Shown here: positions 1-36,841 of the stretch, one piece after another
Layout: each line of letters begins with the position of its first letter
Position numbering within the stretch: the stretch's first letter is position 1
Made by a program: the position numbers and the translations under genes
Notes under the pieces: generated by a model
What the model was told of the DNA's origin: nothing
What the model saw: the letters and a program-made list of their open reading frames with translations, nothing else
Database searches by the model: none
From: Alteromonadaceae bacterium
Lineage (GTDB): Bacteria; Pseudomonadota; Gammaproteobacteria; Enterobacterales; Alteromonadaceae
Length of the DNA: 36,841 bases
NCBI GenBank assembly: GCA_015491935.1
Contig: WGGB01000128.1
Location: forward strand, 1 to 36,841
Direction of reading: 5' to 3'

Positions 1-389
1 AGCACGTACAGTGGCAAACAGTAAAACCTAAAAGTTTTCCTGTGCTTAAGGAGATAGGTACCGCGCCTATTAGTTTACAAAAATCAAAAAATAAAACACA
101 ACGTATGCTAATGGCAATGAATGCATCAAAACTATCCGCTTATGCTGAATTGGCTGAACAAGTTTATGGTCAACAAATTACAGGTTCAACAACAATGTCA
201 GATTTATTAATTAGAAATCAAACATTAAAAGCATCAGTACAAGGGATCATTCGAGGAGCAAAAGTGCTTGCAAGTTATCCTGTTGGTGATACTTATACGA
301 CTGAACTCAGTTTGAATTTTGAAGATGTCTTTGCATTGTATGAAACACAACAAAGAAGAAGAGAAGTTAAATCGGTAGATTATTTTTAA
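1..389 (+). CDS. flgP: FlgP-like flagellar lipoprotein (LPP20 family), 5'-truncated by window edge
   Basis: The frame is open from base 3, so the gene begins upstream of the window; about 128 C-terminal residues are visible. An in-frame GTG at 42 is not a convincing start because coding similarity continues upstream of it. The segment RMLMAMNASKLSAYAELAEQ and the following VYGQQITG are typical of the LPP20/FlgP outer-membrane lipoproteins, which in Vibrio stabilise the polar flagellum at the outer-membrane rings (family knowledge). The N-terminal signal peptide and lipobox cannot be seen. The gene converges on flgN, the same layout as flgOP next to flgN-flgM-flgA in Vibrio, and this supports the assignment. 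Confidence 0.8.
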   Translation, partial: HVQWQTVKPKSFPVLKEIGTAPISLQKSKNKTQRMLMAMNASKLSAYAELAEQVYGQQITGSTTMSDLLIRNQTLKASVQGIIRGAKVLASYPVGDTYTTELSLNFEDVFALYETQQRRREVKSVDYF

Positions 390-451
390 TTTTATCGTTT
401 TAACTTTTATTGCCCTGAATTAGGAAAACCACGTCGTTTATAAACAACTAA

Positions 452-463
452 TATCGCAAGGTA
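452..463 (+). repeat. 12-bp repeat TATCGCAAGGTA, left arm of inverted pair around flgN
   Basis: TATCGCAAGGTA lies in the gap between flgP and flgN. Its exact reverse complement, TACCTTGCGATA, is at 959-970 between flgN and flgM. The pair flanks flgN. Function is unknown. Confidence 0.5.
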
Positions 464-484
464 GTTAATTTTTTAAGGTTAACT

Positions 485-913
485 TTAAGCTTTAATGCCA
501 ATAGAGCGAACATTAATATTTGTTTTACCTTTATCATCATAAGTCATTGAATTATTAGTAATGCTTTTTTGTAGCATATTTTTAAAACGATTGATTGATA
601 TTTGACTGTTATTGATTATTTGCCCATTTATTTCATTTTGCTCTTTACAGTTTTTGAATAACTCAATAATTTGTCCTACTTTATTATGAAAAAGAGGTTC
701 TTTTTGTAAATCTTTCAACGTAGTATGTTGACTAATGGCTTGATCTAGTTGATTTATGCTTGTTAGTGATTTTTCTTTTTCATGTGTTTGTGCCTCTAAA
801 CTTGATAGATCTCTATTTTTTAAAAGACTTAACTCATCAATTAATAAAGTTTGCAGTTTAGTTAATGCAGTTAACTGTAAATTTAGTAATTTATTAATAT
901 TGTCAACGTTCAT
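485..913 (-). CDS. flgN: FlgN-type flagellar chaperone for hook-associated proteins
   Basis: A 142-aa protein, the usual FlgN length. It is mostly helical with heptad-like Leu/Gln stretches (NKLLNLQLTALTKLQTLL, then a charged region with TSINQLDQA), as expected for this small all-alpha export chaperone. FlgN family members hold FlgK and FlgL in the cytoplasm and deliver them to the type III export gate. It is the last gene of flgA-flgM-flgN, 102 bp after flgM, and likely shares the FliA promoter in front of flgM. FlgN sequences diverge strongly, so the call rests on position, length and helical character as much as on motifs. Confidence 0.8.
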   Translation of the reverse strand: MNVDNINKLLNLQLTALTKLQTLLIDELSLLKNRDLSSLEAQTHEKEKSLTSINQLDQAISQHTTLKDLQKEPLFHNKVGQIIELFKNCKEQNEINGQIINNSQISINRFKNMLQKSITNNSMTYDDKGKTNINVRSIGIKA

Positions 914-958
914 TTTAATTCTCTTTTGTTTACTCTATTCTCATTTTATCTAGTACTT

Positions 959-970
959 TACCTTGCGATA
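959..970 (-). repeat. 12-bp repeat, right arm of inverted pair around flgN
   Basis: TACCTTGCGATA is the exact reverse complement of 452-463. It lies 45 bases upstream of the flgN start codon, in the flgM-flgN gap. On the coding strand of flgN it reads TATCGCAAGGTA. Confidence 0.5.
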
Positions 971-1015
971 ACTCTAGACGTTATTATTGAAAAAGTTAAA
1001 TAAAGCAAAGTAAAA

Positions 1016-1336
1016 TTAAGATAAAGCAAATTCAAAATTAGACATATTTTGTGCTAATTTTTCTGCATCAATTTTATATTCACCAGACATAATTGCCTTT
1101 TTCAGTTTTGCTATTTTTTTCGGATCTATTTCTGGCGCATCATGCGTTTTTTTTTGTAACTCTCGTAACTGTTTAGCTTGAGGTGTTAACGAAACAGAGT
1201 CTTGTCCAGAATGTTTTACTTGAGCAGATTTTAATGCCGCTTGACTTGCTTGCTCTTTTGCCGCGACTTGCTGTTGCTCAACCTTTTGTTGTACTTGTGG
1301 TGTGTTGCTATTTAATTTGTTGATATTTATAGACAT
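1016..1336 (-). CDS. flgM: FlgM anti-sigma-28 factor
   Basis: A 106-aa protein, typical for FlgM. The N-terminal half is low-complexity and Gln/Ala rich (QQKVEQQQVAAKEQASQAAL), as expected of the disordered part that passes through the export channel. The C-terminal half has the FliA-binding signature: SVSLTPQAKQLRELQ near residues 48-62, then IDPKKIAKLKKAIMSGEYKI and a final helix. FlgM binds FliA until the hook is complete and is then secreted. The gene is preceded by its own FliA-type promoter, giving the usual feedback loop, and sits between flgA and flgN. Confidence 0.93.
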   Translation of the reverse strand: MSININKLNSNTPQVQQKVEQQQVAAKEQASQAALKSAQVKHSGQDSVSLTPQAKQLRELQKKTHDAPEIDPKKIAKLKKAIMSGEYKIDAEKLAQNMSNFEFALS

Positions 1337-1376
1337 AATATTTACCTGTTGGCAATTAACCTTATTACCTAACTTG

Positions 1377-1403
1377 TTATCGGCAAAAGAACTAATAACT
1401 TAA
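1377..1403 (-). promoter_or_regulatory. FliA (sigma-28) promoter before flgM
   Basis: On the minus strand the sequence reads TTAAGTTA, 11 bases, then GCCGATAA. The consensus is TAAAGTTT-N11-GCCGATAA, so the -10 box is a perfect match and the -35 matches at 6 of 8. The -10 lies about 40 bases upstream of the flgM ATG. It would give flgMN late expression independent of flgA. Confidence 0.85.
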
Positions 1404-1409
1404 CTAAAA

Positions 1410-2102
1410 TTATAAATTTATTTCAACCTGAGTTGATGATTTTATTTTTGCTGAAATAATTCTTCCTGAACGGCTATTTTTAACTTTAATCGTTTGATTT
1501 TTAATTCCATCCATTAACGCGATGCCTGATGTTTGAATGTTAAAATTATTAGCATTCGCATTGATGATAACCTGTTCGCCTTTACAAACCAAACAAGTAT
1601 TTTTGCGATTGATTATTTTTCCTTTAGAAATTGATTTAGTTGCTTTTACACCAGTTAATTTGTCAAGCGCAGTTATATATTCGCCCCTAATTTTAAACGT
1701 TTCTTTAGATATAACCATTAAATTGTCGCTACTAAGAGGAGAACCTTTAGCAATGTAGCGTTGAGCAACAACAACAGGAATAACTTGGCTTATCTTTGCT
1801 GTGACAAAAATACGCCAACTATTTGGAGAGTCACAGCTTATTTGTACATTAATATTACGACTTTTATGTTTTTTTGGCGTGCTTATTTTTAAAAGTTGAT
1901 CACAAGACTTAATTTTTATTCTGGGATCTATTGCACTGATCTCTATTTGTAACTTTCCTTGTTCAGGAATAGTTAATTGTTGTTCTAAATATGTTTTTAT
2001 TAAATTTTCAAGGTAAACACTATCAAATTCTTGAGAAAGCGTATAAGGTGAAAATAGATTTGAAAAACATGAAAATAACAGTAATATCTTTAACTTGCTC
2101 AT
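1410..2102 (-). CDS. flgA: FlgA P-ring assembly periplasmic chaperone
   Basis: A 230-aa protein with an N-terminal signal peptide (MSKLKILLLFSCFSNLF..., cleavage expected around residues 22-24) and a C-terminal SAF-type domain from about residue 108 (VVVAQRYIAKGSPLSSDNL, then GVKATKSISKGKIINRKN). FlgA family proteins help FlgI polymerise around the rod in the periplasm. The domain order and length fit the family. It is first of the minus-strand flgA-flgM-flgN set and divergent from cheV. A 73-bp gap with a sigma-28 promoter separates it from flgM. Confidence 0.92.
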   Translation of the reverse strand: MSKLKILLLFSCFSNLFSPYTLSQEFDSVYLENLIKTYLEQQLTIPEQGKLQIEISAIDPRIKIKSCDQLLKISTPKKHKSRNINVQISCDSPNSWRIFVTAKISQVIPVVVAQRYIAKGSPLSSDNLMVISKETFKIRGEYITALDKLTGVKATKSISKGKIINRKNTCLVCKGEQVIINANANNFNIQTSGIALMDGIKNQTIKVKNSRSGRIISAKIKSSTQVEINL

Positions 2103-2139
2103 AATTTTGTGATTAATTTATTAAGTAAATTTAAATACT

Positions 2140-2164
2140 CGTCTATGCTTATAGATAGTAGACG
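2140..2164. repeat. Inverted repeat in the flgA/cheV divergent region
   Basis: CGTCTA at 2140-2145 and TAGACG at 2159-2164 form a 6-bp inverted repeat around a 13-base centre. It lies about 40 bases upstream of the flgA start, in the 214-bp divergent gap. It could be an operator or a leader hairpin; nothing further supports either. Confidence 0.3.
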
Positions 2165-2232
2165 AAGGTGGCTTAACAAATAGTGTCAAAATTTAAACGG
2201 GAAGTTAAGCTATAAGTGTTAATAATCAAGAA

Positions 2233-2262
2233 TTGTACCTCTTTTTATGAATTTATTATAAT
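2233..2262 (+). promoter_or_regulatory. Possible sigma-70 promoter of cheV
   Basis: TTGTAC at 2233-2238 and a perfect TATAAT at 2257-2262, separated by 18 bases, lie about 55 bases upstream of the cheV ATG. No sigma-54 or sigma-28 element is visible in this gap. The region is AT-rich, so a chance match is possible. Confidence 0.4.
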
Positions 2263-2316
2263 TTAATAGAGAGAATTACAATATAAAAACGCACAATAAA
2301 TTTTTATGAGGTTGCT

Positions 2317-3246
2317 ATGGCCGGTATTTTAGATTCTGTTAATCAACGAACCCAGTTGGTAGGACAAAACAGACTTGAATTGTTGTTATTTAAATTAGTA
2401 GGTCGACAGCGTTTCGGCATTAACGTATTTAAAGTTAGAGAAGTTTTACAATGCCCTAAACTGACAGTTTTACCTAAACAAGACAGTTATATTAAAGGTG
2501 TTGCGCATATTCGCGGACAAACCATTTCGGTTATTGATATGAGTAAGGCTATTGGTGCTCCTGCTATACAGCAGACAGACGAGTCTTTTATTATTATTGC
2601 TGAATATAATCGTAGTGTGCAGGGTTTTTTGGTTGCAGGCGTTGAGCGTATAGTAACCTTAAGCTGGAAAGACATGATGCCACCACCAGAAGGTGCTGGT
2701 AAATCAAGTTATTTAACGGCTGTTACCGAAATAGATGGTGAAATGGTTTCTATATTAGATGTTGAAAAAGTCTTAAATGAAATTAACCCTGTTTCAACAG
2801 AGTTAAGTGAAGACGTTATTGATATACACGTTGGCGATGATTTGGGTGACAAGGTTGTAATGATTGCTGATGATTCAACCGTTGCGCGTAATCAAGTGAA
2901 ACGAGCGTTAGAGCCTTTAGGTATTAAAATGATTTTGGCCAAAAATGGTCAAGATGCATTAGATCAATTATTGGCTATTGAAGCTGAATGTGAAAATAGT
3001 TTATATGAAAAAGTGGCTTTGCTAATTTCAGATATTGAAATGCCTGAAATGGATGGTTATACCTTAACGGCTGAAGTTAAAGCAAATGAACGTATGCGGC
3101 AAGTGCCAGTTATATTACATACATCATTAAGTGGTGTTTTTAATAATGCTATGGTTGAAAAGGTCGGAGCAGAAGATTTTATTCCTAAGTTTCATCCTGA
3201 CGAACTTGCTACCGCAGTAAAAAAATGGTTGAAAATAGAGAGCTAA
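2317..3246 (+). CDS. cheV: CheV chemotaxis coupling protein (CheW-REC)
   Basis: A 309-aa protein, the usual CheV size, with two domains. Residues about 20-160 are a CheW-like coupling domain (GINVFKVREVLQCPKLTVLP, then GVAHIRGQTISVIDMSKAIG). Residues about 178-305 are a response-regulator receiver domain with acidic pair D185/D186, phosphoacceptor D239 in SDIEMPEMDGY, T269 and K291. CheV couples chemoreceptors to CheA and is tuned by phosphorylation. GAGGTTGCT just before the ATG supplies the ribosome site. It precedes cheR and flgB, as in Vibrio polar flagellar clusters. Confidence 0.96.
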   Translation: MAGILDSVNQRTQLVGQNRLELLLFKLVGRQRFGINVFKVREVLQCPKLTVLPKQDSYIKGVAHIRGQTISVIDMSKAIGAPAIQQTDESFIIIAEYNRSVQGFLVAGVERIVTLSWKDMMPPPEGAGKSSYLTAVTEIDGEMVSILDVEKVLNEINPVSTELSEDVIDIHVGDDLGDKVVMIADDSTVARNQVKRALEPLGIKMILAKNGQDALDQLLAIEAECENSLYEKVALLISDIEMPEMDGYTLTAEVKANERMRQVPVILHTSLSGVFNNAMVEKVGAEDFIPKFHPDELATAVKKWLKIES

Positions 3247-3365
3247 ATTAATTCAACTTGTAGTAGTTATATATTTCAGTAATGCGTATCTAAGCTAGTA
3301 TCTTAACGTGGCTTGGGTATATAATTAACTAGTTTATTAAACAGTACATATAAAGGTAATGATTA

Positions 3366-4196
3366 GTGTCACCAAGACAACTAGATGATAACAGTTATCA
3401 ACAATTTCGGGTCTTTTTAGAGCAGCAGTGCGGCATTGTACTGGGTGAAAATAAACAATATTTAGTTAAAAGTCGTTTAGCGCCATTAATGTCTAAATTT
3501 AATGTTAGCTCGTTGGGAGACTTGGTTGCTCGAACCTTAAGCCCAATAGAGCGGCAGTTACGTGCCGCTGTTATTGATGCCATGACGACAAATGAAACGT
3601 TATGGTTTCGTGATGAGTACCCCTTTACTTTATTACAAAATAAGTTATTACCAGAATTATCAGGAAAACGTTCTGCGGTTAAAATTTGGTCTGCAGCTAG
3701 TTCCTCTGGTCAAGAACCATACTCCATTGCTATGTCAGTGTTAGAATACCAGCAAAAAAATCTAGGAAAACTTACTTCTGGAGCGCAAATTGTCGGCACG
3801 GATATTTCGGAAACTATGTTAGAGCATTGTAAATATGGACATTATGATGGTTTAGCGATAGCGCGTGGATTATCTGCTACACGAAAACAGCAGTTTTTTG
3901 AAGCGGGTGATAACGGCATGTTAAAGCTTAAAGATAATGTAAAACGTATGGTAACCTTTAGACATTTAAATTTATTAAATAGCTATAGTTTGTTGGGGCG
4001 GTTTGATATTGTTTTTTGTCGTAACGTTTTAATTTATTTTTCACCTGATATAAAACGTAAAATTATTGCACAAATACATGGTGTGTTAAACCCTAAAGGA
4101 TATCTGTTTTTAGGCGCTTCTGAGTCTTTATCGGGGCTAAGTCAAGACTTTAATATGATCCGTTGCAATCCTGGTATTATTTATCAAAAAAAATAA
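3366..4196 (+). CDS. cheR: CheR chemoreceptor glutamate methyltransferase
   Basis: A 276-aa protein with an N-terminal helical CheR_N region (about residues 8-60) and a SAM-dependent methyltransferase domain. Visible motifs are TTNETLWFRDEYPF near residues 76-89, IWSAASSSGQEPYSIAM (SAM loop), VGTDISETMLEHCKYG (acidic SAM-binding segment) and FDIVFCRNVLIYF. It methylates glutamates of chemoreceptors using SAM for adaptation. The start is a GTG: an ATG a few bases upstream at 3359 is in another frame, and AAAGG at 3352-3356 gives a suitable ribosome site. It lies 119 bp after cheV. Confidence 0.95.
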   Translation: MSPRQLDDNSYQQFRVFLEQQCGIVLGENKQYLVKSRLAPLMSKFNVSSLGDLVARTLSPIERQLRAAVIDAMTTNETLWFRDEYPFTLLQNKLLPELSGKRSAVKIWSAASSSGQEPYSIAMSVLEYQQKNLGKLTSGAQIVGTDISETMLEHCKYGHYDGLAIARGLSATRKQQFFEAGDNGMLKLKDNVKRMVTFRHLNLLNSYSLLGRFDIVFCRNVLIYFSPDIKRKIIAQIHGVLNPKGYLFLGASESLSGLSQDFNMIRCNPGIIYQKK

Positions 4197-4246
4197 ATAA
4201 TATTTTTCTTATCTGCTTTAGTCCCTTCTGAATAAATAATTTAAAC

Positions 4247-4264
4247 TTGGTATAGAACTTGAAT
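4247..4264 (+). promoter_or_regulatory. Weak sigma-54-like element before flgB
   Basis: TTGG-TATAGAACTT-GAAT has the -24 GG at 4249-4250 and correct N10 spacing, but the -12 dinucleotide is GA instead of GC. It lies 35 bases upstream of flgB, the expected place for a class III promoter. The imperfect -12 makes this tentative. Confidence 0.4.
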
Positions 4265-4296
4265 GACTACTTTCAATAATATGGAGGTAGCATTTT

Positions 4297-4701
4297 ATGG
4301 CTATTAATCTTGATAATATTTTTGCACTAAATACGAATGCTCTCATACTTAGAGGTAAGAGAGCTGAATTGATTTCGAGTAATATTGCTAATGCCGATAC
4401 ACCGGGCTATAAAGCAAAAGGCATGGATTTTCAAAAATTGCTAGCACAATCAATGCAAAATCAAAATAAAAATATGAGTATGTCTAAAACCAACGGTAAA
4501 CATTTAGATATGCGCATGGCATTAAATGATAATGTAGAATATCGCGTCCCCAATCAACCCGATACAGGTGATGGTAATACTGTTGATGTACAAGTGGAAC
4601 GAAACTTGTATTTACAAAACTCATTAGAATACCAAGCTAGTTTACAATTTATTAATGGCAAAATTAAAGCGATGCGTAAAGCGATTACGGGAGGTCAATA
4701 A
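4297..4701 (+). CDS. flgB: FlgB proximal rod protein
   Basis: A 134-aa protein of standard FlgB length. It has the N-terminal rod/hook signature (ELISSNIANADTPGYKAKGMDF, residues about 24-45) and a C-terminal helix with LQNSLEYQASLQFINGKI. FlgB is one of the axial proteins that start the rod above the MS ring. A GGAGGT site precedes the ATG. Its TAA overlaps the flgC ATG by one base (TAATG), indicating translational coupling in flgBCDE. Confidence 0.96.
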   Translation: MAINLDNIFALNTNALILRGKRAELISSNIANADTPGYKAKGMDFQKLLAQSMQNQNKNMSMSKTNGKHLDMRMALNDNVEYRVPNQPDTGDGNTVDVQVERNLYLQNSLEYQASLQFINGKIKAMRKAITGGQ

Positions 4702-5120
4702 TGAGTTTATTTAATGTATTTGATATCAGTGCCACAGGCATGGCAGCTCAATCCATTAGATTAAATACTACTGCGAGTAATATTGCTAATGCTGATAGTG
4801 TGAGTAGTAGTATTGATCAAACGTATAGAGCTAGAGAACCAGTTTTTGCCGCTCAATTACAAAAAGCTGCCGCAGGGCAAGAAGCATCGGTAGGTGTTGA
4901 TGTATTGGGTATTGTTGAGAGTGACAAACCTCTGCAAATGGAATACTCACCTAATCATCCCATGGCAAATAAGGATGGATATATTTTTAAACCGAATGTA
5001 AATGTTATAGAAGAAATGACTAATATGATTTCTGCATCGCGTTCGTATCAAACAAATGTTCAGTTAGCTGAATCAGCTAAAAACATGGTGAATAAAACCT
5101 TGTTATTAGGTCAACGTTAA
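4701..5120 (+). CDS. flgC: FlgC proximal rod protein
   Basis: A 139-aa protein. The rod-family N-terminus is present (FDISATGMAAQSIRLNTTASNIANADS) and the FlgC-typical C-terminus contains PNVNVIEEMTNMISASRSYQTNV. It forms part of the proximal rod together with FlgB and FlgF. The ATG overlaps the flgB stop by one base. Confidence 0.96.
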   Translation: MSLFNVFDISATGMAAQSIRLNTTASNIANADSVSSSIDQTYRAREPVFAAQLQKAAAGQEASVGVDVLGIVESDKPLQMEYSPNHPMANKDGYIFKPNVNVIEEMTNMISASRSYQTNVQLAESAKNMVNKTLLLGQR

Positions 5121-5170
5121 ACAGATTTAAGGTTATTTAGTTTACTTATGTTTTTATTTAGGAGTTCAAG

Positions 5171-5857
5171 ATGGAGTCAGTAAAAAATAGTGGCGTATTA
5201 GATGGTTTGCGTTGGCAGAAGGAAACAACCCCAGTAGCCAAAGAACGTAATGATATGTTAACCCAAGCTGATTTTTTTGCTTTGTTAACACAAGAACTTT
5301 CTTATCAAGACCCAACCAAGCCCGTTGATAACAATCAAATGATCTCTCAAATGACGGGGTTTTCTACTACGGATGGTATAAGTAAATTAAATGATAGGTT
5401 TGAAAATTTTTCTAGCATGATGGGTTCAAGTCAGGCGTTACAAGCATCCTCTTTGGTAGGACGTAGTGTTTTAGTTGATGATAATCGTTTTGAAATGGTT
5501 GATGGTGATACCACTAAAGGGAAGCTCAAACTTGATAAGCCGGCGAGTAATGTCATGGTATTTGTTGAAAACTCTTCTGGTGCAGTTGTACAGCAAGTAC
5601 CTTTGGGTGATGTCTCTCGTGGAGAGTTTGGTTTTGAATGGGATGGAAAGTTAGCTAACGGTCAACAAGCAAGTTCTGGTTTTTATCGTTTTCGCGTTGC
5701 TGGCTTAGTTGATGGTCAGGCTTCAGAATTACAAGCATTAACATATCGAAATGTTGACAGCGTTACTTTAAGTGGTGCTGGTGGGCAAGTTCAATTAAAT
5801 CTTCAGGGTGGAAATTCAATGTCTTTATCCGACGTTGCTGAAATTTCACAAGGTTAA
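5171..5857 (+). CDS. flgD: FlgD hook-cap / hook scaffolding protein
   Basis: A 228-aa protein. Residues about 27-70 carry the FlgD export/assembly signature (LTQADFFALLTQELSYQDP, KPVDNNQMISQMTGFS). The C-terminal half has the FlgD Ig-like and Tudor-like region with NGQQASSGFYRFRV. FlgD caps the growing hook and is discarded when the hook is complete. It is preceded by an AGGAG site, 50 bp after flgC, and followed 18 bp later by flgE, its client. Confidence 0.95.
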   Translation: MESVKNSGVLDGLRWQKETTPVAKERNDMLTQADFFALLTQELSYQDPTKPVDNNQMISQMTGFSTTDGISKLNDRFENFSSMMGSSQALQASSLVGRSVLVDDNRFEMVDGDTTKGKLKLDKPASNVMVFVENSSGAVVQQVPLGDVSRGEFGFEWDGKLANGQQASSGFYRFRVAGLVDGQASELQALTYRNVDSVTLSGAGGQVQLNLQGGNSMSLSDVAEISQG

Positions 5858-5875
5858 ACAGGTAGGAGTACAAAT

Positions 5876-7285
5876 ATGTCTTTTAATGTCGCGTTAAGCG
5901 GGCTAAATGCAGCTCAAAAAGATTTAGACGTTACGTCGAATAATATTGCTAACGTTAATACTACGGGGTTTAAAGAATCTCGTGCTGAATTTGTTGATGT
6001 GTATGCATCATCATTATTGTCATCGGGCAAAACTAAAGTGGGTGATGGTGTTCTAACTTCAGATGTTGCTCAGCAATTTCATCAAGGGAGCATTAAATTT
6101 ACTAATAACTCACTTGATTTAGCAATTACTGGCAATGGTTTTTTTGCTACTCGTCCAGATATCACCTCGTTAGAAACATCATTTACCCGCGCAGGTGAAT
6201 TTAAACTAAATAATAATAATTTTATTGTTAATTCACAAGGTGAACATTTATTAGGTTTTGATGTTAACACGGACGGTTCATCATCATCGGTGAGTTTAAG
6301 TACGGCGAAACCCGTACGTATTCCTACTTCTTCTGGAGCACCACAAAAAACATCAGCCGTTGATGTTCGTATGAATTTACCTGCGGGTGATAGTTATATT
6401 ACAGGGGCGCCAGGAACTTTTGATCCTAAAGATCCATTAACCTATAACAGTTCTACTTCGGTTAGTGTATTTGATTCCTTAGGCAAAAGTCATGTGATGA
6501 CGTATTATTTTATTAAAGATAACCCAACCACTAACCCTAATGAGTGGATTGTGACTACGGCCGTGGATGGAACTATGGTGCCTTTAGTTGCTGATACAGT
6601 AACTCCTGCTAATAATGCGTCGAATACTGTTGGTACTGTTGCTGGTTCACCATTAGCTCCTGCTGGTGTGCAAGGAGGGCGACTAGTTTTTGATTCGTCT
6701 GGAGATTTTAAAGCAATCCAACCTAGTGTTGGTTTAGTGACTGTGCCCCTTGGTTCTCCAATTCCTACACCTGTTCCACCAGGTGCAGGCGTATTAACTA
6801 ATGGCTCTGATCAAATGCAGACTATTAAAGTTGACTTTAATTTAGATCCCGCTGGACCTAACCCTAATGAACCCACTCAGTTTGCATCAAATTTTGAAGT
6901 AACCTCATTAGAACAAAATGGCTTACCAGTAGGTCGATTAACGGGGATTGATATTGGCCCCGATGGTTTAGTTTTAGCCAGTTTTAGTAATGGTACTTCG
7001 CAGCCATTATCACGTATAGCTTTAGTTAATTTTGCTAATAATCAAGGGTTAACACAGGTAGGGAGTTCATCATGGAAAGCGAGTATTTTATCGGGTGAAC
7101 CTTTAGCGGGCGAAGCAGGGTCGGGGACTTATGGTACTATCAATTCATCTGCGCTTGAGCAATCTAATGTTAACTTAACCAATGAATTAATCGACTTGAT
7201 TTCGGCACAGCGTAACTTCCAAGCAAACTCTCGTGCTTTAGAGGTAAGTAATACGTTAAATCAAAATATTTTACAAATACGATAA
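5876..7285 (+). CDS. flgE: FlgE hook protein
   Basis: A 469-aa hook subunit. The N-terminus (SFNVALSGLNAAQKDLDVTS followed by NNIANVNTTGFKESRAEF) and the C-terminus (NVNLTNELIDLISAQRNFQ) are the D0 halves shared by all flagellar axial proteins. The middle holds the FlgE-specific domain with SVSVFDSLGKSHVMTYYF near residue 200. A Pro-rich stretch (GSPIPTPVPPGAG) around residue 300 lies in the variable outer domain. It ends the flgBCDE transcript, being followed by a stem-loop terminator and a new sigma-54 promoter. Confidence 0.97.
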   Translation: MSFNVALSGLNAAQKDLDVTSNNIANVNTTGFKESRAEFVDVYASSLLSSGKTKVGDGVLTSDVAQQFHQGSIKFTNNSLDLAITGNGFFATRPDITSLETSFTRAGEFKLNNNNFIVNSQGEHLLGFDVNTDGSSSSVSLSTAKPVRIPTSSGAPQKTSAVDVRMNLPAGDSYITGAPGTFDPKDPLTYNSSTSVSVFDSLGKSHVMTYYFIKDNPTTNPNEWIVTTAVDGTMVPLVADTVTPANNASNTVGTVAGSPLAPAGVQGGRLVFDSSGDFKAIQPSVGLVTVPLGSPIPTPVPPGAGVLTNGSDQMQTIKVDFNLDPAGPNPNEPTQFASNFEVTSLEQNGLPVGRLTGIDIGPDGLVLASFSNGTSQPLSRIALVNFANNQGLTQVGSSSWKASILSGEPLAGEAGSGTYGTINSSALEQSNVNLTNELIDLISAQRNFQANSRALEVSNTLNQNILQIR

Positions 7286-7308
7286 GTTTAATCCTACTCT
7301 TATTTATA

Positions 7309-7343
7309 TTGCCACCTTGTTATTTACTTGGTGGCAAATTTTT
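7309..7343 (+). terminator. Rho-independent terminator after flgE
   Basis: TTGCCACC at 7309-7316 pairs with GGTGGCAA at 7330-7337 (8 bp, 13-base loop), followed by a T-rich run (ATTTTTAT). It lies 24 bases after the flgE stop and separates flgBCDE from flgF. Confidence 0.8.
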
Positions 7344-7381
7344 ATCTCTCATTTCTACCTTTATTTTTTTAAATACATCAT

Positions 7382-7399
7382 TTGGCATTTTTATTGCAT
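7382..7399 (+). promoter_or_regulatory. Sigma-54 promoter before flgF
   Basis: TTGGCATTTTTATTGCAT has GG at 7384-7385 and GC at 7396-7397 with exact N10 spacing, plus the preferred TTGCA at -12. It sits between the flgE terminator and flgF, about 43 bases before the flgF ATG. It probably starts an flgFGHIJ(K) transcript. Confidence 0.85.
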
Positions 7400-7439
7400 T
7401 ATTCTATTTTATTTCGATTAATAAATAGTGAGATTGACT

Positions 7440-8234
7440 ATGGATAAGATGCTTTATATTGCAATGAGTGGCGCTAAACAAAATATGCGTGCTTTATCCA
7501 TTACGGCGAATAATTTAGCAAACAGTAATACAGTAGGCTTTAAAGCTGACTTAGCTCAGGCGAGGAGCATGCAAGATTTTGGTGCTGGTTTACCTACCCG
7601 TGTTTTTGCAATGACTGAAAGTCCCAGTCAAAATTTTGACAGGGGTGCGCAATTAACAACAGGTAGGCCATTAGATGTAGCTATTGAAGGTGATGGCTGG
7701 ATCGCTATACAACCTCTTGCTGTTGGTGATGCAAGTACAAAAGTTGGTCTTGCCTCGGTAAAATCAATGGTTGCAGAAGAAGCTTATACACGTCAAGGTG
7801 AATTACACCTTAATGAAGAAGGGCAATTAGAAACCGCTAAAGGCGGCGTTGTTTTGGGTGAAAGTGGTCCTATTACTATCCCTTTACCCGTCAGTAATAT
7901 TCATATTTCTAAAGATGGTGCCATTATGGTACAGCCAGAAGGGGCACCTAATAATGTACAAGAAGAAGTTGCTCGTATAAAGCTTGTTAATCCAGATGTT
8001 AGAGACATAGAAAAAGGCGCGGATGGTTTTTTTCGTCGCAAGGATGGTAAAACAACCGAGGCTGATGTGAATGTTGCGATAAGAGACGGAGCACTAGAAT
8101 CTAGCAACGTCAATCCTGTTCATGAAATGACACAAATGATTAATTTACAACGTCAATTTGAAATGCAATTAAAGCTAATGAAAACGGCAGAAGAAAATGA
8201 TTCAAGTGCATCCGCTTTATTAAGAGCATTCTAA
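7440..8234 (+). CDS. flgF: FlgF proximal rod protein
   Basis: A 264-aa protein from the ATG at 7440. An in-frame GTG at 7428 would add MRLT, but family members begin MDKMLYIAMSG, so the ATG is preferred. The N-terminal rod signature (ALSITANNLANSNTVGFKAD) and the C-terminus (NVNPVHEMTQMINLQRQFEMQ) are clear. FlgF is the proximal rod subunit next to FlgG. The gene starts the sigma-54 unit that runs through flgG, flgH, flgI and flgJ with short gaps. Confidence 0.95.
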   Translation: MDKMLYIAMSGAKQNMRALSITANNLANSNTVGFKADLAQARSMQDFGAGLPTRVFAMTESPSQNFDRGAQLTTGRPLDVAIEGDGWIAIQPLAVGDASTKVGLASVKSMVAEEAYTRQGELHLNEEGQLETAKGGVVLGESGPITIPLPVSNIHISKDGAIMVQPEGAPNNVQEEVARIKLVNPDVRDIEKGADGFFRRKDGKTTEADVNVAIRDGALESSNVNPVHEMTQMINLQRQFEMQLKLMKTAEENDSSASALLRAF

Positions 8235-8265
8235 TGAATTTAACATATAACTATCGAGGTGAATT

Positions 8266-9054
8266 ATGATCCCTGCATTATGGATAAGTAAAACAGGCTT
8301 AGATGCGCAAACCAAGCAAATATCAGTTATTTCTAATAATTTGGCTAATGCGAGTACCGTGGGCTTTAAAAAAAGTCGAGCAGTATTTGAAGATTTACTT
8401 TATCAGACGGTAAATCAACCAGGAGGACGTTCAGCACAAGATACTGAAATGCCATCTGGTTTAATGATTGGAGCAGGAACAAAGGTTGTAGCGACACAAA
8501 AAATTCATACCCAAGGGGATATGTTAACAACAGATAATTCGTTAGATGTCATGATACAAGGTGACGGTTTTTTTGAAATACTAATGCCTGATGGTAGCTC
8601 GTCATATACTCGTAATGGACAATTTAGCCTTAATGCTAATGGTGATTTTGTTACCTCAGGTGCTGGTTATTTATTGCAACCACAAGTGACAGTACCTAAT
8701 GATGCGCAAGAAATTATTATTTCACAAGATGGTGAAGTATCAGTACGCGTTCAAGGACAAGCAAGTAATTCTATCATTGGTCAAATAAATACACTTAATT
8801 TTGTTAATACTGCTGGGTTACAACCTATAGGACAAAACTTGTACGTTGAAACTGCGGTAAGTGGTACTCCGCAAGAAGGTGTACCAGGTTTGGTTGGCTT
8901 TGGTATGTTGGTACAGGGCGCTTTAGAAACATCGAACGTAAATACCACTGAAGAATTAGTAAACTTAATTGAAACGCAACGCGTGTATGAAATGAACTCA
9001 AAAGTTATTGCAGCAGTTGATCAAATGCTACAAAACATTAATCAACAATTGTAA
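8266..9054 (+). CDS. flgG: FlgG distal rod protein
   Basis: A 262-aa protein, standard for FlgG. The N-terminus MIPALWISKTGLDAQTKQI is followed by VISNNLANASTVGFKKSRA, then EDLLYQTVNQPGG, which is a distal-rod signature. The C-terminus GALETSNVNTTEELVNLIET is the matching D0 part. FlgG builds the straight distal rod that crosses the periplasm. GAGGTG precedes the ATG, and the gene is 31 bp after flgF. Confidence 0.97.
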   Translation: MIPALWISKTGLDAQTKQISVISNNLANASTVGFKKSRAVFEDLLYQTVNQPGGRSAQDTEMPSGLMIGAGTKVVATQKIHTQGDMLTTDNSLDVMIQGDGFFEILMPDGSSSYTRNGQFSLNANGDFVTSGAGYLLQPQVTVPNDAQEIIISQDGEVSVRVQGQASNSIIGQINTLNFVNTAGLQPIGQNLYVETAVSGTPQEGVPGLVGFGMLVQGALETSNVNTTEELVNLIETQRVYEMNSKVIAAVDQMLQNINQQL

Positions 9055-9099
9055 CTGTTTGCTTTATGTTTTCATAAAGATCCATAGAGGAGAAAAATA

Positions 9100-9783
9100 A
9101 TGAAATATTTAACCTGTATAGCGATATGTTTCGTTTTTTTATCTGGTTGTGCTTCAGTGCAAGAAGTAAAAGTATTACCCGATGATCCCAATTTTGCGCC
9201 TATTTTACCTGAAGAAGAAGCGGTAAATGTTATTCCTACAGGCTCTCTATTTAATACTCATTATGCCAATAATATTTACTCAGATTCAAAGGCTCGCCGC
9301 GTTGGCGATATTATCTCGGTTATCTTAAATGAAAGTACCCAAGCAAAGAAAAACTCTAAAACTGAATTGAAAAAAGAAAATAGCGCAACGTTAAAGCCAG
9401 TTATTGGTTTTGGCGGTAAAGCCGTTAATTTTCAAGGAGATTCAATTGGTTTTGGAGCAGATCAAAAATCGAATTTTAAAGGTGATTCAAAAGCAAATCA
9501 AGGTAATAGTTTAAACGGTAATATTTCTGTTAATGTATTAAAAGTGTTATCTAATGGTAATTTAATTATTCGCGGTGAAAAGTGGATGACCTTAAATAAT
9601 GGTGATGAATATATACGCTTAACAGGCATTATTAGATCACTTGATATTAGTGCTAATAATACTATTTTATCCAATAAAATTGCCAATGCACGTATTCAAT
9701 ATTCAGGTACAGGTTCATTTGCTGATGTGCAAGAACAGGGCTGGTTGTCTAAGTTTTTCAACAGTGGCTGGTGGCCATTGTAA
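9100..9783 (+). CDS. flgH: FlgH L-ring lipoprotein
   Basis: A 227-aa lipoprotein with a signal peptide ending in the lipobox LSGC (acylated Cys17). After that come [22 protein letters not shown] and [18 protein letters not shown], both typical of FlgH, and a C-terminus with [20 protein letters not shown]. FlgH forms the L ring in the outer membrane. A GAGGAG site precedes the ATG. The stop overlaps an in-frame ATG of flgI at 9783, although flgI probably starts slightly downstream. Confidence 0.97.
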
Positions 9784-9809
9784 TGACTAATGTAGCTAGA
9801 GGTTCTGTG

Positions 9810-10928
9810 ATGAAAAATTCAATTTTCAACGTATCAATTTATCAGTTTTTAAGCCTGTTGATGATGATCTCCTTATGCTTGTCGTTTAATACATATGCTC
9901 AACGGATCAAAGACCTAACTGATGTTGCAGGCGTGAGAAGTAATCAGTTATTAGGCTATGGTTTAGTTGTTGGTTTACCAGGAACAGGTGAAAAAAGTCG
10001 TTATACAGAACAAAGCTTTAAAACAATGCTTAATAATTTTGGTATTAATATGCCTGATAAATTGCGTCCTAAAATTAAAAATGTTGCAGCCGTTGTTGTT
10101 CATGCTGAATTACCCGCATTTTCTAAGCCAGGACAAACGATAGATATTACTGTGTCTTCAATTGGTAGCGCGCAAAGTTTACGTGGTGGCACCTTAGTTG
10201 AAACCGTATTAAAAGGTATGGATGGTAAATCGTACGCGGTTGCTCAAGGTAGTGTTGTGGTGAGTGGTTTAGGTTTAGATGGTTTAGATGGTTCTAAAGT
10301 ATTAGTTAATACGCCGACCGTTGGGCGTATAGCCAATGGTGCAACCGTTGAAAGAGAAGTGCAATCCCCTTTTATGATGGGTGATTATATAACTTTTAAT
10401 TTAAGAAACTCTAGCTTTAGCAATGCAAAACGACTGACTGACACTATTAATGATTTTATTGCTGGTTCGGCAAAAGCATTAGATGCAACTTCGGTTAGAG
10501 TGACCGCGCCACGTGATCCTTCAGATCGAGTGAGTTTTTTAGCCATGCTTGAAAATTTAGAGTTTGTGCCAGATAGACCTTCTGCAAAAGTAGTAGTGAA
10601 TTCTCGTACAGGTACGATTGTTATTGGTTCTGATGTTCGTATATTGCCTGCGGCTATTACGCATGGTGGTATTACGGTAACAATTAACGAGTCACCCGAC
10701 GTGAATCAACCGAATGCTTTTTCTGATGGTCAAACGGCTGTTACACAACAATCCATTATTGATGTAAATAAAAGTGATTCGCGGATGTTCGTTTTTAATC
10801 CAGGCGTTACCTTAGATACGCTAGTCAAAGCGATTAATGATGTTGGTGCTGGCCCTGGTGATGTAATGGCTATTTTAGAGGCACTAGAGCAAGCGGGCGC
10901 TTTACGTGGTCAATTGATCATTATTTAA
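9810..10928 (+). CDS. flgI: FlgI P-ring protein
   Basis: About 372 aa from the ATG at 9810. That start is preferred because AGAGGT lies 6-11 bases upstream and a normal signal peptide then follows ([20 protein letters not shown], cleavage after NTYA). In-frame starts at 9771 (GTG) and 9783 (ATG, overlapping the flgH stop) would add 13 or 9 residues. The mature protein begins [17 protein letters not shown], with [13 protein letters not shown] soon after, both FlgI hallmarks. FlgI is the periplasmic P-ring subunit, whose assembly FlgA assists. Confidence 0.96.
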
Positions 10929-10939
10929 CGGAACAACTT

Positions 10940-11917
10940 ATGTCTTCTCGAATTAATGATGCGAGTAATTTTTTAGATCTTAACGGCTTAAATGATATTA
11001 AGTTACAGTCTAAATCTGCAGATATGAATGACAAAAAAGCGGCGCTAGGAAAGGTTGCTAAACAATTTGAGTCGCTATTTACGCAAATGTTATTGAAAAG
11101 TATGCGTAAGGCACAAGATGTTTTAGAATCAGACAGCCCGTTTAATTCCCAATCAGTTAAATTTTATCGAGATATGCATGATCAGCAACTTGCTGTTGAG
11201 TTGTCAAATAATGGTTCATTAGGGTTAGCGCCTTTGATTGTTCGTCAACTTGGTGGCGCAGATGAAAATTATAAACCAAGCAGTGTATTACGCAATGACT
11301 GTACATTAGGTAAACAAAAAAATTCATCTATAGTTTTAAATAAAATTTCCAATATAAAAAACCAATCTTCAAATGCTGTTAAGACGGATGAAAATAATGA
11401 TATTCCATTAGCGCCAGAATATAAAAACTTAATAATACCGCCTAGTTTTGAACAACCTAAGGATTTTGTTACCGCGCTAATTGAGCCAGCTAAACAAGTA
11501 GAACAGAAATTAGGCGTTCCATTTGCTGTCGTTATTGCACAAGCGGCATTAGAAACAGGTTGGGGGGGAAAAATAATTAAAACCCCACAAGGACAAAGTT
11601 CTAACAATTTATTTAATATTAAAGCAGATAATCGTTGGCAAGGGGATATAACCACTATAGAAACTTTAGAGTTTCAGCAAGGTGCTATGAAGAAAGTTAA
11701 AGCACCATTTCGAGTTTATCAATCTATTAGTGATAGCGTGCATGATTTTGTTAACTTTATCTCTACTAATGACAGATATAAAGACGCATTAAATAAAACT
11801 GATAATGTGGAGCATTTTTTGCATGAATTAGAAAAAGCAGGTTATGCGACTGATCCTGATTATGCTAAGAAAATATTATCAACTTTAGGGCGCGTAACTG
11901 ATTTATTAAAAGACTGA
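10940..11917 (+). CDS. flgJ: FlgJ rod-cap protein with peptidoglycan hydrolase domain
   Basis: A 325-aa two-domain protein. Residues about 35-105 are the rod-binding/rod-cap domain (KQFESLFTQMLLKSMRKAQD). Residues about 170-320 are a glucosaminidase-type muramidase domain with AQAALETGWGG, where E205 is the expected catalytic glutamate, and a Tyr-rich C-terminal part. FlgJ caps the rod and locally opens peptidoglycan. The low-complexity linker around residues 110-150 is Lys/Asn/Ser rich. It is 11 bp after flgI. Confidence 0.95.
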   Translation: MSSRINDASNFLDLNGLNDIKLQSKSADMNDKKAALGKVAKQFESLFTQMLLKSMRKAQDVLESDSPFNSQSVKFYRDMHDQQLAVELSNNGSLGLAPLIVRQLGGADENYKPSSVLRNDCTLGKQKNSSIVLNKISNIKNQSSNAVKTDENNDIPLAPEYKNLIIPPSFEQPKDFVTALIEPAKQVEQKLGVPFAVVIAQAALETGWGGKIIKTPQGQSSNNLFNIKADNRWQGDITTIETLEFQQGAMKKVKAPFRVYQSISDSVHDFVNFISTNDRYKDALNKTDNVEHFLHELEKAGYATDPDYAKKILSTLGRVTDLLKD

Positions 11918-11964
11918 TTTATTAAAATATCAGTTTGATTATACGGTTTAAGGGAGGATTTATT

Positions 11965-14040
11965 ATGTCGGTTAGCTTATACGGAACTGGAGTTTCAGGG
12001 CTGCTAGCATCCAAACAAGCACTTGATACTATTGCGCATAATATATCTAATGTAAATACTGAAGGGTATTCACGTCAACGTACCGAAATCGTTTCTGCGG
12101 GTGGTCAAACTTTTGGTGATGCTTTTATCGGTTTAGGGGTTAAAGTTGATGATGTTACACGGGTTTTTGACCAATTTGCCTATTTAGACCTGCAGGGAAA
12201 TACCTCCAGTAATAGCTTTAACCAAGCTTTTTTTAATAGTGTAGATCGTGTTGATCAGGTTATTTCAGATAAAAACACCTCAATTAGTAATTCATTGGCG
12301 CAATATTTTTCAGCGCTAAATATTGTTGCTGATCATCCTAATTCGTTAGAATCACGTAATAATTTAATTCAAGTATCTAGTAATATGACCTCTACATATA
12401 GTCGTTTATATGATCAATTAGATATTCAATATCGAGCCACTAATGATGATGTTGAAAATATCGCCAAAGAAATGACGGCATTAGCTAAAAATTTAGCTGA
12501 GGTAAATAATCAAATACAATTATCCAATGGCAATGGTAGTAAAAATTTACCCAATGATTTGCTCGATCAGCGAGATAAATTGGTATTAGATCTTAGTGAA
12601 TTTACCAACGTGTCAACGGTAAAGCTTGATAATGGCATGATTAATTTATTTATCGGTACAGGACAACCCCTAGTGCTAGGACAGCAAGCATTAAAAATAG
12701 AAGCTATTGTTGACCGTAGCGATAATGCTAAGTTTGAGCTAGCAATAAATACTAATGGTTCTGTTGAACGTTTACGTGGTGACCGTATGGGCGGTAAAAT
12801 TCAAGCTATTTATGAATTTAGAGATACCGTTTTAGAACCTGCATTTAATCAATTAGGGCAAACTGCCATTGGTATTGGTCATTTAATGAATGAGCAACAA
12901 AAATTAGGTCTTGATTTGAATATGCAAGTGGGCACTAATTTTTTCAATGACTTTAATGAACAACAAACTACATGGCGACGCGTATTACCTACCAATGACA
13001 ATTTAGGAACTGCGCAGTTAGGCGTACAAATTGAAAATGTTGGTAAATTAACTGCCGATGATTTTGAATTAAAAGTGACGAGTTTTGCCGCAGGTCCGCC
13101 GCAAACAGTACAATTTCAGTTAACTAATTTAACCGATGGCTCGCAATTAACATTGCCAGCTGCTGGTGCGCAAGATTTATCAATATCAAAAAATATAGAT
13201 GTTGAAAAATATGGTTTTAGCATCAATGTTGATTCAATTAGTGCCACTGATCCTCTGCAAGTAGGTAAGCGCTTTGAATTAAGACCAACTAGGCTTGGTG
13301 CAAATGATATTTCGGTGACAATGAAACAGGGAGAATTATTTGCCGCCGCGGCAAATCAACTGTTAATAACTAATGATGCCGCGAATACGGGTGTTAGCAA
13401 AGCCCGCATTACACAAATCAATAACTCTAGTGATATTAATTATCCAACCATTGAAAATTTAACCACAAATCCCATCACGCCAGCTAGAGGATTACGTATT
13501 GAAATAACAGAGCCTGTTGCGGGCACCTTTCAATATCAAATAGTTAATGCAAATACGGGTGTACCTATTGAAGAACCTTCAGGGACACCGTTAACGGGGT
13601 TAGCTTTTACTCCTCCCACACAAACAATAAGCCATGCAGGATTTGACATTGAAATACAAATTCAAGATACCGCCGCGCTAGACAGTTATAAATTTACTAT
13701 CGACTTTAATGAAACAGGTGTTGGTAATAATATTAATGCACTAACTATGGCCTCATTTCAAACCAATAAAAAGCTAAATAATGGTCGTTCAACGTTTCAA
13801 GATAATTATGCACTGTTAACAGCATCTGTTGGCTCTGTAACCAGTTCAGCAAAAGTACGCTTACAGTCATCAGAGGTTTTATTTAATCAATCTAAATCTC
13901 GAATGACCTCTAAATCGGGGGTTAATTTAGATGAAGAAGCCTCACAACTACTACAATTTCAATCAGCCTACAATGCCTCTGCGCGAGTGATAAAAGTTGC
14001 AGATGAATTAATGCAAACCTTACTTCGATTAGGTGGTTAG
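11965..14040 (+). CDS. flgK: FlgK hook-filament junction protein (HAP1)
   Basis: About 691 aa from the ATG at 11965, which follows a strong AAGGGAGG site. An in-frame upstream start at 11935 would add ten atypical residues. The N-terminus MSVSLYGTGVSGLLASKQAL continues with DTIAHNISNVNTEGYSRQRT, a FlgK signature. The C-terminus (NLDEEASQLLQFQSAYNASA) is the conserved D0 helix. The protein is longer than enteric FlgK (about 550 aa); the excess is in the central outer domains at about residues 340-600. It is 47 bp after flgJ. Confidence 0.96.
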   Translation: MSVSLYGTGVSGLLASKQALDTIAHNISNVNTEGYSRQRTEIVSAGGQTFGDAFIGLGVKVDDVTRVFDQFAYLDLQGNTSSNSFNQAFFNSVDRVDQVISDKNTSISNSLAQYFSALNIVADHPNSLESRNNLIQVSSNMTSTYSRLYDQLDIQYRATNDDVENIAKEMTALAKNLAEVNNQIQLSNGNGSKNLPNDLLDQRDKLVLDLSEFTNVSTVKLDNGMINLFIGTGQPLVLGQQALKIEAIVDRSDNAKFELAINTNGSVERLRGDRMGGKIQAIYEFRDTVLEPAFNQLGQTAIGIGHLMNEQQKLGLDLNMQVGTNFFNDFNEQQTTWRRVLPTNDNLGTAQLGVQIENVGKLTADDFELKVTSFAAGPPQTVQFQLTNLTDGSQLTLPAAGAQDLSISKNIDVEKYGFSINVDSISATDPLQVGKRFELRPTRLGANDISVTMKQGELFAAAANQLLITNDAANTGVSKARITQINNSSDINYPTIENLTTNPITPARGLRIEITEPVAGTFQYQIVNANTGVPIEEPSGTPLTGLAFTPPTQTISHAGFDIEIQIQDTAALDSYKFTIDFNETGVGNNINALTMASFQTNKKLNNGRSTFQDNYALLTASVGSVTSSAKVRLQSSEVLFNQSKSRMTSKSGVNLDEEASQLLQFQSAYNASARVIKVADELMQTLLRLGG

Positions 14041-14150
14041 TCATAACACTCTTCTAGGTATAATGACAATTCAATATAGCTCATAACTTATTATAAAAAC
14101 TCGCCACTGACCTTTATATTTTGTTTGTTTATCGAACAACCTTTTCTCAA

Positions 14151-14166
14151 AAATCATTAATGATTT
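14151..14166. repeat. 16-bp perfect palindrome upstream of flgL
   Basis: AAATCATTAATGATTT is a perfect palindrome ending 12 bases before the -24 GG of the flgL sigma-54 promoter. It could be a protein-binding site or part of an AT-rich end to the flgK transcript. Confidence 0.35.
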
Positions 14167-14176
14167 ATTTTGTATT

Positions 14177-14194
14177 TTGGTGTGATTTTTGCAT
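14177..14194 (+). promoter_or_regulatory. Sigma-54 promoter before flgL
   Basis: TTTTGG-TGTGATTTTT-GCAT: GG at 14179-14180 and GC at 14191-14192 with exact N10 spacing and TTGCA at -12. It lies about 55 bases before the flgL GTG. FlgL can therefore be made independently of flgK. Confidence 0.8.
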
Positions 14195-14247
14195 CGTATT
14201 GTTTAATAAATTAGTAAGTTTTTGTTTTTCATCAATCGAGGTGTGTC

Positions 14248-15759
14248 GTGCGTATTTCAACACAAACATTTTATCAGCGAAGTATTAGCGGTATTTTAAA
14301 TGCTCAGGCTAAAACTAGTGAATTAAACGTTCATCTTGCTGCAGGTAAACGTGTTATTTATGCTTCGGATGATCCTGTGGCTGCTGCTTCTATTCAACGT
14401 TTAAATAAAAGTATTGCGGTTAATAGCCAATATTTACAAAATATTGAAGTTGCTGATACGGCAAACTCTCAAGAAGAAAGCGCATTGGCACAAATGGTTA
14501 ACTTATTACAACGAACCAGAGAACTCTTAGTCTCTACTGGAGATGGCTCTTACAACTTACAAAATTATGAAACCATAGCTACTGAGTTAGAACAGTTAAA
14601 GAGTGAACTAGTTGGTTTAGCCAATACAACAGATGGTAATAGTGAATATATTTTTTCAGGCTATGATGTTGATACTAAACCATTTCAACTTAATGAATTT
14701 GGGTCTGTAAAATATTTAGGTGATAGAGGCTTACGTGATGTTCAAGTTGGGCCAGGGGTTAATGCAGGTATTAATGATAACGGTTTTGATTTACTGATGA
14801 ATTTAAAAAATGGCAATAGTTCATTTGTATCAACAGTAGGTAGTACGAATAAAGGCACAGGGGTTATTGACCAAGCCGTTATATTTGATCCTAACATATC
14901 TAAAAACTTCACGGACGAAGAGTATAGCATTCATTTTACCGAACCAGGGGCTGGTTTACCTGTAAAATACAGTGTTTATGGTATCGATCCAACAACCGTT
15001 ACAGGAACTGCCAAAGTTAAATTAACAGGCGTAGATTTAAATAACCCTAATATTGCTAATGTCAATCCTGCTAATGTTTTTCCTACTGCAGGTAATTCAG
15101 TTAATGCACAATTTTTAGCAACGGCAACGCCGGGAGAATTTGAAGTACAGATTAATGGTCAATCCTCATTACCTGCTATCTACAATGCAAATATAGCTAC
15201 AACACAAACTATCACAATTAATGGTATGAGTCTTGATATTGAGGGAGTTCCTGTTGCTGCAGATACTTATCAAATTAATAAATATATTGCTCCTACACAA
15301 TATTCTGAAAATCAATCTATAGAAATTAATGGTTTACGTACTCAAATTAAAGGTCAGCCTATTAATAATGATTATTTCACCTTATCGCCTAGTGCTAACA
15401 AAGATATTTTTTCCACTATTCAAGGTGCTATCGATACTTTAAGGATACCAGGAGCCTCTGATGTAGAAGAAGCGGTACGTTTAACACAAATGAATATGGC
15501 AAAAATAGAATTAGATAACGCATTTAATAATATAGTAAATACGCGTTCAAAAGTGGGAGCACGTATGAATACTCTCAGTAATCAAAAAGAAATAGGTCAA
15601 GATTTTAAATTAGTTGCACAGAATGCTATGTCTCGATTGGAAGACTTAGATATGGCAAAAGCGATCAGCGATTTAAAAATACAACAAACGTCATTAGAAG
15701 TGGCACAGCAAACGTTTGTACAGCTGCAGCGTCTGAATTTATTTGATCTTATCCGCTAA
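14248..15759 (+). CDS. flgL: FlgL hook-filament junction protein (HAP3)
   Basis: A 503-aa protein with a GTG start preceded by GAGGTG. The N-terminus has MRISTQTFYQRSISGILNAQ and the flagellin-like GKRVIYASDDPVAAASIQRL. The C-terminus has MAKAISDLKIQQTSLEVAQQ. FlgL joins FlgK to the filament. It is clearly longer than enteric FlgL (about 320 aa); the extra length is in the middle, about residues 180-400, where the sequence resembles flagellin outer-domain repeats. It is followed by AT-rich tandem repeats and the flagellin 1 promoter. Confidence 0.95.
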   Translation: MRISTQTFYQRSISGILNAQAKTSELNVHLAAGKRVIYASDDPVAAASIQRLNKSIAVNSQYLQNIEVADTANSQEESALAQMVNLLQRTRELLVSTGDGSYNLQNYETIATELEQLKSELVGLANTTDGNSEYIFSGYDVDTKPFQLNEFGSVKYLGDRGLRDVQVGPGVNAGINDNGFDLLMNLKNGNSSFVSTVGSTNKGTGVIDQAVIFDPNISKNFTDEEYSIHFTEPGAGLPVKYSVYGIDPTTVTGTAKVKLTGVDLNNPNIANVNPANVFPTAGNSVNAQFLATATPGEFEVQINGQSSLPAIYNANIATTQTITINGMSLDIEGVPVAADTYQINKYIAPTQYSENQSIEINGLRTQIKGQPINNDYFTLSPSANKDIFSTIQGAIDTLRIPGASDVEEAVRLTQMNMAKIELDNAFNNIVNTRSKVGARMNTLSNQKEIGQDFKLVAQNAMSRLEDLDMAKAISDLKIQQTSLEVAQQTFVQLQRLNLFDLIR

Positions 15760-15775
15760 TTATTAAAAATTTTCT

Positions 15776-15814
15776 TATTTAATTTTTCTATTTAATTTTT
15801 CTATTTAATTTTTT
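15776..15814 (+). repeat. 13-bp tandem repeat, three copies, between flgL and flagellin 1
   Basis: TATTTAATTTTTC occurs at 15776-15788 and 15789-15801, with a third copy differing only in its last base at 15802-15814. The array ends 8 bases before the -24 element of the flagellin 1 promoter. Confidence 0.85.
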
Positions 15815-15820
15815 TGTTAA

Positions 15821-15838
15821 TTGGCACAAAATTAGCAT
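15821..15838 (+). promoter_or_regulatory. Sigma-54 promoter of flagellin 1
   Basis: TTGGCACAAAATTAGCAT: -24 GG at 15823-15824 in a full TGGCAC, -12 GC at 15835-15836, exact N10 spacing. The predicted start of transcription near 15848 leaves a leader of about 120 bases before the ATG. Confidence 0.88.
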
Positions 15839-15903
15839 GTATACAGTATCTATAACAAAAAGCCTGATTAACGATTAAACAATACGGTTTTTTGACACTG
15901 AGC

Positions 15904-15938
15904 GGCAACTGATTGCCAATAGCCAAAAAAACGGCAAT
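15904..15938 (+). promoter_or_regulatory. Alternative hairpins in the flagellin 1 leader
   Basis: TTGCC at 15913-15917 can pair with GGCAA at 15904-15908 (4-base loop) or, as ATTGCC, with GGCAAT at 15933-15938 (15-base loop). The two pairings exclude each other. They lie in the untranslated leader, ending 18 bases before the AGGAG ribosome site. A regulatory role is inference. Confidence 0.35.
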
Positions 15939-15967
15939 AAAGATAAAAAAGATCATAGGAGCTAACC

Positions 15968-18052
15968 ATGCCACAGATTATTAATACTAATGTAATGTCG
16001 CTAAATGCACAGCGTCAATTAAATAAATCGCAGTTAATGCAAAATGAGGCTATGGAACGCTTATCCTCTGGTCTTCGTATAAATAGTGCGAAAGACGATG
16101 CCGCTGGTTTAGCTATCTCAACAGGTATGGAGTCACAAATTCGTGGCTTAAATCAAGCCATTCGAAATGCCAATGATGGTATTTCTATGGCGCAAACCGC
16201 GGAAGGTGCAATGGATGAAATGACTAACATACTGCAACGTATGCGTGAACTGTCTATTCAATCAGCTAATGATACCAACTCAGCATCTAACAGAGCATCA
16301 ATTCAAGATGAAGTTGATCAACTATATAGTGAATTAGATCGAATTGCTTCAGTAACTCAGTTTAATGGTGTTAATTTACTTAATGGTTCTGCAGGTGCTA
16401 CTAACTTTCAAATTGGTGCCAATGCAGGTGACTCAATTTCATTTAAGATTGAAGGGGTTACCACTAAAGATTTAAACCTTAATGCGGTAACTGCCACTGG
16501 AGAGTTAAATGGTGGTCGTATTGAATCTATTGCTGGTGGTACACAGTCTGATGCTGTCCTAATTAATGGGGTTACTATTAGTGGTTTAGCTGCTGGTGCT
16601 ACTAATGGTGCTGATACTTTAGTTACGGCTATTAATGCAAATACTGGCTCGTCTGGTGTTACTGCAACAGCTTATAATGTTGTTGAAGGCGTTGCTGGCG
16701 GCTCAGGCGTTATTTCGTCGGGTGGCTTAACTGTAGCTGTTGGTGGTGGGGCTTCGGTAAATATTGGTGCCTCGGGTGGTATGAGTGAATTAGTTTCTAA
16801 TATCAATAGAGATGCAGCGGGAGTTGTAGCGACTTTAAGTAATAGTGGTGCATTAGTTTTAACGAATGATACAGGAAAAACTATTACTGTTGGGGGTAGT
16901 GATATTGGTAATACAGGGTTAGTCGGAGGTACTTATGAAGGTTTTGTTTCCTTAAATAGTTCAGATGGTAGTCCTATTAGTATTCAGGAAAATGCGGCGT
17001 TAACTACAGGTACTGGACCTGGAGGTTCGGCTGTTTTTGCTGACTTGAAAGAAATGGGTTTTAACATACAAACAGGCTCAGATAAAATTACAGGTGGTAA
17101 AGTTAATGGAGATGTCATAACTTCAACTGACAAAATAACTATTAATGGTGTTGAGTTAGGTGCCGTTACTGGTACTTCAGCAGCCGATAAAGCATTTGCT
17201 ATTAATGCCATAAGCGCTGAAACTGGCGTTGCGGCACAAGCGTCAACAACCAAAGATTATACCATTGTTTTTGGTAATGATGCCACTACTGGTGTGGGAG
17301 TTAAAGGATTAACTGGTTCAGCTCCGAATGAATTAAAAATTAATGGTGTAGCTATTACTAGTTTGACAACCGCATCGTCAATGGATGAGGTGGTTTCGGC
17401 TATTAATGGAGCAGGTTTACAAGGGGTTGTAGCAACAGCAACTGAAGCAGGTAAATTAGAATTAACATCAGTTTCAGGGCAAGATGTTGCCTTAACAGTA
17501 GTTAATCCTGCTGGCGCTATACAATCAGGTATTACTACCATCGGTGTTTATGATGACGCTGCGGGTCGTTCAGTTGCTGAGTCTGCAAGTGCATCAGATA
17601 CTAATAGAGGTTCTATAACCTTAACCGGAAAGAATAATGAAGATGTACTTATATCTAGTAAAGCGGGCTCGCAAACTGAGCAAACTACCGCATTAGATAA
17701 GTTAGGCTTAAGTGATTCTGGCGGTAGTAAAACGGCAATAGGTATAGGTTTAAGTGTTACCAGTGTGGCAAATGCTGAGAATAGTATTGCTCGTATTGAT
17801 GATGCGTTACAAAAAATATCTAGTTCACGCGGTTCGCTGGGTGCGATACAAAATCGTTTAAGTTCTACTATTTCTAATTTAGCTAATGTATCACAAAATT
17901 TAAGTGCTGCTAATTCACGAATAAAAGATGCTGATTTTGCTGTAGAAACATCAAGACTCAGTAAAGCACAAATATTACAACAAGCGGGTACCGCTATGTT
18001 ATCGCAAGCGAATGCCTCTACTAAAAACGTATTGTCATTATTAAAAGGATAA
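15968..18052 (+). CDS. fliC: Flagellin 1 (RpoN-type promoter)
   Basis: A 694-aa flagellin, far longer than the roughly 280-500 aa usual for polar flagellins. The D0/D1 N-terminus is canonical ([20 protein letters not shown], then [20 protein letters not shown]), as is the C-terminus ([19 protein letters not shown]). Residues about 170-590 form the outer domains, rich in Gly, Ala, Thr and Ser, and contain several flagellin-IN-like repeats ([27 protein letters not shown]). No cysteine is seen. Its abundant surface Ser/Thr are plausible acceptors for the nonulosonic acid made by the right-hand cluster. The centre shares a 101-nt identical block with flagellin 2. Confidence 0.96.
17372..17472 (+). 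repeat. 101-bp block identical to part of flagellin 2
   Basis: Bases 17372-17472 match 19731-19831 without a difference, including third codon positions. A second shared run of 31 bases is at 17232-17262 and 19579-19609. The conserved N-terminal coding regions of the two genes differ at many synonymous sites, so the central identity is unlikely to come from protein constraint alone. Confidence 0.9.
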
Positions 18053-18081
18053 TATTTATAAGTTGGTAATTATAAAAACAT

Positions 18082-18109
18082 AAAAAAGCGGCATTTATGC
18101 CGTTTTTTT
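18082..18109 (+). terminator. Rho-independent terminator after flagellin 1
   Basis: CGGCA at 18089-18093 and TGCCG at 18098-18102 pair around a TTTA loop, flanked by an A run before and seven T after. It is 30 bases downstream of the flagellin 1 stop. Confidence 0.9.
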
Positions 18110-18147
18110 GCTATAAAGAATAGATTGAAAATAAATTAAAGCCCGTT

Positions 18148-18246
18148 TGTAGGCTGGTGTTTATGTCTATAATAGTATGGAATATTGTAGGATGGTATTT
18201 ATGCCATTAACACCATCGATACTGTAATCAATAGTGCCATAAATGA
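18148..18246. repeat. REP-like palindromic units (GTAGG foot)
   Basis: TGTAGGCTGGTGTTTATGTC starts at 18148, and TGTAGGATGGTATTTATGCC starts at 18186 in the same orientation. An inverted half unit (GCCATAAATG) is at about 18236-18245. The family pattern, a GTAG foot followed by GG...TTTAT...CC, also occurs at 20919 and 23974-24051. This resembles REP sequences mobilised by REP-associated tyrosine transposases. Confidence 0.65.
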
Positions 18247-18284
18247 GTAAAACAACAAATTTTAAATAAAAACAAAATAATTAC

Positions 18285-18311
18285 TAAAGTAAATTTAAAT
18301 GCTTCCGATAA
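18285..18311 (+). promoter_or_regulatory. FliA (sigma-28) promoter of flagellin 2
   Basis: TAAA at 18285-18288, 15 bases, then TCCGATAA at 18304-18311, against the consensus TAAA-N15-GCCGATAA (11 of 12 positions). It lies about 79 bases upstream of the flagellin 2 ATG. No sigma-54 element was seen in this spacer. Confidence 0.85.
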
Positions 18312-18389
18312 AAAGGTAAGTCAAGTAATTGACATAATCAAATTCTTCAGACTTATCTGTTGAAATAAGCTAAATCGTAGGAGCATATT

Positions 18390-20411
18390 ATGCCAAGTGT
18401 AGTAAATACAAATGTAATGTCATTGAACGCGCAGCGTCAATTAAATAAATCTCAAGCGGCCGGAAATGTAGCTATGGAGCGTTTATCTTCTGGTTTAAGA
18501 ATTAACAGTGCTAAAGATGATGCTGCGGGTTTAGCGATTTCAATAGGTATGGAATCACAAATTCGTGGTTTGAATCAAGGTATTCGTAACGCCAATGATG
18601 GTATATCAATGGCGCAAACCGCTGAAGGTTCAATGAGTGAGATGACTAACATCTTGCAACGTATGCGTGAATTATCCGTTCAGTCTGCAAATGACACCAA
18701 CTCAGCGTCTAACAGAGCGTCAATTCAAGAAGAAGTTGATCAACTTTATAGTGAGTTAGATCGAATCGCTACAGTAACGCAATTTAATGGTATTAATTTA
18801 CTCGATGGTTCAAATAAATCAATTAGCCTTCAAATTGGGGCTAATAAAGGCGATACATTAGGATTTAAAATTGATGGTGTTACGACTCAAGATTTAAACC
18901 TTAATGCTGTTTCTGGTTTAGGCGATCTTAATGGTGGTCGTACAGATGGTGCTTTAACTGCGAATGATATTAAAATTAATGATGTTAGTATTACAGGTAC
19001 AGGTACTGGTGCTGATGCTATTAAAACAGCAATTAATATACAAACAGGTGCTACAGGTGTTACTGCTTCAGCATACAATGTTCTAAATGGTGTTTCTGGT
19101 GCGTCGGGTGTTAGTGCTGCTACTTTATCAATTAATGGTGACACTATAGGTCAGGCATCTTCTATGCAAGAACTAGCTGATAATATAAATCGTGATGCAG
19201 CTGGTGTTACAGCAACCTTAAATAATGAAGGTGCCTTGGTGCTTTCTAATGATACGGGCAAGGGAATTACAGTTGCAAATGGTGGTAACACCGGCTTGTC
19301 AGATGGAACTTATAATGGTTATCTTTCACTTACTTCGGCCTCAGGTGACGCAATATCTATAGCAACAACCAGTACTGGCACTATTTCAGATTTGAAAGCT
19401 ATTGGGTTTAATAATCAGGTTGGTTCAGATAATGTAACAGGTGGGGCAGTGACAGGTACAAGTGTTTTAGCTACTGACAAAGTGACTATCAACGGAGTTG
19501 ATTTAGGTGCTGTTACAGGGACCTCTGCTGCTGATAAAGCGTTTGCTATTAACGCAATAAGTACCCAAACTGGCGTTACGGCACAAGCGTCAACAACCAA
19601 AGATTATACTATTGCTTTTGACACTGCCAACAATGTAACTGGAGTTAGAGGGTTGACTACAGATACAACAACAGCAACTAACACAGACCAATTGAAAATT
19701 AATGGTGTGGCTATTACTGGTTTGTCAACAGCATCGTCAATGGATGAGGTGGTTTCGGCTATTAATGGAGCAGGTTTACAAGGGGTTGTAGCAACAGCAA
19801 CTGAAGCAGGTAAATTAGAATTAACATCAGTATCGGGTCAAGACATCGCTTTATCTATAGCACAGGGTTCTACTGGTACAACTTTATCAGGGATTGCAGC
19901 AAATGGCGTGATTGATGATACTGCGGGTCGTTCTGTTGGTGAATCTGCAAGTGCATCAGATATTAACCGTGGTGATCTTACTTTAACGGGTAAAGATGGT
20001 AAAGATGTTGTCGTTACCAGTGGTGCAAGTACAGAAGCAGCAAAAATTGCTGCATTAGATAAATTAGGCTTGTCTGATACGGGTGGTAATTCAACTGCGA
20101 TAGGTATTGGCTTAAGTGTTACTAATGTAAGTAATGCAGAAAACTCAATTAGTCGTATTGATGATGCTTTAGCCAAAATAACCCAGTCTCGTGGTAAATT
20201 AGGTGCTATACAAAACCGTCTAAGTTCTACTGTTTCTAATTTAGCTAATGTTTCGCAAAATATTTCAGCCGCAAATTCACAAATTAGAGATACCGATTTT
20301 GCTGCAGAAACCTCTAAACTGAGTAAAGCGCAAATATTACAACAAGCAGGTACTGCGATGTTGTCGCAAGCTAACTCTGCACCGCAAGCTGTACTATCAT
20401 TACTAAGGTAA
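18390..20411 (+). CDS. fliC: Flagellin 2 (FliA-type promoter)
   Basis: A 673-aa flagellin, a paralogue of the preceding gene. N-terminal D0/D1 ([40 protein letters not shown]) and C-terminal D0 ([20 protein letters not shown]) are conserved. The variable centre (about residues 165-575) contains repeated flagellin-IN-like units such as INDVSITGTG, INGVDLGAV and INGVAITGL. Like flagellin 1 it is unusually long. It has its own FliA promoter, so the two subunits should differ in timing or amount. GGAG lies 7-10 bases before the ATG. A stem-loop separates it from flaG. Confidence 0.96.
   Translation: MPSVVNTNVMSLNAQRQLNKSQAAGNVAMERLSSGLRINSAKDDAAGLAISIGMESQIRGLNQGIRNANDGISMAQTAEGSMSEMTNILQRMRELSVQSANDTNSASNRASIQEEVDQLYSELDRIATVTQFNGINLLDGSNKSISLQIGANKGDTLGFKIDGVTTQDLNLNAVSGLGDLNGGRTDGALTANDIKINDVSITGTGTGADAIKTAINIQTGATGVTASAYNVLNGVSGASGVSAATLSINGDTIGQASSMQELADNINRDAAGVTATLNNEGALVLSNDTGKGITVANGGNTGLSDGTYNGYLSLTSASGDAISIATTSTGTISDLKAIGFNNQVGSDNVTGGAVTGTSVLATDKVTINGVDLGAVTGTSAADKAFAINAISTQTGVTAQASTTKDYTIAFDTANNVTGVRGLTTDTTTATNTDQLKINGVAITGLSTASSMDEVVSAINGAGLQGVVATATEAGKLELTSVSGQDIALSIAQGSTGTTLSGIAANGVIDDTAGRSVGESASASDINRGDLTLTGKDGKDVVVTSGASTEAAKIAALDKLGLSDTGGNSTAIGIGLSVTNVSNAENSISRIDDALAKITQSRGKLGAIQNRLSSTVSNLANVSQNISAANSQIRDTDFAAETSKLSKAQILQQAGTAMLSQANSAPQAVLSLLR
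19731..19831 (+). repeat. 101-bp block identical to part of flagellin 1
   Basis: Second copy of the block at 17372-17472. It encodes the segment around [20 protein letters not shown] and the following EAGKLELTS in both flagellins. Confidence 0.9.
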
Positions 20412-20440
20412 GTAAGAGTTGAGTCGGTACAAATGACAAA

Positions 20441-20467
20441 AAAGGCTCTCTAATTTAGAGAGCCTTT
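20441..20467. terminator. Stem-loop between flagellin 2 and flaG
   Basis: AAAGGCTCTCTAA and TTAGAGAGCCTTT are exact reverse complements, forming a long hairpin 30 bases after the flagellin 2 stop. On the plus strand only three T follow, then GTGG, so termination may be partial and let flaG be read. On the minus strand the hairpin is followed by a run of six or more T. Confidence 0.7.
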
Positions 20468-20504
20468 GTGGTTTGTAAATTAATAATTGTTTTTGAGGTG
20501 AGTT

Positions 20505-20900
20505 ATGAATAATATTGAAGTTGCATCTAATGTTGCTAGTGTCATTGTCCGTAGTGAAAATGGCACAGTGAAAGACAACACTTTAACTGATGTTTCAGGC
20601 ATCAACAAAAAAAGTGAAGATTCTACTAAAAAAACTTCTAATTCGACTGCTTTAGATAATACTGTTACGGATAAAACACAAAAGTCTAACTTAACTGAGG
20701 TAGTAAACAAAATAAACAAGGCTTTATCGGCAGGTAGAGATCTTAACTTTTCTGTAGATGAAGGTAGTGGCCAATTAGTTATTGCCGTTTATGAAAAAGG
20801 TTCTGGAGAATTAATTCGTCAACTTCCTTCAGAAGATGCATTGAAATTGTTATCAAATTTAGAGCAAGTACAGGGAGTGCTTTTTAATTCAAAAGTGTAG
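20505..20900 (+). CDS. flaG: FlaG family flagellar protein
   Basis: A 131-aa protein. The first 65 residues are polar, low-complexity and Ser/Thr/Lys/Asn rich. The C-terminal half is the conserved FlaG domain: VVNKINKALSAGRDLNFSVD, then GQLVIAVYEKGSGELIRQLP and EDALKLLSNLEQVQGVLFN. FlaG proteins influence filament length in Vibrio and Pseudomonas, and the gene usually lies between flagellin and fliD, as here. GAGGTGAG precedes the ATG. No clear promoter was seen, so expression is probably by read-through from flagellin 2. Confidence 0.93.
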   Translation: MNNIEVASNVASVIVRSENGTVKDNTLTDVSGINKKSEDSTKKTSNSTALDNTVTDKTQKSNLTEVVNKINKALSAGRDLNFSVDEGSGQLVIAVYEKGSGELIRQLPSEDALKLLSNLEQVQGVLFNSKV

Positions 20901-20918
20901 ATTCTTAGCTGTAACATT

Positions 20919-20943
20919 GTAGTCGGTAGGGCTTTAGTCTATT
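20919..20943 (+). repeat. Degenerate REP-like unit after flaG
   Basis: GTAGTCGGTAGGGCTTTAGTCTATT resembles the unit at 23974-23995 (GTAGGTTAGGCTTTAGCCTAT) but its palindrome is decayed. Confidence 0.4.
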
Positions 20944-21013
20944 AAGTTAATTGCATAAGTGAAAATTTACAGGTTGTTGAATACATTCATTTATATAATG
21001 AAACGCCGGTAAT

Positions 21014-21031
21014 GTGGTGCGTTTTTTGCTT
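21014..21031 (+). promoter_or_regulatory. Sigma-54 promoter before fliD
   Basis: GTGGTGCGTTTTTTGCTT: GG at 21016-21017, GC at 21028-21029, exact N10 spacing, with the consensus G at the seventh position and TTGCT at -12. It lies about 140 bases upstream of fliD. A weak stem (AAACGC/GCGTTT) overlaps it, but the promoter reading explains the bases better. Confidence 0.75.
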
Positions 21032-21171
21032 GCTTTTGCGGGCGGTTAAATATACGTCATATTTAACTCGTTTCAGTATCTATTTTTTGTTGAATATTAG
21101 AAATAGTTATAATATTTATAAAGGTAAAATAAATTTTAGTTAATGTTTAGCTAAAATTTGAGGAGGAAACT

Positions 21172-23868
21172 ATGGCAGCATTAACATCAACAGGATTAGG
21201 AACAGGACTTGATATTAATAGTATTGTTACTGGCTTAGTCGCTTCGGAAAAAGACCCTCAAATTAAAGCTTTAACCAAAGAAGCAGAAAAGGTTACCGCA
21301 CAAATATCTGCATTAGGAAAAGTTAATAGCTTATTGTCATCGCTTAAATCTTCTTATACCTCGTTAAATAAAAATTCTACTTATAATGCGGCTACGGCAA
21401 CAAGTAGCGACAGTAGTGTTGTTACTGCAACAACAGGTTTTGGTTCTAAACCTGGTACTTATAATATAGAAGTTCAAGCGTTAGCTCAGCAACATACGCT
21501 TATTACTAAAGCCACTAATGTTTACAATTCTGTTAATGATGTGGTGGGCGGCGGTAGCGTACAAATTCGCTTTGGTTCTTATAGTGGAGCAACATTTACC
21601 CCCGATGCAAATTCAACGAATCAAAATATAACTATTGCGGCTAATGCAAGCCTTAGTGATATACGTGATACTATTAATAATGGTAGTTATGGTGTTAGCG
21701 CAAGCATTTTATATGATGGTAACAGCTACAGATTATCCCTGCAAAATGATAAGTTTGGTGCTAATGGGGCAATGGAAATAACAACTACTGATAACGATGG
21801 AAATAATACCGACACATCAGGTTTGTCAGTATTAACCTATAATGGAACATTGAATAATATGGACCAATCTTTGGCGGCACAAGATGCAAAGGTGGTTTTT
21901 GATGGTTTAGTTGTTACACGAAACAGTAATAAAGTAGATAAGTTAATTGAGGGAGTAACGTTTGATTTAAAAAGTGCCAAAATAGGCAGAAATGTTAAGG
22001 TTAGCGTCGTTCCTGATACTTCGACTATTGAATCAGAAATTAGAGCTTTTGTTGACAACTATAATAATGTGGCGACAAAAATAGCTGAGTTTACCGCGTT
22101 TAATTCACCTACAGATAAAGGGGTGCTTATTGGAGATGCCTCTATACGTAGTATTGAAAGTTTTATGCGATCTATTTTAAATACCCGATTAACAGATATT
22201 AGTGGTTCAGTTAAAAGTATGAGTGATTTAGGTATTACTACTCGGCGTGATGGAACATTAAGTATTAATGAAGACAGTTCTACAGGATTAGCTGTTTTTT
22301 CAGAAGTTCTTTCTAATCATATTGCTGATGTAGCTAAATTTTTTGCAAAGTCAGGAACATCATCTAACTCCAGTATTAGTTATGTTAGCTCAAGTTCGTT
22401 AACTAAAGAAGGCACATACAATGTTAATGTTAGTCAAGTTGCAACTCAGGCTACATTAACTGGCGGGGCAACACTTCCAGCGGATTTTTCTGTCACACCA
22501 TTTGTTGTTAACGAAAGCAATAATAGTTTTATAATGCGTGTGGATGGTATTTTATCGAATGAAATTAAGCTAACCACGGGCAGTTACTCCTCTGAAACAT
22601 CTTTAATTGCTGAAATTCAATCACAAATAAACTCCGATGCTACTTTAAAAAACAAAGGTGTTGCTGTGAATGTTGGTATTAAAAACCAACAGTTAACCAT
22701 TAACTCTAATCGTTTTGGCAGTGGCTCTTTAATTGCTGTTTTGTCCTTAGATGATAGTGTAACAGGTGCGCCTAACCTTGATTTTTCGACTCCATCTTTA
22801 GCTATTTCTGCCTCAAGTACCTTTGATATCAGTATTGATGGTAGTGTTGGGAGTATTGACTTGTCTGGAAGTTATAATGTCGAGTCTGATTTTATCTCGG
22901 CATTACAAGCATCAATATTAGCGCAAACTGGGAAAAGTGCGACCGTTTCTATCGCTAACAATCAATTGTCTATTAAGTCTACTACGGGAGGAAATGTTAC
23001 CATTAGCAATGTAGGCGCTACAGCCTTGGCTGAGTTAGGTTTAAGTGATACCTCTAATGCTTCTAATTTAGGTCTGTCAGTTGGCGGTGGAGCCTCAGGT
23101 GTAAACGCAGAGGGAACAATAAATGGCGCTGCAGCTTTGGGCGATGGTCAATTTTTATTAGCACAAAGTACTAGCGGTAAGGCGAGTGGTATTAGGGTTG
23201 AAGTTAAAGGGGGTGATTTTATTTACCATGCTAGCGACGCAGTAAAAAATTATGCATTTAATGCCGCAGCAAGTAGCACTTTTCAATTGAGTGTTGATGG
23301 TACATTATTGACATCATTAGATTTAAGTGGGCAATCATTTACTTCTGAGAGTGATGTAACTACGACTATTCAAACGTTATTAAATGCTGACGCTAATTTA
23401 TCTGCAGCGGGTGAATCTGTTACCGTAAGTATGGTGAATGGCAAGTTACAATTTACGTCTAATAATGCTACGTCACAGTTGAGCGTGGTTGCAGTTGGCG
23501 CAGGAGCTACCTCAGATTTTGGGCTTTCAATTGCCTCAGCAACAATTGACAGTACCGTTAGTTTTTCTGAAGGTATAACGTCTAAAATGAATGATTTTTT
23601 AGGCGCTATTATTGATAATAGTATATCTAAAGTGCAAGGTGATGTTGATGTATCAAAAGGTATTATTGATGGTAAAACAGATTCTCTTTTTAAGAAGCTA
23701 TTAGAGGTGGATCGTCGTGAAGCTGATATTAATCGTCGTATGTCGGCATATGAAAAACGTTTATTTAAACAATTTAATGCTATGGATTTGATTGTTTCTA
23801 AATTGAATGGAACTACTCAATCTCTAAAAGGTTCGTTAGCTGCGTTACCTGGTTATACCCAAAAATAA
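21172..23868 (+). CDS. fliD: FliD filament cap (HAP2), enlarged
   Basis: An 898-aa FliD; family members are usually about 450-700 aa. FliD_N is at residues 1-110 (TSTGLGTGLDINSIVTGLVA). The first part of FliD_C is at about 235-405 (VVPDTSTIESEIRAFVDNYN, MSDLGITTRRDGTLSIN). The C-terminal helical end is at about 805-898 (READINRRMSAYEKRLFKQF). Between about 405 and 800 lies an insertion with three related units beginning near residues 450, 548 and 701, each with an xDG turn, an SETS/ESD helix start and a NxQL/NGKL strand. FliD caps the filament and directs flagellin folding. GAGGAGG precedes the ATG. No fliS or fliT follows within the window. Confidence 0.95.
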   Translation: MAALTSTGLGTGLDINSIVTGLVASEKDPQIKALTKEAEKVTAQISALGKVNSLLSSLKSSYTSLNKNSTYNAATATSSDSSVVTATTGFGSKPGTYNIEVQALAQQHTLITKATNVYNSVNDVVGGGSVQIRFGSYSGATFTPDANSTNQNITIAANASLSDIRDTINNGSYGVSASILYDGNSYRLSLQNDKFGANGAMEITTTDNDGNNTDTSGLSVLTYNGTLNNMDQSLAAQDAKVVFDGLVVTRNSNKVDKLIEGVTFDLKSAKIGRNVKVSVVPDTSTIESEIRAFVDNYNNVATKIAEFTAFNSPTDKGVLIGDASIRSIESFMRSILNTRLTDISGSVKSMSDLGITTRRDGTLSINEDSSTGLAVFSEVLSNHIADVAKFFAKSGTSSNSSISYVSSSSLTKEGTYNVNVSQVATQATLTGGATLPADFSVTPFVVNESNNSFIMRVDGILSNEIKLTTGSYSSETSLIAEIQSQINSDATLKNKGVAVNVGIKNQQLTINSNRFGSGSLIAVLSLDDSVTGAPNLDFSTPSLAISASSTFDISIDGSVGSIDLSGSYNVESDFISALQASILAQTGKSATVSIANNQLSIKSTTGGNVTISNVGATALAELGLSDTSNASNLGLSVGGGASGVNAEGTINGAAALGDGQFLLAQSTSGKASGIRVEVKGGDFIYHASDAVKNYAFNAAASSTFQLSVDGTLLTSLDLSGQSFTSESDVTTTIQTLLNADANLSAAGESVTVSMVNGKLQFTSNNATSQLSVVAVGAGATSDFGLSIASATIDSTVSFSEGITSKMNDFLGAIIDNSISKVQGDVDVSKGIIDGKTDSLFKKLLEVDRREADINRRMSAYEKRLFKQFNAMDLIVSKLNGTTQSLKGSLAALPGYTQK

Positions 23869-23973
23869 GAGATAATAATAAATAACTATTTGAAGCTATC
23901 AATGCTATCGAATGAATGTATCTAAAAAACAGTTATCTTAATGAAAATAGCAAGATAGCATCATACTTACGTT

Positions 23974-24085
23974 TGTAGGTTAGGCTTTAGCCTATCACTA
24001 CTATCGTGGCATTATTGACAGTACTATTGATGGCATAAATGCCAACCTACAACATTATCCATATCGTTATATGTCAACCTGCAAC
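23974..24085. repeat. Inverted pair of REP-like units (BIME-like)
   Basis: TGTAGGTTAGGCTTTAGCCT starts at 23974. The facing unit TGGCATAAATGCCAACCTAC runs from about 24031 and ends with AACCTACA at 24051. The 78-bp element thus has TGTAGGTT/AACCTACA ends, each with its own small palindrome. A degenerate third unit (TATGTCAACCTGCA) follows. Related units are at 18148-18246. Confidence 0.7.
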
Positions 24086-24233
24086 ACGTGAACTAGTTCA
24101 TTAAAGCTAGATACAGTTATATCCATAATTTTATTTTATACAGTATAATAGGTATAATAGTGTCTATTAAATGTTTTTTTATGAATAAATTATCTTTATT
24201 ATCAGTAATATATGTACAGATCTTAATGTGCAA

Positions 24234-24398
24234 ATGGCTTCTTTTAATGAGAAAATCATTAAAACTTCAAGAGAAAAGTTAGCTGATCATAGTGCTGTAC
24301 CTGCTACGACAATAAAAAAGTTGAAACTACAGATCAAATATCATTTAGACAATAAAACTTATTTCAAAACAATTAAATGGAACTTACAAAGAAAATAA
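24234..24398 (+). CDS. Small hypothetical ORF, 54 codons
   Basis: ATG at 24234 to TAA at 24398, encoding a basic peptide of 54 residues (MASFNEKIIKTSREKLADHS, later IKKLKLQIKYHLDNKTYF). The frame is open without a stop from 24189. No family is recognised and no good ribosome site precedes the ATG. It may be a decayed gene fragment, since the bases at 24182-24194 repeat the first 13 bases after the G of the maf start. Coding status is uncertain. Confidence 0.25.
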   Translation: MASFNEKIIKTSREKLADHSAVPATTIKKLKLQIKYHLDNKTYFKTIKWNLQRK

Positions 24399-24474
24399 TA
24401 TTTTGCTAGCAAAGTGTTAGGATTCGAATACTAAAATTAAAAAATCTATTTAAATCATAAAGTCATCTAGATAA

Positions 24475-24492
24475 TTGGCGTAATTATTGCTG
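24475..24492 (+). promoter_or_regulatory. Sigma-54 promoter before maf
   Basis: TTGGCGTAATTATTGCTG: GG at 24477-24478 and GC at 24489-24490 with exact N10 spacing, TTGGC at -24 and TTGCT at -12. It lies about 48 bases before the maf GTG. Confidence 0.8.
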
Positions 24493-24537
24493 GTTTTATA
24501 TTGATAGTAATAGATAATTAAACATTAAGGCTTAAAC

Positions 24538-26556
24538 GTGAATAAATTATCACTAGATATGACAACCAAATTATTAAGAGCAACTTTTTTAACTAATATG
24601 GAAGTTTTTAAACATATCCTTCCCGATTTATATGATTTTTTTAAAGATTATAAGCAAGGAAATACATTATTAACGATAGATGATAATAACAATGTAAATT
24701 TAATTGATAATGGTTGTTTAGTTTATGATGGTGATCCTAAAAAGCTAGCTATTGAACAAGTAGATGTATTTGCTCAAAATCCAAAATGTTTTTCTTATGG
24801 TTTATCATTTTCTGATAAACCCGTATTTGAACATGAGCGAGTATTAAAAAAAATAACTGAAAGACAAAAGCAAGAAACTGGGCAATTATCTGATTTACAA
24901 ATTGAGGTTCCCTGGAAAGAACCGCAATTAGATTTTTTTTGTATGATAGGTTGTGGCTTAGGTTATCAAATAGAAGAGCTTTTTAAGCGCAAAGATATTA
25001 AAGTTTTTTATTTATATGAAGCTTCTGCAGATGTTTTTTATGCGGCGATGCATTGTATTGACTTTAAGCCTTTAATTGATAAATGTAGCGCTTTAGGTGG
25101 TTCTTTTACCATAGGTGTGGGCAATAATGATACACAGTTCGTTAACCAAATTAACGAATTATTAAAAGTTAATGGTTTTTACCTTGTTAGTCGTATTTTT
25201 GCTTATCGACATTATTTAAGTGAGAAAAATACAGAGGCATTTAAATTACTTCATGAAGTTGCGCACAGGTATAGTGCTGGGTGGGGCTTTTTTGAAGATG
25301 AAATTATAAGTTTAATTCATACTGTGGAGAATATAGATAGTGGCTTTCCTATCCTTAAATACAATAATCAAGTTGAAAATATTGTACAAGAGCTCCCTGT
25401 CATTATTGTTGGTAATGGCCCTTCTTTAGATAATGACATTGAGTTATTAAAAGAACGTCAAAATAATGTTGTTATTGTTAGTTGTGGTACTGCTCTTAAA
25501 AGTTTGTTGCATCATAATATCATTCCTAATATTCATATAGAAATGGAAAGAACAGCAGGGCTTGATGATCATTACCATCTATTTACTGATGATGAACAAA
25601 AAATTATAAAAACTATTCCTATTATTGCTTTAAATACAGTGTATACAGGCTTGTTAAAACGATTTTCACAAGCTTATACTATGCTCAAAATAAATGATGG
25701 AGGTATGGATTTTGTTAAATTTCTTTCCCCTGAAAATAGTTTTGAAATAGTTAAATATTGTAATCCAACTGTTTCGAATGCGGCATTAATGGCGATGTTA
25801 CATTTAGGCTTTAAAAATATTTATTTACTTGGCGTTGATTTAGGTTTTGTTGATGATGGACATCATCACTCTAAAAGTAGTATGTATTATGAAGGAAAGT
25901 GGCAAGGAAAAGACTCAACTAATAAAGCATTTAAAGGAAGTAGCCGAGTAACGGAAGGAAACTTTAGGGATGAGGTACTTACTACACAAATATTCGATTC
26001 GTCTAAAGGCGTTATGGAGTTTGCGTTGCAAGATTTTAAAAATGTAAATACTTATAATTGTTCTGATGGAGCTAAAATAAGAGGTGCTGAGCCTTTAGCT
26101 TTTAAAGATGTATCTATTGAAAAATCAACGTTAGATGTTAATAAAGAGCTCGATAGTGTTTTTAATGATTCATTTAGTTTGTTTTCACGAAGTAAAAAAT
26201 ATGTGCATAATTTTCTTCAGGATCAATTTTTACTTAAGTTTAAAATAGTTATTGATACATTTATTGAATTTTTAGATGAACCTATTCATTCTCGAGCTGA
26301 ATTATCGGCTATGTTTTCAAGACAAAATGATTATATATACTTGTTATCAACTCGAAAAGACACCATGTTATATTTTCGATTTATGAAAGGTTCGATGATT
26401 TATTTTCAAAGTACCATTATGACTAATTGCGCAAGCTATACTAATGAAGCAATGAGAATGAATTATATAAGCGATACCCTTGTTGAAATGAAAAAACATT
26501 TTAGGTACTTATACGCTGAATTGCTAAATGGTTACAATAAACCAGCAAAAATTTAG
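24538..26556 (+). CDS. maf: Maf/DUF115 motility accessory factor, probable flagellin nonulosonic acid transferase
   Basis: A 672-aa protein with a GTG start and AAGG 8-11 bases upstream. The N-terminal part includes a segment with FFCMIGCGLGYQIEELFKR near residue 145. The central DUF115/MptE-like core starts near residue 285 (LPVIIVGNGPSLDNDIELLK) and continues with CGTALKSLLHHNIIPNIHIE and VSNAALMAMLHLGFKNIYLL, then GVDLGF. A helical C-terminal domain follows. Maf proteins transfer pseudaminic or legionaminic acid to flagellin Ser/Thr in the cytoplasm in Aeromonas, Campylobacter and Helicobacter (family knowledge). Its place between the flagellins and a Pse operon, and its sigma-54 promoter, support that role. 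It is unrelated to the septum-formation Maf. Confidence 0.92.
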   Translation: MNKLSLDMTTKLLRATFLTNMEVFKHILPDLYDFFKDYKQGNTLLTIDDNNNVNLIDNGCLVYDGDPKKLAIEQVDVFAQNPKCFSYGLSFSDKPVFEHERVLKKITERQKQETGQLSDLQIEVPWKEPQLDFFCMIGCGLGYQIEELFKRKDIKVFYLYEASADVFYAAMHCIDFKPLIDKCSALGGSFTIGVGNNDTQFVNQINELLKVNGFYLVSRIFAYRHYLSEKNTEAFKLLHEVAHRYSAGWGFFEDEIISLIHTVENIDSGFPILKYNNQVENIVQELPVIIVGNGPSLDNDIELLKERQNNVVIVSCGTALKSLLHHNIIPNIHIEMERTAGLDDHYHLFTDDEQKIIKTIPIIALNTVYTGLLKRFSQAYTMLKINDGGMDFVKFLSPENSFEIVKYCNPTVSNAALMAMLHLGFKNIYLLGVDLGFVDDGHHHSKSSMYYEGKWQGKDSTNKAFKGSSRVTEGNFRDEVLTTQIFDSSKGVMEFALQDFKNVNTYNCSDGAKIRGAEPLAFKDVSIEKSTLDVNKELDSVFNDSFSLFSRSKKYVHNFLQDQFLLKFKIVIDTFIEFLDEPIHSRAELSAMFSRQNDYIYLLSTRKDTMLYFRFMKGSMIYFQSTIMTNCASYTNEAMRMNYISDTLVEMKKHFRYLYAELLNGYNKPAKI

Positions 26557-26581
26557 TAATCAAGTAGGATAAACGTTTTAG

Positions 26582-26631
26582 AAGAAATTTATCAAGAGGC
26601 TGTAATTCCTAGTAAGATGTATAAATTTCTT
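26582..26631. terminator. Possible bidirectional terminator between maf and the pse operon
   Basis: AAGAAATTTA at 26582-26591 is the exact reverse complement of TAAATTTCTT at 26622-26631, with a 30-base loop that can form an inner AGG/CCT pairing. It lies in the 79-bp gap between two convergent genes. The stem is AT-rich, so strength is doubtful. Confidence 0.4.
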
Positions 26632-26635
26632 TTAT

Positions 26636-27220
26636 TCAAGCGCTAGGCATTTCAACTATGAGTTTCGGTAGTATGTATTGTTGTCGTTTAAATAGGCAAA
26701 CTTCGACTAAATCACATGGTTGTTCATTTAACATATAATGATCTTTTAAAACACAATCGTTGCTAAACCCCGCTTTTAAAAATGCTTTAGTACTACCAAT
26801 ATTGGGCTTGTATGCACCAGCAGATAATTTACGTAATTGTAAGTATTCAAAGCTATAGCGAGAAATTAATTGAATAGCTTGAGTGGCAATACCTTTACCC
26901 CAAGATTTTTTATCACCAATAAATAAACTCACTTCACCAACATGATGATGAGGCTTAATACCGCCTATTTTAATATTACCAATATGTTTATGACTTTCTT
27001 TTAAACGAATGGTAAATAAATGTTCATTAGGATCGGATATCATTAAATGGATAAAGTTTTTTATTGCTGTTAAATCTTGTACATAAAATCTGGTTTCTAA
27101 ATATTGATTGATCAGAGGGTCATTCAACCATTCTACATATTCATAACTGGCATCTTGTTCAGTGATAGTTTGTAAATAAACGGACGGCACCTGTGGACTT
27201 GATATTCTAATGGTTTTCAT
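26636..27220 (-). CDS. pseH: GNAT N-acetyltransferase, probable PseH
   Basis: About 194 aa from the ATG at 27220, chosen because AAAGGT lies 7-12 bases upstream and the GNAT fold starts right after it. Longer in-frame starts at 27301, next to the preceding stop, or 27370 add a non-conserved leader. A RimJ/RimL-type GNAT core is visible: WLNDPLINQYLETR, IGNIKIGGI, then the acetyl-CoA loop SWGKGIATQAIQLISRY and NIGSTKAFLKAGF. PseH acetylates N4 of the UDP-linked altrosamine intermediate. It is the only acetyltransferase in the operon, the main reason for assigning it to this step. Last gene of the operon. Confidence 0.78.
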   Translation of the reverse strand: MKTIRISSPQVPSVYLQTITEQDASYEYVEWLNDPLINQYLETRFYVQDLTAIKNFIHLMISDPNEHLFTIRLKESHKHIGNIKIGGIKPHHHVGEVSLFIGDKKSWGKGIATQAIQLISRYSFEYLQLRKLSAGAYKPNIGSTKAFLKAGFSNDCVLKDHYMLNEQPCDLVEVCLFKRQQYILPKLIVEMPSA

Positions 27221-27303
27221 GTGCTTACCTTTTTGTTGATTTGATATCTTATTAGAACACGAATTGTTGGCTATAAAATAACTGGCTCTAAGTTTAGCCA
27301 TAT

Positions 27304-27987
27304 CTACACTATTTTTCTGATCAGCATAAACGCTTCTGCTCGCTCTAAACCTACTTGATTTCCACGCCACTGATTTAAAATATTAATGGCTTTTATTGAG
27401 CGGCTATGAGGGAAATCTCTCATTTCTGGTTGATAATACGCCAATAACTGTTGTTTTCTCGTTTGTAATTGTGATATGTCGATAAAATAATTAGGCATAA
27501 AGTAATCGCCTATGCTAGTGCTTGACCATTCGGTACTTGAATTAACTTCAAAGGTTAAAATTGTTGTTATCGTACTATTCGGTTGTGGTCGGCAAGCGGT
27601 CATTACAGCTTGGTGAACAATACGGTGGTCGATGTTTAAATCACCTCCATGGTGGGTATATATCATATTTGGCTGAAAATCATCGATAACTTTTTCAATA
27701 GCTTGAGTGACATTTATTAACGGTACTTGGTCCATTTGATTATCAGGAAAATCATAGTTATAAAATTTATCAGTATTTAAAAGTTGACAAGCTTGTTGTT
27801 GAGCGTTGAGGCGTTTATTAATTTCTTTTTGCTCTTTTTCTTGTATTAATGTGTTGCGTGCGCTGATCCCATTTGTCATATAAATTATTTGAATTTTATC
27901 ACCGTTATCACTATGTTTTAGTAATGTTCCACCACAACCGATGGCTTCATCATCAGCATGCGCTACAATAACGAGTACTTTATTCAT
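27304..27987 (-). CDS. PIG-L/LmbE-family N-deacetylase
   Basis: About 227 aa from the ATG at 27987, which overlaps the pseI stop as ATGA and has GGGAG upstream. An alternative ATG at 28002 adds five residues. The metal-binding and catalytic motif AHADDE is at residues 9-14, followed by GCGG. A second metal-ligand region YTHHGGDLNIDHRIVHQAV is near residues 115-133. Family members remove acetyl groups from N-acetyl sugars with zinc. It is not one of the standard PseB-C-H-G-I-F enzymes. In this operon it could deacetylate a nonulosonic acid or precursor so that another acyl group can be attached (inference). Confidence 0.88.
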   Translation of the reverse strand: MNKVLVIVAHADDEAIGCGGTLLKHSDNGDKIQIIYMTNGISARNTLIQEKEQKEINKRLNAQQQACQLLNTDKFYNYDFPDNQMDQVPLINVTQAIEKVIDDFQPNMIYTHHGGDLNIDHRIVHQAVMTACRPQPNSTITTILTFEVNSSTEWSSTSIGDYFMPNYFIDISQLQTRKQQLLAYYQPEMRDFPHSRSIKAINILNQWRGNQVGLERAEAFMLIRKIV

Positions 27988-29045
27988 TTTATTAACTCCC
28001 ATGAAACGGGGGTGCCGCGTTTTATATTACTGTTTACTTGTTTGCCAATTATTTCGGGTAAATATTTAGGTGCTAAACCAAACCCCGGACGAATACGCTT
28101 TACATGCTGCTCTGTAATCGTCGTATCTTTGAAAATATCTTCAACAAAAAATAATGAACGTCTAAATTTTAAACTTTCTTGTTCTGCCGGTTTTCTCTCG
28201 TAACCAGCTTTGCCTAAAGAAGCCCAAGTAAGTTTACTTTGCTCTACCAGTACTTTTAACTCTTCAGGCTCAAGTGAAAACTCACTGTCAGGGCCTTTAT
28301 CTTCTCGACTTAAGGTAACATGTTTTTCTATGATACATGCGTCTAAGGCAACCGCTGATGTAGCTATAGTAGTTCCTAAAGAATGATCTGATAACCCTGA
28401 CAATACCTGCCATCGCTCAGCTATATCTTGTATTGTTCTTAGATTGCTTTGTTCAATAGGTGCTGGATAAGCACTAATACAATGTAATAATACTAAATCC
28501 ATCCCGCCTGCATTTTTGACCGTGTCGACAAGGTCATCTATTTCATCTTCATTCGCTAGGCCGGTGGAAATTATTAATGGTTTGCCTGTTTTAGCTACTT
28601 TTTCAATTAAAGGTAAATCAGTGGCTTCAAATGAGGCTATTTTGTATGCAGGACAGTCAAGAGACTCTAATAAATCGACAGCAGTTTCATCAAATGGTGT
28701 GCTAAATATTGTGATCCCTATTTTTTTTGCATGAGCAAACATTGCTTGATGCCATTCAAAAGGTGTTTGTGCCCATTTATAAAGTTCGTACAGTTTATAG
28801 CCATGCCACAACCCACCATTAATTTTAAAATATTCATTGTCACAATCAATAGTCATGGTGTCTGCGGTATAGGTTTGAATTTTTACCGCATCGGCTCCCA
28901 TTGCTTTTGCCATGTCTATAGTTTTTAAAGCACGATCTAGTTCACCATTATGATTTGCTGACATTTCTGCGATTATATAGGGTGAATGTTTATTGCCAAT
29001 TTTTCTGTTATTTATGGTTATTTCATTATTAAAGTGCTGATTCAT
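27984..29045 (-). CDS. pseI: PseI pseudaminic acid synthase
   Basis: A 353-aa NeuB/PseI-type synthase. The TIM-barrel begins with SPYIIAEMSANHNGELDRAL (about residues 21-40), followed by GADAVKIQTYTADTMT, STPFDETAV, KIASFEATDLPLI and SDHSLGTTIA. The C-terminal SAF (antifreeze-like) domain spans about residues 290-353 (RRSLFFVEDI, RPGFGLAP). It condenses 2,4-diacetamido-2,4,6-trideoxy-L-altrose with phosphoenolpyruvate to pseudaminic acid. YTADTMTID and the genomic link to PseB/PseC favour PseI over sialic or legionaminic acid synthase. It lies 4 bp after the preceding formyltransferase-like gene. Confidence 0.94.
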   Translation of the reverse strand: MNQHFNNEITINNRKIGNKHSPYIIAEMSANHNGELDRALKTIDMAKAMGADAVKIQTYTADTMTIDCDNEYFKINGGLWHGYKLYELYKWAQTPFEWHQAMFAHAKKIGITIFSTPFDETAVDLLESLDCPAYKIASFEATDLPLIEKVAKTGKPLIISTGLANEDEIDDLVDTVKNAGGMDLVLLHCISAYPAPIEQSNLRTIQDIAERWQVLSGLSDHSLGTTIATSAVALDACIIEKHVTLSREDKGPDSEFSLEPEELKVLVEQSKLTWASLGKAGYERKPAEQESLKFRRSLFFVEDIFKDTTITEQHVKRIRPGFGLAPKYLPEIIGKQVNSNIKRGTPVSWELIK

Positions 29046-29049
29046 GTGA

Positions 29050-29733
29050 TTACTCTAATGTGTTTTTTATGGTTACTTTTGCCGAGACAATGCCATTTTC
29101 AATACTTGCCTGTGAAAACTCTAGTAGTTGACTATCACGTTTTATAAAAGCTTTCGGATAGCTTGGTGCGTCAAGCATGCGTATAAAATCATATAATTGT
29201 TTGTTTGATAAATTACGAGGTATTTCACTTTGCGCAGGCGTACGCCTTTTAAAGTGCGTAATTTTTCCTGTTTGTTCTTTAGGGATGGGAGCTGTTGAAA
29301 TAATTTCAGTAATCATCTTGTGTATCACTTTAGCGGCTAGATGAAATATTTCTAAAGCCGAGCCTTTTAGTGATAGATCGTGCTTTGTATATACTGGTCC
29401 TGCATCTAATGAGGAAGTCATTTTTAGAGCGGATATTTTTGTTTCAGTATGACCTTTTATAATAAGGTTTTGTAGTGGACTGCCTCCTCTACCATAAGGT
29501 AAATCAGTCATATGGAAACATACGCAGGTATATTTTGATAAAATATTATTTGGAACTATCCAACTCCAATGTGGAAAAAAAATATAATCGGGGTTAAAGT
29601 CCGATAAAAATTCTAATGTTAATTGTTCTGGTTGAGAAATTAACTGCCAGTTTCCTTGGATTTTTTTACTATATTGTTCAAATTCTGTAATATTCCATGG
29701 ATGAATAGTTGCTACTAGGTAATTATTCATCAT
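29050..29733 (-). CDS. Formyltransferase-fold protein 2 (sugar N-formyltransferase-like)
   Basis: A 227-aa protein related to methionyl-tRNA/sugar formyltransferases. Residues 71-91 (VCFHMTDLPYGRGGSPLQNL...) match the HxSxLPxxRGxxP loop, with His74. LDAGPVY supplies the usual catalytic Asp (D110). A C-terminal stretch with FKRRTPAQSEIP, similar to ArnA-type formyltransferases, is near residues 165-177. The Asn two residues before the catalytic His in Fmt and ArnA (N-x-H) is Cys72 here. It overlaps the first formyltransferase-like gene by 11 bases and so is probably translationally coupled. It may formylate an amino sugar in the Pse pathway (inference). It is too short for genuine Fmt (about 310 aa). 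Confidence 0.8.
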   Translation of the reverse strand: MMNNYLVATIHPWNITEFEQYSKKIQGNWQLISQPEQLTLEFLSDFNPDYIFFPHWSWIVPNNILSKYTCVCFHMTDLPYGRGGSPLQNLIIKGHTETKISALKMTSSLDAGPVYTKHDLSLKGSALEIFHLAAKVIHKMITEIISTAPIPKEQTGKITHFKRRTPAQSEIPRNLSNKQLYDFIRMLDAPSYPKAFIKRDSQLLEFSQASIENGIVSAKVTIKNTLE

Positions 29734-30361
29734 TTGTTATCGCCAAGGTGTATTTTTTTCCTTGATATTCGAAAAAAGCAGGATAGTGTTCATTATCGAC
29801 AAGACGTAATAAATTAAATTGCTCTTTCAAGCTTTTATCAATGTCAAGTTTACTGTCTTTTGGTTTTCTTTGGGGATAATAACTTTCTTCCCCTATTTGT
29901 TTTTTAGATTGTAGTTGTCCATATTGTTCAATAAATTTAAGGCATAGCTCTACCGTTTTTTTCCCTTGTAAATCTCGCCATTCTTGATGTAATTCAGTGC
30001 CTGTTAATTGGATGAAGTCAGTTAACCAAATATCACCGGAGTCTACTTTTTTACCTGCGCTAATTAAAGAAATGGGGATCTTAGATTCTCCAGCTAATAT
30101 TTGCCAACTCATCGGTGCAAAACCTTTACCTTGAGGTAATGCACTTTCGTGTACAACTAGATTATAGCGATTTTTATTAAGTGTGACTTCGTCGAGTATT
30201 TGCGTACAACCTAATATAAATAATAGCCAACCATTATTGATTTCTGATGAATGTCGACAAAGTTTTGTCTTAAAACCTAACATATTAAGCTCTTTAATTA
30301 AGGCCTCAGTGTAGGGCAAAATCCAGCTGTCATTATCGACTAAAACATATATATTTTTCAT
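29723..30361 (-). CDS. Formyltransferase-fold protein 1 (sugar N-formyltransferase-like)
   Basis: A 212-aa protein with a formyltransferase-like core: YNLVVHESALPQGKGFAPMS (His71) matches the HxSxLPxxRGxxP region, and KKVDSGDIWL supplies the Asp (D107). The N-terminal half is shorter and unusual (YVLVDNDSWILPYTEALIKE). The C-terminus has YYPQRKPKDSKLDIDK, then RLVDNEHYPAFFEYQGKKYT, a small domain like that of Fmt relatives. The N-x-H asparagine is replaced by Val69. Only low similarity to its neighbour is visible, so this is not a recent duplication. It overlaps the pseG stop as ATGA. Substrate unknown. Confidence 0.75.
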   Translation of the reverse strand: MKNIYVLVDNDSWILPYTEALIKELNMLGFKTKLCRHSSEINNGWLLFILGCTQILDEVTLNKNRYNLVVHESALPQGKGFAPMSWQILAGESKIPISLISAGKKVDSGDIWLTDFIQLTGTELHQEWRDLQGKKTVELCLKFIEQYGQLQSKKQIGEESYYPQRKPKDSKLDIDKSLKEQFNLLRLVDNEHYPAFFEYQGKKYTLAITNDE

Positions 30362-31479
30362 TGTGTTATTACTTTATTTTTTAATAAGTTTGCGACTATA
30401 TCGGCGCCTAAACCGCTACAACAACTAAAGCTAGATTTTACCATGTTTATATAAAGGGCAGGCGAGTTAATTGTTGCTAACAATTGTTGAAGAAAGTTCT
30501 TTTGAGTTAACGCATAAAAGTAACCTAAATTTATAGCTGCGCCGGCTTGTGTTAAATTGTGGGCGATAGTTTCTTGGTTTTTAGCGCTAACAATGGTTAA
30601 AGTAGGTAAACCTAAACAACAGCGTTCCCATGCAGTTGCTCCTGCTGAGCCAATAGCTATATCAGCCTCTAGCATTAATTTGGCCATTGATTTTGGCTTG
30701 ACGATGATCTTTATCCAATCATATTGATGAGAGAATGATTTAAGTTGTTCTAGATAAGTACTCATCGGACTAATAACTACTTGTATCGTTAAACTAGGTT
30801 GGCTGTTTTTGATCGTTATTAGGGCATAAATAATTTGTTCGCTAATATTGTCAGGATCGGTGCCACCCATTGAAATCAGCACATTTTCAATGGATTTAGT
30901 GTTTACCCTTTTTATTTTTGCTAAAGGTCTAAGCTGAGAAAATTCATCTCGTAATAGCATAAAATCAGCACCTAGCAATAATTGACAATTTTTTGGTACT
31001 AAACGTTGATAGTCTTGTTTTCGTCTATTGAGAGTTTGATCTAATAATAGATCACAATAATGCGCTCTATTAGCTAAGTCATCAATGACCATAATTTTAT
31101 TGGCTAATGGTTTTATGAGTTTTTGCCAGTGTCTATCTAAACTGTAGTGATCAACAATCAACCAATCTAACCAAGGGTGATATTTTAAAGCTTGTTTTAC
31201 TTCAAGGGCATCTTGTTGGTAAGAACAGCCTAACCATTTTCTATCATCAACTTCTTGTTCGATATTTTCTATTGGAGCAGACAAAGATAAAACCGTAAAG
31301 CCTTGTTCAACAATAAAAGCAATTAAATTACCCTGATGTTGTTTACATAAAAAGACGATTTGGCAATTTTGTTGTTGTAATTTTTTCGCCAATGTTAAGC
31401 AACGCATTACATGCCCTGTCCCCATACGGGTAGAGGCATCTACTCTAATAGCTATATTTGTTAACAGGTTAGCTTTCAT
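30358..31479 (-). CDS. pseG: PseG UDP-2,4-diacetamido-2,4,6-trideoxy-beta-L-altropyranose hydrolase
   Basis: A 373-aa GT-B-type hydrolase. The N-terminus carries the PseG signature IAIRVDASTRMGTGHVMRCL (His23 is the likely catalytic base). Later motifs are WLIVDHYSLDRHW, MVIDDLANRAHYCDLLLDQT, VLISMGGTDPDN (nucleotide-sugar site, about residues 207-218) and AIGSAGATAWERCCLGLPTL. PseG removes UDP to release the free sugar for PseI. It follows the class III aminotransferase by 39 bp and is joined to the first formyltransferase-like gene by an ATGA overlap. Confidence 0.95.
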   Translation of the reverse strand: MKANLLTNIAIRVDASTRMGTGHVMRCLTLAKKLQQQNCQIVFLCKQHQGNLIAFIVEQGFTVLSLSAPIENIEQEVDDRKWLGCSYQQDALEVKQALKYHPWLDWLIVDHYSLDRHWQKLIKPLANKIMVIDDLANRAHYCDLLLDQTLNRRKQDYQRLVPKNCQLLLGADFMLLRDEFSQLRPLAKIKRVNTKSIENVLISMGGTDPDNISEQIIYALITIKNSQPSLTIQVVISPMSTYLEQLKSFSHQYDWIKIIVKPKSMAKLMLEADIAIGSAGATAWERCCLGLPTLTIVSAKNQETIAHNLTQAGAAINLGYFYALTQKNFLQQLLATINSPALYINMVKSSFSCCSGLGADIVANLLKNKVITQ

Positions 31480-31518
31480 ATTGCTGTTTTCTTTAGCTAG
31501 TTTTATGTTGAAATAGTT

Positions 31519-32802
31519 TTATCTTACTTTAAATAAAGGTTGTAAAACTTGACCTCGAAATACTTGCTCAAAATTTTGTTGGATAATGGTATCTGCTATT
31601 AAGGTTAATACATCTTGATAAGCATTCAACAATATTTTTATATCACTTGTCTGATGAGAAAAATTCAAATTGTGTCCTCCGCCAAGTAGTAAACCTCGTT
31701 GATTCATTTCTTGTAAAAATAATGACTTTAACTGCCAGCTGGAATAATTTTCACTATCGAGCAATTGTAAAAATGACCAAGCAGGGTGGCCACAAACATT
31801 AAGCCATTTAGGTGAACCCAATTTTATTACTATATTTTGCAAACCTTGTTTTAATTGTTCACCAATACCATGAATATGCGTTAATACTTGTTGTTCTTTA
31901 ATTTTTGTTAAGGTGGCTTTTGTTGCTGCTAATGATAGAGTTTCGCCTGCAAAAGTACCTGAAAAAAAGATATCTTCCATTAGCATCATCACATCTTTTC
32001 TACCGACAACCGCAGAAATCGGATAACCATTTGCCATGCCTTTACCAAAGGTTGCTATATCGGGGGTAACATTAAATAATTCTTGAGCACCACCTAGCGA
32101 AAACCTAAAACCTGTGATCATTTCATCAAATATCAATAAAGTATTGTTGTGCTTGCATAAGGTTTTAACTTTGGTTAAAAAATCATGCTCAGGATAATGT
32201 AGATTCATCGGCTCCATTATTACTGCAGCAAATTGGTATTGTTCAAATAGTGAATTTAATGAATCAATATCATTATAGATAAAAGCATGAGTAAGTGCCT
32301 TGGTTACTTCTGGCACACCTAAATCTCTTGATGTTGAACCTATATACCAATCTTGCCAGCCATGATAGCCACAAACGGCAATATGATCTTTGCCTGTAAA
32401 TGCTCGCGCTAAACGAATGGCTGCCGAAGTTGCGTCGCTGCCATTTTTACCAAAGCGTACCATTTCAGCACAGGGCACCATATCTACTAGCATTTCAGCA
32501 ACGTCCATTTCTAAACGGTGGGGCAGAGAAAAGGTTACACCAGATTTTAATTGCTTAATGACGGCATTATCGACATCCTCATCACAATAGCCAAGAGACA
32601 CCGATAATAAGCCACTAACATAATCGGTATATTGATTGCCATCAACATCCCAAACAGTGCAGCCTAAACCGCGCTCAATAAAAAAAGGAGATACACCGTA
32701 AGGATAAGCTGTTTTAGACTTACTAAAAGTTTGAGAACCTAATGGTATGGTCTTTTCAGCGCGATTAAGTAATTGTTCTGATTGTTTGAATGTTCTATTC
32801 AA
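31519..32802 (-). CDS. Class III (GSA-aminomutase-like) PLP aminotransferase
   Basis: About 427 aa from a TTG at 32802, which gives the usual N-terminus NRTFKQSEQLLNRAEKTIPL and then GSQTFSKS; no ATG lies near, and another TTG at 32820 adds six residues. AAGGA is upstream. PLP-fold motifs are FGKNGSDATSAAIRLARAFT, YHGWQDWYIG, LLIFDEMITGFRFS and FGKGMANGYP with the Schiff-base lysine K254. It resembles glutamate-1-semialdehyde aminomutase, but its place in a sugar operon argues against a tetrapyrrole role. It overlaps the end of the cytidylyltransferase gene. Probably it aminates or isomerises a nucleotide-linked or small metabolite used to decorate the glycan (inference). Confidence 0.85.
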   Translation of the reverse strand: MNRTFKQSEQLLNRAEKTIPLGSQTFSKSKTAYPYGVSPFFIERGLGCTVWDVDGNQYTDYVSGLLSVSLGYCDEDVDNAVIKQLKSGVTFSLPHRLEMDVAEMLVDMVPCAEMVRFGKNGSDATSAAIRLARAFTGKDHIAVCGYHGWQDWYIGSTSRDLGVPEVTKALTHAFIYNDIDSLNSLFEQYQFAAVIMEPMNLHYPEHDFLTKVKTLCKHNNTLLIFDEMITGFRFSLGGAQELFNVTPDIATFGKGMANGYPISAVVGRKDVMMLMEDIFFSGTFAGETLSLAATKATLTKIKEQQVLTHIHGIGEQLKQGLQNIVIKLGSPKWLNVCGHPAWSFLQLLDSENYSSWQLKSLFLQEMNQRGLLLGGGHNLNFSHQTSDIKILLNAYQDVLTLIADTIIQQNFEQVFRGQVLQPLFKVR

Positions 32803-33559
32803 AGCCTTGTTCCTTATCAATAATTAACGATTTCAATAACCCTTCATCACGGGCGATATTTTGATTGATTGTCTTTAATTCTGGTTTTTCTTCAAGAAGT
32901 GTTAATATATCTTGCATGGTAAAAAGTGGATTTATTGGATATAAATTTTTGTATATTTCAGTGATAAATTTAAAGTCACTTGCTTCGTCCACTGTCCATC
33001 TTAGTTGCGATAAGTCTGGTGTATATTGAAAGTCAGTTAATTTAAACAATTCACTATGATTACGAATATATTGCGTAACATGTTCACGTTCTGATGGTTT
33101 AATTGCTTGTTGATGACTTTGTATGAGAGACTTGATCGTAAGTACTTCTATATCTAAACCATCAGGTAAACAAGGTTGGCAGCAATTGCTGGTATAGTCG
33201 CTCTGAGTTTTTATGTGTAAATTAATGACGCCATCAATTATTTCCGCGTCTGTTAAAGGACAGTCAGCTGTTAATCTACTTATATGATCTGCTTTGTATA
33301 AACTAGCACATTGGTAATAGCGGTCTAGTACATCATCTAAACTACCTCTAAAACAATCTATATTTAGTGATTGACATAATTCTTCAATATTATCGTCACT
33401 TGTTTGTGTGCTTGTTGCCACAACAATTTTTGTGATTAACTTACTCTGTTTGATTCGGTCTATTTGGTGTTGCAGCATTGGTTTACCTAAAATAGGCTTT
33501 AACACTTTATTAGGCAGTCTAGATGAAGACATACGAGCTTGAATTATCGCAATGATCAT
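32795..33559 (-). CDS. SpsF/COG1861-type cytidylyltransferase, candidate CMP-nonulosonate synthetase
   Basis: About 254 aa from the ATG at 33559, preceded by GGGAGG and starting 2 bp after the aldo/keto reductase stop; a start at 33580 would overlap that gene. The nucleotidyltransferase N-terminus reads MIIAIIQARMSSSRLPNKVL, followed by KPMLQHQIDRI, DDVLDRYYQCA and RLTADCPLTDAEIIDG. This is the SpsF form, not the IIPARGGSKRIPRKN form of canonical PseF/NeuA. No canonical PseF is in the operon, so this protein is the best candidate for activating the Pse derivative with CTP. Alternatively it activates a different compound made by its two flanking enzymes. Confidence 0.85.
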   Translation of the reverse strand: MIIAIIQARMSSSRLPNKVLKPILGKPMLQHQIDRIKQSKLITKIVVATSTQTSDDNIEELCQSLNIDCFRGSLDDVLDRYYQCASLYKADHISRLTADCPLTDAEIIDGVINLHIKTQSDYTSNCCQPCLPDGLDIEVLTIKSLIQSHQQAIKPSEREHVTQYIRNHSELFKLTDFQYTPDLSQLRWTVDEASDFKFITEIYKNLYPINPLFTMQDILTLLEEKPELKTINQNIARDEGLLKSLIIDKEQGFE

Positions 33560-33561
33560 TA

Positions 33562-34449
33562 TTAACCTCCCGTTTGCCAATTACTGGGAATTAATAGTTG
33601 TTCATCGTTACAAGTGAGTATTGATAAATCAGCATTTATTGCTAAAGCAACATCATAGGCTTCAATAATTTCTTTAAGTTGATGAGTATTGCAACAACCG
33701 ACTATTATTTTAGTAATGGCTGTATTTTTACAACCAATAGCCAGAGATAGTGCTAGTGGGGATACTTCTAGATGTTGCGCCATATTATGAAATTTTATTA
33801 AGTATGAAGTATAAGGCTTAAAATAATCAGTGAGTTGAGAAATATCCATTAATAATAAACCTTGTAAAAACAAAGAACGGCAATGTACTTCTATTTCTTG
33901 TTCCGCTAATTTTTTCAACCATCCTGTGGTTATAAAACGTTGATCTAATGCATTTAACGGTAGCTGTACTATGTCTATATTAAAATTATTTACGCAATAT
34001 TCAAGCTGCATTGGTGTGTAAATGGAAACGCCAACTTTTTTTATATTTCCCAATGCTTTTTGTTGTATCAAAGCATCAATTCTTGCTTGTGCCAAAGGTG
34101 ATTGTATAAGATCATCAACCTGATGAAATAATACTGCATCAAGTTGTTTTACTTTTAGTTGTGTTAAGCTTTTTTCGATAAATTGTGCTATTTCGCTCTG
34201 GCTTTCAGTATTTTTTAGCGGTGGTATTTTACTGACAATATTGAAATGTGTTGTTAATTTACTTTGCCCTAAAGCTTGTTCACTATTACCGTAGGCGCTG
34301 GCAGTATCAAGTGTTGTTATACCAACCTCGGTTGCCAAGGAGAGTATATTTTTTATTTCTTGAGGGCTAACTTGCCCTTGATTATTACTAACCCCATAAT
34401 CACAACCGAATTGAACGGTACCTAGTGCTAGCTTCATATCTGACTTCAT
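33562..34449 (-). CDS. Aldo/keto reductase
   Basis: A 295-aa TIM-barrel oxidoreductase. The family N-terminus LALGTVQFGCDYGVSNNQGQ is clear and the catalytic tetrad can be placed at D48 and Y53 (LDTASAYGNSEQALG), K74 (IVSKIPP) and H109 (VLFHQVDD). Such enzymes reduce carbonyls with NADPH. The start overlaps the pseC stop as ATGA, so it is coupled to the Pse operon. Aldo/keto reductases of this type often sit beside SpsF-like cytidylyltransferases in surface-sugar clusters, but no substrate is established here. It is outside the standard Pse route. Confidence 0.88.
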   Translation of the reverse strand: MKSDMKLALGTVQFGCDYGVSNNQGQVSPQEIKNILSLATEVGITTLDTASAYGNSEQALGQSKLTTHFNIVSKIPPLKNTESQSEIAQFIEKSLTQLKVKQLDAVLFHQVDDLIQSPLAQARIDALIQQKALGNIKKVGVSIYTPMQLEYCVNNFNIDIVQLPLNALDQRFITTGWLKKLAEQEIEVHCRSLFLQGLLLMDISQLTDYFKPYTSYLIKFHNMAQHLEVSPLALSLAIGCKNTAITKIIVGCCNTHQLKEIIEAYDVALAINADLSILTCNDEQLLIPSNWQTGG

Positions 34450-35609
34450 AAAAGCGCTTTAACCTTATCAATAATATAATTTTGTTCTTGTAAAGTTAGC
34501 TTTGGATGCAAAGGTAAAGTGATCGCGCGTTGATAATATTGTTCTGCATTAGGAAAATCTCCCTGTTTAAAGCCTAAATTTTGATAAAACGGCTGTAAGT
34601 GCACAGGAATATAATGTACATGAGCACAAATATTCTGTTCGCGTAGCGTTATAATCACTTGCTTGTGCTGTTCTGAATTTGCTTCGGGTAATAAGATTAA
34701 ATATAAATGATAAGCTGATAAGCAGTCTTTATTGGCAATTAAAGGGGTTATGTCTGTTTCTTTAAAAGCAACGTCATATATTTTAGCTATTTTATTGCGC
34801 TGTGCAATAAAATGATCAAGGCGCTTTAACTGAGATACCCCCAATGCTGCTTGTAATTCAGTCATACGATAATTAAATCCCAAAGCAATTTGTTGGTAAT
34901 ACCAAGGGCCGTGACTTGCTTCTGTCATTTCTTCTGGGTCTGAAGTAATGCCATGACTTCGATATAACTGCATTTTTTTAGCTAAGTCAGCATTATTAGT
35001 AACCGCCATACCGCCTTCTGCGGAAGTGATTATTTTTACGGGGTGAAAGCTAAAGACGGTAATGTCAGAATATTGACAATTTCCAATAGGCTTACCTTGA
35101 TATGAACCACCAATTGCGTGAGAGGCATCTTCAATAATGTTAAAACCATACTCTTGAGAAAGTTGATAAATAGCTTGCATATCGCAAGACTGTCCCGCTA
35201 AATGAACAGGAATAACAACTTTTGGTAAACAGTTTTTTTGCTTAGCTTGTTTTAATTTTTCAGTTAAAATACGTGTTGACATGTTTCCTGAAGATAAATC
35301 AATATCGACAAAATCAATTGTAGCCCCACAGTACAGCGCACAATTGGCACTAGCAACAAAGGTAATAGGCGATGTCCAAACAATATCACTTTTACTCACC
35401 TCTAACGCTAAGCAAGCAATATGCAATGCTGATGTGGCACTGTTTACGGTAATCGCATATTTTGCTTGGCATTTATTTGCTAGTGTTTGTTCAAATAAGG
35501 GGACTTTAGGCCCTTGAGTTAACCAATCAGATTGCAAAACACTAATTACTGAATCAACGTCTTCTTGATTTATATCTTGCTTACCATAAGGGATCATTGT
35601 ATCAATCAT
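34446..35609 (-). CDS. pseC: PseC UDP-4-keto-6-deoxy-N-acetyl-L-altrosamine aminotransferase
   Basis: A 387-aa DegT/DnrJ-type PLP aminotransferase. Motifs: MIPYGKQDINQEDVDSVISV at the N-terminus, LQSDWLTQGPKVPLFE, VNSATSALHIACLAL, IIEDASHAIGGSY and FSFHPVKIITSAEGG with Schiff-base K192. PseC moves an amino group from glutamate to C4 of the PseB product. Many homologues begin at the second methionine (35597, MIPYG), so the true start may be 12 bases shorter. The gene is 6 bp after pseB. Confidence 0.94.
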   Translation of the reverse strand: MIDTMIPYGKQDINQEDVDSVISVLQSDWLTQGPKVPLFEQTLANKCQAKYAITVNSATSALHIACLALEVSKSDIVWTSPITFVASANCALYCGATIDFVDIDLSSGNMSTRILTEKLKQAKQKNCLPKVVIPVHLAGQSCDMQAIYQLSQEYGFNIIEDASHAIGGSYQGKPIGNCQYSDITVFSFHPVKIITSAEGGMAVTNNADLAKKMQLYRSHGITSDPEEMTEASHGPWYYQQIALGFNYRMTELQAALGVSQLKRLDHFIAQRNKIAKIYDVAFKETDITPLIANKDCLSAYHLYLILLPEANSEQHKQVIITLREQNICAHVHYIPVHLQPFYQNLGFKQGDFPNAEQYYQRAITLPLHPKLTLQEQNYIIDKVKALL

Positions 35610-35615
35610 TAGAAG

Positions 35616-36641
<1,026 letters not shown>

Positions 36642-36686
36642 TCATCATAAACACTTTTAGTTTATTGTATTCATCTAGTTGATGCC

Positions 36687-36704
36687 AAGCTTATTTCGTG
36701 CCAA
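36687..36704 (-). promoter_or_regulatory. Sigma-54 promoter of the pse operon
   Basis: On the minus strand: TTGGCACGAAATAAGCTT. The -24 half is a full TTGGCACG (GG at plus-strand 36701-36702), the -12 GC is at 36689-36690, with exact N10 spacing. Transcription would start near 36677, leaving a 60-base leader to pseB. The rest of the 36618-36841 flank shows no gene. Confidence 0.85.
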
Positions 36705-36841
36705 ATTTAAATTAAATTACTGTGTTTATCAATTTAATTTTATAATATGTAAGTAGGTGTACTTTAATATAAGTCATCTGTTTGAATTGAATGATGATAT
36801 TTTTAACGATTCCATAGCTTAAAATCACGATTACTTAATGA

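Follow-up and report, generated by a model that had tools for sequence, protein, structure and literature searches.

Among described filament cap proteins, FliD of Campylobacter jejuni (PDB 6SIH, 9GSX) carries an additional domain, D4, inserted in the D1 helix bundle of the cap, as set out in the available text of the 2020 C. jejuni paper (PMC7316729). A legend of that paper describes D4 as "found only in FliDcj" among its aligned species, the text refers to such insertions as not unusual, and the role of D4 is left open in the portions available. In the accessible part of PMC12221982, D4 of C. jejuni is positioned between D3 and FlgL, at a distance from the cap cavity, and the authors judge it to be uninvolved in flagellin incorporation. 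Lineage-specific enlargement of the cap is also found in Vibrio (D4) and Helicobacter (D4-D5), and in Pseudomonas the head of FliD can be swapped, the size of the replacement being judged not limiting in the available text of PMC8533109. A further likeness, that of the phage tail sheath insertion domain to FliD D3, has already been published (excerpts of PMC10457771 and PMC12846349). As far as their available text goes, the structure papers deal with the extra domains of FliD one species at a time, and the role of D4 stays open in them. In the partly accessible literature searched, which took in few of the subscription journals, no report was found of the frequency of D4, of its likeness to the head or of a link with flagellin size, and FliD is not mentioned in the main text of the giant-flagellin paper (PMC6248924), as far as that text was available.

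The stretch of DNA analyzed here, referred to as the window, comprises 36,841 nucleotides of an Alteromonadaceae bacterium (contig WGGB01000128.1) and contains a fliD gene adjoining flagellin genes and flaG (Table 1). The encoded protein scores 93.1 bits with Pfam FliD_N (cut-off 24.8) at residues 11-108 and 142.9 bits with FliD_C (cut-off 25.4), the latter match being split into two stretches of which the best covers residues 236-489. On its sequence, the protein belongs to the D4 type of filament cap proteins. The initial annotation, made from the DNA letters, had described a FliD of this very length with an interrupted FliD_C region, and both points are confirmed, as an insertion of about 400 residues splits the C-terminal half. 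As in C. jejuni, the extra domain lies inside the D1 helix bundle, as indicated by the alignment and the model, and the comparison with 5h5w reveals that the head is not enlarged; no insertion of the Vibrio or Helicobacter type is present in the head. The window's D4 differs from that of C. jejuni in having three lobes and about 400 residues. The junction proteins FlgK (701 aa) and FlgL (503 aa) of the window exceed the medians of the class sample where the gene was found (635.5-650 and 407.5-410 aa, respectively), so that the earlier description of the flagellins, FlgK and FlgL as longer than usual is a fair one.

Table 1. Positions in the window of fliD, its predicted domains and the neighbouring flagellar genes.
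Feature	Position	Strand	Basis
fliD, filament cap protein, 898 aa	21172..23868	+	ORF; FliD_N E 1.7e-26, FliD_C E 1.5e-41
Head domains D2-D3 (residues 73-282)	21388..22017	+	Model vs 5h5w_B: Z 21.1, 189 aligned, 1.7 A
Insertion D4 in D1 helix bundle (residues ~391-800)	22342..23571	+	Alignment with D4-less and one-unit relatives; flanking model helices 384-391, 831-890
D4 frame, first half (residues ~395-435; contains GTYNVNVSQVATQATL), like start of D2	22354..22476	+	Self-comparison, FliD_N
Unit 1 (residues 440-526), unit present in one-unit relatives	22489..22749	+	HMM, cross-species profile, alignment
Unit 2 (residues ~540-625), additional, in tandem with unit 1	22789..23046	+	HMM, profile; missing from one-unit relatives
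D4 frame, second half (residues ~640-690)	23089..23241	+	Kept in one-unit relatives
Unit 3 (residues ~693-787), additional, inserted behind GIRVEVKGG and not in tandem with unit 2	23248..23532	+	HMM, profile; missing from one-unit relatives
C-terminal D1/D0 helices (residues 800-898)	23569..23865	+	Model helices 802-813, 831-890
Flagellin, 694 aa, 3 Flagellin_IN stretches	15968..18052	+	ORF, Pfam
Flagellin, 673 aa, 2 Flagellin_IN stretches	18390..20411	+	ORF, Pfam
flaG, 131 aa	20505..20900	+	NCBIfam PRK08868 E 3.6e-15, under its cut-off

The insertion contains three related units of approximately 85 residues each (residues ~449-524, 546-625 and 699-787). An HMM built with the window's own units included places them at 440-526, 540-617 and 693-778. 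The Smith-Waterman scores are 88 for units 1 and 2, 105 for units 1 and 3, and 125 for units 2 and 3, and none of 1000 shuffles reaches the observed score for any pair. A non-circular profile of 67 units of other species, from which the units of the window, L031, L032, L093 and L113 were excluded, also finds all three, with 90.2, 19.2 and 46.6 bits for units 1, 2 and 3, compared with 10.0 bits for the best of 500 shuffles of the insertion; the low score of unit 2 indicates that it is the most diverged. Three related units starting near residues 450, 548 and 701 and sharing xDG, SETS/ESD and VSxxNxxL patterns had been proposed, and the units agree with that description. A search of the organism's own genome (296 contigs, 91.6% complete) at E <= 0.01 returns solely the three units of FliD, with no further copy elsewhere. 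An assembly artefact is an unlikely explanation of the long form, which recurs in three other genomes, at 88% identity in L031 and at 57% in L032 and L033.

A comparison of D4 with the rest of the protein reveals a resemblance to the cap's own head. The profile of the whole D4 matches that of the head D2-D3 with an hhalign probability of 95.7 (E 3.5e-9, 23% identity over 180 columns), compared with a probability of 0.1 for the control, D1. Within D4, the stretch 400-530 alone matches the head in the shuffle test, and narrowly: residues 92-180 against 411-522 give a score of 79, which none of 1000 shuffles equals, but the top shuffle reaches 78. Units 2 and 3 score no better against the head than shuffles, and in hhalign no unit taken singly matches it (probabilities 6.5, 0.1 and 1.1 for units 1, 2 and 3). 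FliD_N is weakly matched by four of six D4 segments (best E 0.0019), the segment of the window reaching 16.7 bits, under the cut-off of 24.8.

The full-length model of FliD has a mean pLDDT of 79.6, and that of D4 alone a mean of 67.4 (medium confidence), most of the units exceeding 70 and parts of the frame falling under 50. In the model, the order of elements in a unit is roughly strand-strand-helix-strand-strand-strand, like that of the protein's own D3 (residues 124-221). D4 resembles FliD heads, as known from E. coli (5H5V, 5H5W) and Serratia (5XLK), by profile and by model, although it sits in the leg and not in the head; the D4-alone model aligns with heads over 122-147 residues (5fhy Z 8.0, 6kty 7.7, 5xlk 7.4, 6sih 7.0), and unit 3 in this model aligns with the FliD D3 of 5h5v (Z 8.1, 103 residues) and with the Vibrio flagellin D2 of 9n8a (Z 8.8), where a Z of 7-8 lies near the stated background of the tool. 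Foldseek returns one match below E 0.001, H. pylori FliD 6iwy, with E 1.7e-9 but an rmsd of 27.7 A. With respect to C. jejuni, a profile of 12 D4-bearing FliDs matches 9gsx over profile positions 238-530, which reach into D4; the search with the D4 profile alone finds no Campylobacter chain, and the D4-alone model aligns with 9gsx_Z with a Z of 6.5 but an rmsd of 19.1 A. Profile and model together suggest, short of proof, that D4 originated as a second copy of the cap's head, with a D2-like frame carrying a D3-like lobe. Such a second head in the leg is likely for the frame and unit 1; units 2 and 3 would be connected with it through their likeness to unit 1.

The proposal that repeat units of flagellar head-like fold lie within the FliD_C region is borne out by the model, but the likeness to flagellin-IN domains that had been put forward is not found at the sequence level. 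Flagellin_IN (PF07196), which both flagellins of the window match, is absent from the eight families listed for six D4 segments at E up to 10. An origin of the units as copies of flagellin outer domains is not supported at the sequence level, as hhalign against eight flagellins gives probabilities of at most 2.2 and the unit profile scores at most 8.4 bits on the window's flagellins, compared with 10.0 for shuffles. The FliD head itself matches flagellin residues 242-325 with an hhalign probability of 85.7.

The top structural matches of the D4-alone model are phage sheath proteins, 8fvg (Z 10.3, 115 residues) and 7kh1 (Z 10.3, 107 residues), which rank above any FliD head, and the model predicts the same fold for D4 as for the insertion domains of these tail sheaths (E217 8FVG, XM1 7KH1). 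The corresponding sequence link is not significant (9mt4_Q E 0.067, 7kh1 E 1.4). A recent import of D4 from a phage is not supported, one record of the phage collection being matched, at E 3, although the shared fold is compatible with it. Two PHROGs families of unknown function are matched by three of six D4 segments (best E 0.00037), and HPr, MLA10 and other PDB matches of D4 (E 0.0087 or worse) were taken as chance because they are different molecules.

FliDs with three units are seen only in the genome of the window, one sister genome of the same genus and two Colwellia MAGs. A whole-protein search gives a match in 46 of 59 genomes, the organism's own among them. The FliD of the sister genome (G002, L031) matches at 88% identity over residues 1-897, and those of the Colwellia MAGs L032 and L033 are 57% identical and have 916 codons. 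Another genome of the genus (G003) has a FliD of 692 aa that is without residues ~529-625 and ~683-793, that is, without units 2 and 3, and the whole-protein search finds no FliD match in G001, a genome of the same genus that is 78% complete. The contig scan reveals one-unit FliDs in the Colwellia MAGs L034 and L035 and in the culturable Thiocystis minor DSM 178 (L036). In the sample of the order, 13 of 197 genomes carry the unit at E <= 1e-6; ten of these belong to one genus of another family and have one unit each, and one genome of the order (G050) has two units in its FliD.

The insertion with one unit is a widespread type of FliD of about 690 aa. FliD_N is found in 186 of 369 gammaproteobacterial genomes, and all 61 genomes with the unit at E <= 1e-5 are among these 186. 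Each of the 60 unit-bearing genomes other than that of the window has a single match at this threshold, and one unit is therefore the common state. The corresponding ORFs have 661-739 codons, except for 865 in G230 and 788 in G414, and the window's ORF is the longest among the FliD_N matches listed for the class, G230 being absent from those listed. The alternative that the length is an old family trait, recognized at the outset, holds for about half of the enlargement: approximately 230 of the ~440 extra residues are widespread, and the other ~210 are not.

A core tree of 147 FliDs (453 columns, D4 columns excluded) contains 73 bearers of D4, 71 FliDs without it and three unlabelled ones (L182-L184); L172 was labelled as bearing D4 by hand, since its unit had been found in the class search. 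The presence of D4 changes 4 times on this tree, compared with a mean of 48.2 after shuffling, and the starred branches force at least 2 changes. The tree was made by a quick method, with 55 of 144 inner branches below a support of 80 and an arbitrary root, and taken by itself it is compatible with both gain and loss of D4. The branch setting apart the D4-less half has a support of 93, and the D4 side contains just four D4-less tips (L197, L203, L224, L216), some of them placed at weakly supported forks. The window, L031 and L032 form a clade (support 100) within a D4 clade of 12 rows (support 100) that further comprises G003, L034, L035 and six members of the other-family genus. With a single unit as the usual condition, the data are most simply read as a gain of two lobes, units 2 and 3, at two different places of the frame, on the branch from which the window, L031 and L032 descend. 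A tree of 80 units over 88 columns places units 2 and 3 together, with a support of just 79, and does not join them to unit 1 of their own lineage. Seven FliDs from other genera of the window's family (L006, L009-L011, L018, L019, L024) fall in the D4-less half; on the FliD core tree taken by itself, this suggests horizontal transfer, the flagellar locus seemingly not having been inherited with the family.

Substitutions in all three lobes are constrained about as much as in the core. Between the window and L031, dN/dS is 0.084, 0.126 and 0.156 for units 1-3, compared with values of 0.091 in the head, 0.074 in D1 and 0.214 in the C-terminal part. The units stay in frame between the window and L032, and their dN/dS is 0.08-0.25 where computable.

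The initial annotation had further suggested a joint expansion of outer domains throughout the filament and junction. A total of 120 regions around fliD were fetched from the class sample, including those of 58 of the 60 unit-bearing genomes other than the window's (G454 and G575 left out) and 59 D4-less genomes picked from the FliD_N matches listed by room on the contig and not at random; eight regions without a complete flagellin and four FliDs of uncertain type (L172, L182-L184) were dropped, which leaves 108 with a clear D4 state and a complete adjacent flagellin. The longest flagellin has a median of 564 aa in genomes with D4 (n=51) and of 322 aa in those without (n=57), and flagellins of at least 400 aa occur in 47 of the 51 and 26 of the 57, respectively (Fisher p 1.3e-7). 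The length of FliD follows that of flagellin modestly in D4-less FliDs (rho 0.44, p 6e-4) and is unrelated to it in D4 bearers (rho -0.05). The association concerns the presence or absence of D4, and at this level the proposed co-expansion is partly supported. Exceptions occur on both sides, as the long flagellins without D4 (26 of 57) extend up to 1045 aa and short flagellins accompany D4 in 4 of 51. The junction proteins do not separate D4 bearers from the others, with FlgL medians of 407.5 (n=28) with and 410 (n=23) without D4 (p 0.47) and barely different FlgK medians of 650 (n=23) and 635.5 (n=20) (p 0.066), and expansion of the junction along with the filament is not supported.

Descent could explain the link between D4 and flagellin size, since the tree offers only two (starred branches) to four (all branches) independent contrasts, too few for a phylogenetic test; in the two starred pairs the flagellin trait goes the same way in 1.3 of 2 on average and the opposite way in 0.1. 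Among the four tips that lack D4 on the D4 side of the tree, three carry short flagellins (302-323 aa) and one a flagellin of 1045 aa; set against the D4 bearers, this gives a Fisher p of 0.005 in a comparison chosen after the fact. Within the genus g172, one genome (G421) has D4, a FliD of 692 aa and a flagellin of 505 aa, and another (G291) has no D4, a FliD of 467 aa and a flagellin of 302 aa. Thiocystis minor has a flagellin ORF of 1499 codons beside its one-unit FliD. The flagellin ORFs of the three-unit lineage have 673-734 codons, compared with 657-671 in the one-unit sisters L094, L034 and L035, where the split ORF of L034 is omitted and the window is counted from the start codon and the others from stop to stop.

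The position of D4 in C. jejuni, the exchange of heads in Pseudomonas and the link with flagellin size lead to a reading, which we hold as plausible though somewhat short of probable, in which D4 is an outer skirt of the cap for decorated filaments, with lobes added in the window's lineage. By analogy with Campylobacter, D4 would be placed outside the assembly chamber, with the cap plate on one side and, on the other, the outer domains of the subunits beneath it. In this position it may serve as a skirt or bumper, making the cap wide enough for filaments of flagellins with large outer domains, and additional lobes would enlarge the skirt; flagellin insertion as such probably does not require D4. 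A fuller account, in which D4 is an internal duplicate of the head in an old FliD subfamily, serves as an adjustable skirt that is retained with flagellins of large outer domains and is prone to loss as flagellins become smaller, and was extended one lobe at a time in the window's lineage, is rather unlikely to hold in all its parts.

The main rival of the outer skirt is adhesion, in which D4 and its lobes, at the tip of the flagellum, would attach to surfaces, particles, host matrix or glycans, and the number of lobes would follow the ligand and not the filament. The authors of the C. jejuni cap structure suggest, in the available text of PMC7316729, that D4 may account for the heparin binding of FliD, and the variation in unit number among relatives (1, 2 or 3), together with the higher Ser/Thr fraction of units 2 and 3 (0.30, compared with 0.22 in the head), is consistent with a role of this kind. 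However, no binding family of Pfam, PHROGs or NCBIfam is found above its cut-off in D4, and adhesion by itself does not predict the association of D4 with flagellin size seen between genomes; we regard this explanation as improbable, if still worth weighing. Next comes neutral growth, in which a D1 loop tolerates insertions and the lobes were duplicated and kept without a new function. The survival of cap function after head swaps in Pseudomonas (PMC8533109, as far as available) and the swimming of Vibrio D4 deletion mutants (PMC13106801, likewise) would fit this explanation, as would the lack of a length correlation within D4 bearers and the position of the two-unit FliD of G050 apart from the three-unit clade. 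The intact frame of the units between the window and L032, their low dN/dS, and the absence of D4 from just four tips on its side of the tree argue against it, and neutral growth is unlikely. Coupling to a membrane sheath, the inner leaflet of which would be touched by the enlarged cap as proposed for the Vibrio D4, is very unlikely. According to the available text of PMC13106801, deletion of that D4 gave empty sheath extensions at some tips (3 observed in 13 cells, compared with 0 in 15 wild-type cells) in cells that still swam. The Vibrio D4 is, however, described there as two helical domains atop the cap, whereas the window's D4 is predicted to be beta-rich and leaves from the D1 leg, and the head is of ordinary size.

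If the fuller account of an adjustable skirt is true, the cap would be fitted to the outer surface of the filament and not just to its core. For the window alone the point is narrower, in that its FliD is an enlarged member of a known D4 type, with three lobes compared with one in relatives. For the type as a whole, the D4-bearing FliD is common but little studied; D4 marks a heritable type, its unit being present in about a third of FliD-bearing genomes of the class (61 of 186), that may contain a second copy of the head and that tends to accompany large flagellins. The natural one-, two- and three-lobed versions, together with the same-genus pair with and without D4, turn the function of D4 into a testable hypothesis.

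The clearest exception to the association of long flagellins with D4, the insertion in the D1 helix bundle of FliD, is L216 (G527), in which a FliD lacking D4 adjoins a flagellin of 1045 aa and is placed on the D4 side of the FliD tree. A different kind of enlargement is seen in the FliD ORFs of regions L124 (G230, 865 codons) and L144 (G414, 788 codons), in which the single repeat unit is located at 618-700 and 539-614, respectively, such that the added residues precede the unit on its N-terminal side. Among the flagellin genes of relatives, an ORF of 1499 codons is observed in Thiocystis minor (L036, 2956-7452), with flaG and a one-unit fliD directly downstream. The first flagellin gene of the Colwellia MAG region L034 is seemingly split into two overlapping frames (2593-3504 and 3360-4730), which appears to be a frameshift or assembly error.

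Possible modification-related features of the window
Feature	Position	Strand	Remarks
PseD-like protein (flagellin modification protein model)	24538-26556		just downstream of fliD; E 6.4e-26
Pseudaminic acid cluster	26636-35609	minus	PseC, PseG, PseI above cut-off
Formyltransferase-like ORFs, side by side	29050-29733 and 29723-30361	minus	within the cluster

The PseD match amounts to 91.1 bits, far under the cut-off of 670, and a similar ORF is present in the fetched regions of 6 of 15 relatives with a one-unit FliD. The matches to PseH and PseF in the pseudaminic acid cluster are weak. Additionally, ORFs resembling a BshB-type deacetylase, a glutamate-1-semialdehyde aminomutase and an aldo-keto reductase accompany the formyltransferase-like pair, and the cluster product is perhaps a formylated variant of pseudaminic acid.
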